Below, in pieces: positions 1 through 64,000 of a stretch of 64,000 nt of DNA. This DNA is from Porphyra umbilicalis (Eukaryota; Rhodophyta; Bangiophyceae; Bangiales; Bangiaceae), in NCBI GenBank assembly GCA_002049455.2, contig KV918950.1, positions 1 through 64,000 on the forward strand, in the 5' to 3' direction. A program made the translations under genes and the position numbers. The stretch's first letter is position 1. Each line of letters opens with the position of its first letter. Below the pieces are notes generated by a model, which saw only the letters and a program-made list of their open reading frames with translations, was not told where the DNA came from and made no database searches.

Positions 1-1908
1 AAGGGAAGGGGTGAGCACCAAGCGCCACGCCGGGTGGGGGAGCCGCGTGGCTCGCCCACGGCAGCCAAGGTACCCCGCCCGCCACCCCGCCACGAACGTC
101 GCCGGCCGCACCGGAGAAACCCGCCGCCCACCTCGCATCGACTGACCCCGCCCCGCCACTTCATGCCGCCGCCGTGGCCGCCGCCCGCCCTACTCCGTCA
201 GCCGCCGCACCTGTGCTGGGTCCTTGGCGTGCACCGCCGCTATCGAGTGGCGTGATCGCGCCCGCCCCGCGGTCGCGCCGCGGACGGCCACGTCTGCCCG
301 CCCGACAGCCAAGCGCCACCGCTGGCCGCCGGTATCTGGCGGCGGCGGCGGCGCCGCCGCCCCCGACGTCGTCGTTGCCGCCGCTTCAACGACCGCCGCC
401 GCCGACGGCGCCAGCGGCCGGTCGGGGTTGGGTGCAATACACGCGGCAGGCGCGCCGCCAAACCCGTCCCGCCGCCCGTCGCCCCCCCCACACTGCGTGG
501 CCGCCGCCGGCGTCGGCACCGCAGCGGTCCATGACCGCCCCGCTACGCCAGGTGCGGTGGCGGCGGCGGCGGCGAGGGCGGCACGCAGGCGGTCGCCCGC
601 GGCCACCGGCAGCAGCCGCCGCTGGACGGTCGCGAGCGCCGGCCACGGCCGGGGCGCAGACGGCCACCCGGTAGCGGCGGCGGCGGTGGCGGCGATGGGG
701 GCGGCGGCGGGGCCGCCACCGTCCGACACGGTGGCTGACCCCCCCCCCTCCCCCCGGGGCGCCCGACCGCGTCACCGAGCAGCCGCCGCGCGGCGGTGGC
801 AAAGCCCGCAAAAGTCAACGGGCTCGTAATGGCGGCTCGCGAGGGCGCGACGCGAGACTCGGCGGCGGGCGCCCAGCCGACGGGGTCAAAGTCAGTCACC
901 GCGGGGACGGTCACGTCGCCGTTCGGGCGCCGCGCCGCGCCTGCCGAGGTAACAGAGCGACTCGGCGGCGGGGTGCAAGGCCGCTGCGCCGCGCCGGGCG
1001 CTGCCGCCGGACGCGACGGCGGCGAAACAAAAGCTGTCTGGGCCAGTGGCCGACTGGCCAATGTTGATCAGCACGCCCGCGTTCTCGTCGAGGATGAAGT
1101 GGCAATAGTGGGGGCCACCGGCGCCGCTGTCGGCCGGCGGTCGGTCATCGACCGAGACGCCGAGCTGAGGCCATTGACCGTTGCGTACGGAAACAGCTGT
1201 GAGGGGGAGGTAAGGGGGGCAGGCAGCCAGCGGGAAGTGGGGGCCACAGGTGTTTGGTTGACCGAAGACGTGAAGACGGACGCGACCACCCCCGCCCCCC
1301 CACCGCCACCAACACCGGCGAGGCGGCCGCTGAACCGCCGATGCGACCTCGGCGGCGCGTCGGGTGGCCGCCGGCGGGCGTCGCTGCGGCCCGCTAGGCG
1401 GGGTGGGCCGGGTGGCGCCAGCGGCGCGCCGTGGCGGCGCGCGCGCGGGTGGGCGCCAATCCCGACCGACAGCCGCCCAGTCCGTGTCCGTCACCCGCCG
1501 CCGATCTCTGCTGATTTTGCTTCCACTGTGCCGCCCGCGGCACTGCGCCCGACGCTGCCCGTTCCCGCGCCGCCGGCCCGTTTCCGTGCGCCTTCCCCCC
1601 TTTCCCCCTTTTTTTCGTACGTGCTTGCCGACGCGCGCCTCCCCGGCAAGCGCCGCGCCGCGACGCCCTCCCGTCCCGGCGCGTGTGCTCCCCCCCCACC
1701 CCCATGGCGGCGTTTGTGGGCGCCGCCGCCGTTGCGGCGGGTCGCCTCGCCCCCCGCGCCGCCCCCCCGCTAACGCGGCGGCGCGGCGGCGCGGCGCGGC
1801 GCGGCGGCGGCGCGCGCGGGCGCCTCCCCCCCCCCGCGCGGCGGCCACCCCCCCCCCAAGACACCCAACGGCGGCGGCGGCGGCGACGATGACGCCCTTG
1901 CCGCCGCC
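1..1908. other. GC-rich region without a supported gene
   Basis: Extremely GC-rich sequence with many C/G runs. Every long frame here is Pro/Arg/Ala-rich and exists mainly because stop codons are rare. One minus-strand frame (about 1282 down to 892) has a more balanced composition, with words such as LPLTAVSV and HYCHFILDENAG, and could be an exon. No start, splice sites or family could be assigned. Just upstream of the next gene, an ATG at 1704 in good context opens a short Ala/Arg-rich frame resembling a plastid transit peptide, but in a different frame from that gene. Confidence 0.4.
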
Positions 1909-2013
1909 ATGGCCGCCGCCGCCGCGGCGCGCGCGGCGGCCGACCGCGACCGCGACGCGCGGGCGGTGGCGGCCGAGTTTGAGACCCCCCCCGCCCCCCG
2001 CGGCGACGGTGGG

Positions 2014-2051
<38 letters not shown>

Positions 2052-2340
2052 CGCCTCCCCCCCGCCCCCGTCGCCCGTCGACGAGGATATGGGGGGCTTG
2101 CGGGAGCGCCTGCAGCTGCTGTCGACGCGCGAGCGTGAGTGGGCGGGCGTCAAGGAGCAGCTTGCCGACTTGGAGCGCCTCTCGGGGCTGACGCTGACGG
2201 ATGCGGGGGGGGAGCCGACGGCCGCCGCGTGGGTGTTTTGCGCGCTCTCCCTCGCCGTGCCCGTGTACTTGCTGTGGGTGGCGTACGGGGGGTTGGCGAC
2301 CGCCGCGGGGTCGTTGTCGGGCACGACGCCGCTGCTGTGA
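1909..2340 (+). CDS. hypothetical small protein with one C-terminal membrane segment
   Basis: 143-residue frame. Residues 1-25 are Ala/Arg/Asp-rich, 34-47 are a polyglycine run, and 51-57 are Pro-rich. Residues 62-92 form a charged, Leu-spaced helix that could be a short coiled coil. About 106-127 is one clear hydrophobic membrane segment, followed by a short tail. The ATG sits in a strong GCCGCCATGG context, which is why I chose it. The same frame stays open upstream to a stop at 1771. A second ATG at 1704, in another frame, begins with MAAFVGA, like the MAAFVPA start of the fibrillin precursor at 10057. The real start may therefore be 1704, joined through a small intron or a miscounted base in one of the C runs at about 1829-1858. 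In that case this is a plastid-targeted one-TM protein. I recognise no family. Confidence 0.5.
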
Positions 2341-3270
2341 GGGGGGGGGGGGGGGGGTGGGTGGGGGGGGGGGCGGGGCGTCGCCCGCGGGCGCTGACGG
2401 GGTGGTGGGCCCTGTGGCAGGAGCGAGTGGCGGCTGCGGCGGCTGCCGGCGGGCGGCCGTTTGGGGGGCAGGGGGGTGCGCGGCCGCCACGGCGGTGGCG
2501 CGCACTGCGAGCGGGGTGGTGGGGGGGCGCGCCGTGGCGGCGGCGGCGCCCCCGCGCCGCCGCGGCAAGCCGCGCGCGGGCGGCGCGCGGGGGTGCCGCG
2601 CCGGCGGCGCGGCGGCGCGGCGGCGCGGCGCCCGCGCCACGCGGTCGGGCGGCGACGCGCGGGTGGCGGCGCTGCCCCTGCGGCGGGCCGCGGTCGGTGG
2701 CCGCCGGGTGGTGGCCGTGAGGGGCGCCGGCAGGGGCCGGCGGTCGGTCGCGCCGCGCCGCGGTGGTGGGGGCGGTCCCCGCACCGTGGGGGGGGGCGGC
2801 GGGGGTCGGCGTGCGCGCACCGCTGCGCGTGGCGGGGCTGCTTTGCGCTTTCCATGTGCTTGGTACGCGCGCGGGTGTGGTTGTACAGTCGATTGGGTGT
2901 GGGCGCACGGTATGGCTGTGGGTTGTTGCGCCTCTGCCGGCCGACGCGCCGGCGCAGGGACGGGGGTTGACCGCCGCGGCAGCTCGCGTCGGTGAGCCGA
3001 TGGGGTTGGCTTCCACCTGCGCGTCGCTGGAGGGTGCATCTGCGCGCTGCCTGTGCGGACCGCAGCCCACGTCTGGGCGCAGGGTGCAGCAAACGCCAGG
3101 GTTTAGAGGCCAAGCGGGAGGCAAAGCATCAACACATTTTTAACGCAGAGAGCACGCAGTGCGTGGAGCAAGGAGCTTGCAGCTGGTCTGGCAAAACAAG
3201 GCAAGCCATGAATACAAAAACAATCAAGGCAGAGGCATGAAGAACGAGTGGGAATCAAGACGACCCCATC
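2341..3270. other. intergenic GC-rich sequence between convergent genes
   Basis: Begins directly after the stop codon with interrupted G runs (2341-2378) that have G-quadruplex potential, then GC-rich low-complexity DNA to about 2860. The last 250 bp are less GC-biased and probably hold the 3' ends of the two convergent neighbours. I see no gene. Confidence 0.5.
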
Positions 3271-6200
3271 TTAACCGGCAAAGGCGGACAGGTGGCCTCG
3301 GCGCGGCCCGACGCCGCCCGTATCCTGGTGCAGCTCCACCACCTCCTCCAACGTCAGGGCGTAGTTGTAGATGGAGAGTCCCTTGACGGCCCCGACCACC
3401 CCCACAGCCACCAGGAGCCCGCGGCTGACGTCCAACTCGGTGACGACCGGGCGGCTGCCGACAAGAACGCCGTCGAGGTAGAGACACACGGTGCCGCTGT
3501 CGTACGTTTGCACATAGTGGCGCCACTCGCCCTCTGGCTGGGGCACGTGCAGCACGCCACTACGGCCGTCGTCGACACCCCACCGGTTGTTCATCTTGGG
3601 GCCGACCTTCCGCGTCCGCATGTGGAGACACAGGTCCTTGTTGGCGTGGCAGTCCAGGCGAAAAATGTCCGCCTGCTGGTACGTGTCGACATCAAAGCGC
3701 AGCCACACAGACACCGACAGGCAGTTCTCCTCGGAAAGACGGGTTACAGAAGGCGGCACGACGATGCGGGTGTTCTTGTCGAGAATGAGGCAGGTGCCCA
3801 TGTCGTCGTCCTCAGCCACCTCCACTCCCGTGCCGCCGACCAGCATGGCGGGGTCGCCGCCGCCCAGCTCGGGCGTGCCCGTCGCCCCGTCCAGAAGCTC
3901 CGTCAGGGGGTAGGCCGCCAGCCGACGGAGGCCACCCGAGTAGAGGAAGAGCTGGCGGAGGGTGGCAGCGTTGAGGCGGCCGTTAAAAACGCGCACGTCG
4001 TCCCACGCCACGCCCGTCTTGCATCCGAGCTGCACAGCCAGAGGGGTGTCGGGCTCGGGGAGAGCGCCAATCAAGCCAGGAAAGCCGATCAGACGCTTGG
4101 CATTGATGAAAGCAGCCACCCCCCAGCCCTGCTCCCAAACCACGGAGAGGTGAAACCAAACGTCCAGGGGCAGCTTGGGAGACCGCAGGTCCATCGGCTT
4201 GAATCGAGCCTGTCCCTCGAGCCGCACACCAAGTCGAAGTGCCCCGTGGTGCACCGACACCTCACACCACGGGGAGCGCAGGAGGGGGATGACCGCCCGC
4301 CAGCCATTCGGGCTTGCAGTCGGGACGTACACCCACGCCGAGAAGGTCACCGCCGTCTCGACCGCGGCGAGCGTATCGCTGCTCAGCGGCAGCGTCACGT
4401 CGCCACCCTCCTCAGGCACTGTCCAGCCGCGCTGGGACATGACGGCGGGCTTGGGGAAAACCGACACGGCTACGTCCGCCGTTTCGTCGTCGTCCGTCAC
4501 GTTCTTGCCCGTTACGTCTTCAAGGCTGCCCGTCTGGGGTGCCCCGTCAACACCATCGGACGGGCCACCGCCCGACCCAGGCGCTCCGTGCCCGTGATTA
4601 TCGGCCTCGACGTCGCCGTCGCCTTCGGGCGCGTCGGCCTGCTCACAGTCATGGTCGGCGCCTGTCGCGGTGTGAGCGCGCAACAGGATGTGGCCGAGCA
4701 GCTTATCCTCGGCCGTCGACTCGACCGGAACGGCGTTGAGGGCTGCCACCTTGGTGGCGTCGGCCCCGTCAGCCGCCGCTGGCACCACTCCCGCCAGGCG
4801 CTCGATCACAATGCCGCAGTGCTCCGAGTCGTCGTTGCCGTCGTCCACGATTTGGATGGCGTCGCGCTGACCGCCACACTCGATCCACGCAGCACCCTCG
4901 GGACCCAGCGGCGTGCAAGTCGGCACCCCAAAAGCGCCCAGCGGCACAATGGCCACTGACGACATGGTAGACGTGGCCGACAGAGACGGTACAACCAGGC
5001 GCTTCGCCTGCACCCCTCCGGCAGTCAGGTACCGCTCCAGCCGCACCGGCCAGGTGACTTCCGGCTGGGGCTTGGGCAGGGTGGACCGGTCGGGAAAAAT
5101 CGGGCACACGGCCATCCGCCGTGGTCCGTCCTCTACGATGGCAAAAGTGTCCCGTAGGTCCACGAGCCGCGCGGTCGGGCTGGCCAGCGGTAACACGAAG
5201 TCGATGGCGTGGCGCTCGCCCTTGGCATGTGCCGCCAGCTCCACGTCGTCAACAACCACCACGTAAGGGACGTGGCCCTTGACAGCTGCAACGATGCGGT
5301 TGACCCCGGTCACTTCGTCGCGCCACGCGTCGGTGCCGGCGGTCGTCGACTCGTCCGCCACCGCCATGTACGAATCAATCTTGGCAAGTGCCGAGTCGGT
5401 GCCCATCAGCGGCGACAGCAACCATTGCTGCTCGTCGTCGCCGCCGCCACGCCCGCCGTACGTCACGCCGTCGATCACCACCGAGCTGATGTCGCGCAGC
5501 ACATCGGCCAGCGCGAGCATGTCGGTGCAGCTCCCGGCCTCGTCCGCTGCGCAGGTGCCCTCGCCATCGGTAGCGGCCAGATCCCCGTCACGGTCGGCCT
5601 CGCCTGCCACGGGCAGCAGCTCGGTGGCGGGCGGGTCGGCCTCGGCAACGCCCTCCTCCCGCCCAGCGTGGCTCGACCGGGTGCGCCCATCTGGACCGAG
5701 CATCAGCGTGTACTTGTCGACGGTGCCACCGACGCGCACAGTGCACTCCGTGGTGGCAATGGGCCCGCCAGCCGCCGCCTCCTCCTCATCGACCGGCAGC
5801 CGCGTCATTTGCGTGACCGGCGCCGGGTCCCCATACCGCTGCGCCATCAACAACACCTTGATGCGGCACGCGCCAACCGTGCGCACGTGCACCGCCACCC
5901 GGCGCGCGACGTGACCGCCGAAGCGGAAGTGCTGGAGCACGGGCAGCACTGGCGGTGGGGTCACCTCCGCGTCGGGGCCGGCCTCTAACACCCGCACGCG
6001 CAGCACGCGGCCGCCGGGCAACAGTGGCGGGTCGGGGCCCTCGTGCGCGTACACGTCCGCCTGTGCGTCGCCGCCCTCGTAGAGCAGCATGTCCACTGAC
6101 CCGCCCTGCCCGTCGTCGCCCGCACCAATGCGCTCGTAACGCACAAAAAGCGGCGGCTCGCGGTGGGTTGCCTGGCACGTGGAGTCCACTTGCATCAACC

Positions 6201-8376
6201 ACTCATACTGCGTCGAATGGATGGCCGCACTGCCAACTGCGTCGTCGCCGCCATTCTCCTCGTCAAAGTCTGACTCGCCGCTGGCATCAATGTCGTCCAT
6301 AATGAGCGCGTACGGCGTGTCGCCGCGGGCCAAGCCTGACGTGCGGAAGAAGTAGCGCATCGGCAAGTGGCGGAAGGCCTCGGCGTGGCCGCCTTGGAAG
6401 GCTCCTTTGGTGCTAATGCGCCAGTTGGGGAGCTCGGACCAGGGGAGGCTCATCCACGGCAGCGGGCTTGGCGTCAGGCGGCTCCAATTAGGCGTCCGCA
6501 TGACCGGTTCGCCGCGGCCAGGCACGCACAATGCCCAGCGGTACGCGTCGGCCAAGTCGCAGGCAATCACCGCAAACACCGCATGCTCCCGACGCTCTGC
6601 CTCCAGCGTTCGCCCCGACACAGTGCCCGTCACGCCGTCACGGTGGGTGCTGGCACCCTGGCCGAGGCCGTTGATCAGCGGCAGGTTATGTAGGCCTGTG
6701 ATGAAGTTGATCCACCGGGTGCCCCAGACGCGGCCGAGCCCACAAAACACAAAATCCCCACGCGACGGATGCGTGTGCCCGCCAGGCGTGTGGCGGGGCT
6801 CGACGTAGAGCATGCTGGTGGTCGACGACCACTCGTTGCGCGACACAAACAGCCCCCGCTGGTCGCAGAAGTACGTGCGTGGCTGGCCCCGCTCGCGCAG
6901 TGCCGCCAGGCCCTCCTCGTAGTCCGCATGAACAAAGGCCGAGGCGCCAAACGCCCGGTACAGGCGCTCGAGGTTGACATAGGCGTTTCGCGCGAAAATT
7001 TCACGCCGGTACGACTCGAGCTCTCGCTCCCCGTCGCCCGCCGGCTCGCCGCGGTACTCCTTAACAGGGCGGTAGGCCATCCCCGTCCCACAGCGGAAGA
7101 CAATGTCAATGGCGGCGTCGGTCGGGTAGGCCATCTTGAACATCTCCGCGTCGGGCGACCACGTCGACATGGGCCCAATGCCCGTCTCGTAGATGAAGGC
7201 TCGACCGCTCGGGAGGAGGATGTTCAAGTGGAAGAGCGCGGCAAAGTTGTAAGCTGAGGAGGTGGCAAAGAGCTCGACGCCGCGCTTGGCCAGAGGCACG
7301 TTGTAGTAGGCGCAAAAGTTGGACTTGGCCAGCCCTTCAAAGGGCGCTCCGACCGGCGAGTGCGCCACGTGGACCCACTTCTTCCACCCCTCGACCAGCC
7401 GCAGGTAGGTGTCGTGGTCGTAGCCTTCCTCGCCCTCGATGGACAGCGTCAACGGCAAGAGGTTCGTATGAACGTTTAGCCAGTTGGAGCTGATGGCAGG
7501 GAAGGCCGGCAGCGCCTGTGTGCCCGCCGTGGCAAAGTGGCGGTCACGGGTGATGGCCGCGATGGCCTGCCGCATGACGTCGCGCTGCTCGTCCGTCGCG
7601 AAATTGTGGATGAAGTCATAGACGAGGCCAAGCGTCTCAGAGTGCACCTTCTGGTAGAGCGGTTGCCAGTCGGTGGGCAGACCCGGCAAAATATCCAGGT
7701 AGTGGGCGGCCATAGTGGCCCCGACCGTAGCCATCCGCTGCCCTCCCTCCTCATCCTCGTCAATCAATGCGCGGAAGGCCTCGAGCGGCGCCGTGTTGAA
7801 CAGCTCAAACGGCGCACCGTCGTCGTACGTGCCGTCGAGGAAGTTGGCCAGGGGGCCTTGCGCCAGGTTGAAGCGAAGGCCTTGGTAGCCCTCCGAGGCC
7901 GCCTCGTCCTGCGCCGCCTTCCACGCGTCCGCGTCGTTGGTCCACCACTTGGCGCGCAGTTGAATGGCACGCCACGCGGCGCGACCGGCGGGCGTGTCCT
8001 TCAGCGACGCCCGGATCGCCGGTAGGTCGTCGGGGCTAAAGTAGACGCGGGGGTGCACGCCGGGCGGTGGGGGCGGGGAGAACCGTTCCGCCGCGTACGC
8101 GGCTCGCGCCGCTTCGGGCAGGGGCGGGTTGCACTCCTCAGGCCACCGCTCAATGGGGGGGAAGAGCGACGCCAGTTCCCCAATGGTGTAGCCGGTACGT
8201 TCAGAGCACTGCGCCATCGTCTCGCCGTGGATGTTGGGCGCCGATGCCTCCTCAATGGGGCCGTTGCCCGCGAGACCATCTGCCATCAGCGCCTTAGCGT
8301 TGGAGCCGTCGATATCCAAAGTCGGCACCTCCGCGTCCACCTCCACCTCGAAGGTGAACTCGGGGACGTCCGCCAT
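3271..8376 (-). CDS. heparinase II/III-like polysaccharide lyase with C-terminal LamG-type domains
   Basis: Single-exon gene of 1701 codons. The open frame continues to 8466, but only through a GTG. The first ATG is at 8376 in a GCCGCCATGG context, and MADVPEF is taken as the start. Residues about 105-145 carry the HPRVYFSPDDLPAIR-type opening of the alginate/heparinase lyase helical domain, which continues to about residue 450. Residues about 530-545 hold GGHTHPSRGDF, matching the family's conserved H-x-H...D-F strand in the heparinase II/III beta-sandwich. Two Trp-rich LamG/concanavalin-like modules follow, at about 1335-1480 (TFSAWVYVP) and 1550-1690 (SVSVWLRFD, with HYVQTYDSG and YLDGVLVGSR). 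The family cleaves acidic polysaccharides by beta-elimination. The natural substrate cannot be read from sequence, and an algal wall or matrix glycan is plausible. No N-terminal signal peptide is visible, which is odd for a wall enzyme. Length is about twice that of bacterial heparinases because of the acidic linker and LamG tail. Confidence 0.85.
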   Translation of the reverse strand: MADVPEFTFEVEVDAEVPTLDIDGSNAKALMADGLAGNGPIEEASAPNIHGETMAQCSERTGYTIGELASLFPPIERWPEECNPPLPEAARAAYAAERFSPPPPPGVHPRVYFSPDDLPAIRASLKDTPAGRAAWRAIQLRAKWWTNDADAWKAAQDEAASEGYQGLRFNLAQGPLANFLDGTYDDGAPFELFNTAPLEAFRALIDEDEEGGQRMATVGATMAAHYLDILPGLPTDWQPLYQKVHSETLGLVYDFIHNFATDEQRDVMRQAIAAITRDRHFATAGTQALPAFPAISSNWLNVHTNLLPLTLSIEGEEGYDHDTYLRLVEGWKKWVHVAHSPVGAPFEGLAKSNFCAYYNVPLAKRGVELFATSSAYNFAALFHLNILLPSGRAFIYETGIGPMSTWSPDAEMFKMAYPTDAAIDIVFRCGTGMAYRPVKEYRGEPAGDGERELESYRREIFARNAYVNLERLYRAFGASAFVHADYEEGLAALRERGQPRTYFCDQRGLFVSRNEWSSTTSMLYVEPRHTPGGHTHPSRGDFVFCGLGRVWGTRWINFITGLHNLPLINGLGQGASTHRDGVTGTVSGRTLEAERREHAVFAVIACDLADAYRWALCVPGRGEPVMRTPNWSRLTPSPLPWMSLPWSELPNWRISTKGAFQGGHAEAFRHLPMRYFFRTSGLARGDTPYALIMDDIDASGESDFDEENGGDDAVGSAAIHSTQYEWLMQVDSTCQATHREPPLFVRYERIGAGDDGQGGSVDMLLYEGGDAQADVYAHEGPDPPLLPGGRVLRVRVLEAGPDAEVTPPPVLPVLQHFRFGGHVARRVAVHVRTVGACRIKVLLMAQRYGDPAPVTQMTRLPVDEEEAAAGGPIATTECTVRVGGTVDKYTLMLGPDGRTRSSHAGREEGVAEADPPATELLPVAGEADRDGDLAATDGEGTCAADEAGSCTDMLALADVLRDISSVVIDGVTYGGRGGGDDEQQWLLSPLMGTDSALAKIDSYMAVADESTTAGTDAWRDEVTGVNRIVAAVKGHVPYVVVVDDVELAAHAKGERHAIDFVLPLASPTARLVDLRDTFAIVEDGPRRMAVCPIFPDRSTLPKPQPEVTWPVRLERYLTAGGVQAKRLVVPSLSATSTMSSVAIVPLGAFGVPTCTPLGPEGAAWIECGGQRDAIQIVDDGNDDSEHCGIVIERLAGVVPAAADGADATKVAALNAVPVESTAEDKLLGHILLRAHTATGADHDCEQADAPEGDGDVEADNHGHGAPGSGGGPSDGVDGAPQTGSLEDVTGKNVTDDDETADVAVSVFPKPAVMSQRGWTVPEEGGDVTLPLSSDTLAAVETAVTFSAWVYVPTASPNGWRAVIPLLRSPWCEVSVHHGALRLGVRLEGQARFKPMDLRSPKLPLDVWFHLSVVWEQGWGVAAFINAKRLIGFPGLIGALPEPDTPLAVQLGCKTGVAWDDVRVFNGRLNAATLRQLFLYSGGLRRLAAYPLTELLDGATGTPELGGGDPAMLVGGTGVEVAEDDDMGTCLILDKNTRIVVPPSVTRLSEENCLSVSVWLRFDVDTYQQADIFRLDCHANKDLCLHMRTRKVGPKMNNRWGVDDGRSGVLHVPQPEGEWRHYVQTYDSGTVCLYLDGVLVGSRPVVTELDVSRGLLVAVGVVGAVKGLSIYNYALTLEEVVELHQDTGGVGPRRGHLSAFAG

Positions 8377-10056
8377 GGCGGCACCGAGCGGATAGCTGCA
8401 AAATGAAGGGGGGGAACAGTCGGTCGACAATACGGGTGAGAGGAAGGCGACGGCGGCGCCGGCCACGGCGGGAGTGCAGCCGGCGGCTCACGAGGCAGCG
8501 GCTCTCCTCGAACCGCGACCTCCTTCTCCACAACAAGCGCGTCGCGTGGAATCGCCCGTCTACACCAGCCAGCGCTCAAATAGTCGACCAGCAGGGCTCA
8601 CTGATCATCCGCGCGGCTCTGCCCGTGCGCCCATCACGCTGACACGCGCACTGGTGGGATGACCCCACTCGGGGTGGGCAGAGCAGCCGGCGCCGCGTGC
8701 ACCCTCGGGCACAGGACCGCTACCCCCCCCTTCCACACACACGCGGGCATCAATTGCCCGGTCGTCGTGTGCGCGCCACGGCCATCGCCGCTACTCTCCT
8801 CAGCGTGGACGAGACAGTGGCCAATGCGACGAGCAAGCGAACGGCCAACCGACACTCCCCCCCCGACAATGCCCGTCAATGAGGTAAATTGAGGAAGGAC
8901 CGCCGCCGGTCAACACAGAGGAGACACAGACTGCAGTGCCGCAGCCATAATACCGGGACAGAGACACCTGCAGCTGGATCCGGAGTCGGGCAGGGCGCTG
9001 CACAATGCCGCGAAAGGGGAAGAGGTGGGCAGCGCCACGGAGGCGAAGCGATTAACTGTCTCGTCCGCAAATCAGGGCGTGACAAAGCAGGGTGGTCCAA
9101 TTGATCTGGCTTCTTCGCACATCATGTCTGTACAGTATCTCTTAGACTGGGCATAGGCAGTGCTACTTTCTCAATGGTGATGAAACTCGATAGATTGTGG
9201 ACCGGTGAGCCACTTGCACGAGAGCGAACATTGAAAAAGCCTCTGATGTGCTCTGTCCTGCTTCTTTTGACGGACGTGTCCGCCTTGAAGGCCATCGAGG
9301 CGGACTAGCTAGACGTTTTGAGCACCATGACACTTCGCATACATACGCTGGCATGAGGCGCTGCCATGGTTTGGTGTAGCGAAGGGAGGCAACTGCAGCT
9401 CGCGTATACAGGAGCTCCACACGGGCTGGACGCGTTTGACTATAGGAAGCATGATGGAACCTTCTTTCCTGCGCATCCTGCATATCCAACACGTTGGGGA
9501 GATGCTCTGAAAGTCAGTCAGCTGACAGACCATTTGTGAGGACTCACTTTGCAGCTGCGCTTCTTCTCTACGTGGCATGCAACCTTTGTTGCGCTCCCAT
9601 TGGCTGCCTGGCTGGATCAGGCCTCAAAAACTGCCGTGGAATGTATGGTCTGCTCGAGACACCAAGATGGTTATGCACACGATGCAACAGCCCTTGCGGG
9701 CCGCGCTACCGAGAACTGTTGCCTTTGTGGCTCCTTTGCATGCGCGTGCCGGCTGACCTACGCTCGTATCTGCAGTATCTCCACCGGTTGATGTGGTGGG
9801 CGTGAATCGGCGTCTGCCCCCTTTCTGCTTGGTCGCAGGGCGCTTCCAGCAAGGCTATATGACGCGGCGTGACAACCTGCTGGACCACGCCCAGCATTTT
9901 GTCTACGCGTGTCCGAACAACCCTTCCCCGGAATTGCTGAGCCGCAACCGCCCCTGCCTCAGACCAACTTCACCATCCCCACCCGCATCCTCTGCTGCCT
10001 GTTGCCGCCACTCTGCCATTTCCACGCCCGCTGCCGCTGCCTCCCCTTCCATCACC
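8377..10056. other. intergenic region between divergent lyase and fibrillin genes
   Basis: About 1.7 kb that must contain both 5' regions. It is less GC-rich from about 9050 to 9800. No gene, RNA or repeat was recognised. Frames running through it use GTG/TTG starts and show no protein character. A frame joined to the fibrillin gene begins at a GTG at 9793, but the transit-peptide ATG at 10057 is the credible start. Confidence 0.5.
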
Positions 10057-10947
10057 ATGGCGGCCTTTGTTCCCGCGGTCGCGCCGCTGCAGACGTCCCC
10101 TTACGCCCCCGCCGCGGCCTGTGTCCGCCCTGGGCGTCTCCCGCTCGCCGCCGCTCGAGCCGCGCCCGTCCGCGCCGCCGTTCCTGCCGGCGGCGTGACG
10201 ATGCGGGCGTCGCGCGACTCAGCTGCCGCCGACTTGGCTGCCGCCATTGACGCATCCTCCTCCAAACACCTGCTCGCGCTCGCCAACGACACGGCGGCGG
10301 GGGCGCCGATTGCAGAGGCCGCGGCCGCCCTCGAAGCGGCCGCCGGCTCCCGTGGCTCGAGGACCGCCAAGTCCTCGAGCCTCCACGGCGTTTGGTCGCT
10401 CGCCTACACGGACGCGCACTCCATCGTCAAGAACAAGGGCCTGACGGGGTCGGGTAAGAGCCTCCCCGCCGCCAAGCTCGCCGCCCTCCGCGAGGGCTAC
10501 GACGCTGACGGCGTCGCGTGGGCAGAAGAGAAGCTGTCGGGGATGGGGGGGCTCAAGCTCCGCAACCGCCTCATTGGCACTTGGGCGGCCGGCAAGGCGC
10601 GGGGGGGCAACCACGTGGAGCTTGCGTTCAACGAGGTGGAGACCCATCCGGGTGGACGCACCATGGCGTCTGAGGCCAAGGAGGTTATTGAGGTCACCTA
10701 TGTCGACGACGACTGGAAGATTTCGCGGTCGCCAGAGACCCGCGAGCTCTTTGTCTTCCGACGGGAGGAGGCGGTCGGGCCGGCTGCCCCCGAAGAGGAT
10801 GACGCTGAGGGCGCAGACGAGCAGAGCTCGGGCAACCCGCTCTCCCGGCTGTTCAAGAAGACTGAAGTTGCTACTAAGGAGGCGGTGGAGGAGGTGGAGG
10901 AGGAGACCAGCTCGGGCAACCCGCTTTCGCGCTTCTTCAAGAAGTAA
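10057..10947 (+). CDS. plastid lipid-associated protein / fibrillin family protein
   Basis: 296-residue plastid protein precursor. ATG at 10057 has a good context (ATCACCATGG) and starts an Ala/Arg/Pro-rich transit peptide (about 1-50, MAAFVPAVAP). The PAP/fibrillin domain spans about 55-237. Its opening strand is LHGVWSLAYTDA (109-120), and its closing strand VTYVDDDWKISRSP followed by LFVFRR (about 213-236) matches the family's DDD-x-R/K-I-x-R...LFV signature. Fibrillins are lipocalin-fold proteins of plastoglobules and thylakoids that bind lipids or quinones. An acidic tail carries the motif SSGNPLSR(L/F)FKK twice (257-268 and 285-296), the second at the very C-terminus. Such a tail is not part of the core domain and may be a docking or sorting signal. 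No introns. It lies divergent to the lyase gene and upstream of the HD gene. Confidence 0.9.
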   Translation: MAAFVPAVAPLQTSPYAPAAACVRPGRLPLAAARAAPVRAAVPAGGVTMRASRDSAAADLAAAIDASSSKHLLALANDTAAGAPIAEAAAALEAAAGSRGSRTAKSSSLHGVWSLAYTDAHSIVKNKGLTGSGKSLPAAKLAALREGYDADGVAWAEEKLSGMGGLKLRNRLIGTWAAGKARGGNHVELAFNEVETHPGGRTMASEAKEVIEVTYVDDDWKISRSPETRELFVFRREEAVGPAAPEEDDAEGADEQSSGNPLSRLFKKTEVATKEAVEEVEEETSSGNPLSRFFKK

Positions 10948-11379
10948 GCCGGCGCGCCGACCTCGCGCAGCGTGGGTTGACTCGTCGCCGCCGCCGTGCT
11001 CGAGTCACTCTTTGCATATACAAGCTGTTCCTGGATGACGTCTATGTATGGTCTGTGTTGAGGAGTTGCAATATGACCCAGTTTTTATTTGTCATCGCCC
11101 CACCGCCCACCTACGTGGCTAGCCGATGTCGAGTGCCTCTCCAGAACAAAGCAGACGACTCGGTCCGTGCGAAACAGGCGCAGCTGTTGTGGAAAGGAGT
11201 CTTGATCCCACCTTGTCAGAGTTCGACACGTGGCTGCTGACGTGACCCCGACCGTCTACTTTCGCAACTCCACAGTCGCTGGCCTGTGCTCCGCGCCTGC
11301 AGTTCCCCTCGCTCACTCGTATACAGAGAGGTTCTTGACCATCTTCGTGCCCCTTTTATCCTCTCACATTGTTGCCACT
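10948..11379. other. intergenic, fibrillin 3' end to HD gene 5' end
   Basis: 432 bp with moderate GC. It contains no frame of protein character. It presumably holds the fibrillin 3'UTR and the promoter of the next gene. No TATA box stands out. Confidence 0.4.
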
Positions 11380-12722
11380 ATGGCGCCGCCGCCACCCCCC
11401 GCGGCTGATGCCGCTCCGGCGGCGGCCGGCGGCGGCAGTGGCGAGCCGTCACCGACCAGCGTCTTTCAGCTGATGCTGCTGGTCGGGCGCCTCAAGGTAC
11501 GTGGATGCAGAGGGCGCCGCCCGTCAGCAAGGAAGGGGTGAGACGAATGTTGGTGGGCGCTGGTCGGTGGGGAGGTGGGAATGGCGTGGATTTTTTTCCT
11601 TTCTGTAGGGGCAACGGCAGGCCTATGCATCCGTCGAGGGGGCGGGGGCAGGTGCTGTTGACTGTACTGGCCATGGAGACTGGTTTTTTTCTTGTGTTTT
11701 CCGCCGTGGAGCACGCTTGTCCATGCTCGACTAACGCCTCACTGGCTGCTCTTTGTTTTTGAGCCCCCGTCGACCCGCTACATGGATGGCTCGCTTGCAC
11801 CACGTGTTTCTGCACCCACCCCTTTGTATGCGACTGCTTTGCTTACCATGCGGCCAGACGACCAAGCGGGCGGGTTGGGTCCTCTCTGGCATCCCCGCCC
11901 CCGAGTCCGTCTCGGACCACATGTACCGGATGGCCATGGCCGCGTTTGCGCTGCCGCCCGCCGTCTCGGCGCACGCCATCAAGCTCGCGCTCGTGCACGA
12001 CCTCGCCGAGGCGCTCGTCGGGGACATCACCCCCCACGATGGGGTGAGCGGGGACGAAAAGGAGCGCCGGGAGCGGGCCGCAATGGCCACCGTGCGTGAC
12101 GAGGTGCTGCAGGGGGAGGGGGCGCTCGGCAAGCACCTCGTCGACCTGTGGGAGGAGTACGAAGCAGGAGAGACCGAGGCGGCGCGGTTAGTCAAGGACG
12201 TTGACAAGTATGAGATGATTGTGCAGGCGTACGAGTATGAGGGGTGTACGTTGTTGTGGGTGTCTGCCTGGGCGTGCGCTGGCCATCGTCAGTGTCTTGG
12301 TGGCCCGTCTGTTGTCGCCGACGACGGTGGTTCCCGGGTCGGCCCGTGTGGGATCGCTCCGTGCCCGTGTGCGCTGCGCTCCGCGAGTCGCCTTTGCCAA
12401 CCCGCCGCGCGGCGGGCGCTTGCTGGCTTCCACGCACTCACCCCCGTGGCCCCACGCTTGCTGCTGATGCCTGCTTCTCGTGCCATGCCGCTGTCCGCCT
12501 CGCTACTGCTTTCGCTATCTCGTTACTGCTGTCGCTGGCGGGGCGGCCACAGCCACTGGCACGGACCTGTCGCCCTTCTTTGACTCGACGGCCGGCAAAT
12601 TCCGCACCCCAACGGTCCAGGCGTGGGTCAAGCCCCTCTACGCCGCGCGCGCGGCGCGGCGAGCGGCGGCGGCGGGCGGGGGGGACGCCGCGCCGCCGCC
12701 GCCGTCGGAAGCGGGCAAGTGA
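11380..12722 (+). CDS. HDDC2: HD-domain 5'-deoxynucleotidase (HDDC2/YfbR type), three exons
   Basis: Predicted exons are 11380-11496, 11858-12245 and 12553-12722, giving 224 residues (human HDDC2 has about 204). Intron 1 is CAAG|GTACGT to GGCCAG|AC. Intron 2 is GGGT|GTACGT to CACAG|CC. Splicing restores the family order: LVGRLK joins TTKRAGWV, then PESVSDHMYRMA with H60, VHDLAEALVGD with H86-D87, KDVDKYEMIVQAYEYE with D155, and FFDSTAGKF in exon 3. These are the metal-binding H...HD...D residues of HD phosphohydrolases. The family removes the 5'-phosphate from deoxynucleoside monophosphates, so a role in dNMP pool control or salvage is likely. The first 25 residues are Pro/Ala-rich with no clear targeting signal. 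The stop codon overlaps a GTGAGT string, so a fourth exon is formally possible, but the family ends here. Confidence 0.88.
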
Positions 12723-13795
12723 GTCGTCGTGTTTTTCTGGTTCACCGCTTGTTTGTTGTTGGTCTGGGCTCGTTAGGTGCTGTCGGCGGCTGGGAGGCGG
12801 GCGACGCGCTCCACGCCGCCATGGACGGTCGGGGGGAGTGGCGCAGCTTTACCCTTGGCGCCGTCGCTCGTCGACCGCACGACGTGTCGTCCCGTACGAG
12901 GCCGGCGGGGTCAGGCGCGCCTGCCCCCCGAATGTCGGGTGTCCTTTCGCATGGGCCCGGGCCACTCGACTGGTTTCCGCACTACGGGCGCCCCTGCACC
13001 ACTTCCCCACCCGCGCTGCCACCACAAACAATATGGGCTGGTCCTTGTACACACAACAACTATCGGATCGCACAAGCAAAAGCCCGGGGCGGCGCGGCAG
13101 ACACACATACAACAGCCGCGGGGGAGTGCCCCGAAAACACCCCACCGCAGCGCGCCCGTACCGTAAGCGGACCCCCTCTCAACAAAACACAAACAAACAC
13201 ACACACACACACACACACACATAAACATATAGACAGCCGCGCCGGCCCGCACCCGTTGCCCCGTCTCTAGGAGGTGGGGACGTTCGCCGCCGCAGGCGCA
13301 TCGGCAGACTTGACCTACAAAAACAAACGCGCCGCCACGCGCCGCCCGCGACGCCCGCGGCATCCGACGCGGTCCGGCGCGGGCGCCACCGGGTCGTACG
13401 CCCACCGGGGGGGATGCAGCGGGGCCCCACTCCCCGTAGCCCCCCCCCGGCGTGCGTGCCGCCCCCGTCGGCGGCGCGTGTTCCCCGTCTTGGGCCCGCC
13501 GCCTCACTGCGTCACCGTCTCATCGTCTCTTGGCCGGGTGCGGGCGGCCGCCGGTCGGCGGCCGCGCCGCCCTTCGTCGCCCGCTTGCAAACACTACAAG
13601 AGTGGCGGTCCGCCGACTGCGGCACCCGCCGCTCGTCCGTCGCGACCCTGCTCGTCGCCTCCTCCCCCCCACTGGTGGGACGGCACCCCCCAGCTCGGCT
13701 GGGGACCGCCCGTCGCAACCGTCGCCCACCCGCCCCCCCCCCCCCCATATTCCCCCCCGCCTCGACCCCCCGCGGCCACGCCTCAGCGTGGCGGC
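12723..13795. other. intergenic region with CA microsatellite and C-rich runs
   Basis: GC-rich spacer between convergent genes. It contains an (AC)n microsatellite at about 13197-13221 and a C run at about 13733-13746. The long frames across it are proline/arginine-rich and have no recognisable content. Confidence 0.5.
13197..13221. repeat. (AC)n microsatellite
   Basis: Uninterrupted AC dinucleotides, about 12 units, preceded by looser CAAACA sequence. Simple-sequence repeat, no coding value. Confidence 0.9.
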
Positions 13796-14176
13796 CTAGT
13801 ACGAGTCCCCATAGCCGTACCCGCCCCGCCCATAGTAGGGCGAGTCGGTAGGCGTCGGCGCCGGCGTCGGCGTCGGTAGCACCGTCTCGCGCGGGTAATA
13901 GTAGCCCTGCTTGGACGACGCGCCGGCAAGGCGCTCCGACCACGGGCACACGACCTTGACGACGGCCGACTCGCATAGCGCGTCGGGGCCCGGGCAGGCG
14001 GTGCAGCACGCGTCTTGGCACGCGTCAAAGGTCGCGCACGCGGTGCACGCGTAGGCGCCCGCCGTGTTGGCGTCAATGCACCCACACGCGGCGATCGACG
14101 CGGCGACGGGGGCGGCCAAGGCCAGGGCGGCAGCGAAAGCGGCAGCCGCAATGGCGGCGGCGCGGCGGAAGGCCAT
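13796..14176 (-). CDS. small secreted cysteine-rich protein
   Basis: 126 residues, no intron. The frame extends upstream past 14176, but the ATG there begins a textbook signal peptide: positive MAFRR, then an Ala/Leu core to about residue 27. The mature part has ten Cys packed into residues 31-77 (C31, C33, C44, C47, C53, C57, C58, C61, C68, C77), suggesting five disulfides. A Thr/Pro stretch follows (101-110), then a Tyr/Gly tail (YYGRGGYGYGDSY). I see no known family. A cell-wall or extracellular structural protein is the natural guess. A TATA box lies about 300 bp upstream on the same strand. Confidence 0.65.
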   Translation of the reverse strand: MAFRRAAAIAAAAFAAALALAAPVAASIAACGCIDANTAGAYACTACATFDACQDACCTACPGPDALCESAVVKVVCPWSERLAGASSKQGYYYPRETVLPTPTPAPTPTDSPYYGRGGYGYGDSY

Positions 14177-14473
14177 CGTGCGGTGGGGGGGGGTGAGGGG
14201 TGGAAACCGCCGCGAGAGGAAGAAAGAGGCGCGGGGGTGGGGGGGGGGTGGGGCGGGTGTGGCGAAAGGAGAGATGGGGTGTGTGGAAGCCGTTGGGCGA
14301 CGGGCGGCGGTGGGAGGTGGAAAAAAAAAAGAAGAAAAGCAAAAGAGCACCCGGCGCGGCGACGAGGAAAGTCGGAGCGGGCGGCGAGGAAGGCAAAGAA
14401 GCTGCGGTGGTGCGGCTGTGTGGGCTCTGAGGAAGGGGGCGCTGCTCTCCCGTCGAGGCGCTGGCAGCGGTCC

Positions 14474-14480
14474 ATTTATA
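14474..14480 (-). promoter_or_regulatory. TATA box of the Cys-rich protein gene
   Basis: Reads TATAAAT on the minus strand, within GGTATAAATGG, about 300 bp upstream of the ATG at 14176. In otherwise very GC-rich DNA this is conspicuous. It would place the transcript start near 14445, with a 5'UTR of about 270 nt containing C/T-rich tracts. Confidence 0.6.
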
Positions 14481-16465
14481 CCAGCCCCCCTCCCCTCCGC
14501 GGCGGCCTGCGCCGCCGCGCAGCCCCCACCGCAGGCCACCCGGGCACGCTGCCACCTCTGGTGGCGGCAGCGCCCCCCCCCCCCCTCTCCCCCCTCCCCA
14601 CACCGGGTGCGAGTCTGCTGCCGGGCGACAGCACGAGCGCCAGAGGGCACTCGACACCGCGCCCGACGCGGCCGCTGCAGCAGGCGGGGTCGACACAACA
14701 CACCCGACAAACAATAAAAACAAGAGCCGAGAGGGCCTGCCGGGGGTCAGAACAAGAAAAAAGAAAAACGAAGGGCTGCCCCATCCCCAGGCTCCTCCCC
14801 CGTGTCCATGCCCATCCCCCCCCCCCCCCCCCCCCACTTCATGCACGCGCGGGCGGGGACGCACGCCCTGCGCGACCCGCCGTCGGGCGGCGCCGTGCCC
14901 CGCGTCGCGCCGCGCCGCCATGCGCGGCGTCGGCGTCGGCGTCGGCGGCGGCGGCGGCGGTCACGGCGGCGGCGACGTGGCGACCCACCCCCGCGCGCCC
15001 TCGTCAAGGCGCCGCGGTCCGTGGCCACGGTGGCGGGGCCCATTGGCGCGGGCAAGCCGGGGGGGGGGGGGGGGGGGGGGGGAACGCACACGTCCAAGCG
15101 CCACGAGGACGCCGGGGGCGGCCCGAGGGGGATGGATGAAAGCGCAGGGGCGGCAAGCGCTGCGGCGCTCGCGCGACCAGAGGCGCGGGGGGGGAGGCGG
15201 GGCCGCACCCCCGCGACCACGGGGGCGGGGCGGCGTCCATGGGATGGGCGCCCCCGCCGTCAGGCGCCGCCGTCCGCCGCCGAGCGGCGGCAGCGGCGCG
15301 GCTACCGCCGCCGCCGCCACCGCCGCCGCCGCCGGCAGCGACGGGCGGGCGACGTGGCCGCGCCCGCCGTGGCGCGCGGGCGCGACCGCCTCGGCCGGTC
15401 GCGCGCGACGCGCGGCCGGCCGCGCGTCGCGACGGGAGGCAGGCGCGTGGGGCCACCCGCGCTGACCTTCACAATGCCGTATTAGGCTAACAATTCTTGT
15501 GAATTAGCGGTGTGGCGCATGTACTGAAGACTGAACCACAGGAGCCTTTGCAATAGTGCCTCAGAAGCGAGTAATACTCTCCGGCACAACCCCTACTTTT
15601 CTTTGCGCATATCTCCAGTCCGGGAACCTGCTGATAGATATCATAGTAGCCAATAAAAAAACCGAAGACACGGAGCAGCTGACCAATGAGTATCGCGCTG
15701 GACCACGCGAGCGATGCAATCTGTGATGGCACCGTAGCTGACTATGGTGGAGCAGTGTGTCATCAGCTTGCAAACTGCGGGGGACTTTTCTGTCGCCTCC
15801 ACCACGGAAGGACCACATTTCGCTAAAGAAAGACCTGCAGAGGCTGTCAGAGGAAGCCTGCAACAGCTCCACAAGACGGCTGTTCGTCGGCCATCCCGCG
15901 ACTTGTGGTGAAGCGCCAGCGGGTGTCCATATGGGTACATTTATGTATGCATTGACATCTGAGCTCGCCGTGTCTTGTTGTGTCTTCTAGCGCTGCTCAG
16001 GTCAGTGTAAGGCGCTCCAGTCAACCACCATACAAAATTTTTGCACAACGACTTGAGTGGAAGACCTGCTCTTGTTTACCCGTCCGGTGGATTCCACAAT
16101 AAGAGCGGTAGCCGAAAGCGCCAAAACGCGATTGTGCTCCTATCCCACTTAAGGAGGTTAGCGCCGCGCCCCCCTTCCCCGATCCAGCCGCCGCTGGGCG
16201 GACGGCCATTGCCACGGGTTGAAATTCCGGCGCGCCGTGGCGCTGTTTTCCGCGTGCGCCGCCCGCGCGCCCGTCTCGTGAGGCCCGGGCATGGAAATCG
16301 CTGGCGCGCCGCCCGCCGTTGAGCCATTCTCTGGGAGACACACGGCGGCGTCTTCCCCCCTTCCCCCCCTCTGTGGCGGCGGCTGCGCGTCAGCCGGCGG
16401 CCTGCACCGTGCCGTATGACGCGGCTGCCGGCGGGAGTCTCTGGCCAGTCCACGACCGCACGGGC
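14481..16465. other. intergenic region with long homopolymers, then an AT-richer island
   Basis: 14481-15470 is GC-rich and includes a C run at about 14817-14835 and a 24-base G run at 15059-15082. 15475-16140 drops sharply in GC and contains no recognisable gene. A minus-strand 81-residue frame at 15487-15732 has mixed composition but no family. 16140-16465 returns to high GC and leads into the duplicated block. Confidence 0.5.
15059..15082 (+). repeat. 24-base guanine homopolymer
   Basis: Uninterrupted G run. Likely polymorphic and error-prone in sequencing, and able to form G-quadruplexes. Confidence 0.95.
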
Positions 16466-19146
16466 GCCGACCGCGGGCGCCGCGGGTGGGGCGGGGCCGG
16501 CGGCAGCAGCGTCGGCGGCGGCGGCGGCGGATCCCCCCCCACGCCGCACCGTGCCCCGCGGCGGAAGGAGGACCGCCCACGGGCGTGGCCGGCGACCGGC
16601 CGACGCGTGCCGCTGCGACGGGGGGGCTACGGCGCCGCCCGCAGGCGTGCGGCACCGGCGCGTGCCGACACGCCCGTGTGCGCGGTCGCTCCCGCGGTGG
16701 GGCTCCCGGCGGCCCGCGCGCACGCACGCTGCCGGCCGCCCCCAGGCGGCGCCCGTCACGCGCGGTCCACCGCGCCGGTTGGTCGCGCGGGGGTGGGTGC
16801 CGCGAACAACCCCCCCCCCCCGCCGCCCGCGTCGGCGGCCTAGGGCCGCCACGTCGGGCGGGTCCGAGAGCCGCCCGCCGCCGCTGCGACCGCATCAACC
16901 GCCGTGGGGGGTAGAGGGCGTGGGGGGGGAGGGGGGGACTTGCCGCCGCAACGACGTCTCGCGCGGAGGGTGAGCCCACCCCCTCACCATCTTGGTGTTG
17001 GCGGCAGCCGCGTGGGCGCCCCCTGTCCGCACCCACGGTGAAGGCAGGTGTCTGAGGCGGCACGCGTGGGGGAGGCCCGCGCTCGCTTTGCGGTGCGCCC
17101 CGCCGGGGGGCTCGTCGGTGGGCATGGTCGCCCGTCTCGTGCGGCTGCCGCCGCCGGCCGCGCGTGCGAGGCGGCGGCGGAGGACGACCAGGGGCAGCGC
17201 CACCGCGCGGTAGACAGAGGCGGCTGCACCATCGCGGGGCGGCGGGGTTGGTGACCGCAGCGGCAGACGGCGGGGGTCGGGTGTTGGACAGCGTGGCCGC
17301 CGCGCGGTGAGCGGTCGCAGTGGCGGTGGGGAGGCAGAGGGGACGGCGGGCCGCCCCCTCGTGCCGGTCGGCCCGCGCACGCACCGCCGGCGGTGGGGAG
17401 CCGCACTGACCTTTGGGCGTCTGCGTCGCGCGGGCTTCGCATCAAAAAGCAGCCACGTGCGGCGGAACCGGCGGGAAACGCCCAGGGGGGGAATGGCGCA
17501 CTACGTTTGGGGCGGGGGGACTGCCCACCCGTGGAGCGGTGTGCACCCCCGCGGTCGGAGCGGCTGGGCGGCGCGGCGGTATGAGGCCCAGGGGTCGACC
17601 CCAGCAAAGGGTGGACGCGCGTGCGCCGCCACCCCAGCGGTGCGCGCGGTGAGTGACGGTGGATCCCCGTGGCGGGGGGTTTCCTTTCGTCTGGCGGTGG
17701 GGCGCATCCTGTATGTGTTGCATAAAGGATGCGAAATCCAACCGAGCGCAGACGACGCAGGGACGCGGTGGGGACACGCTCCTGTGCGTTTGAGACAAAA
17801 GTCGTGGCCACACGGGCAGTTGTATTGGGAGGAGAGGACCAGCTGGGCTCTCTCTTGCAAGAATACCACACAATCGCCAAGCCCCGATGCTAGCTAGGAC
17901 GGCAGTGCTCATGCTCGCATATCGCTCTCCTTGGTGCACAGACAGAAAGCACAGCTCACAAATGCCCCTACTCAACACCTCGTTCGGCCCAGTCTGCGTG
18001 CGCAGACAGGGACGGAACAAATACAAAGAGAACGTTTTGTCATGCGCACCAGGTGAACTCGGTCAGACCGTCCCGTGCATCTATGGGGATGGCTCGAATC
18101 CTGCATGCTCTTGAGGAGCTATCTCGCAGTAGAGAAGCGCCAACAAGCGCCATGCAAGAAAAAAACACATTGGGAGAATGCCCCTGAGTTGCTTGTTCAT
18201 TTGTGAAAGAGGTAGCAAAAAATTACGAGGCACAGTCGTGTCGCGGCCGTCGATGTCCGTCTCGCGTCTTGCTATCTGAGGAAGCACAATCGGTTGTATT
18301 CATGACGACTGTCAGCCGGCGATTCTAGGCTTCTTATTGGCTCTTTCGGCCGGCGCTGAGAGTGGCTCCGCCGACAGACCGGCGGACCCCGCCTCGACGG
18401 ATCCGTCCCGAGCGCGCGCGACGAGGCCCTCAGAGCAGCCCAGCTGCCGCGCCGCCTGTCTCACCGCCATCTCACGCGCGCGCAGCAGAGGTAGCCAGCT
18501 GTCCAGCAGTACCTCCTGGTCTTTGGTGAGACCGCGGGTAGGCTGGGCCATGACGGGCTGCCCACGGCGGGCAGTGTGCTGGCCGCCTGGAGCCATGGTG
18601 TCCAACAGCACAAGGCAACGAGTGTGCGCCACACGCAGGTGGGTGGGGAAGTGAGAGGAGGTAAGAGAATGGAGGGAAAGGAAGGAAAACTGCGGCACTC
18701 GCTGGAGCCGAGACGACGGTCGTGGCCACAACGGCGAATGATATGGGGTTCCACCTGCGCCTTGTCGAGCCAACTGGACCCCAGCAGTCGGGCCTCAGAG
18801 GGACGGGAGGCACGTCTGTCTCTCCTCTGAACTGGGGCCAGCCGACCGCCTGGGGAGGCTGGCTTCTGTCGTGTTGAGAACGAGACAGAAGGACGTCTGC
18901 GTGCTCATGCAGTAACATGAACAGCACGTCTGTGTCCGTGGAGCACGCAATACGGATGAGTGCGACGCAGTACTGAGTGCAACCGCAGCGGGAGACGTCA
19001 GGCAGTCTCATGAGCCCTTGACATCGCCGAATCAGCGACGCTCATGGTGACTTTTGTCTATTTTATTTCTTGTAAAGAGCCTGTTGAAGCGCTCCGTTCA
19101 GTCCCAAGTCCACGAAATCTCGCTCGACCACATCGGAATCGCCGCT
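16466..19146. repeat. segmental repeat copy 1: blocks G, J and H
   Basis: Near-identical to 39482-42698 in the same orientation. Copy 2 differs mainly by the solo LTR inserted in it. Block G (16466-17640) is GC-rich with no supported gene. Block J (about 17640-18081) is moderate in GC with none recognised. Block H (18082-19146) holds the HTH gene on the minus strand and is also present inverted at 38427-39481. The few differences between copies suggest recent duplication. H abuts element E3 at 19147. Confidence 0.85.
18312..18596 (-). CDS. small helix-turn-helix protein with nuclear-localisation-like tail (H gene, copy 1)
   Basis: 94 residues from an ATG in an ACACCATGG context. The frame continues upstream to a TTG at 18773, which is not used here. 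Residues 22-40 are a charged helix. Residues 44-63 (AVRQAARQLGCSEGLVARAR) fit a helix-turn-helix with the usual A-x3-G-x-S spacing, as in transposon-derived or psq-like DNA-binding domains. NKKPR at 87-91 resembles a nuclear localisation signal. Identical in length to the copy at 41864-42148; a third copy at 38977 has a changed tail. The gene is always next to a copy of element E. Function is unknown; DNA binding, perhaps at the element's own ends, is inference. Confidence 0.5.
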   Translation of the reverse strand: MAPGGQHTARRGQPVMAQPTRGLTKDQEVLLDSWLPLLRAREMAVRQAARQLGCSEGLVARARDGSVEAGSAGLSAEPLSAPAERANKKPRIAG

Positions 19147-20430
19147 GTAAGGGGGCCCCGTGATTTGTCACACTCTCCATGATTGCGTACACTCCCAGTA
19201 TATCTTCAGGGCTTCGGCAGGCACAACGACCCGCAGGTCAGCCAATGAAGAGGCAGCAGCTGGTCAACTTCTCTCAGGCCATTGGTCGGCTGACCTGGTC
19301 TGGTCAATTTTCTTGGTCAGATGGGGACGCCTATTCGGGGGATTTTTGTGCGGCACGCATTCCCACAAAGCCCGATACATTCTTTCGTGGATTCCGCATC
19401 GTGTTGTGGGGCCCCTACGACAGCTGTTGTGAGGCCTACGGGACGGTGCCTTTCGGGTGACCGCAGTCTGCAGCGCTTCAGAGGGCTGTAGCCCTTCGCA
19501 TGGCGCTTCTCACCGTACGCGTCCGCACGGCTGCGGTCGCCCGAAACAATGATGTGGAAGCGCAGAAGAGAATGCGGGGGGGAAAGCTGGGCGTGTGATG
19601 CCTTGAGAGGGGGTCCACAAACCTGTCCGCAACGGATTGCACCGAATGTGGGCGTTTTCCTGAACCCCGGTTTAAGCACCACTGCGCGGGGCACGCCCAA
19701 GGTCGGCCGCGTCAGAGCATGGCGCAATGACAGTGTCGGGAGTGCACATTTTATTTTCCCAAAACAAAAAAACAAAAAGGACCCACCAATGGGGGGGGGG
19801 ACTGGGATTCGAGTAGCCTCCTGAAAAAAGAGTCTGGGCGGCTCCACGCCCACCCCCCCCCGCCGCTGCACCCCCCGCGTGGCAGTGGCCAAGACGCAGG
19901 GTCAGCGGCCGCAGCTGCCGCCGGCTGGCACCCCTACATACCCCCCAGCTTCGCCAGCCCCACAAGCAGCACCTTTGCGTCGGAGATCATCTGCACGGCA
20001 GGCCCCACGCCGGCCACGCCAGCCGCGTCCAGCACCCGGAGCGCCTCCTCGAGCGCCGCCACCGCTACCGCCAGCAACAGCCCGTCGCCGCCGCCCAGCG
20101 TCGCCTCGGTGGCACTGGCGGTTGCAGCGGGCGCCGCCCCGACCGCCGCAAAAAGAGACGCCTCCTTTGCCTTCCTGTTGGGGGGCGGAATCGTGGGAAT
20201 GCACCCGTCCTTTGAGCACTGGCGGATGGCGGGGGCGAGGGCAGGGGCGCGCCCCTTTGCGGGCGCCACCAGCCCCACCAGCAGCACCTTTGCGTCAGAG
20301 ATCTTTTGCACGGCAGGCCCGACGGCGGCCGCGCCGGCCTTGTCCAGCACCCCGAGCGCCCTCTCGAGCGCCCCCACCGCCTGCGTCAGCACGGGGGGCC
20401 CGTCGCCGGCGTCCAGGGACGATGCCGGGG
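19147..20430 (-). mobile_element. TIR element E, copy E3 (right-hand part only)
   Basis: Begins with the E terminal repeat GTAAGGGGGCCCCGTGATTT. It matches the reverse complement of the right 1.3 kb of E1 (about 37190-38426), and the match stops at 20430 inside the E gene. The left end is missing. It abuts block H exactly as E1 does. Confidence 0.85.
19934..20430 (-). pseudogene. 5'-truncated copy of the E secreted-protein gene
   Basis: Corresponds to roughly residues 112-274 of the E1 protein, including both internal repeats and the same C-terminus (LAKLGGM). The signal peptide and N-terminal third are lost at the 20430 breakpoint, and no in-frame ATG replaces the start. Confidence 0.75.
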
Positions 20431-20870
20431 CATAGCCCACCTCCCTGTCTCCACATACAGGCGAGGAAGCTGTGGCGCATGCTTTTCCCGGCTGAGAAGG
20501 GAGGCGAAGCGCGCAGCTGACAGGCCCGCCGACCCCGTTCCCCCCCCTGCCCCAGGCTTCCCTCCTACCAAGCGCGCGCGTCTGCGCAAGCTGTTTGTGA
20601 TGGCGGCAGAGACTATGACCACGTACGAGCGTGGATTGTCTGTGGAGTCTCCTTGAATGAATGACATGGTTATTCGGCGGCTATGACGGGTGGGAGGGCG
20701 TGGGGCGCCCACAATGACTCGTGCACGGTGCCTTCCTGAAATGGCGCGTGGGCGCACGGTGCCGGTCCGTGCGGCGCGATGCACTTGGAAACGGGAGGCC
20801 GGTCGGTGCCGATTTCTCCGAGGTAGAGGTCCCTGCAAGGAAAGCCCCCCCCCCTCTCATGGCCCAGCTG
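20431..20870. other. unique spacer between E3 and T1
   Basis: 440 bp between the E3 breakpoint and the T1 terminal repeat. I see no gene or repeat. Confidence 0.5.
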
Positions 20871-21104
20871 AGAGCAAAGCCAGCAATGTCGGTCTATCAC
20901 AACGTGTCTCAATTATTGGTAAAACGTGTCTAAATTCGCTTAATAGCCCACGAACAGCTGTGTGTCAATGTGAACGTGCCCTATTGAACGTCGAACTACC
21001 TCCTCGAATTTAGATAAGTCCAACTCGGTTCGATAGTCCGAGTGTCACAATAGGTCGCGCATGGCCTATTCGAAGCCGAAATACGGCACGCGCACCCTAT
21101 TCAG

Positions 21105-21586
21105 CATGGTTGGCAAAAATGAAAAATTCTGGCCGAGGACTTGCAATAATGCATAGATTAATCTATAAAAAGTGTAAAATTTGCATTAATTTATCATTTT
21201 ATCTGATTTGATCAACGGTCCAACAGCCACTGTGGCCGCCGACGTCGCGGCTGTTGCTGTCACGCCCACCAGCTTCCCCTCCACAGCGCGAAACCCCCCT
21301 TCTCTGCTGCGGCGTGCATGACGCTGCGGTTCTCCCACCCCCACCATCCCCGAAGTAGCGGCGGATCCCGTCGCGCTGCGGCTCCCCCTTCCCCTACCAC
21401 TCTGCCTCCTCCCGAGTCGGCCTTGGGGCCATTTGGCGTTTGACCAAGACACGGCCGCTCCGGTGCCACCATGCAAAAATGCAAAAATGCAATAAAATGC
21501 ATGAAGTCGTCAATGCATTAATGGTAGATTATTCATACATTAATTAGATTTAATATAATGTATCATTTTAATCGGTGCCAACCATG
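21105..21586. mobile_element. 482-bp hAT-like MITE inside T1
   Basis: Ends are CATGGTTGGCA and its complement (11 bp, perfect). The flanking 8-bp duplication is CTATTCAG (21097-21104 and 21587-21594). T2 has this site once (34495-34502, complement strand). AT-rich outer parts surround a GC-rich core. No gene. Confidence 0.92.
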
Positions 21587-21624
21587 CTATTCAGGACACT
21601 CGGACTATGCTACGGGCTCACTCA

Positions 21625-22186
21625 GGCCCAGTCTACACGGCGAGTGCACGGCGTGCTCAGACACGTGGTAGCCAATGGGAGCGCTTCGTTCCAAGCACAC
21701 CCCAATCACGCTAATACTTTTAGACCTAATCCGGCCGACCGTGCGATCCCGCACACAGAGGACTTACAAGCCGAACCAGGCTCATTCGGCGCATTCAAGC
21801 CGAACACGTTCACGTGCGCGAGATTTTTTTTTATATCTCGCGCACGTGAACGTGTTTGTAAAGGAATATGCCATTGGCGTCTATCGGCTGTCGCAGGAAT
21901 GATTGGACGAGAAGGCTCCTCACGACTGCACCACTCGGATCAAGAGATGGGAGACCCGTCAGTTCTCGAGAGACGCCCGCTCGGTGCAGCCGCGTACGTA
22001 GCTCTCGCGGCGTCGGTGTCATCCACGATATTGGATACGATCTGCCAGATCTGACTAAAGACTTTTGGCACGGTGTGTCCGTGCGTGCCGTGAAGAAAGA
22101 CGGCGCCACATCACGTGTTTTTTGGCGGACTTGTGTTCATATTGGCGCCGAATCACGTTCACGTCGCTCGCCGTGTAGACTGGGCC
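21625..22186. mobile_element. 562-bp TIR element inside T1 with 3-bp duplication
   Basis: Perfect 20-bp terminal repeats GGCCCAGTCTACACGGCGAG (21625-21644 and 22167-22186). Target duplication TCA lies at 21622-21624 and 22187-22189, and T2 contains it once. A 3-bp duplication with GG-starting ends suggests a PIF/Harbinger-type MITE, although TCA is not that family's usual TWA. It contains a strong hairpin at 21803-21856. No gene. Confidence 0.85.
21803..21856. repeat. perfect 22-bp hairpin with T-rich loop
   Basis: Arms 21803-21824 and 21835-21856 are exact complements, separated by a 10-base T-rich loop. Each arm contains TTCACGTG. The hairpin sits near the middle of the 562-bp element. Confidence 0.9.
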
Positions 22187-23777
22187 TCATTGGCTGGACA
22201 CCAAATCGTTGCAACATAAAACGTGTCTGTTGACAAACGACCACCCCAAATGACGACGGCGAAACGATCGCCGCTTCACTCAGCGGCTGGGAACGACAGG
22301 TGACCCAAGAGTCGACTTTTCCTGCCTCGACGGACGTAGACGCAATCGACGCGAGACCATGTAGTATCTGGGGCTCCCGATCACAATGCAAAATTTTGCA
22401 TGGGGTGGTCCCCGAGGAGCTCTGAGAGCGCTCGCTGCTCGTGGCTGGCACTGCGCGTCAAGGACGTGGCCCAGAAGCCACGCGAGAATGCCTTGACCAT
22501 TGCATTTACTGCATGGCTGGTGCAATACCATGTCCTGGCGTGTGGTGTCGGTGGTCATAACGACATGCATGGTCGACCCCCCCTGTGGGGTGCCGTGCGG
22601 CACCTCCTCCACAGAGCGGCCCACGCTCCCCCCCTGCACACTGCTGTGATCCACGCCTTCCGACCGCCGTATCGGCCGTGATGCCCGTATCTGCGACCGT
22701 TTCACCCACCGCCTGGCCCGCCCGCCCCCCACCCCGCCCGACCCCTCTCCCCACCCGCCCCCCCCCCCGCCCGCCCCCCGCCGCCGCCCGCCTCCCCCAT
22801 CTGCTCCCTCTGCTCCCCCGCTCCCGCCTTCCTGCTCTTCTCTCTTTTGCTGGCGCTTTCCGACCAGCGGGGGCCGGCGGTGCGGGCGGCCCCCACCCCT
22901 CTCCCCGCTGCGTCGCGCCGCGCCACCCGCGCCGCTGCGACTGCCGCCCCCGCTTTCCCTCCCCCCTGCTCTACCACTACCGTCCACCGCTTCCCCGGTC
23001 CTAGCTCCCCCTGCGCCCTTCCTCCGCACTCCGGGTGGGGGACGTTGCCAGCAGGCACCGGCCCCCGCCCCGCCGGGCCGCGGCGTGCTCCTCACCAGCC
23101 TCCCCTCGCTGTGGGGTTGGGCGCCCCTCGCCGGAGGCAGGCGGTCTCTGGCGGGTCGGGCTGGCGGTGGCGGTGCTTGGCGGTGTGGTGCAGGCGCCGG
23201 CGTCGGGTGCCAGCAAGCAGGGGGGGGTGCGGCAGCGGGGGCGCTCCCGGTCTCGGCTGTTGGCGTGGGGGCTCCGGCGAGTAGGCTGGCAAGCGGCGGC
23301 GGTTACGCGTCGGCGGTTGGCGGGAGTACCGGTTGTAGGTAACGGCTGGTGGTGGCGGGTTTTGGCCCGGGTGGTCAGAGGCCATCGATCGTGGATGGGG
23401 CGGCTGGTGGTGGTGGCTGGTGGTGGGGGCGGCTGGCGGCGGTAGGGGCCGGCGGCGAGGTCGGTCGGCGAGCAGCGGGTCTATGAAGGCCAAGCTGTTC
23501 ATCAAAAGCATGACTGTTGTTGTGTCTTCTGCAAAGCATAGGCGGGCAGGGGTAGCTGGTGTGGAGAGTACGTAGGGGTGAGAGGGGGTCACGCAAGGGG
23601 GGGGTATGCGTCATCTGTTTTCGGCTGTTGCTGGCTGCTACGGTGCTTGTGAAGCCATGCACATAGCAGTGTGTGTCCACTGTGTCCCCACAGACCACTG
23701 TATACAACAAAGTGGGCCGTTAGTGGCCGCCTGTTACCAGTGGGTGCCAGAGTACATTGGTGATACAACCGCCCATA

Positions 23778-24047
23778 ATGAGTGATGGGCCACGGATAAG
23801 TGTGCGTGAGGCTCTCATGGGACTGTTAGGGAGGGCCCAGAGTGCTTTGGCGGCATACCACCTCCGCAGGGGGCTCGTACGCTCGCTATTGGGGTGGCTG
23901 GGAAGGCTGAAAGCACGTTACGCGCAGTGGGCATCCTATGACAGTACTGGTGTGGCTTTTCAGGCTCTATCAGGAGTACACCATGTAGCACAGCTAATGC
24001 ACACAGAAAGTTGGCCAGCAGATGGGCCGGGCGTCGTGGGGGCGTAG
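23778..24047 (+). CDS. short K1 reading frame with AQSxLxA motif
   Basis: 89 residues from ATG at 23778. The stretch GRAQSALAAYHLRRGLV continuing to WLGRLKARYAQ is echoed in element L on the minus strand (27957 to about 28070, GVAQSTLIAWDLCRQLV...VWGKY). The surrounding DNA is much diverged there, which supports past coding. I know no matching family. It may be an exon or remnant of a larger element protein. Confidence 0.35.
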   Translation: MSDGPRISVREALMGLLGRAQSALAAYHLRRGLVRSLLGWLGRLKARYAQWASYDSTGVAFQALSGVHHVAQLMHTESWPADGPGVVGA

Positions 24048-24232
24048 CGGTGTATCTCGCCGCTGTGAACTTGGACGGGCGAAAAAAGAAGGAAGAAATC
24101 GTTTTTGCGCTTAGCGACTCACTATTTCCTTCCCAGGACCCTTCAGAGCATCAGAAACAAGTCTCTCTGAAAAAGTGATGTTTTGGTCGAGTTCGGCCCC
24201 GACGTGCCGTATGCTCCCCCTTCTTGGACCAT

Positions 24233-24532
24233 ATGGCAGCGGGGAACGCAGCGGTGACAAGACCATACCGATCCCCACCGAAGTTGAAAAAAATGGGGAC
24301 ATGGTACTGTAGGAGACATGAAACATTGTTTTCTTTGCAAAAAAAGATGCAGAACTGTTGTAGGCAGCAAGAGAAGCGCAGGGTCACAACCCACTGGATG
24401 GAACAGTGTCAGAGAAAAGAAGTGATCCACTGGATTGGGCAGTGTCAGTGTCGATCTGCCGAATACACTGGATCTGAGATGCTGTCAGCGGGGGTCCATT
24501 CACACTGCTTGGTGGAGTCATCTCCAGCCTGA
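24233..24532 (+). CDS. short K1 reading frame with two HWIxQCQ motifs
   Basis: 99 residues from ATG at 24233. It contains a basic region (KRRVTTHW) followed by HWMEQCQ and HWIGQCQ about 12 residues apart. The K2 frame at 31863 aligns without gaps over some 70 codons, with the same motif pair. Unknown function; the Trp/Cys repeats and basic stretch suggest a small DNA- or metal-binding protein, but this is inference. Confidence 0.35.
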   Translation: MAAGNAAVTRPYRSPPKLKKMGTWYCRRHETLFSLQKKMQNCCRQQEKRRVTTHWMEQCQRKEVIHWIGQCQCRSAEYTGSEMLSAGVHSHCLVESSPA

Positions 24533-26119
24533 TCTGCCGCCAGGCCCCCCTCAGTTGGTTGCCAAGACGGTCACGACTGCCGTCGTCAGTGCCTTTCTTT
24601 CCGTTGTGTTGGATCTGACGCGCTGATAGAAGGTTCCACCTCCCTCCTGCCCCCGTCTCCCATCTCTTCTCCCCAGCAGTGATGCTTCTTCGCTCAATTC
24701 CCCCTGCAGTCGCTGTTCCCCCCGCCCGCTGCTGCCTCCCCCATACGATGCTGCCTCCCCCGTCCTCTGCTGCCTCCCCCGCCGCTGCTGTCTCCCCCCC
24801 CGCTGCTGCATCTCCCCCGCTGCTGCACCCTTCCCCGCTGCTGCCCCCCCCCATCTTTATTACTTTCCCCCGACCGTGGCTGGTCCCCCTCACCGCCGCT
24901 GTCCCGCCTCACCGCCGATGAGTCCCCTACCGCCGCTGATCCCCCCGATCGCCACTGCTTCCCCTCTTCGCCGCGGCTCTCATGCCGACCGCCCACACGT
25001 CGGGGTCACCGCCACCGACCGCCAGCGGGGGCGGTCGCCAGCGGCGGGGGCGGCGGCCAGGGGCAGCAGCGGCGGTCAACAGCGCGGGCAGTGGCCAAGG
25101 GCGGGGGCGGCGGAAAGCGGCGGGGGAGGTGGCTGGCAGCGCGGGCGGCCGCCAAGTGCGGGGGCGGCGACGAGAGGCTGGGGCGGTGGCCGGCAGCGCG
25201 GGCGGCCGCCAAGGGCGGGGGGATCGTCCATAGGCGGGATTGGTGGCTGGCCGCGCGGTCGGCTGCCGGCAGCAAGGGTGCCGCCCGGCTGTGGGGCGGT
25301 GGCTAGCGGCGGGGGCGGCGCCAGCAGAGGGAGCGACAGCCAGTGGCGTGGCCAAAAGCTCGGGGGGGGTGGTCAGCGACAGACACGAGCGCGCAAAACA
25401 TGCGGCTACCAAGGGGGGGGGGGAGACAGCCAGGAAGGGGGGGTGAGGCGGTCGGCAGGGAGGGGGCTGCGACCAGCAGCGATGGCCGTTGCCAGCAGCT
25501 GAGGAGGGGGATACAGCATCAGCGTTGGACGCGCTGGAGCAAACCGAGGCAGACGGTCATACACAGACACGAGTACAAGGGGTACAAGGAGTGTACTGAA
25601 GTACCATTCCTCTCACGTGGCATCATCCTCACTCGAATCCCCCCCCCCCAGAAGCCCCGAAATCCCCTCCCCCACCCCCCACGTGGCGGGACGACAGGCG
25701 TTCCCCCCCCCCCCACCACCCCATGCGGATTTTTTGCATTGTGATCGGCGTTCTCAAATACTGCCTCCGCGAGACGCCGTGACGTATCAAGGCGACACAC
25801 ACGAGTCGCTTGCGGCCACTTCGGAGGTAGTATTTGACATTCTCGATCACGTACCGTTTTTTGGTGCGTGAGGGGGGTGGGGGGGGGCGGCCTGTGCGCG
25901 CGCCACGTGGGGGGATTCAGGGGGCGCGTGGGTGGTGGTTTGGTGGGGGGGCTAGCACTTTTTGAATTCTGTCGATTTTGTGCCACGATGCGACCTCGTG
26001 CATTTTTGTACTTGCAATGAAGCTCGTGACTAGACATGACCGCCTCGGCACCTGTGTCTGGCATCACGGTGATCCAGATGGGTGTTGGGCTGTCCTCCTC
26101 ACTCAGCGGGGGGGATCTG

Positions 26120-26940
26120 CACTGTCACTGGGCGTGCACGAACTGCCGCCCCCGCCCTCGCCGCCGCCGCCACCGCCGCCCCCGCACCCGCTGCCCCCGC
26201 CGTCGCCGCCCCCGCCCCCGCCTCTACACTTGCCGCCGCCCCGTCCGCCGCCGCCGCCCCCGCGGCTGCCGCCCCCGCCACTGGCCGCGGCTCCCGCCAC
26301 TGGCGCCTCCTCCGCCCCTGGCCGCCTCCCCCGCCCCTGGCCGCTTCCCCCGCCCCTGGCCGCCTCCCCCGCCCCTGGCCGCCGCGCCCTCCGCTGGCTC
26401 CCGCCCCCCCTCGGGCCGCCACGCCCGCTGCTGCCGCAGCCCCCGCCGCCGCCGCTGCTGCCGCCCCTGAACTCGGCCCCCGCCAATGGCACCGCCGCCG
26501 CCGCAGCCCGCTGCCTCCCCTGCTGCCGCCGCCCCCGCCGCCGCCGTCGCCGCTGCCCATGGCCGCGGCCCCCACCCCCGCCGCCGCTCCCGCCCCTGGC
26601 TGCAGCCCCCGCCGCCGCCACCGCGCCCGCCCCCGCCTCTGCACTCGCCGCCGCCCCCGCCGCCGCCCCCGCCCCCGCGGCCGCAGCCTTCGCCGCCGCC
26701 ACCGCCCCCGCCCCTGGACGCGCCCCCCGCCACTGGCGCCGCCGCCGCCGCTGGCCACTACCTCGCCTGTTGCCGCTGCCCCCGCCACCGCCGCCACCCC
26801 CGCTCTTGGCCGCGACGCCCGCCACCGCCGCCGCCCCCGTCCCTGGCTGCAGCCCCTGCCGCCGCCGCCGCCTCAGCCCCTGGCCGCGGCTCCCGCCGCT
26901 GGCGCCGCTCTCGCCCCTGGCCGCCTGCCCTCAGGCTCAT
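26120..26940. repeat. C-rich GCC/CCCGCC array in element L
   Basis: Imperfect tri- and hexanucleotide array, C-rich on the plus strand. It can pair with the G-rich array at 28385-29520, and its complement has G-quadruplex potential. The Pro/Ala frames across it are by-products. Confidence 0.85.
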
Positions 26941-27956
26941 TGGAGTGGCGTGGGTATTGGGCTGGTGAAACAAGTGTCGCCGTGGGTGGTGGAGGAGATG
27001 GGGTACGGGGTGAGGAGGGAGGATTGGTACTGAGGCGCAGGTGGAGCATGGTACAGGGTGAGAGGGCAGCGAGGTTTGGGTATGGTCCGAGGAAGCAAAC
27101 TGGATGGGGGTGGAATCGGGGTACTGACTGGGCGTGTTTCTGGCGACCGGGGCGTGTAGCCGAGCGGGCGCGGGGAGGTGAATGCGGCGTGTGCTCAAGA
27201 GAAACACCTTGGGACAGACCCTCCCTGTCGCCACATCCTGACCACTGTATTACTGTTTTCTGAGATTTAGCCCACTTGGACAGGAACAGGACTGGACCGA
27301 AACGTGATCTGATTGGTGCACGTCATTTTTCTGTTGCGCCCATTGGCCGAGGCGGCTGTTTCTGCCGATGTTGTTCTTGTTCGCATCGGCTAAAATTCAG
27401 CGAACAGCAATATTCGGTAAGATCGCTGACACTGCATGGTCCAGTTGATCACACGTCTGTCTGATGACACTGCACAATCCAGTGGAATCGTTGGTTGCGC
27501 TTCCCTACCTGCATACAGCAGCTCTCGTTGTGCTTTCACAAAAAAAATACCATCGCACATCACTAACAAGGTTATGTATGCTTCCTGACCAGCTGCGAAA
27601 AGAAAAGGTGCTGCTGGGTGCACTTGCTTCACGCGTTCCTTCACTTGTGCAGTCCTGCTCACATCGGAGGTACGTCGAGCACTTCTGGGACAAACACGAG
27701 CAAAACACAACTTTCTTGGAGAGGATCCTTGTTGGGTCTTTGAAGGGCGCTGGTTACGGTATTGTGGGTCTTTTTGTGCACAAACACTTCTTTCATACCG
27801 TTTCTGCCCTCCAAAGGTATCAGTCACCAGTACCCGACACCACCTCCCCAGCCTGCCATACCCATCCATACCCCAGACGTTTTAGCGCACTGCCACCGGC
27901 ATGTATCAGCCCCTCAGTAGAGCCCAAAAGACGGGACTACTACCATCACAGGAAGC

Positions 27957-28070
27957 CTAGAGGACGTCCTTTGCCACGTACTTTCCCCAGACCTCCCCAG
28001 CAATGGGCACGAGCTGCCTACAGAGGTCCCAAGCTATCAAAGTACTCTGAGCGACTCCGGAAGTTGTGTA
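27957..28070 (-). pseudogene. remnant of the K1 AQSxLxA frame in element L
   Basis: Minus-strand translation contains GVAQSTLIAWDLCRQLV and VWGKYVAK, aligning with the K1 frame at 23778. No ATG opens it, and the frame ends early relative to K1. A second remnant, of the HWIxQCQ frame, lies at about 27420-27490 minus and falls in two different frames. Confidence 0.35.
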
Positions 28071-28384
28071 CACCTCCTGCAAGGAATGTATCCATGGTAT
28101 GCCGCCCCCCCACCGTCGTGTATACGGCAACTTAACGATTGCTCCTTCCGGCAACGGAAGGCAACAAAGTCATGTGGCGGTCAACAACACACTTTTCAAG
28201 GTGCGTATACACATGGAGTAGCACAGAGACTGTGCGGGCTCCATAGAAGTCGCCAGGGAAAAGTAAAACACGACATTATACCCCCCCAACTGACCACACC
28301 AAACCAGCCCAGTACCCCGACGGCACCTGCCCCCGTCCGCCCGAGTCAGGGGGAAGTGGTAGGGACAAAAGGCACCCACCTGTG

Positions 28385-29520
28385 GCGCGAGCCGCCGCCA
28401 GGGCGGCGCCAACGAACGGCTGCAGCAGCCGCCGCGCGGACGGCAGCAGCCGGCGGCAGCGGCAGCCGGTGGTGGCGGCGGCGGCAGGCGGCGGCGGCAG
28501 GCGGCGGCAGCAGGGGGCTGCGGCGGCAGAGGTGGTGGCCGGGGGCCGCGGTGGCGGCACGCAAGGGCGGCGGCGGCAGGGGGCGGGGGCGGCGGCAGCA
28601 GGAAGCGGCGGCAGGGGGCAGCGGCGGCGGCGGTGGCGGCAGGAGGCCGCGGCGGTGGCACGCAGGGGAGGCGGCGGCACGGGACGGCTGCCGCGGTGGC
28701 GGCGGCAGAAGGCGGCAGCGGTGACACGCAGGGGCGGCGGCGGTAGAAGGCAATGGCGGCAGCGGCAGCGGCGGCAGGGGGCCGTGGCGGTGGTAGCAGC
28801 GGCGGCGGAGGCCGCTAGTGGCGGTGACGGCAGGCAGGGAGGGCGGCGGCAGGAGGCAGCGGCGGCTCCGGCAGCGGCACGGGGCGGCGGCGGCGGCAGC
28901 GGCGGCAGGGGCTTGCCGGAGAGAGGGCGGAAGGGGTGGCGGTGGCGGCGGGGGCGGCGGGGGCGGGGGCAGGGGCGACGGCAGCGGCGAGGGAGGCGGG
29001 GGCAGCAGCGGCGGGGACGGCGGCTGCGGCGGCGGGCGCGGGCGGGGGCGGCGGGGCCGGGGGCGGCGGGGGCGGCGGCGGCGGCGGCGGCGGCGGGGAC
29101 GGGGGCGGCGGGGGCGGCGGCGGGGGCGGCGGGGGGGGGGGCGGGGGTGGCGAGGGCGGGAGCGGTGGCGGTGGCGGCGGGCGGGGGCGAGGGCTGGGGT
29201 GGCGGGGGCGAGGGCGGCGGGGGCGGGGGCGGGGGCGGCGGCGGCGGGGGCGGCAGGGGCGGCGGCGGTGGCGGCGGCGGCGGGGACGGGGGCGGCGGGG
29301 GCGGGGGCGGGGGCGGCGGGGGCGGGGGCGGGGGTGGCGAGGGCGGGAGCGGTGGCGGTGGCGGCAGGCGGGGGCGACGGCGGGGGTGGCGGGGGCGAGG
29401 GCGGCGGGGGCGGGGGCGGGGGCGGCGGGGGCGGAGGCGGGGGCGGCGGGGGCGGGGGCGGGGGCGGGGGCGGGGGCGGCGGACCGCGGGGGCGGTGGCG
29501 GGGACGGGGGCAGGGGCGGC
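28385..29520. repeat. G-rich GGC/GGGGGC array in element L
   Basis: Trinucleotide GGC sequence passing into GGGGGC hexamers. It includes a larger duplicated unit: segments near 29143-29222 and 29330-29408 are almost the same. Very high G-quadruplex potential. Polyglycine and polyproline frames here are not genes. Confidence 0.88.
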
Positions 29521-30832
29521 GGGGGCTGGGCTGGCGCGGGCGCGGTGGCGATGGCGGTGGCGTGGTCGTCGTGCCCGTCATGACGGTCACGGTTTACACT
29601 CGCAGGCGAGGCCTGTTGGTGGGATCGTGGGTAGTAGTGTAGGGGGGGGGGCAGTCATGGATTCTGGTCATGCCCGGTCACGGCCACGGTGCGGTGATTA
29701 CTGATACACGCGTGCATCCCAGGAGGGTAGGTAAGTATCGAGCTGGGCACGTGGCACTGTTGGGTGTCGTGGCAGGTCCCGCCGCCGGGCCGAGGAGCGG
29801 GCCCGGGCGCGGCCGGGTGCGGCCCGCTGGGCGGGCGCCGAGCGCTGAGAGCGCGTCTCCGCACCAAAAAACGGTACGTGATCGAGACTTCCAGATACTA
29901 CATGCCACTTCAAGGGCCCCCGGGTCTTGTGCGAATCTTCTGAGCCTCCCACGCATGTAGGATCCCAGGATCTAAAACAACATGCAAACGTTTGCATCTC
30001 AAAACAGCTGAGAAGCTCTGAGAGCGCTTGCTGCGCGTTGCTGCGGCCGTGCGTCTAGCACTTGTCCCAGGCACCAGAAGGGAATGCCTCGGCCAGTGCA
30101 TTTACTGCTTCGCTATTGCAATACGATGGCCAGGCATGGGATGTCGGTGGTGATGACGACACGCACGGCCGACACCCCCCCCCCAGGATGCTGTGCGGCA
30201 CCCCCTGCACAAAAGTGATCCATCCCCCCCCCCCTCCCGATGCTCTGAGCCACACCGTCCGACCGCCGTGTCGGCCGTGATGCACGTGCCGCGGCCGTAT
30301 TGCACCTGTCCGGCCGGCCTGCCACGCCCCCCTCCCCCAGCCCCCCCCCCCGCCCCCCCCCCGCTGCTCCCCTCTTCTCCCTCTGCTCCCCCGCTTCCAT
30401 CCCTCTACTCTTCTCTCCCCTGCTTCCGCGTTCCGCCCATGGGGGGCCGGTGGCGGGGACGGGCACCACCCCCTGCGCCGTCGCACCGCGCTGCGCCACC
30501 CGCCCCGGTGCGACCCCCGCCCCCACATTGCCTCCCCCCTGCCCAATCCGCCGCCTTCCTCCCCTTTCCCTGTCCCAGGCCCCCTTGCGCGCTCCCCCTT
30601 CACCCCGGAGGTTGGCGGTACCAGCGGACACCGCCCCCCGCCGCGCCGCGCCGTGGCTCTTCCGACGCGGCGCAGCGACCTCCGCCCCTGCCCCTCTCCG
30701 CTCCTCCGTGTGAAGGGGTCAGCGGCGGCAAGTGGGGCCGACGACGGGCCCAGCGTGGGGCAAAGGCGGCGGGTGGCGGGGGCAGCCTGCGCGGGGGCGG
30801 CCTGTGCGGGGGCGGCGGGGGCGGCGGGCGGC

Positions 30833-30904
30833 GGGAGCGGCGGGCGGCGGGAGCGGCGGGCGACGGGAGCGGCGGGCGACGGGAGCGGCGGGCGACGGGA
30901 GCGG
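30833..30904. repeat. 16-bp minisatellite in K2
   Basis: About four and a half units of GGGAGCGGCGGGCGAC, the first with minor variants. Confidence 0.85.
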
Positions 30905-31862
30905 CTTACTGTGGAACGGCCGCCAGCGGACGCAGCCGGCTGTAGGCGTGGCCGGCGGTGGAGGCGGGCGCTGGCGGGCGCGGCGGCCGGCGGGCGAGGT
31001 GGCCTCTTGCTGCGGCGGGTTTTAGGTTGGGTGGTCGGCGGGTGGGGTACCAGGCGGCGGCGGCTGGTGGTGGCAGTGACCGGTGCTGGGAGCGGTCGGC
31101 GACGGGAGCGGCCGACGGCGGGGTCGATCAGCGTCTGTCTTCCGGCGGCGGGGGCGACCAGCGGCGGGCGGCGATGGAGCCTGTCCAGGTGGGCGGTCGG
31201 TGGGGGTGGTGGCCGACCGCAACTGCTGGTTGGCGGCGGGGCTGGCGGGGGGGCCAGCGGGCGGCGGCGGCTAGCGGCGGCGGGTGTCGGAGTGGGCGGT
31301 CGGTGGGTGGGGTGGCTGGCGGCCACACAGGGGGATTATGCGCCGCGGTTGTGTGAGAGGGGGATACCCCAGAGCTATAAACGAGTCTGAAAAGAGTTCA
31401 CCGGATGCCTGGTGTGCAAGGTACCCACGCCCACCATGTGCGGACAGCTGGGTTGATCGAAAGCACTACGTACGTACTGCGGGCGTCCAGTGGGGGTGCT
31501 GATGTGGTTCCAGTGGGGGTGCTGATGTGGTGCTTCGGGCTCTACGCATAGTATAGGGTGTGCGGTGAGCACACACACCAAATGCTGGCTAGCCCACAGG
31601 CTGAGCACAGTGGGGAGGTGGTGGCAGTTTCCAGGTTCTGTGGTAGGGGTTGTGACCTTCGGGGGGTGGAAAGAGCATGAAGGAGGCCTTTCTAAGCTTA
31701 GCCAGTCACAATGCCGTTCCCAGGACCCTTCAAAGGTTCAGAAACGAGTCTTTAAAAAAAAAGTGATGTTTTGGTCGAGTTCTGCCCAGACGTGCCGTCC
31801 GCTCCTTCTTATCGGACCAGACGGCAGCTGAGTACCACGCGACAACCAGACCACACCAACTC

Positions 31863-32198
31863 ATGTGGAAACTAAAAAGAATGGGCACAGAGTACTGTAG
31901 GAGGAATGTGGTGACGTTTATTCTGCGAGAAAAGAAACAGAACAGTCGTAGGCAGGAAAAGAAGCGTAGAGTCGTCACCCACTGGATTGGACAGTGTCAG
32001 CACCAACACGTGATTCACTGGATTGACCAGTGTCAGTGTCAATCTGCCGTGTACAATGTATCTGACGCGCTGTCAGAGGGGGTCCTGACGCACCTGTTGA
32101 TGGAGGTCTCTCCTGCCTGCTCTGTGCCCATGCCTCCCTCAGTTGGGCGGTGTCCCAGTTGGGCGGTGTCGTCACGGCAGCTACGGCCGCTGTCGTGA
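31863..32198 (+). CDS. short K2 reading frame with two HWIxQCQ motifs
   Basis: 111 residues from ATG at 31863. KLKRMGTEYCRR, a Lys/Arg-rich stretch (RRQEKKRRV), THWIGQCQ and IHWIDQCQCQSA align gap-free with the K1 frame at 24233. The two copies diverge after about residue 87. Not assignable to a family. Confidence 0.35.
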   Translation: MWKLKRMGTEYCRRNVVTFILREKKQNSRRQEKKRRVVTHWIGQCQHQHVIHWIDQCQCQSAVYNVSDALSEGVLTHLLMEVSPACSVPMPPSVGRCPSWAVSSRQLRPLS

Positions 32199-33696
32199 CT
32201 GTTTGAATGCCCGCTGAATTCCACCGTTGCTGGCTCCCCCCAACGACGCCGCTCCCACCACAGCAGTGCTTCCCCAGTTCATTGCGGCCTCCGTCCACCA
32301 CCGCTGGCTACCTCGATCAACGCTGCCTCTTTCCCCCACCGCTGCCTCCCCCCACCACTGCTGCCCCCCACTCCCACTGCTGTCTCCCCCCAGCGTCGCC
32401 GCTCCCATCGTTGCACAGCTCCCTCCACCACCGCTGTCTCCCCCCAATTCTGCTACCTTCCCCCACTGTTGTTGTCTCCCCCCACTGCTGCTGTGTCTCT
32501 TTTTCAACGGCATCCCCCCTCCATCACCGCTGCAACTATAGGTAGCCTCACGCAGCCGGGTGGTGGCGGGGGGGGCGAGCCAGCATCCTGCAGCGTGTCA
32601 CCGCCACAACTCTCTCGGCTGCCCGTGCGGCCGCAGCCCCGCTGCCTACCCCCGTCCTTCCTTCTGCGCGGGGTGTGATTTTTGCCCCATCTACCGTCGA
32701 GCCGGACACGCCCGCCGCCGCCACCGCTGCGGAGCAAGCGGGGACGGCGGCAGCCAGAAGCGGGGGGGGGGTGGCGGCGCGCATAGAGACTGCGGCGACC
32801 AGGGGCGGGGGGGGGGGCCATTACCGCGCGGGGGGAGGGGGGTAACGATCAGCAAGGAGGAGGCGGCAGTCAACTGGTCAAGGCGGTGGCCAGGAACATG
32901 CGTGGGAAACAGTAGCAGTGTCGGACGCGATGGAGCAATACCGAGGCAGACGGTCATGCACAGACAAGAGTACAAGGGGTACAAGGAGTGTTGTGAAGTA
33001 CCATTCCTCGCACGTGGCATCATCCCCGCTCGAACCCCCCCCCCCCCCAGAAGCCCCGAAATCCGCTCCCCCACCCCCCCACGTGGCGGCACGGCAGGCG
33101 TTCCCCCCCCCACCCGAACTGAGATGCAAACGTTTGCATGTTGTTTTAGATTTGCAAATCCTACCTCCTCCCACGCTGCCGTAGCGTGTACGTCAAGGGA
33201 CAGACGTAGAGCACCTCTCTGTGCTTCTTTGCCTCCTTTCTTGTGGTCGAGTATGAGTGGCTCAAGGGAGTGAGCCGAGGCTGTCAAAACTGGCACGGTG
33301 GCAGCCTGGGGTGCTGCCATGTGTCAGATGATTGTCCTATATCGGCACGATCGGCCACTTCGCGTCGTGTATGTGCTTCGTGTCCGCGTCGTGGCAGACG
33401 ATCGCCACCTTCTTCCAGCCTGAGCACAGAAATCTCGGGCGGATCACGGGGATCTCGCGGTGCTGGCGCCTCTCTGATTCCACTGAGATATAGTCCATTG
33501 GAATAGACCACGAACGACCCACCGATGAACGTGGCTATCGGCGAGAAGGTAGCCTACTCATGAGTAAGTCTATTGCGTATATCGTCCATTTCAGGCCTCG
33601 CCGTTAGGCGACCTCTGAAAGGGCGCCACGTCGCATGCCCAATTGAGAATTTAACAATATAGTCCCGACATTGCTGGCTTTGCTCTCAGAGCTCTC

Positions 33697-34728
33697 AGAG
33701 CAAAGCCAGCAATGTCGGGGCAATATTGTTAAATTCTCAATTGGGCATGCGACGTGGCGCCCTCCCAGAGGTCGCCTAACGGCGAGGCCTGAAATGGACG
33801 ATATACGCAATAGACTTACTCATGAGTAGGCTACCTTCTCGCCGATAGTCACGTTCATCGGTGGGTCGTTCGTGGTCTATTCCAATGGACTATATCTCAG
33901 TGGAATCAGAGAGGCGCCAGCACCGCGAGATCCCCGTGATCCGCCCGAGATTTCTGTGCTCAGGCTGGAAGAAGGTGGCGATCGTCTGCCACGACGCAGA
34001 CACGAAGCACATACACGACGCGAAGTGGCCGATCGTGCCGATATAGGACAATCATCTGACACATGGCAGCACCCCAGGCTGCCACCGTGCCAGTTTTGAC
34101 AGCCTCGGCTCACTCCCTTGAGCCACTCATACTCGACCACAAGAAAGGAGGCAAAGAAGCACAGAGAGGTGCTCTACGTCTGTCCCTTGACGTACATGCT
34201 ACGGCAGCGTGGGAGGCTCAGAAGGTTCGCACAAGACCCGGGGGCCCTCGAAGTGGCCGCTAGCGACTCGTGTGTGTCGCCTTGATACGTCACGGCGTCT
34301 CGCGTCGATTGCGTCTACGTCCGTCGAGGCAGGATGTGTCGACTCTTGGGTCACCTGTCGTTCCCAGCCTTTGAGTGAAGCGGCGGTCGTTTCGCCGTCG
34401 TCGTTTGGCGTGGTCGTCTGTCAACAGACACGTTTTATGTTGCAACGATTTGGTGTCCAGCCAATGAGTGAGCCCGTAGCATAGTCCGAGTGTCCTGAAT
34501 AGGGTGCGCGTGCCGTATTTCGGCTTCGAATAGGCCATGCGCGACCTATTGTGACACTCGGACTATCGAACCGAGCTGGACTTATCTAAATTCGAGGAGG
34601 TCGTTCGACGTTCAATAGGGCTCGTTCACATTGACACACAGCTGTTCGTGGCCTATTAAGCGAATTTAGACACGTTTCACCAATAATTGAGACACGTTGT
34701 GATAGACCGACATTGCTGGCTTTGCTCT
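33697..34728 (+). mobile_element. TIR element T, copy T2, uninterrupted
   Basis: 1,032 bp between AGAGCAAAGCCAGCAATGTC (33697-33716) and its complement (34709-34728). It lies tail-to-tail with T1, separated by the 10-bp near-palindrome CAGAGCTCTC (33687-33696). The adjoining arms (33177-33686 and 33697 to about 34206) form a long, almost perfect palindrome. It holds each T1 insertion site in empty form. The short frames in it occur in both arms and show no family features. Confidence 0.92.
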
Positions 34729-34886
34729 GAGGGGGTTGACTTCATCAACGTTGCGAGTCAGAGGAAAAGACAGGTATTTTCGTCGTAATCCGAGAGGAGG
34801 CTAACATATTTTGATCTGACCAATAGACGATTGCATTTGACGCGAGAACCCAATGGGACGTTGTAACTGCGGTCGCGACCCAGAAG

Positions 34887-35268
34887 TAGGGTTGCTCAGA
34901 ACGCCCGGGGCGTCGTTAAGGGCGTCGTTAAGGGCGTCACCAGGGCGTCATTTGGGCGTCGTGCGCCCCTAACGCCCCAACTCAGAAGGGCGTCAACAAG
35001 GCGTCGCGAAGAGGAAGTTTTCAGTGGGGTCCACATGATTCAGCAGGTGGCGGCTGTGCACCTTGGTTGGGGACAGGCACCCAGTCTTGACACAAAAAAG
35101 AGATATGAGAGCGCGATATGGGTGCTACTTGTACGATATGAAGAATATTGAGGGTGCTACTTGGGGCGTCTTGGGGGCGTTTTGGCTGCCTAATGGGGCG
35201 TCAGTAAGGCGTCATATCCGTCGCGCGCCCCTGACGCCCCCGAAATAGGGGCGTCGTGTGCAACCCTA
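34887..35268. mobile_element. 382-bp hAT-like MITE, TAGGGTTGC family, copy 1
   Basis: Ends are TAGGGTTGC and its complement, with a perfect 8-bp duplication CCCAGAAG (34879-34886, 35269-35276). The interior is built from GGGCGTC/GACGCCC repeats. It is near-identical to 51574-51955. The 61-residue frame inside is incidental. Confidence 0.93.
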
Positions 35269-35310
35269 CCCAGAAGAGCCGATACACTGGGTCTTGACTA
35301 ATTTAGGCGT

Positions 35311-38300
35311 GTAAGGGGGCCCCGTGATTTGTCACACTCTCCATGATTGCGTACACTCCCAGTAATGTAGGGGGCCGGCGTGGTCCAGGCCGGGGCGGTA
35401 AGAAAAAACACACTATCTTTACGTACACACACCCCCCCCACACAACACCCATGGCCCCCGTGCTGGCCGTCGCCATCCGGGCGAAGCGGCATGCGGCGAC
35501 GGCGGCGGGTTGCAAGGGGGCCGGGGTGGACCCGCCCCGGCCGCTGTCGCCATCCACACCTTCTGCCAGCGCCCTGCCAGACGGCGCCTGGCTGGCCCGT
35601 CGCCTACCCTCCACCGCCACCCGCGTGGGTGCGGGGAGGATGCTGTTTTGGGGTGGGGCGGGTCACCCGGGGGAGGAGCAGGACAGCCCCGAGGCCCAGG
35701 CGGCGGCGCGCACCCCGATAGCGCACCCCTCGTGTGGTGGATAGACAGTGTCTAGGTCGGGACGTGGCGGGTGGTGCGCGGGGCGTTCGGGGGTGCGGCG
35801 GCCGTGGTGCGGGGCGGTATCCCCTGCTATGCGTGGCCGCCCATGGCGCGTGTGTGTGGGCCACCTGAGTGAGTGGGGTGGGACGAGAATCGCATTGGAT
35901 GGTGGCCCCGCGTGATCCCCCCCCCCCCCCCCCCCCCGCCCCGCTTGCTACTCCTCTGTCTGAAAAAAAGGACGCAAAAGAAACGGGCGGCGCCCACTGC
36001 TGACCCCGACCACCATCGCTCTACCCGTCGCCACGGCCGCCGCCGCCCGCTGGGCTGACACCCAGCGCCACAGGGGCGACGCCTGGGAACAAGACGATGG
36101 GGTGCACGCACGTGGGGAGGGCGCGGCGGCCACGGCGCATAACCATCTCCCGGCCTTGCTGTGCCCCCGTCCCTCCCCACCGCCCCCGTTGGCAGCGTTG
36201 GCAGCGGGTGGCGAAGGCCGGTGGGGTGCGGCCGCCAAGGGGCGCGCCGCAACAACGTTTGCCAGCGTGGCACAGGTGGTGTCATGCTAGCACGACACAG
36301 ACGCGCCCTTTTCATTGGCTGCCGAGCTTGTGCGATGAGGCGGATCACGCAGCAAGACACACCAAGCCGTAACACGAAGGCGTGATGTCTCCCGCGTTGA
36401 TACCCGTACAGTGCATCCCCTGGGGCGGCCAACCGCCGCCCCCAAATCCCTCTTGCGTTGCTGCCACGAGCAGCCAGTCCACACTTGCCGGCGCACCCCT
36501 ACGCCTGACACCCGCAGCGGGGCACCGCTAGGGCTCGCAGATACTCCGCCCCACCAGACTACCCCCTTGCGCTGCCTGGCCCGGTGCGGAGCTGCCGCTC
36601 CCGCCGCCAGCAGATCGCACCGTACTCGCACTTTTGCCCCCGCCGCACCACTGGGGTGCCGTACACCGCTGCTATATCAGCAGGTGGCTGTCCCCCCCCC
36701 TGCCATTCCCCACAGCTTTCCCCATCCACTCACGCACACACACACACACACGCACACACGCATACGCCGCGCGCCAGCACAGGTGGTCAGCGTACTGCCG
36801 CCTTCCTGCCAGACCCAACCCCACCGACCGACCGCCCCCGCTGCCGCCGTCGGGGTGCTCGGGCTCTTGTTGGGCGCTCCTCGCCATGGCCCCATCGTGC
36901 CGCGTGGTGATTGGGGTAGTCACCACCGCCGCGGCGGCGCTGTTGGTGGCTGCCATTGCCACGGCGGCGCCGTCGGTCCAAGCGGCGGTGTTGCCTGTGG
37001 CGGCGGCTGCCCCCACCGCGCGGGTGGGGGGGGCGCCCGCGAGTGAGCGGGTGGCCCTGCCGCAGGGGGGTGCGCCCGCCCCCGCGCCCGCCATCCGCCA
37101 GATCAAGATCAAGTGCAAAAAATGCAAGATCAAGATCAAGATCTGCAAAAAATGCCAGACCAAGCTTTCCAAAGCGGCTTCCGTGGCGGTGCCCGCTTCT
37201 GCCGTCAGTGCCGCCCCGGCATCGTCCCTGGACGCCGGCGACGGGCCCCCCGTGCTGACGCAGGCGGTGGGGGCGCTCGAGAGGGCGCTCGGGGTGCTGG
37301 ACAAGGCCGGCGCGGCCGCCGTCGGGCCTGCCGTGCAAAAGATCTCTGACGCAAAGGTGCTGCTGGTGGGGCTGGTGGCGCCCGCAAAGGGGCGCGCCCC
37401 CGCCCTCGCCCCCGCCATCCGCCAGTGCTCAAAGGACGGGTGCATTCCCACGATTCCGCCCCCCAACAGGAAGGCACAGGAGGCGTCTCTTTTTGCGGCG
37501 GTCGGGGCGGCGCCCGCTGCAGCCGCCAGTGCCACCGAGGCGACGCTGGGCGGCGGCGACGGGCTGTTGCTGGCGGTAGCGGTGACGGCGCTCGAGGAGG
37601 CGCTCCGGGTGCTGGACGCGGCTGGCGTGGCCGGCGTGGGGCCTGCCGTGCAGATGATCTCCGACGCAAAGGTGCTGCTTGTGGGGCTGGCGAAGCTGGG
37701 GGGTATGTAGGGGTGCCAGCCGGCGGCAGCTGCGGCCGCTGACCCTGCGTCTTGGCCACTGCCAATCCCAGTCCCCCCCCCCATTGGTGGGTCCTTTTTG
37801 TTTTTTTGTTTTGGGAAAATAAAATGTGCACTCCCGACACTGTCATTGCGCCATGCTCTGACGCGGCCGACCTCGGGCGTGCCCCGCGCAGTGGTGCTTA
37901 AACCGGGGTTCAGGAAAACGCCCACATTCGGTGCAATCCGTTGCGGACAGGTTTGTGGACCCCCTCTCAAGGCATCACACGCCCAGCTTTCCCCCCCGCA
38001 TTCTCTTCTGCGCTTCCACATCATTGTTTCGGGCGACCGCAGCCGTGCGGACGCGTACGGTGAGAAGCGTCATGCGAAGGGCTACAGCCCTCTGAAGCGC
38101 TGCAGACTGCGGTCACCCGAAAGGCACCGTCCCGTAGGCCTCACAACAGCTGTCGTAGGGGCCCCACAACACGATGCGAAACCCACGAAAGAATGTATCG
38201 GGCTTTGTGGGAATGCGTGCCGCACAAAAATCTCACGAATAGGCGTCCCCATCTGACCAAGAAAATTGACCAGACCAGGTCAGCCGACCAATGGCCTGAG

Positions 38301-38426
38301 AGAGGTTGACCAGCTGCTGCCTCTTCATTGGCTGACCTGCGGGTCGTTGTGCCTGCCGAAGCCCTGAAGATATACTTGGAGTGTACGCAATCATGGAGAG
38401 TGTGACAAATCACGGGGCCCCCTTAC
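35311..38426 (+). mobile_element. TIR element E, full-length copy E1
   Basis: 3.1 kb between inverted repeats of about 50 bp that begin GTAAGGGGGCCCCGTGATTT. The left repeat is at 35311-35361, the right at about 38376-38426. It holds a 21-base C run (35917-35937), a CA-rich tract (about 36735-36768), a TATATC box near 36673, the secreted-protein gene and an AATAAA-containing 3' region (about 37817). Compared with E2 and E3 it lacks about 70 bp just after the gene. Block H abuts the right end. No clear target duplication and no transposase; family unknown. Confidence 0.85.
36886..37710 (+). CDS. secreted protein with two internal repeats, carried by element E1
   Basis: 274 residues; ATG in CTCGCCATGGCC context. 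Residues 1-33 are a signal peptide or membrane anchor (VVIGVVTTAAAALLVAAIATA). Two homologous units follow: about 115-163 (AGDG...ALERALGVLD...VGPAVQKISDAKVLLVGL) and about 219-268 (GGDG...ALEEALRVLD...VGPAVQMISDAKVLLVGL). Each is preceded by PAIRQ and a Lys/Cys segment. Residues 73-95 hold two CKKC pairs, created by a short tandem duplication, which resemble a small zinc or disulfide module. The helices are amphipathic and Ala/Leu/Val-rich. A TATATC lies about 210 bp upstream and AATAAA about 110 bp after the stop. No family is recognised. Cargo carried by a mobile element, and extracellular, is the best reading. Confidence 0.6.
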   Translation: MAPSCRVVIGVVTTAAAALLVAAIATAAPSVQAAVLPVAAAAPTARVGGAPASERVALPQGGAPAPAPAIRQIKIKCKKCKIKIKICKKCQTKLSKAASVAVPASAVSAAPASSLDAGDGPPVLTQAVGALERALGVLDKAGAAAVGPAVQKISDAKVLLVGLVAPAKGRAPALAPAIRQCSKDGCIPTIPPPNRKAQEASLFAAVGAAPAAAASATEATLGGGDGLLLAVAVTALEEALRVLDAAGVAGVGPAVQMISDAKVLLVGLAKLGGM

Positions 38427-39481
38427 AGCGGCGATTCCGATGTGGTCGAGCGAGATTTCGTGGACTTGGGACTGAACGGAGCGCTTCAACAGGCTCTTTA
38501 CAAGAAATAAAAGAGACAAAAGTCACCATGAGCGTCGCTGATTCGGCGATGTCAAGGGCTCATGAGACTGCCTGACGTCTCCCGCTGCGGTTGCACTCAG
38601 TTCTGCGTCGCACTCATCCGTATTGCGTGCTCCACGGACACAGACGTGCTGTTCATGTTACTGCATGAGCACGCAGACGTCCTTCTGTCTCGTTCTCAAC
38701 ACGACAGAAGCCAGCCTCCCCAGGCGGTCGGCTGGCCCCAGTTCAGAGGAGAGACAGACGTGCCTCCCGTCCCTCTGAGGCCCGACTGCTGGGGTCCAGT
38801 TGGCTCGACAAGGCGCAGGTGGAACCCCATATCATTCGCCGTTGTGGCCACGACCGTCGTCTCGGCTCCAGCGAGTGCCGCAGTTTTCCTTCCTTTCCCT
38901 CCCTTCTCTTACCTCCTCTCACTTCCCCACCCACCTGCGTGTGGCGCACACTCGTTGCCCTGTGCTGTTGGACACCATGGCTCCAGGCGGCCAGCACACT
39001 GCCCGCCGTGGGCAGCCCGTCATGGCCCAGCCTACCCGCGGTCTCACCAAGGACCAGGAGGTATTGCTGGACAGCTGGCTACCTCTGCTGCGCGCGCGTG
39101 AGATGGCGGTGAGACAGGCGGCGCGGCAGCTGGGCTGCTCTGAGGGCCTCGTCGCGCGCGCTCGGGACGGATCCGGGGTCCGCCGGTCTGTCGGCGGAGC
39201 CACTCTCAGCGCCGGCCGAAAGAGCCAATAAGAAGCCTAGAATCGCCGGCTGACAGTCGTCATGAATACAACCGATTGTGCTTCCTCAGATAGCAAGACG
39301 CGAGACGGACATCGACGGCCGCGACACGACTGTGCCTCGTAATTTTTTGCTACCTCTTTCACAAATGAACAAGCAACTCAGGGGCATTCTCCCAATGTGT
39401 TTTTTTCTTGCATGGCGCTTGTTGGCGCTTCTCTACTGCGAGCTAGCTCCTCTAGAGCATGCAGGATTCGAGTCATCCCCA
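38427..39481 (+). repeat. block H, copy H1 (inverted relative to H2)
   Basis: 1.06 kb, the reverse complement of 18082-19146 and 41637-42698 with very few differences. Joined to the E1 right end on one side and directly to block G on the other. H1 and H2 form a large inverted repeat around G, the solo LTR and J. Confidence 0.9.
38977..39231 (+). CDS. H gene copy 2, altered C-terminus
   Basis: 84 residues. Identical to the copies at 18312 and 41864 through the helix-turn-helix (44-63). An 8-bp deletion after codon 66 then changes the frame, replacing the tail and removing the NKKPR motif. The helix-turn-helix stays intact, so it could still bind DNA, but nuclear import might be affected. Confidence 0.4.
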   Translation: MAPGGQHTARRGQPVMAQPTRGLTKDQEVLLDSWLPLLRAREMAVRQAARQLGCSEGLVARARDGSGVRRSVGGATLSAGRKSQ

Positions 39482-40649
39482 GTACTCAACCGACCGCGGG
39501 CGCCGCGGGCGGGGCGCGGCCGGCGGCAGTAGCGTCGGCGGCGGCGGCGGCGGATCCCCCCCCACGCCGCACCGTGCCCCGCGGCGGAAGGAGGACCGCC
39601 CACGGGCGTGGCCGGCGACCGGCCGACGCGTGCCGCTGCGACGGGGGGGCTACGGCGCTGCCCGCAGGCGTGTGGCACCGGCGCGTGCCGACACGCCCGT
39701 GTGCGCGGTCGCTCCCGCGGTGGGGCTCCCGGCGGCCCGCGCGCACGCACGCTGCCGGCCGCCCCCAGGCGGCGCCCGTCACGCGCGGTCCACCGCGCCG
39801 GTTGGTCGCGCGGGGGTGGGTGCCGCGGAACAACCCCCCCCCCCCCCGCCGCCCGCGTCGGCGGCCTAGGGCCGCCACGTCGGGCGGGTCCGAGAGCCGC
39901 CCGCCGCCGCTGCGACCGCATCAACCGCCGTCGGGGGGTAGAGGGCGTGGGGGGGGAGGGGGGGACTTGCCGCCGCAACGACGTCTCGCGCGGAGGGTGA
40001 GCCCACCCCCTCACCATCTTGGTGTTGGCGGCAGCCGCGTGGGCGCCCCCTGTCCGCACCCACGGTGAAGGCAGGTGTCTGAGGCGGCACGCGTGGGGGA
40101 GGCCCGCGCTCGCTTCGCGGTGCGCCCCGCCGGGGGGCTCGTCGGTGGGCATGGTCGCCCGTCTCGTGCGGCTGCCGCCGCCGGCCGCGCGTGCGAGGCG
40201 GTGGCGGAGGACGACCAGGGGCAGCGCCACCGCGCGGTAGACAGAGGCGGCTGCACCATCGCGGGGCGGCGGGGTTGGTGACCGCAGCGGCAGACGGCGG
40301 GGGTCGGGTGTTGGACAGCGTGGCCGCCGCGCGGTGAGCGGTCGCAGTGGCGGTGGGGAGGCAGAGGGGACGGCGGGCCGCCCCCTCGTGCCGGTCGGCC
40401 CGCGCACGCACCGCCGGCGGTGGGGATCCGCACCGACCTTTGGGCGTCTGCGTCGCGCGGGCTTCGCATCAAAAAGCAGCCACGTGCGGCGGAACCGGCG
40501 GGAAACGCCCAGGGGGGGAATGGCGCACTACGTTTGGGGCGGGGGGACTGCCCACCCGTGGAGCGGTGTGCACCCCCGCGGTCGGAGCGGCTGGGCGGCG
40601 CGGCGGTACGAGGCCCAGGGGTCAGCCCCAGCAAAGGGTGGACGCGCGT
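39482..40649. repeat. block G, copy 2 (first part)
   Basis: Near-identical to 16466-17622. GC-rich, no supported gene; the long minus-strand Arg/Pro-rich frames reflect composition. Confidence 0.8.
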
Positions 40650-40654
40650 GCGCC

Positions 40655-41174
40655 TGTTGTCAATCGAGGGTGGTGGTGGTAAAGGTTGTCTTGCTTACTC
40701 CCTCTGTCCTACTCCCTGGGCTCGCACCCCCTGCTTATCTACCCCCAGCGCCGCCCAGGCGGGGTGCTCCGACCCCGTCCAGGGGCCGCCTTGGCCCACA
40801 GGCACCGCGCACGCCCCAAACGTCCACACACCAAGCTCTCCCGGCTGCCACACCCAGGGCGGCAGCCTGCTCACGTCGCCCGCTGCTCTCTCCCCTCGGC
40901 ACCCCGCTCTCACGGAGCCGACAGGGGCTGCTCATCAGCCGCGTCACTGGGACGACTGTCCTGACTGTCTCTGCCCCGCGCCCGAGCCCACCGGCTCCAA
41001 CTCGCGGTGCCCGCGCCCGTGCCCACCGGCTCCCGCGCGACAGTGTCCGTTGGCTGCGCGGCGGACGCTCGCCGCGTCAACCCGCCCTTGAATTCGATCC
41101 CGAGTGCCCGGGCCTTGTCAAATCCGGCCGATCGCACAAGTCCAGGGCGACGACCAATTCCTCAGTGTCCAACA
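40655..41174. mobile_element. solo LTR, 520 bp
   Basis: Starts TGTTG and ends CAACA. The flanking 5-bp duplication GCGCC (40650-40654, 41175-41179) is perfect. The paralogous block at 17623-17627 has GCGCC once with no insert. No internal retroelement remains, so it is an LTR left after recombination. It does not resemble the 415-bp LTR at 54418. Confidence 0.9.
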
Positions 41175-41179
41175 GCGCC

Positions 41180-42698
41180 GCCACCCCAGCGGTGCGCGCG
41201 GTGAGTGACGGTGGACCCCCGTGGCGAGGGGTTTCCTTTCGTCTGGCGGTGGGGCGCATCCTGTATGTGTTGCATAAAGGATGCGAAATCCAACCGAGCG
41301 CAGACGACGCAGGGACGCGGTGGGGACACGCTCCTGTGCGTTTGAGACAAAAGTCGTGGCCACACGGGCAGTTGTATTGGGAGGAGAGGACCAGCTGGGC
41401 TCTCTCTTGCAAGAATACCACACAATCGCCAAGCCCCGATGCTAGCTAGGACGGCAGTGCTCATGCTCGCATATCGCTCTCCTTGGTGCACAGACAGAAA
41501 GCACAGCTCACAAATGCCCCTACTCAACACCTCGTTCGGCCCAGTCTGCGTGCGCAGACAGGGACGGAACAAATACAAAGAGAACGTTTTGTCATGCGCA
41601 CCAGGTGAACTCGGTCAGACCGTCCCGGGCATCTATGGGGATGGCTCGAATCCTGCATGCTCTTGAGGAGCTATCTCGCAGTAGAGAAGCGCCAACAAGC
41701 GCCATGCAAGAAAAAAACACATTGGGAGAATGCCCCTGAGTTGCTTGTTCATTTGTGAAAGAGGTAGCAAAAAATTACGAGGCACAGTCGTGTCGCGGCC
41801 GTCGATGTCCGTCTCGCGTCTTGCTATCTGAGGAAGCACAATCGGTTGTATTCATGACGACTGTCAGCCGGCGATTCTAGGCTTCTTATTGGCTCTTTCG
41901 GCCGGCGCTGAGAGTGGCTCCGCCGACAGACCGGCGGACCCCGCCTCGACGGATCCGTCCCGAGCGCGCGCGACGAGGCCCTCAGAGCAGCCCAGCTGCC
42001 GCGCCGCCTGTCTCACCGCCATCTCACGCGCGCGCAGCAGAGGTAGCCAGCTGTCCAGCAATACCTCCTGGTCCTTGGTGAGACCGCGGGTAGGCTGGGC
42101 CATGACGGGCTGCCCACGGCGGGCAGTGTGCTGGCCGCCTGGAGCCATGGTGTCCAACAGCACAGGGCAACGAGTGTGCGCCACACGCAGGTGGGTGGGG
42201 AAGTGAGAGGAGGTAAGAGAAGGGAGGGAAAGGAAGGAAAACTGCGGCACTCGCTGGAGCCGAGACGACGGTCGTGGCCACAACGGCGAATGATATGGGG
42301 TTCCACCTGCGCCTTGTCGAGCCAACTGGACCCCAGCAGTCGGGCCTCAGAGGGACGGGAGGCACGTCTGTCTCTCCTCTGAACTGGGGCCAGCCGACCG
42401 CCTGGGGAGGCTGGCTTCTGTCGTGTTGAGAACGAGACAGAAGGACGTCTGCGTGCTCATGCAGTAACATGAACAGCACGTCTGTGTCCGTGGAGCACGC
42501 AATACGGATGAGTGCGACGCAGAACTGAGTGCAACCGCAGCGGGAGACGTCAGGCAGTCTCATGAGCCCTTGACATCGCCGAATCAGCGACGCTCATGGT
42601 GACTTTTGTCTCTTTTATTTCTTGTAAAGAGCCTGTTGAAGCGCTCCGTTCAGTCCCAAGTCCACGAAATCTCGCTCGACCACATCGGAATCGCCGCT
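41180..42698. repeat. blocks J and H, copy 2 (J2, H2)
   Basis: Continues block G after the solo LTR and is near-identical to 17628-19146. H2 (41637-42698) is inverted relative to H1 and abuts the left end of E2. Confidence 0.88.
41864..42148 (-). CDS. small helix-turn-helix protein (H gene, copy 3)
   Basis: 94 residues, same protein layout as the copy at 18312: helix 22-40, helix-turn-helix 44-63, NKKPR near the end. ATG at 42148 in ACACCATGG context. Neighbour of E2. Confidence 0.5.
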   Translation of the reverse strand: MAPGGQHTARRGQPVMAQPTRGLTKDQEVLLDSWLPLLRAREMAVRQAARQLGCSEGLVARARDGSVEAGSAGLSAEPLSAPAERANKKPRIAG

Positions 42699-45306
42699 GT
42701 AAGGGGGCCCCGTGATTTGTCACACTCTCCATGATTGCGTACACTCCCAGTATATGAAGGGGGCCGGCGTGGTCCACGCCGGGGCGGTAGGAAAAAACAC
42801 TCCACCTTTACGTACACACACCCCCCCCACACAACACCCACGGCTTCCGTGCTGGCCGTCGCCATCCGGGCGAAGCGGCATGCGGCGACGGCGGCGGGTT
42901 GCAAGGGGGCCGGGGTGGACCCGCCCCGGCCGCTGTCGCCATCCACACCCCCTGCCAGCGCCCTGCCAGACGGCGCCTGGCTGGCCCGTTGCCTACCCTC
43001 CACCGCCACCCGCGTGGGTGCGGGGAGGATGCTGTTTTGGGGCGGGGCGGGTCACCCGGGGGAGGAGCGGGACAGCCCCGAGGCCCAGGCGGCGGCGCGC
43101 ACCCCGATAGCGCACCCCTCGTGTGGTGGATAGACAGTGTCTGGGTCGGGACGTGGCGGGTGGTGCGCGGGGCGTTCGGGGGTGCGGCGGCCGTGGTGCG
43201 GGGCGGTATCCCCTGCTATGCGTGGCCGCCCATGGCGCGTGTGTGTGGGCCACCTGAGTGAGTGGGGTGGGACGAGAATCGCATTGGATGGTGGCCCCGC
43301 GTGATCCCCCCCCCCCCCCCCCCCCCCGCCCCGCTTGGTACTCCTCTGTCTGATAAAAAGGACGCAAAATAAACGGGCGGCGCCCACTGCTGACCCCGAC
43401 CACCATCGCCCTACCCGTCGCCACGGCCACCGCCGCCCGCTGGGCTGACACCCAGCGCCACAGGGGCGACGCCTGGGAACAAGACGATGGGGTGCACGCA
43501 CGTGGGGAGGGCGCGGCGGCCACGGCGCATAACCACCTCTCGGCCTTGCTGTGCCCCTGTCCCTCCCCACCGCCCCCGTTGGCAGCGGGCCAGCGGGTGA
43601 CGAAGGCCGGTGGGGTGCGGCCGCCAAGGGGCGTCGCAACAACGTCTGCCAGCGTGGCACAGGTGGCGTCATGCTAGCAAGACACAGACGCGCCCTTTTC
43701 ATTGGCTGCCGAGCTTGTGCGATGAGGCGGATCACGCAGCAAGACACACCAAGCCGTAACACGAAGGCGTGATGTTTCCCGCGTTGATACCCGTACAGTG
43801 CATCCCCTGGGGCGGCCAACCGCCGCCCCCAAATCCCTCTTGCGTTGCTGCCACGAGCAGCCAGTCCACACTCGCCGGCGCACCCCTACGCCTGACACCC
43901 GCAGCGGGGCACCGCTAGGGCTCGCAGATACTCCGCCCCACCAGACTACCCCCTTGCGCTGCCTGGCCCGGTGCGGAGCTGCCGCTCCCGCCGCCAGCAG
44001 ATCGCACCGTACTCGCACTTTTGCCCCCGCCGCACCACTGGGGTGCCGTACACCGCTGCTATATCAGCAGGTGGCTGTCCCCCCCCCTGCCATTCCCCAC
44101 AGCTTTCCCCATCCACTCACGCACACACACACACACACGCACACACGCATACGCCGCGCGCCAGCACAGGTGGTCAGCGTACTGCCGCCTTCCTGCCAGA
44201 CCCAACCCCACCGACCGACCGCCCCCGCTGCCGCCGTCGGGGTGCTCGGGCTCTTGTTGGGCGCTCCTCGCCATGGCCCCATCGTGCCGCGTGGTGATTG
44301 GGGTAGTCACCACCGCCGCGGCGGCGCTGTTGGTGGCTGCCATTGCCACGGCGGCGCCGTCGGTCCAAGCGGCGGTGTTGCCTGTGGCGGCGGCTGCCCC
44401 CACCGCGCGGGTGGGGGGGGCGCCCGCGAGTGAGCGGGTGGCCCTGCCGCAGGGGGGTGCGCCCGCCCCCGCGCCCGCCATCCGCCAGATCAAGATCAAG
44501 TGCAAAAAATGCGAGATCACGGTGGAGACCCGCGGTACGGCCAAGCAGCCGCAGCCTTCCAAAGCGGCTTCCGTGGCGGTGCCCGCTTCTGCCGTCAGTG
44601 CCGCCCCGGCATCGTCCCTGGACGCCGGCGACGGGCCCCCCGTGCTGACGCAGGCGGTGGGGGCACTCGAGAGGGCGCTCGGGGTGCTGGACAAGGCCGG
44701 CGCGGCCACCGTCGGGCCTGCCGTGCAAAAGATCTCTGACGCAAAGGTGCTGCTGGTGGGGCTGGTGGCGCCCGCAAAGGGGCGCGCCCCCGCCCTCGCC
44801 CCCGCCATCCGCCAGTGCTCAAAGGACGGGTGCATTCACACGTTTCCGCCCCCCAACAGGAAGGCAAAGGAGGCGTCTCTTTTTGCGGCGGTCGGGGCGG
44901 CGCCCGCTGCAGCCGCCAGTGCCACCGAGGCGACGCTGGGCGGCGGCGACGGGCTGTTGCTGGCGGTAGCGGTGGCGGCGCTCGAGGAGGCGCTCCGGGT
45001 GCTGGACGCGGCTGGCGTGGCCGGCGTGGGGCCTGCCGTGCAGATGATCTCCGACGCAAAGGTGCTGCTTGTGGGGCTGGCGAAGCTGGGGGGTATGTAG
45101 GGGTACCAGCCGGCGGCAGCTGCGGCCGCTGACCCTGCGTCTTGGCCACTGCCACGCGGGGGGTGCAGCGGCGGGGGGGGGTGGGCGTGGAGCCGCCCAG
45201 ACTCTTTTTTCAGGAGGCTACTCGAATCCCAGTCCCCCCCCCCATTGGTGGGTCCTTTTTGTTTTTTTGTTTTGGGAAAATAAAATGTGCACTCCCGACA
45301 CTGTCA
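42699..45306 (+). mobile_element. TIR element E, copy E2 (right end missing)
   Basis: Starts with the same terminal repeat as E1 and is collinear with it until 45306. There a T-type terminus (AGAGCAAACCTAGCAATGTC) takes over and the right terminal repeat is absent. It has a 22-base C run at 43306-43327. In contrast to E1 and E3, the left end faces block H, so E2 is inverted with respect to H. Confidence 0.85.
44273..45100 (+). CDS. secreted protein with two internal repeats, carried by element E2
   Basis: 275 residues, nearly identical to the E1 protein. It has the same signal peptide, repeat units and C-terminus (LAKLGGM). The clear difference is a window around residues 81-97. E1 has the second CKKC module there; E2 has EITVETRGTAKQPQPSK instead. 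DNA on both sides is almost unchanged. A few scattered substitutions lie elsewhere. Confidence 0.6.
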   Translation: MAPSCRVVIGVVTTAAAALLVAAIATAAPSVQAAVLPVAAAAPTARVGGAPASERVALPQGGAPAPAPAIRQIKIKCKKCEITVETRGTAKQPQPSKAASVAVPASAVSAAPASSLDAGDGPPVLTQAVGALERALGVLDKAGAATVGPAVQKISDAKVLLVGLVAPAKGRAPALAPAIRQCSKDGCIHTFPPPNRKAKEASLFAAVGAAPAAAASATEATLGGGDGLLLAVAVAALEEALRVLDAAGVAGVGPAVQMISDAKVLLVGLAKLGGM

Positions 45307-45500
45307 GAGCAAACCTAGCAATGTCAAAGGACTATCCTTAAAATCTCAATTGGGCTTGCGACGTGGCGCCCCCTCACAGGCCGCCTATTGTAGGCTCCTG
45401 AAATGGGCGATAAGCGCAATAGAGTTACTCCTGACAGGGCTACTTTTCCATCGATAGTCCTCTTTGTTGGTGGGCGGTTCGTGGCCCATCCCTTGCAGTA
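45307..45500 (+). mobile_element. old T-family copy T3, left part
   Basis: Starts with a diverged T terminus and aligns with T2 33697 to about 33890, including CTCAATTGGGC and GACGTGGCGCCC, at clearly lower identity than T1. It is interrupted after TA at 45499-45500. Confidence 0.75.
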
Positions 45501-45526
45501 CAGTACGGCCCCAAAGTTGGGCGCCT

Positions 45527-45555
45527 TCGAAGATGGTCTTCGCGACCATCTTCGA
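45527..45555. repeat. 12-bp hairpin near the left end of the TA-flanked element
   Basis: TCGAAGATGGTC and its complement separated by 5 bases. Confidence 0.85.
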
Positions 45556-46087
45556 GTGGGTCCAGTTCCGGTAGCCCCTCTGTCAGTGAGGCAACACTGG
45601 TTGAGTCAGATTTGGTTTCAGTTCGGAGAAGCAAAGAAATTGCAAGTGGCAGCAGGCGAACCGGCAATGAGCAGGTACTTCGAATTGAGCAGCCGACGGC
45701 GAGCCGCCGACGGCGTCCGGCTGGGCGCACCCCCCCAGCGGTCTTCTTTCTGGAGGCGCTGGACGCAAGCGCACGGCACCCTCCTGATCGGACGCGGCCT
45801 CCCCTCCACCCCCCTCTCGCTCCAGCCGCCGCTACCCCCAGACTTCATAGCAAATATCAGTCTCCAGGCACTCACCTTCGCGAAACCGTGCAACGCAGGG
45901 CACCTCGCGGGCAAATCGTCGATTGCGGCTGCGTCGAGGATCAACGGATGTCGGGGTGGTCGCGGTGAGCGACGGCAATGCGCGGTCGCGAGGGAGGTGG
46001 GTTCGCGGGTCGGCGGAACGGGGTGTGGTGGGGGGGGGGGGGGGTGGGGAGAGGCCCATGTTTCATGCACGTAGCGTTATTCAGCAA

Positions 46088-46784
46088 TCCAGGCACGTGC
46101 GTGCAATACCCTGGCCTTCAGGGTGGTGGCGCGCCGGGCGACGCATCGACACCGGGCACGCCGGCCGGCTCCATGGCCGCGAGCACACACGGGGGCACGT
46201 ACAGCCACGTTGCCGGGGCGGGGGGGGCGTGGGGCGGGGAAACAGGTGCCGCCGCCGCCACCGCAGCGGCGGCGGCCGGCCGGCGTGGCGCAACGCCCAC
46301 GGGCGGGGCCGTCACCCCGCCGCGCAGCGCACCTGCGCGCAACGGGCGGGGCGGCCGACACGGCGCACGTGCGGGCGGGTGGGGTCGACCGCCGCGCGAC
46401 GGGGCGCCTCTATCCCTACCGTTAGATGTTGTCAGCAACCGCCGACGCGCCGCCGCAATAGAAGCCGGCGCGCAGGCACGATCACCCGCGGGTCATCGTG
46501 GGCGGTTCAAACCCCGGAAGACGCCGCGCGCGGTCGCCGAGGGGCGGTGGGGGAGGGCAGGGGTGCAGCCGCCGCCCGGGCCCTGTGACCCTTATGGCAG
46601 GACAGTCCTTCTCAGCCACGTAACTCTATTCGCTTTTAGCGTCATCGCGACCCTGACACGCCCTCAGATCCCTGAGGACACGAATGCAGACTGCCACCTC
46701 TGAAACGGAGAGCAAGTCCCGTGATCTAATTATATGTGTGCATCACTACACTTTGAGAGCTCCCTGTCCTCAAGGCCAGGGAAT
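46088..46784. repeat. direct repeat R, copy 1
   Basis: Matches 49139-49851 in the same orientation with moderate divergence. It starts CCAGGCACGTGCGTGC and ends GGCCAGGGAAT. CCCTGGCCTT near the left end and AAGGCCAGGG at the right are inverted, so this may be a small TIR element. Its GC-rich centre holds a pyrimidine/purine-biased stretch. No gene. Confidence 0.75.
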
Positions 46785-49138
46785 TTGAATTCGACCGAGA
46801 GAGAAGGATGGGGGCCACTTTACTATCCGGCGAATTATTTCACAATTCGAAATATGGGCTCTGGGCACCTCACTGGAGCCTGCAAATGGAGAAAATCTTT
46901 AGCACACTTGCACAGGAGCTCTCTGCCAGTGAGTGGGCTCGCAACTTTTCCGCTCATGCTCTTCCTACCGGCCGATCACGTTCCAATTTTTGGCGACTGG
47001 TACTAAGCTGGGTTGTGGAGAACATGGATCAGTAGCGCTCTTATTTGTGAGCCTCTCTTACGGAGTTGGTCACTGTTGTCTTCTTTTTTTTTCATACCGT
47101 CTTTCATCAGCTGATGCGTTAGGAGTTTAGTTAGAAACGTCTGTCTTTCTTAGATGAGGATGCGGGGGTTGCATTCCTAATGTCGCAAAGGTATAATACT
47201 TCATTTGCCGAAGTCGCTGCAAATTATGCGAAATAGAATGCACAGTATCAGGCTGGATGAGGTGGGTGAAAGTTCACATGACAGTATGACGTCAGACCTG
47301 GCGTGTTGCCAATGGCATCTCGCGGACGTTCTCATCTCAGACGCGCGATGCGTAGCTGTCCCGTCGCTCTGTGTTTCTGGACCGTCAGGGCGTGACCACT
47401 AAGGTTGGCATTTACCGAACATTGCGATGAATGCTCTTTCCCAACCGGAATACTCATTTATCGATTTTGTACCGATATCTCGGTAGTCTCACGTTTCATA
47501 AAATTTCCGATTTTGTGGCATATGCGGTTAGAGCCCCACTCGCGTCCGCACCCTCATCCACACAGTGCAACGACCACCGCATGACCCCGACCATACCAAC
47601 CTCCCGCCTCTGCACTCCACCCAAGTAGCACCACGGCCTCGACTGTGTCTGACCTGGGCAAGCTCGGATCCATCCCTTCGCCTCCCCACCAATAATACTC
47701 CTGCGTACCACAGCGCGCCATACATTCCCCACACATCAAGGCACATACATCGACAACATACCGCTCGCCCACTCTGCTACCAACATTATGACGCAAAGGA
47801 AACTTGGAGGCGCGGAAGTTCCGCAGCCGCATCACTACCTCTTGGGGATACCCAGGCATCTTTTGAAAGGGCAGAGGACACGCTTGCTTGGGCAGAGGAG
47901 GCGAGCTGGACTGAAGCAGGATGGCCTGCATACTAGACGCGGGTGTCTTGTGCGATCAATATTGCATCGTGGCTGTTTTGCTGGTCTATCTGGTTGGCGA
48001 CTAATGGGACCGGTGAGTGCCTCGCCCGGTATGTGGCGTCGGTCGAGCTCTCCCAGGATTAAATACGAATATTATTGCATTACAGACCTGTACCGACCAT
48101 TGAGAAAATGGACGATACCGACTATTGATCGGGGTACCGAGACCCTTACCGATCAAATTTACCGATATACCAACAATATGGCCACACGGCCCGACATGCG
48201 AGACGTTTCACCCACCCTGACAGCGGCGATGACAGCATCGCCAAAGAACCAAGAAAGTATTAGAATTACGTGTTTGTCATGCGCCCTCTGGACCACGAAT
48301 AAACTATTGTTCAGTCACCCTAAATGCTACGGATTGTCTTAACTATGACTGTTCCGAACACGGCGGCCTCGCAGACAAGCGTGGACTGGGGGCATGATGA
48401 AGCGCGGAATGGCGGCACGGCGCGATTTCTGCGTTGGTACCTGTTGATCGTACACCACAGAATGTTCACTTTTCTCGTGGTGGGGTGGTGCAAACTGGAT
48501 ACACGAACGTGCGCGCAGTATACAGAAAAGAGATGCACAGTGTCGAAACATTCGATGCAAGGTAGCGTGCGCAACGCCGGGGTTTAATCGCGGCGTTTTC
48601 AACAAGCACAGACACATCACGAGCGTCCTTGGAATTGCGCCGTCGGTGGGAAAGGGATGTGTGGGTGAGCATAGAAATGGGACGAGGCCGGGAGAAGTGT
48701 TTTATTGACGAGGCTGTTCGGCCGCACACCGCTGGGGGGGGCACCCTGAGGGCGCGATGCTCTGGGGCCTGAATCGCCAGAGAGTATTAGTTCCTTAGAA
48801 CTCATCTGGGGTTCGTACTCATGCCTTTAGGTACCAAGGGCGGAAGTCATAAAATCCTATAAGAAAATCTCGCAGATAATCAAGGACATGCGCTACACAT
48901 GCACTGAAGAGGGGTTGAAATCGGAGCCAGCTTTGGAATGGCTTAAATATTTCAATGTGTGGTGGGACGCGCATAACTGTGTGGATCAGAGTGAATGCAC
49001 GTGGAGCACGCATATCCAATCGTTACAAGGATGGCTGAGAGCCGTCCTGAGGAAGCCGTGGTAGCCAGTCGTTACAATTTTCGAGTTGTAACGACTGGAC
49101 AGGAATTTGTCTCAGTATCCGATTATCCTACGTGCATT
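46785..49138. other. interior of the TA-flanked element without recognised genes
   Basis: AT-richer DNA. Near 47469 and 48090-48175 TACCGA-type words recur. A 13-bp hairpin lies at 49065-49098. No frame here has recognisable protein character. Confidence 0.5.
49065..49098. repeat. 13-bp perfect hairpin
   Basis: CCAGTCGTTACAA (49065-49077) and its complement (49086-49098), loop of 8 bases. Confidence 0.9.
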
Positions 49139-49851
49139 CCAGGCACGTGCGTGCAATACCCTGGCCTTCAGGGCAGTGGCGCGCTCGTCGACGCACTGAC
49201 ACCGGGCACGCAGGCCGGCTCCATAGCCGCGAGCGCGCATGGGGGCGCGTACAGCCACGTTTCCGTGGCGGGGGGGGCGTGGGGCGGGAAATGGGGGCCG
49301 CCGCCGCCACCGCAGCGCGGCGGCGCCGGCGTCGCGCGACGCCAACGGGAGGGACCGTCACTCCGCCGCGCAGCGCACCTGCGCAGGGCGGGCGGGGCGG
49401 CCGACACGGCGCACGGGCGGGCGGGTGGGACCGACCGCCGCGCGACGGGGCGCCTCTAACCGCGCCGCTAGCTAGATGGCTTCAGATCTCGCCGACGAGC
49501 CGCCGCAACAAAAGCCGCGCGCAGGCGCGATCACCCGCGGGTCATCGTGGGCGCGTTGAACATCGGAAGTCGCTGCGCGCGGTCGCCGCACGCAACTCGG
49601 GGCGGTGGGGGGGGGCTGGGGGGCAGGCGCCGTCCGGGCCATGTGACCCCTGTGGCAGGACAGTCCTTCTCAGCCACGTAACTCCATTCGCTTTTAGCGT
49701 CATCGCGACCCTTCAAACACTGACACGCCCTCAGATCCCTGAGGACACGAATGCAACCTGTCACCTCTGAAACGAAGATCAAGTCCCTTGATCTAAGTAT
49801 ATCTGTGCATCACTACACTTTGAGAGCACCCTGTCCTAAAGGCCAGGGAAT
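49139..49851. repeat. direct repeat R, copy 2
   Basis: Second copy of the repeat at 46088-46784, about 3 kb downstream, same orientation and same end sequences. Confidence 0.75.
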
Positions 49852-50098
49852 GGTGCGTGGGCCTGGGGAGAGAGGGTGCGATCGCGAATGGCTGGTGCGT
49901 GTGTGCTTCCAGACCATAAAATGCGTATTTCTTGGTCATCCAATCCATTTTCGAAAAATATAAGCACGCAGCAGCCAGACTGTCGCGCCTGTCAAGTCAC
50001 GAATCCAAACTTCACGTTCCAGTGAGGGTGCTACGCTAATGGCCTAGGAAGGGTGCTACGTTTCTGGCCTACCCCAGGTGTTCTTCGGGGCCGTACTG

Positions 50099-50320
50099 TA
50101 AAGCGTCCAGAGAATCTCGGGGCCTCCAACGAGGCGTGTCCACGAGATCCGCTGCAGATTGCGTTCGACAGGCCGACGAAAGGCAGCGATCGACTGACTC
50201 AAAGCAGACACGAAGCACAAGTATGGCAAAATGTAGGAGATCGTCGTTGTAAACGTCGATTGAGTGGTACATGGCAGCTCCACAGGCTGCCACCGTGCAG
50301 GGCCATGACGACCTGTCCGC
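50099..50320 (+). mobile_element. old T-family copy T3, right part
   Basis: Resumes the T alignment: CAGACACGAAGCAC and ACATGGCAGC...CAGGCTGCCACCGTG correspond to T2 about 33900-34095. Low identity; the right-hand part of T beyond this was not found. Confidence 0.65.
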
Positions 50321-51104
50321 CAATCACACATGTAAGAATCACAGACGCGATTGTGTGCACCCAAACGTGTTGCACGGGTGGTGAGGTCTGGCAGAAGGCT
50401 GGACACTTCATGGCTGGAAACTGCCGCGGAGGCGGTTTTTTCTTCCATGTTGACCCGTCTACAACTCTCGCGTACATCGTGCGATCTACCTGCAACTTTG
50501 CACGAGACAAGCTGAGGGTCGCCCCCTGTTGAGTACACCCAGAAAGGGGGTTAGCCGTACCCCCGACCCGTCACTCTCCCCGCTTGGTCGCGACAGCGGT
50601 GAGAACAAAGGATGCCTGTTTTTTCCCTCATGTCTCTCCCACCCGTTCCCCCCATCACTATATCGGGGCCACGCGGTCCTCCCAAGCCTCTCCCACGCAC
50701 AGCAAAGCAGTCCCCACTCGCCCCGTCCCCGAGCAGGCATACAGTCGGAGGGGTGGGGTGGGGAGAGATGCCCCCTGTGCTGGCTCCTCCCCGTCCCCCT
50801 CCCCCTCCCAACACGACCCAGAGCCCCGCCTGGCTCCAATTGTCCCCTCTGCCCCCCCCCCAGGGCGCCCCGCCTGGTGCGGCATCGGCGCGCCACGCCC
50901 GCCCCGCGGACTGTCGCCACGCCCGCCTCGCAGGCTGCCGCCACGCCCGCCCCGCGGGCTGCCGACCCGCCCGCCCCGCGGGCCGCCGACACGCCCGCCC
51001 CGCGGGTTGCCACCGCGTCACCCCCGCGGGTTACCGCCATCCCCACCGACGTCGGTACCCCGCCGCCCGCCACCGGTAGCCGCCACTGGGCGACCTGCCG
51101 ACAC
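50321..51104. other. spacer with a 24-bp minisatellite
   Basis: Moderate- to high-GC DNA without a recognised gene. It holds the minisatellite at 50891-51036 and ends at the hAT target site. Confidence 0.5.
50891..51036. repeat. 24-bp minisatellite, about six copies
   Basis: Unit GCCACGCCCGCCCCGCGGGC plus four more bases, degenerating toward the right end. Because the unit is a multiple of three, every frame gives 8-residue repeats (HARPAGCR-like), which is not evidence for a gene. Confidence 0.88.
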
Positions 51105-52249
51105 CAGGGGTTGTCAGGATATGCATTTCGAGGCGAAATAGGATACGAATACACGCCGATGCGGTGTATCTGATTACGGATAAATCGCTTAACTAAGATC
51201 CGGATGCGGATATCTGCCTCCGAAACCGGATTATTACGTAGATTATATCCGTATCTGAGTACGATTATCGTATCCGATTATATTCCTGCAAGTCCGTCAG
51301 GCCGCACAATTAGGGCCAGAGAAAGACGCCATTCAGACACTTGTTGAGTGCTAAATGGACGTCAAGTACGACGTGATATTCACATTTGATGTGTGCGCCC
51401 CAACGGGCGCGGTCCAGGCAGTTCCCCGCCGTTCTTGTAAACGGTTGTCAGATAGACCGTTCTGAAACTAGTGTCACACTTTGCTGATATCGCAAGCGGG
51501 CCGAGTCGCGTGCTTGAACGGCTTCTTCCGGGTCGGGCGGGATTGCCGCTTGTCGCTGCAACATGCTTGCACATAGGGTTGCTCAGAACGCCCGGGGCGT
51601 CGTTAAGGGCGTCGTTAAGGGCGTCACCAGGGCGTCATTTGGGCGTCGTGCGCCCCTAACGCCCCAACTCAAAAGGGCGTCAACAAGGCGTCGCGAAGAG
51701 GAAGTTTTCATGGGGGTCCACATGATTCAGCAGGTGGCGGCTGTGCACCTTGGTTGGGGACAGGCACCCAGTCTGGACACAGAAAAGGGATATGAGAGCA
51801 CGATATGGGTGCTACTTTAACGATATGGCGAATATTGAGGGTGCTACTTGGGGCGTCGTGAGGGCGTTTTGGCTGCCTAATGGGGCGTCAGTAAGGCGTC
51901 ATATCCGTCGCGCGCCCCTGACGCCCCCGAAATAGGGGCGTCGTTTGCAACCCTACTTGCACATGAATCTCCCGATGGTCGGATTGGGAAAAGAGAGGTG
52001 GACTGCGTTGTACTGGAATTCTGTCGGCCCCAGAAAGTTAATAATCTTGTATATCCCTGTATCCTGCCCTTTCATATCTGGAATACGGATCTGATATAAT
52101 CTTGCAATTTTTTGTTGGACAGGATAGATATATCCTCTCCTCTCTTTCTCATAATGCATTTAGAATATGCGTCCCCGGCGCGTATCCGAAGTGGATACGG
52201 ATATAATGCATGGATATATTCCTCAGGGATATATCCATGACAACCCCTG
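51105..52249. mobile_element. hAT-type element N, 1.15 kb, carrying a nested MITE
   Basis: Ends are CAGGGGTTGTCA and its complement CAACCCCTG, in the classical hAT CAGGG style, with a perfect 8-bp duplication GCCGACAC (51097-51104, 52250-52257). Without the nested element it is about 755 bp. The AT-rich interior has many GGATAT/ATATCC words. No transposase, so non-autonomous. Confidence 0.9.
51574..51955. mobile_element. 382-bp hAT-like MITE, TAGGGTTGC family, copy 2
   Basis: Same length and nearly the same sequence as 34887-35268. Perfect 8-bp duplication CTTGCACA (51566-51573, 51956-51963). It sits inside element N. Confidence 0.93.
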
Positions 52250-52626
52250 GCCGACACCCGTCTCCCCTTCCACCGACCACCGGCGCCCTCCCCCCGCGCC
52301 GAGTGGTCCCCCTCCTCCTGTCCTCAGTGCACCGTCGTCAGCGGTGCCACTGTCCCTCAAACCTCCCCGCCATGCGCCCGGCACCAGCCGGCCACCCCCT
52401 CCGTCCGGGCGCTGCCGTCCACTCCGCCAGGGGGGTGTCGTGCGTTGGAAGCCGAATTCCACCCCCCTGACTCACCGGCTCCGAGTCAACCCGGGTCAAT
52501 ATTGGGCCGCCGTCAATCGCAGACCGCCCAAGCTTGATCCCGTTGATCCCGTCCCCCGTCAAGACCGTGCGTGCCCGAAGTCCCTCCTCCGGATCTCCAA
52601 CACTCCCACCCGGGCACGGCACGATC
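52250..52626. other. GC-rich spacer next to the degraded copia element
   Basis: Before element N inserted, this was continuous with 51104. It may include the far end of the degraded copia element, but no LTR could be recognised. Confidence 0.4.
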
Positions 52627-54417
52627 TTAGACGGGGACAACCCCCAGCCCCTCGCGGCAGCTGGCGAGCAATGCCGACGGGAGGGGCTTGGTCAGCACGT
52701 CCGCAACCATCTCTGCCGTTGGGATGTACTCAAAGGTGAGCTGCCCCCCCCCAACGCGGTCCCGCACAAAGTGGTGTGCAACGTCGATGTGCTTGCTCCG
52801 AGCAGTGCCACCGGGGTTATGCATGAGCTTGATGGCCCCCTGGTTGTCGCACAGCATGAGCACCGCTGTGCTCCCCCCGCCCAGCTCGCGTACGAGCGTC
52901 CGCAGCCACAGGGCCTCCCGCGCTGCCATGGCCGCCGCAATGTACTCCGCCTTGGTGGTTGACACGGCCACGGTCGGCTGCACTTTGCTCATCCAGCAGA
53001 TGGCCGCCCCGTTGAGGAGGAAGACGTACCCCGTCGTGGAGCGCCTCGTGTCGACATCCCCCGCAAAATCAGCATCGCAGTAGCCCGTCAGCGCGCCCGC
53101 CGCCGCATACCGCAGCCCGAGCTGTGACGTACCCTTGAGGTACTTGAGTACCCTCTTGGCCGCCGATGCGTGCGCCTGGGTTGGGGCAGAGGCGTGGGGG
53201 GCCAGCTTTCCGACCGCAAATGATATATCCGGCCGAGTGCACGTTGCCACGTACAGCAGCCCTCCTAGCAGCTCCTGGTAGTGGGTGGTTCCGGCCTCGT
53301 CAAGCGCCACCCCCTCCTTGGTCAGCAGTACTCCCACCCCAATCGGGAGCACGACGGGGTGGGAGTCCCCGAGCCCGTGGCGCTCCACCATGCTGAGGAT
53401 GTACTGGTGTTGGGACACGTTCAGCGTCCCGGCCGCCTCATCCCTCCCGATGTGGAGCCCGAGGAAGTATGTGGGTGGCCCAATGTCCCGGGAGGAGAAG
53501 GCCGCCGTCACGGTCAGCTTCATCGACTCGATCGCTGCCTTGGTCCTCCCCATCAGGAGGATGTCGTCCACGTACACCAGCAGGTACTCGGCGTTTCCGT
53601 CCGCCCCGCGGCGCGTGAACAGGCACGGGTCCGACGCGCACTGCGTCATCCCCATCTGCTCCATCAGCTCCACGAGCTTGAGGTACCAGGCTCGGGCGGC
53701 CTGCTTGAGCCCGTAGATGGCCTTCACCAGCCGGCATACCTTCCCTGCCCCCCCCCGCTCGTACCCGCGGGGCTGCTGCAAATACAGCTCCTCGTCGACC
53801 GTCCCATTCAGGAACGCTGTTTCGACGTCCAGCTGGTAGAGCAACATCCCGCTCGCCGCCGCCGTCGACAGGACGGCACGCAGGGTGGCGTGGCGTGCCA
53901 CAGGTGGCAACACGTCCGCGTAGTCGCGGCCGGCCACCTGGTGGTTGCCACAGGCAACGAATCGCCCCTTGTGGCGAGCCAACTCCCCGTCGGCCCCCCT
54001 CTTGCGCTCGCATAGCATTTGTGCGGGCAGTAGATTGTCTCCTGGAGGGAGGTCGGGCAGCACCCAGGTTCCGGTGCCCCACAGCGAGTCCACTTCCGCC
54101 CGCACCGCCGCGTCAAACGATGGCCAGTCGGCCTCCTTGCGTGCCTGCGAGAGAGTCATCTTGTCCGGGTTTGTCACCCCGCGGACTGCAATCGCCTCCC
54201 CCCCTTGACCAAAGCGCTCCGGCTCCGCCCGGTGGCGGCCTGAACGGCTGTGTCCGCCGCTCGGTCCGGCCGCCCCGGGCGCCTCCTCGCAGTCGGTATC
54301 CCCCTTACTCCCGGTGACCAGAAGCTTGGCCGCCGCGATCGCGTCGGTGATGTCTCCCCCCTCCTCGATGTGGCTCCCACCGGGGGCCGCTGTGGGCGGG
54401 TTGGCCAACCTGACCAC

Positions 54418-54832
54418 TGTTGGACTGTGATGCTCGTCGCCGACTCCACTGGCGGTTCGCGGATGGATGATGGTCGGTGACCCTTATGGTACCCCACATG
54501 GTACATTTGCAAGACGTGGTCAAGTTGCACACATTTGTGTTGGGTCATCTTGGGGCGTTACTTTTGGCATGTTTTGGATTTGATCTTCGCTTTGCTCGAG
54601 TGGCTTTTGATTTGGTGAGTGATTCGATTTGGTGCGAGGGCGTGGGCGTCGGTGTGGGCGCGAGAGGAGGGAGCACTTGGGCCGGTGGGGACTATTTGAG
54701 AGGTGCTCTCGGTTGGGAGAGGCGGGCGAACCTTAGGACAACTATCAAAGCACGTTCGCACACACACACACAAGCTCAAGCCACTCAACCACTTCACCGT
54801 GGTCCCCCAACCCCTATCCCCACTGCGTTTCA
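54418..54832 (+). repeat. 5' LTR of the inner copia element
   Basis: 415 bp, begins TGTTGGACTGTG and ends CTGCGTTTCA; contains an (AC)n tract near its end. Confidence 0.93.
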
Positions 54833-54996
54833 TCAGGTTATGGGCCCAGAGCCGGGGCTGTGACAAGAGCAGGGTGTGCCGGCTGGTGTCGCGGCGGTCG
54901 CGGCAAGTGCGAAGAGGACGAGGTCAAGGTGGTTCAAGGACGTGACGGTCAAGGCGCACGGCTCGGCAAGGTCGGGCGCTACGACAAGACGACATC

Positions 54997-57900
54997 ATGG
55001 ACGGAGGCGCCGCCGGCATGGGCGGCATCAAGATCGACAAGTTGACTGGGACGAACTTCCACGAGTGGCGTCAGCGCATTAAAATGGTTCTCGCGCTGCG
55101 CGACCTGGACGATATGCTTGACGAAGACGGCAAGCCGACGGACGCGGAGACCCACGAGATGGCGGTGTGGAAGCGTCGAGACACGAAGGCGAGCGCCATC
55201 ATCGGGCGCACCCTTGGGTCTGAGCAGCTCGAGCACGTGTCGGGCTGCAAGACGACGGCGGAAATGTGGTCGACGCTGCAAGGTGTTTTCCAGCGCAAGA
55301 GTTTGATGATCAAGATGAAGGCGCGACGCGAGTTCTACACCGTCGAAATGACCGTCGGCGAGGGCATGCTGGGCTACATCAACCGCGTGCGCATCCTCGG
55401 CGAGAACCTCAAGGCCATGGGCGGCGAGGTGACGGAGATGGACGTTGCCATGAGCGTCCTCAACGGGCTGACGTCAAAGTATGAGAACCTGCTGGTGATT
55501 CTCGACGCCAAGGGCGAGGACGAGCTGAGCCTCGACTTTGTCAAGAGCCGCTTGCTTCAGGAGGAGCGGCGGCAGGCGGACAAGTCGCCGGCGACGAAGC
55601 GCATTGGCGACGTGGCACTCATCGGCGCCAACTATCGAGGTCAAGGCCGCCGTGGTGACCTCTCCAAGATCGAGTGCTACTACTGCCATACGTTTGGGCA
55701 CATCTCTCGCGATTGTCCAGAGCTCAAGGCCAAGAAGCAGAGACAGGACAAGGTGGCCGCGATTGCGGCTGACCATGGTAGCGACAGCGACGACGCCATC
55801 TGTCTGGTAGGCAATGCAGCTGACACCGATGACATCTCCAGGTCGTGGCTTGTGGACTCTGCGGCGTCTGCACACATGTGCTGGATGCACGGGTGCTTCG
55901 ACGACTACCATACGACCACGGGACGGAGCGTCACGATGGGTGACAAGGGGTCCGTAGCCACGGCGGGCGTCGGAACCGTCGTGCTCAATGTCATCGTTCA
56001 CGGCAAGACGCGCAAGATCAAGTTGAAGAAGGTTCTCCATGTTCCTACTATGGGCTTCAGCCTCATGTCGGTCGGCATGATGGAGGAGCGTGGGGTGAAA
56101 GAGTCATTCAAGGGCGGTAAGACGATCATCAAGATGAACGAGAAGACTGCTGCGTGCGGCACTCGTAAGAACGGGCTCTACCACCTGGACATGGCCCCAC
56201 TGTCGGATATTGCTGCGGTGGCCTCTCTTCAGCTCTGGCATGAGCGCCTTGGGTACGTCAACGTGGCTGGCGTTAAGCGGATGATCCAGAACAAGGACAT
56301 CAATGGACTCAAGTGCTCTTCCATGGCGGTCAAGGACGTCTGCGACCCGTGCGTGTATGGGAAGGCGGCTATGACGCCTATGCCTAGTGCAGGAGGAGGT
56401 CGAGTGACTAAGCGCCTGCAGCTCGTGAACTCGGACCTGGGCGGGCCAATTTCGGAGCCGTCGCGTGGCGGTGCGCTCTACTTCGGCATCTTCACCGACG
56501 ACTTCTCCCGCTGGACCGACGTGGTATTCCTGAAGAAGAAGAGCGATCTGCTCTCTGAGTACAAGAAGTGGCTGACTGAGGCCCAGCTGCGCACGGGAAC
56601 CAAGATCAAGATCCTGCGATCCGACAGTGGCGGCGAGTACGTGTCGAACGCATTCAAGGCTCTTCACGATGAGAACGGCACGACGCACCAGACCACGGTG
56701 CCCGACACGCCGCAGCAGAACGGAGTTGCTGAGCGGCTCAACCGAGTTCTCGTGGAGATGGCTCGCACCGTGATGCGACACAAGGACGTCGATCAGGATC
56801 TTTGGGCGGATGCCATCAAGACGGCGGTGTACATCAAGAACCGCGTCACGAGCCGGGCGCTTCCCGTCGGCAAGACGCCTTTTGAGCTGTGGACCGGGAA
56901 TCAGCCCATCGTAAGCCACATGCGGGTGTTTGGGTCGACATGCTGGGTGGTGCTGCACAAGAGTCACATCGACGGCAAGTTTGGCGATAAGGCGGCGAAG
57001 GGCGTCTTCTTAGGCTATCCCGACGGCAGCAAGGCGTACAAGGTCATCCTCGACGACGGCAAGGTTGTCAAGGCGCGAAGCGTCGTGTTCTCCGAGACGA
57101 ACGTAAGCAAGGTCGCAGAAGTTGCGGCGGAGCTTTCCGAAGACGAAGTTGTCGAAGTCGAGACGGGCTTGCGTTCTGAAAGCAACGGCGAAGACGTAGA
57201 TGCTGACAATGACGACAAGGATGACAAGCAAGACGATGGATCTGACAAGTCCGTGGACGACAATCAAGGTAGTGGCGGCTCTCAAGACACGCTGCGTCGG
57301 AGCGGCAGAGCGCGGCGACCACCTGTCGAGTACTGGCGCCCGGTGAGCATGGTTGCGCACGAGGCGCCCACGACGTACGTACAAGCCGTTCAAGGGCAAG
57401 AATCGGCTAAGTGGAATATTGCTATGGACGAGGAGATGGAAGCCATCCGCAAGAACAAGACTTGGCGCTTGACGGATCGCCCGGCCAGTCGACGCGTGCT
57501 GAAGGGCAAGTGGGTTTACAAGGTCAAGAACGAGGTTTACAAGAGCGGGGACAACACGACGCGGCACAAGGCGCGCCTGTGCTTCATGGGGAACCGGCAG
57601 ATCAAGGGGCTCGACTTTAACGAGACGTTCGCGTCGGTAGCCAAGTTCACCACCATTCGATGCATCCTGGCGATGACGGCGGCGAATGGGTGGGAGCTAC
57701 ATCAGATGGACGACAAGACGGCATTCCTCAACGGCGACCTTGACGAGGAGGTCTACATGGAGCAGCCAGACGGCTATGTCGATCCGACGTATCCTGACAA
57801 GGTGTGTCGTCTCCTCCAAGCGCTGTATGGGCTGAAGCAAGCCCCCAAGATGTGGTACGCCAAGCGCGACGACTTCCTCAAGTCGCAGGGGTTTGACAAC

Positions 57901-58923
57901 ATTGACTCGGATGCATGCCTCTACCTCCTTATGGATGACGGCGAAATCATCATCGTCCTGGTGTACGTCGACGATCTTCTTTTGGTGGCATCAAGCCTGG
58001 CGGCGATCTACAAGATTAAGGACGCTCTGCGCAAGCGTTTTGAGATGAAGGACCTGGGCGAGGCGAAGGTCATCCTCGGGCTAGAGATAAGACGTGACAA
58101 GGCGTTGGGCACCCTCAAGCTGTCGCAGGGCAAGTACGCGGGGCAAGTGCTGGAGAAGTTCGGGATGGCGGAGTGCAACCCGATCGGAACGCCGCTGGAG
58201 GTGGGCCTGCAGCTGGTCAAGGCCAACGAGAGCGACGACGCGCTGCCCTACCGCGAAGCCGTCGGCAGGCTAATGTACCTGATGGTCGGGACGCGTCCTG
58301 ACCTCGCCTTCGCCATCGGGAAGCTGAGTCGGTTTGTCTCGTGCTACGGCAAGGAGCATTGGGCGGCGATCAGGCGCGTTCTACGGTATGTCAAGGGTTC
58401 GATGGACAAGGGGCTGGTCTTCGACAAGAGCACTTCCTGTGTTCTACAAGGCTATAGTGATGCCGACTGGGCGGGTGACCACGAGACGCGACGTTTTACG
58501 ACGGGCTTCACCTTCATCTTTGGCGGAGCAGCCGTCAGCTGGGGTTCTAAGTTGCAGAAGACGGTGGCGCTGTCGACGATGGAAGCTGAGTACATGGCTC
58601 TTTGTGAGGCCAGTAAGGAAGCTGTTTGGCTCAACAAGCTCGTGCAAAGCGTGGCATCTCAAGGGCTGCGAACAGCGATCTCGGGCGGGCCGATCAACAT
58701 CAAGGTCGACAACAGCGGGTGCATTGACTTCTCCAAGAACCCCGTCGAGCACAAGCGCACCAAGCACATCGACATTCGATACCACTTCGTGCATGAGGCC
58801 ATCACGAAGGACAAGGTGACACTGGAGCATTGTGCAACTGACGACATGGTGGCGGACCCGATGACGAAGGAGCTCGGCAAGACCAAGCACGACAAGCATG
58901 TCGAGACCATGGGGCTTTGCTGA
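54997..58923 (+). CDS. Gag-Pol polyprotein of the inner Ty1/copia element
   Basis: 1308 residues in one frame. The Gag-like N-terminus contains LTGTNFHEWRQRI. A CCHC knuckle (CYYCHTFGHISRDC) lies at about 227-240. The protease motif DSAAS is at about 287. The integrase GAG-pre region (LWHERLGYV) is near 415, with the core at about 478-575 (TPQQNGVAERLNR). Reverse transcriptase includes AFLNGDLDEE near 909 and YVDDLL near 990. RNase H includes SDADWAG near 1154 and ends at TKHIDIRYH. The integrase-before-RT order is diagnostic of Ty1/copia. Confidence 0.93.
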   Translation: MDGGAAGMGGIKIDKLTGTNFHEWRQRIKMVLALRDLDDMLDEDGKPTDAETHEMAVWKRRDTKASAIIGRTLGSEQLEHVSGCKTTAEMWSTLQGVFQRKSLMIKMKARREFYTVEMTVGEGMLGYINRVRILGENLKAMGGEVTEMDVAMSVLNGLTSKYENLLVILDAKGEDELSLDFVKSRLLQEERRQADKSPATKRIGDVALIGANYRGQGRRGDLSKIECYYCHTFGHISRDCPELKAKKQRQDKVAAIAADHGSDSDDAICLVGNAADTDDISRSWLVDSAASAHMCWMHGCFDDYHTTTGRSVTMGDKGSVATAGVGTVVLNVIVHGKTRKIKLKKVLHVPTMGFSLMSVGMMEERGVKESFKGGKTIIKMNEKTAACGTRKNGLYHLDMAPLSDIAAVASLQLWHERLGYVNVAGVKRMIQNKDINGLKCSSMAVKDVCDPCVYGKAAMTPMPSAGGGRVTKRLQLVNSDLGGPISEPSRGGALYFGIFTDDFSRWTDVVFLKKKSDLLSEYKKWLTEAQLRTGTKIKILRSDSGGEYVSNAFKALHDENGTTHQTTVPDTPQQNGVAERLNRVLVEMARTVMRHKDVDQDLWADAIKTAVYIKNRVTSRALPVGKTPFELWTGNQPIVSHMRVFGSTCWVVLHKSHIDGKFGDKAAKGVFLGYPDGSKAYKVILDDGKVVKARSVVFSETNVSKVAEVAAELSEDEVVEVETGLRSESNGEDVDADNDDKDDKQDDGSDKSVDDNQGSGGSQDTLRRSGRARRPPVEYWRPVSMVAHEAPTTYVQAVQGQESAKWNIAMDEEMEAIRKNKTWRLTDRPASRRVLKGKWVYKVKNEVYKSGDNTTRHKARLCFMGNRQIKGLDFNETFASVAKFTTIRCILAMTAANGWELHQMDDKTAFLNGDLDEEVYMEQPDGYVDPTYPDKVCRLLQALYGLKQAPKMWYAKRDDFLKSQGFDNIDSDACLYLLMDDGEIIIVLVYVDDLLLVASSLAAIYKIKDALRKRFEMKDLGEAKVILGLEIRRDKALGTLKLSQGKYAGQVLEKFGMAECNPIGTPLEVGLQLVKANESDDALPYREAVGRLMYLMVGTRPDLAFAIGKLSRFVSCYGKEHWAAIRRVLRYVKGSMDKGLVFDKSTSCVLQGYSDADWAGDHETRRFTTGFTFIFGGAAVSWGSKLQKTVALSTMEAEYMALCEASKEAVWLNKLVQSVASQGLRTAISGGPINIKVDNSGCIDFSKNPVEHKRTKHIDIRYHFVHEAITKDKVTLEHCATDDMVADPMTKELGKTKHDKHVETMGLC

Positions 58924-58958
58924 ATACAAGAACCACCGCGGCAACAGGCAAGGAGGAG

Positions 58959-59373
58959 TGTTGGACTGTGATGCTCGTCGCCGACTCCATTGGCGGTTCG
59001 CGGATGGATGATGGTCGGTGACCCTTATGGTACCCCACATGGTACATTTGCAAGACGTGGTCAAGTTGCACACATTTGTGTTGGGTCATCTTGGGGCGTT
59101 ACTTTTGGCATGTTTTGGATTTGATCTTCGCTTTGCTCTAGTGGCTTTTGATTTGGTGAGTGATTCGATTTGGTGCGAGGGCGTGGGCGTCGGTGTGGGC
59201 GCGAGAGGAGGGAGCACTTGGGCCGGTGGGGGCTATTTGAGAGGTGCTCTCGGTTGGGAGAGGCGGGCGAACCTTAGGACAACTATCAAAGCACGTTCGC
59301 ACACACACACACAAGCTCAAGCCACTCAACCACTTCACCGTGGTCCCCCAACCCCTATCCCCACTGCGTTTCA
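58959..59373 (+). repeat. 3' LTR of the inner copia element
   Basis: 415 bp, about 99% identical to the 5' LTR, directly after the polypurine tract. Confidence 0.93.
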
Positions 59374-61247
59374 ACAACCACCCGCGCGCCGTCGGCACGT
59401 GCACCGGTTGCAGCCACCTTCTACTGGATCCCACCGGCGTCAGCGGTTGGCGGGGGGGTCTTTCCCAGCCCGCGAGCCGTCGACGGGGGCGTCATGCCGT
59501 CCCCCGTAGTGTCGTCGGTCACAGGTGCCCGACGCTCGGCCGCTTCCCATAGGTCATCTCGTAAGGTGTCTGCAACCGCCCCTGTCGCGGGATGCGGTTG
59601 AGCGTGTAGTTGGCCGTTACCACCGCGTCGGCCCACAGGTTCCCCTCCAGGTTGGCGTCGGCCAGCATCGCCACCGTGCGCTCCTCCAGCGTCCGGTTGT
59701 ACCGCTACGTCTTCCCATTCTGCTGCAGCGAGAAGGGGGCAGTCTTCTGTTGCACCACCCCCTTCTTCGCCAACCACCCTTGAAAGCTCGCCCCGAGGTA
59801 CTCTCCCCCCCGGTCGGAACGCAGCCGCTGCAGCTTTGCCCCAGTGTGCGTCTCCCACTGGGTCAGCACGCGCCGTACCGCCCCAGCCGCCTCGTCCTTG
59901 CGTTGAATGGGTACAACCGCCGCCATCTTCGTGTAGTCGTCGATGACCGTCACCCAGTACACCGCCCCTCCGATCGACACGTGCGCCATCGGGCCCGCAA
60001 CATCGGTGTGTGCGAGCTCCGGGAACACGGTGGCGAGGCTGGTCGACTCATAGTACGACGCGCGCACTTGCTTGGACACCTGGCACGACTTGCACCCCTT
60101 GCTGAGAGCCTCCTTGGCCCCAACGCCGTTCATACGCATCCCATCCGCCGCTTTGGCCACCCACTTCAAGTCCTTGGCTCCGCAGTGACCGAGTCGGCAG
60201 TGCCACACGGCGGCGCCCACGGCGGCCCCAGCAAAGCCCAGGGGGTCGCCATATTCATCCGTCTCTGGCCCACCGTTGATGGTCGGGAGCACATGCACGG
60301 CCCCCGTGCGCACGCCGTCAAGCACTTGTGCCCCCCCGCGGAAGATGGACACCCTCCCGTCGCGGAAATTGGCCCCGAACCCGCGCTCCATCGTCGCCTG
60401 CACGGAGAAGAGGTTCACCTCCATTCCGGGGACGTGCAGGACGTCCTGATGGGTCAGCGCGGTGCTGCCGTCCACGGCCCAGACCGGCAGCGGCACGGTC
60501 CCGCGCTGAGGCGCTGTCACCGTGGACCCGTTCGGCATCCGCACGTGCACCGGAGGCACGGTTGTCTGCCCAACAGTGACGGAGGCGTCCCCCGTCATGT
60601 GGTGGGACGCCCCGCTGTCGACGATCCAAGCCGCGACTGGCAGCGACCCGTCGCCGACCAGGACGCCTCGGCGGCCCACGACAGCCATCGCAAGCCTGTC
60701 TCCGCGCTCGCGGCGGCGCAGCTCGGGGCAGACACGCGGAATGTGCCCCGGGCGGTCACAGTGGAAGCATACACGAGCTTTCGCGGATGGGGCCGCACGG
60801 CGGTCCCCTGGCCCGGCCGCGTAGGCCACGGCTCGGTCCTCGTTCCTTGACTCGGACGCGGCCAGGCGCTTGACCTCGGCTGCCATCAGGCGTTCGGTCA
60901 CCCTACGGAGGCTGAGAACCCCCTGGTCCTCCAAGAGCTCCACCGTGTTGGCATACCATGCGGGTAGTCCCGACGCCGCTTCGGTCGTGGCGGCGCCAGC
61001 GGCAGCCGCCACCAGCGCGGCGGCCTTGCAGACTCCCGCCATTGCCGCCGCCACCGCCGCCGCCGCGGTTGGCGCCGACGCGCAGGGCGGGGACGTGTAG
61101 GTGACGGCGTGGCGCCCAACGCGAGGGCCACGTCGACAACGGAAGCTCTGGGCAGGGCGCCGACGGCGGCCAAGACGCCCCTGACGAACATGTCGCACGT
61201 GAGGCTCGTGACGGTGTAGCGGCGGACAGGCGCCGCCATGGGTGGGG

Positions 61248-61696
61248 GCGAAAAAGAGACAGCGGGACGACGACCAGGGGGGAGAGGACGGGTGACTGGG
61301 AGGAGGCAGTGGGCGGCGGGGACGACGGTGGCCACAGCGGCGGCTGCCCGCTACGGCCCTGCAGCGGTGAGCATCACCTTTGCGACCGCCTCCGGCACCG
61401 CCGGCGGCGTGGCTTCACGTGCTGGAAGGCGGCGCGGACACGCCGGCGCGGTGAGCGCAGGCCCCCGGCCGGCAGCATCGCGTCGGGCTCAGGGGCAGGC
61501 GGCACGCGCGCCGGGACGGATGGCGCCACCCGTCGCTGGCGATGTCGCCAACGCCACAGAGCCTGCCCCGCCTTCAGCGCCGCCGCCGGCGACGCCGCTG
61601 GCGACGCCGCCGCAACAAATAACAATGCTGCCACCCCAACGACAGCTAGATGGAAGCGGCGAGGGCGGCGAGGGTGGTGGTGGCGGGGGCGGCGAG

Positions 61697-61735
<39 letters not shown>

Positions 61736-62734
61736 GACCAACACTAACTGACCCACGCGGCGGGCGGGCGGATGCAATGCTTGCCGCGTGGAGCGCGGAG
61801 GCGCCGGCGTCGGGTACCAGCCTCGAAACGCTCGACAGGCGGAACAACGCGGCTACCGCTGGGTCGAGCGCCGAGGCGCGAGAGACCCAAACGATCGCCT
61901 TCGCCGCGCGCTCGGCGGCGCTGCGCGCGTGTCCGTCCGGGCGGCGCGCCGCCGAACGTGTTCCGGCGACGTGCCGGGCGACGGCGGTGGCGGCGCCCGG
62001 CCGGCGGCGGAGGCGGCCGCGGTAAGCGGCGGTGACGGAGGCGGCCCAAGTGAGTGGTCAAGCCCCACCGCCAAGCCGGTGGCCGGAATCCCCCCCCCCC
62101 CACTGGCAACACGAGCGTTAAGGGCACGATAAGTGGTGCGCCCTCACAGCTGGAAACGCCACCGCCTTCGTCCACAAGGTCGAGCGTCAGCGTTCGTCCA
62201 CGAGGTCGAGCGTCAGCGGCGACGGTGACGACGATGGTGGCCTTCCGCGGTGGCGGTCGCCATGGCGGCAGCGGTGTGCGAGAACAACCCCGGCACGCTC
62301 GGAGGGAGGGCCGACGCGGCGACCCTCGCGTGAAGGGGGCCGGTGGCGGCGTCCGACGCGACCAGGGGAGGGCGGCGTGCCCGTTGGACCGGAGAGGGGC
62401 CGCGGGGGGGGGGTGGTGCCAGCGTCCCACCAGCAGTGTTGCCGGTCGACGGACGAGTGAAGAGAGAAGTGGGGGGGGCGAGGCCGAACGGCGACGAAGG
62501 AGGGGGCGCGGAGGGGAGCTTGTGCCTAGGTGCCGCCAGCAATGTTGCCAGCCGTCGGTCGGGGGAGGAGGGGGGTGAGAGAGCCGAGGATGAACGGCAA
62601 CCCCGCGGGCGGCCGGCCGTCCGGTTGGTGCTGCAAGCAACGACGGGCGCGACAGGAAAAGAGCAAGAGACCCGCTACGGACGCAGCCCACGGTCGCCAG
62701 TCTCCTCTATCGATCACACGGCACACACCACAGA
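61248..62734. other. GC-rich region upstream of the degraded copia element
   Basis: Contains a GGC-rich microsatellite at 61656-61734 and a loosely repeated unit of about 115 bp (62412-62466 resembles 62529-62580, both with GTTGCCRGYCGWCGG-like words). No supported gene; the long frames are compositional. Confidence 0.45.
61656..61734. repeat. GGC-rich microsatellite
   Basis: Imperfect GGC/GGT trinucleotides ending in about 13 pure GGC units. Confidence 0.9.
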
Positions 62735-63271
62735 CTACTCCAACTCCTCCCCAGTGCCGCTCCCAACCGACCAGTCATCGTCATCCCCGTCCAGAACTTC
62801 TTCGACATCGCTCCCCGCATGCCTCCAACTCTTGCGAGACGGCGCCAAACCGGCCCCCGCGCTCCCACGATCCCCCGACGCACCAGCCCCTGCCCCACAC
62901 TCGCCCTCCCTCCCGTTCACAACTGGCGGTGTCACGACCGACGTCGCCACAGCGCAGTCGACGACGAGGTTGTGGATCCACTTGGCGATCATAGGCGAGA
63001 CGCTGACATTGGGGCTCTGCGTCCGCTTATAGCAAAGCTGCTCGGCGACATCCGCGGGGAAGACAGCCCCGCACGTCAAGGTCATCCCCGTCAGCACGTG
63101 GTCCTTGGCAGCCTCCACAAAGGCGGCCTCCATACCAGGGAAGTGCTGCGCGTTGGCGGAGCCGATGGCGCTATCAAACACGGTTTTCGACAAGTCCACT
63201 GGCGACCACAGATTGACAATAGAGTCGAGAACAATTACTGCCTTGTCGTAAAGAGCGCGCTGTCCAGCGCG
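62735..63271 (-). CDS. unidentified coding fragment, probably missing its 5' end
   Basis: Open minus-strand frame of about 178 codons with balanced composition. The best part contains YDKAVIVLDSIVNLW, ADVAEQLCYKR and KWIHNLVVDCAVATS, which look like folded protein. The tail is Gly/Ala-rich, then acidic (DGDDDDWSVGSGTGEELE). The frame lacks a good ATG upstream: the first available start is a GTG at 63199, and the first internal ATG is at about 63133. The upstream sequence is occupied from 63290 by a small TIR element. It could be a last exon, or a gene cut by that insertion. No family is recognised. Confidence 0.4.
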   Translation of the reverse strand, partial: RAGQRALYDKAVIVLDSIVNLWSPVDLSKTVFDSAIGSANAQHFPGMEAAFVEAAKDHVLTGMTLTCGAVFPADVAEQLCYKRTQSPNVSVSPMIAKWIHNLVVDCAVATSVVTPPVVNGREGECGAGAGASGDRGSAGAGLAPSRKSWRHAGSDVEEVLDGDDDDWSVGSGTGEELE

Positions 63272-63289
63272 TCACTCGAGATCAGGCCT

Positions 63290-63814
63290 CACCAAGAGTA
63301 TTTCGTCAAGGGTATCACCCGAGTATTTTTTTCGGGTATATACTCGTACCCGTGAGATATTTCGACGCGTCGCCCATACTCATACTCGCGAATGGGGCGT
63401 GGCCAGATACTCGCAACATCGAATCACCAAGGGTATCCGAGAGTACTACTCGTATTCTCAATTCTGCAGAAGCCGATACCCTTGACAGCGTCCCGCAGTG
63501 CGGCGCCGTCACCACGTGAGCCGCCTGACAAATTAATACGTCACGAAATCTAAGAAATACGTCCCGAAATCAACAGCTAACTGCAGGATCTGGAATTTAG
63601 TTCCAGCGAAAGGTATACGCATACCCGCGCGAATATCAAAATTGGATACCGACAGCCCATAATGTCGCGGGTATATACCCTTGATACCCGCTCTGTCAGG
63701 TTTTGGAGATACTCATACTCGAACGGCTGAAAGTCCTTCGCACTGTCAGCAAATACTCAGTGGCTGGATCAGAGCCGAATACCGTACTCGTGGGCAAATC
63801 TGATACCCTTGGTG
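63290..63814. mobile_element. 525-bp AT-richer TIR element rich in GGGTATC words
   Basis: Ends CACCAAGAGTAT and ATACCCTTGGTG are near-complementary. The flanks AGGCCT and GGGCCT may be an imperfect 6-bp duplication. Inside, GGGTAT and ATACCC and CGAGTA and TACTCG recur on both strands. No gene. Confidence 0.6.
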
Positions 63815-64000
63815 GGGCCTGCTCGAGATGGTCGGGTGTCGGAGGGGGGCCGGCGAGAGACAAGCCACTGCCGCCGCCGGCGGGCGCGGCGGCGGCGGGA
63901 CGGCCGCCGCCGCCACTGCCAGTATGACGCACAGTGGCCGCCGACCAGTCCGCCGTCATTTGCCGGACGGCCGCGGCGGCGCGCAGCGCCGCGGCGCGCA
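63815..64000. other. GC-rich end of window
   Basis: GC-rich, with GCC/GGC clusters; nothing recognisable. Confidence 0.4.

Follow-up and report, generated by a model that had tools for sequence, protein, structure and literature searches.

Nested and multimeric MITEs are reportedly known from plants, in an account attributed to Jiang and Wessler and dated 2001. As in the pair of elements analysed here (T1 and T2, copies of an element designated T), these are MITEs lying inside or beside related MITEs; the present pair differs in forming a tail-to-tail dimer within one target, where the inner and outer triplets of each copy are mismatched and the two outer triplets match. Harbinger elements of the Medicago MtPH group also serve as targets of later transposons, with one or two nested per copy in the portion of that report consulted (PMC2213677), whereas T1 carries five inserts in a 1-kb non-coding copy and has an intact twin adjoining it. 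Composite transposons or macrotransposons such as TIME-COMP (PMC4133298, PMC13367494) are reportedly bacterial, of Tn3 type, and move other genes. They resemble the T dimer in that a pair of small-element copies can be mobilised jointly through the outer ends; the dimer, by contrast, contains nothing more than a 6-bp link flanked by two triplets.

The locus lies in a 64,000-nucleotide stretch of Porphyra umbilicalis DNA (the window) and is a clear case of transposon nesting and not a novel type of system. Base by base, it documents a single target site used by a two-copy transposon unit as well as five further insertions; the intact twin serves as a control, and eight paralogous empty sites accompany it. 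The locus illustrates the joining of small Harbinger derivatives into inverted dimers, a process that may be a route to long palindromes and composite elements. It also calls for caution: a high number of insertions in a single copy can arise because the invading elements cluster across the genome, with no special landing pad involved.

Architecture of the T1–T2 pair and its inserts

T1 and T2 (Table 1) were initially described as tail-to-tail twins of one TIR element, and alignment bears this out, the six pieces of T1 being collinear with T2 with 23 mismatches. With exact bounds these pieces total 1,032 bp and not the 1,031 bp first given; the figure of 1,032 bp for T2 holds. The T1 arm has taken up five other transposons (A–E), each with an 8-bp or a TNA duplication. 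T2 has taken up none; it aligns without inserts and is the uninterrupted control that it was said to be. Together with one duplication each, the five inserts amount to 11,784 bp, in line with the earlier estimate of about 11.8 kb. The sequence is GC-rich (65.6%), compared with 64–67.9% for Bangiophyceae and 37–57% for other red algae (PMC7423979), Neoporphyra haitanensis being given at 70.06% (PMC8752119). Phycobilisome genes occur on contig C665 of the assembly, with the red-algal entry 6kgx as the nearest solved phycocyanin beta; taken together, these features point to a probable Bangiales host. No RNA families or tRNAs were found in the window.

Table 1. Positions of the two T copies, their junction and flanking triplets, and the inserts in T1
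Feature	Position	Strand	Description	Target duplication
Left outer target duplication of pair	20869..20871	+	final A doubles as T position 1	TGA
T1	20871..33686	+	1,032-bp TIR element, PIF/Harbinger type; five inserts, six pieces: 20871-21104, 21595-21624, 22190-22357, 25776-25823, 29913-29953, 33176-33686	
Insert A	21105..21586	+	482-bp TIR element (CATGGTTGGCA)	CTATTCAG, 8/8
Insert B	21625..22186	+	562-bp TIR element (GGCCCAGTCTACACGG)	TCA, 3/3
Insert C	22358..25767	+	3,410 bp; ends CATGTAGTATC / GAGGCAGTATT	CGCGAGAC, 8/8
Insert D	25824..29904	-	4,081 bp	CCACTTCG/CCACTTCA, 7/8
Insert E	29954..33167	+	3,214 bp; ends CATGTAGGATC / GAGGTAGGATT	CTCCCACG, 8/8
Arm junction	33686..33697	+	TCA GAGCTC TCA	
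T2	33697..34728	-	intact 1,032-bp copy of T, its tail facing that of T1	
Right outer target duplication of pair	34728..34730	+		TGA

The ends of the inserts were set from other copies of the same elements, read by eye. The duplications in the preliminary description stand for inserts A and B (TCA) and were off by one base for C, D and E; that of insert C, given as GCGAGAC followed by C or G, is corrected in Table 1. Each had been called single in T2, which is so at the aligned place; elsewhere in T2, TCA occurs 17 times and CCACTTCG twice. That the duplications in T1 are not due to chance follows from the like duplications shown by other copies of A–E. By eye, 8-bp duplications were seen in all six other copies of A that were fetched, in 8 of 10 of E and in 2 of 3 of C, and a TNA duplication was present in 10 of 10 other copies of B (9 independent, the flanks at C32 and C259 being identical). 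Among seven other copies of D, the 8-bp duplication lies exactly at the end in two and at a five-base offset in one more (by eye), and is thus weak outside the window. Insert D is 72% GC, contains inner inverted low-complexity repeats and has the end type common to C and E, but inverted.

With its TNA duplication and TIR, insert B qualifies as a PIF/Harbinger-like MITE, and the other four inserts have the duplication length of hAT or another 8-bp-duplication superfamily. A Pfam search of 10 frames (eight from C, D and E, one across the boundary of A and B, and one within T2) gave no match above cut-off, and hence no hAT or other superfamily transposase for A, C, D or E.

Family identity of T and its parent element

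T resembles PIF/Harbinger elements and Tourist-like MITEs in its 3-bp duplication and its TIRs, and in being a short derivative whose ends match those of a long element encoding Plant_tran/DDE_Tnp_4. Its TIR of 22 bp (AGAGCAAAGCCAGCAATGTCGG), present at both ends, is within the 14–25 bp range of the group, and among the complete copies, T1 and T2 aside, 15 of 17 have matched TNA triplets at their flanks (the misses are C1 and C381). The duplication has the expected length, but its triplet is broader, TNA (TGA, TCA, TTA and TAA were seen), than the TTA/TAA alone given for PIF/Harbinger in the part of the Medicago report consulted (PMC2213677). On these features T is classed as a non-autonomous PIF/Harbinger-type element.

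Three long elements (C126, C201 and C113) have the TIRs of T and TNA duplications, and span 12.5–13.7 kb. The TIRs of the C126 element are ~13.4 kb apart, and its 707-aa protein matches Plant_tran (1e-61) and DDE_Tnp_4 (4.3e-12), both above cut-off, so that it can be regarded as a related, putatively autonomous element with a predicted DDE transposase. No solved relatives of this transposase were found at E 0.01. A search for a Myb/SANT-like ORF1 gave, for a 749-aa ORF of the parent, only NAM-associated at 0.0083, below cut-off. At 13.4 kb as read, the parent is unlike the listed PIF/Harbinger kin, and T positions 303–637 are without a match in it.

Origin of the pair

Taken alone, T1 is flanked by TGA/TCA and T2 by TCA/TGA, both mismatched, whereas the outer triplets of the pair are TGA/TGA. 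All eight paralogous sites for which both flanks are available have a single triplet (seven TGA, one TCA) and no GAGCTC link. Since the outer triplets match and these eight sites have one triplet each, the pair fills one target site; it either came as one inverted dimer or grew within that site. Two separate adjacent insertions, into a target TGA-GAGCTC-TGA with subsequent flipping of the link, are ruled out by the same eight sites, none of which has GAGCTC. The one TCA site is C67, the left flank of which is 99% identical, and the variable base therefore changes among paralogs or their targets. Each triplet, moreover, has one variable base only, and both points weigh against the reading favoured below. 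The preliminary description had missed the single target site common to both arms.

The junction TCA-GAGCTC-TCA is found in the assembly, besides the window, only on contig C650 (11,885 bp, of which 10,000 were read), together with E and part of D. Over 10 kb, C650 differs from the window by 8 mismatches and by gaps totalling 154 bases and, showing the same state, gives no ordering of events. Apart from C650, the assembly yielded no donor or second copy of the dimer, a point against its arrival as a unit.

We somewhat favour the reading that an inverted dimer of T occupies one TNA site, most likely having moved in as a unit. Two distinct T copies would have become joined tail to tail via the short TCA-GAGCTC-TCA link, presumably through insertion at the TNA flanking the other copy or next to it. 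The dimer, both of whose outer ends are T head ends, would most likely have entered as a unit, duplicating TGA. Inserts A–E could have arrived before or after the dimer, always after T1 existed. The flanks show the single target directly, and movement as a unit is what we infer from it; such movement is not distinguishable from growth in place with a later inversion of the link. Growth in place, a possible but distinctly less probable history, would have T1 insert in TGA, more T copies insert in the duplicated TGA, and recombination between the arms flip the link, turning TGA...TGA into TCA...TCA. It fits the single-triplet paralogous sites too, and end-to-end joins of TNA elements, which suit both readings, do occur: at C1, T adjoins a diverged T-like end over a common TGA, at C310, B adjoins a related end in the same way, and C11 has a chain of B, TCA, a 35-bp remnant, TCA and a related end. 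Arms of 1 kb with 98% identity could also be expected to recombine. This history requires, however, that an inversion took place and that GAGCTC was acquired between the arms, and no intermediate was seen. That GAGCTC is the remnant of a third element is made less probable by the usually precise excision of PIF/Harbinger elements (109 of 110 in yeast, in the part of that study consulted; PMC2836001). Under the favoured dimer reading, one might tentatively, and with some doubt, generalise that TNA-type elements here target the end-plus-TNA of their kin and so link copies (T1–T2, C1, C11, C310), and that linked inverted dimers with heads at both outer ends transpose as units.

It had also been proposed that T2 arose later from T1 by fold-back copying, before the inserts entered T1, which would account for the tail-to-tail symmetry and equal length. 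This is contradicted by the base differences and is highly improbable. Among the 24 positions where T1 or T2 leaves the consensus, only one (position 894) is common to both, and the distance of 23 between them is that of independent family members (15 and 10 changes from the consensus, with one in common), against 11 from T2 to each of C28 and C2. T2 further has three lineage bases in common with C84 and with C2, and C28 has two of the three. Nor is the link TCA-GAGCTC-TCA its own reverse complement. Judged by these bases, T1 and T2 are separate lineages, and a fold-back origin would need heavy gene conversion from other copies to have replaced T2.

Insertion load of T1

The other earlier proposal, that T1 is a preferred landing pad, would mean that T has hot spots and that T1 is unusually open to insertion. 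Counted per copy, T1 has five insertions and the other 17 complete T copies six, so that T1 does carry the most among the 18 (5 of 11; simulated P of any copy having at least five, 0.0033). The sites are somewhat clustered, with 10 of 11 in 330 of the 1,032 bp of T (P 0.0019; KS p 0.036), although the interval widths were picked after the sites were seen. The C2 insert has CTTCTGAG as its full duplication, and an A-like element at C465 adjoins the same sequence; at C465, however, the 1.3 kb read did not show the left half of T. The C39 and C341 inserts overlap by only 2 and 4 bp and so may not be simple transpositions. Moreover, neighbouring T2 has no insertion, 12 of the 18 complete copies have none, and elements of types C, D and E cluster also on contigs where no T is listed; genome-wide, seven pairs lie within 2 kb of each other, five of them outside the window, against 0.1 expected. 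Because these types neighbour each other genome-wide, most of the excess in T1 probably reflects ordinary transposon clustering plus chance, and a preferred landing pad is unlikely. With two equal arms, simple arithmetic puts the chance of a 5:0 split at P = 1/16.

Reading was extended at seven single T ends (C68, C109, C212, C267, C465, C413 and C39:145946). None of them belongs to the 18 complete copies, and C465 alone enters a set of 12 sites. C68, where a D copy starts 2 bp after T 521, was left out, T being missing on the other side. A tight hot spot at T 502–514, where a 12-bp interval holds 4 of these 12 sites (P 0.003), was considered and rejected, the widths having been chosen post hoc; widened to 20 bp, the interval still holds 4 of 12 sites (P 0.013).

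The T pair and the inserts within T1

T1 (20871-33686) lies tail to tail with T2 (33697-34728, minus strand), a second member of the T family of TIR elements. In a self-comparison of the window and in an alignment of T2 to 20771-33691, T1 resolves into six pieces, all on one strand and collinear with T2, as the preliminary description had proposed. The boundaries of the five inserts separating these pieces were fixed by comparison with other copies of each insert (see table). The inserts sum to 11,784 bp (one duplication each included), in line with the 11.8 kb first estimated; without them, T1 is 1,032 bp long, the same as T2, with 23 mismatches between the two. The target duplications are CTATTCAG for insert A, TCA for B, CGCGAGAC for C, CCACTTCG/CCACTTCA for D (one mismatch) and CTCCCACG for E. 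All five had been reported and are present, but three had been read one base out of register; with this corrected, the C/G mismatch of the third disappears and the fourth now carries one. The pattern thus holds up, and is a little cleaner than originally described. The interior of insert D contains two GC-rich low-complexity blocks (26145-26932 and 28422-29562) that are mutually inverted, with about 72-74% identity in the self-comparison.

Coordinates of the T1 inserts, example repeats around the locus and long TIR elements on other contigs
Feature	Location	Length	Flanking triplet	Basis
Insert A	21105-21586			Ends set from other copies of A
Insert B	21625-22186			Ends set from other copies of B
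Insert C	22358-25767			Ends set from other copies of C
Insert D	25824-29904			Ends set from other copies of D
Insert E	29954-33167			Ends set from other copies of E
Repeat example	17623-19203 with 41175-42755			Window self-comparison
Inverted repeat example	18084-19818 with 39481-37754			Window self-comparison
Long TIR element	Contig C126	13.4 kb	TAA	
Long TIR element	Contig C201	13.7 kb	TGA	
Long TIR element	Contig C113	12.5 kb	TCA	

It had also been suggested that T2 is a later fold-back copy of T1. Measured against a consensus of 19 T copies, T1 differs at 15 positions and T2 at 10, with one (position 894) common to both, and T2 is closer to the copies on contigs C28 and C2 (11 differences each) and C84 (14) than to T1. 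T2 shares its base at position 394 with C84 and C2, at 532 with C28, C84 and C2, and at 153 with C28, C84, C43 and C2; all three are absent from T1. A fold-back origin is contradicted by these distances: to judge from the sequences, T2 was not copied from T1 and two family members became joined.

A single target site for the pair

The plus-strand order at the locus is TGA-T1-TCA-GAGCTC-TCA-T2-TGA, so that T1 is flanked by TGA on the left and TCA on the right, and T2, read in its own direction, by TCA and TGA. The inner triplets are identical to each other, as are the outer, which a pair of separate insertions would yield only if a change followed. Flank searches identified six other places at which both flanks are adjacent (left 86-98%, right 91-95% identical), separated in each case by TGA plus one further G. 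At two further places (C179 and C67) the left flank was matched to its end with no right flank among the matches listed; in the sequence itself the right flank adjoins at both, with TGA at C179. At the C67 site (within 8740-9025), the triplet is TCA instead of the TGA seen at all the others, although its left flank is the closest to the window (99% identical). All eight paralogous sites have one triplet and lack GAGCTC, and therefore the T1-T2 pair occupies one target site. C67 shows that the triplet's variable base differs among paralogs, so that an individual triplet counts for less as evidence, while the missing link counts for as much as before; C179 and C67 support a single target about as much as they weaken triplet identity. 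The target (window 20440-20868 and 34732-34886) is itself a repeat, with eight further copies having both flanks, and this adds one more level of nesting.

We favour a reading in which an inverted T dimer would have arrived in this site as one unit, because the link then needs no change. Growth in place at one target, followed by a flip of the link between the arms, fits the eight single-triplet sites too but requires the link to change, and is less favoured. A search for the T1-T2 junction across the assembly found it at no other place except contig C650. This contig (11,885 bp, of which 1-10000 was compared) repeats window 28573-38660 with 8 mismatches and 154 gap bases over 10 kb, and is either an uncorrected duplicate or a second allele.

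Other end-to-end joins are found in the assembly. On C1 a T copy abuts a diverged T-like end, with TGA common to both and no matching triplet at the opposite end of the copy; on C310 a copy of insert B abuts a related end, again sharing TGA; and on C11 a B copy is separated from a related end by two TCA triplets, between which lies a 35-bp remnant whose ends are of B type. The C11 and C310 joins are chains of TNA elements. By analogy with the C11 remnant, the GAGCTC between two TCA triplets in the window may be a still shorter one; against this, Harbinger excision is described as usually precise (PMC2836001). The locus raises the question of linked dimers as mobile units.

Insertions into T1

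That T1 might be a preferred landing pad, another early suggestion, is weakly supported. Among 18 complete T copies (C381, with an internal deletion, set aside), 12 carry no insertion, four carry one (C39, C488, C2 and C341, the overlap being only 2 bp at C39 and 4 bp at C341), C99 carries two and T1 five. With 11 insertions placed randomly in 18 copies, at least five in some copy has P = 0.0033, and the sites are distributed unevenly along T. Against a special role for T1, the adjoining T2 has no insertions, a 5:0 split has P of 1/16 by our own arithmetic, and the insert types C, D and E, whose ends follow a common pattern (CATGTAG.ATC and GAGG.AG.ATT), also lie close together elsewhere. Among 65 loci picked by hand from genome matches (17 of C, 30 of D and 18 of E, excluding C650 and any match that was short, more diverged or cross-family), seven pairs lie no more than 2 kb apart, five of them outside the window, against a rough expectation of 0.1. 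The contigs of those five (C62, C500, C11, C155, C294) are absent from the T matches listed; the C155 and C294 pairs, with nearly the same spacing, may be one duplicated segment. A better description of the locus is that a single target site holds an inverted dimer of Harbinger elements, one arm of which was hit by clustering transposons. It illustrates known behaviour well.

The T family and the surroundings of the locus

Searching the genome (83.8 Mb in 665 contigs) gave at least 60 T matches; as 40 of 237 candidates were scored, the counts are minimum values, and diverged copies are missed. A complete copy measures about 1,032 bp and has a 22-bp TIR; 15 of 17 (T1 and T2 excluded) have a matched T-N-A flanking triplet, the exceptions being C1 and C381. 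Matches to the TIR pattern number 60 in the forward and 56 in the reverse direction; many of the places listed form facing pairs, judged by reading to be mostly 12-15 kb apart, and the elements on C126, C201 and C113 in the table are three of this kind. The Harbinger-type element on C126 (within 40700-54300) has open frames of 749 and 707 aa, the latter protein matching Plant_tran (1e-61) and DDE_Tnp_4 (4.3e-12); 13.4 kb is unusually long for the PIF/Harbinger superfamily. T is therefore a non-autonomous PIF/Harbinger-type element, matching both ends of this transposase-encoding parent (identity 94% over T 1-302 and 78% over T 638-1032).

In the window self-comparison, a fragment at 45301-45484 resembles the T tail (76% identity), and large direct and inverted repeats of 97-99% identity (16467-20431 and 35310-45306) flank the locus. 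A further repeat adjoins T2 (34887-35000); of the 40 places scored, 32 others match it with 95-99% identity, including one within the window (51574-51687).
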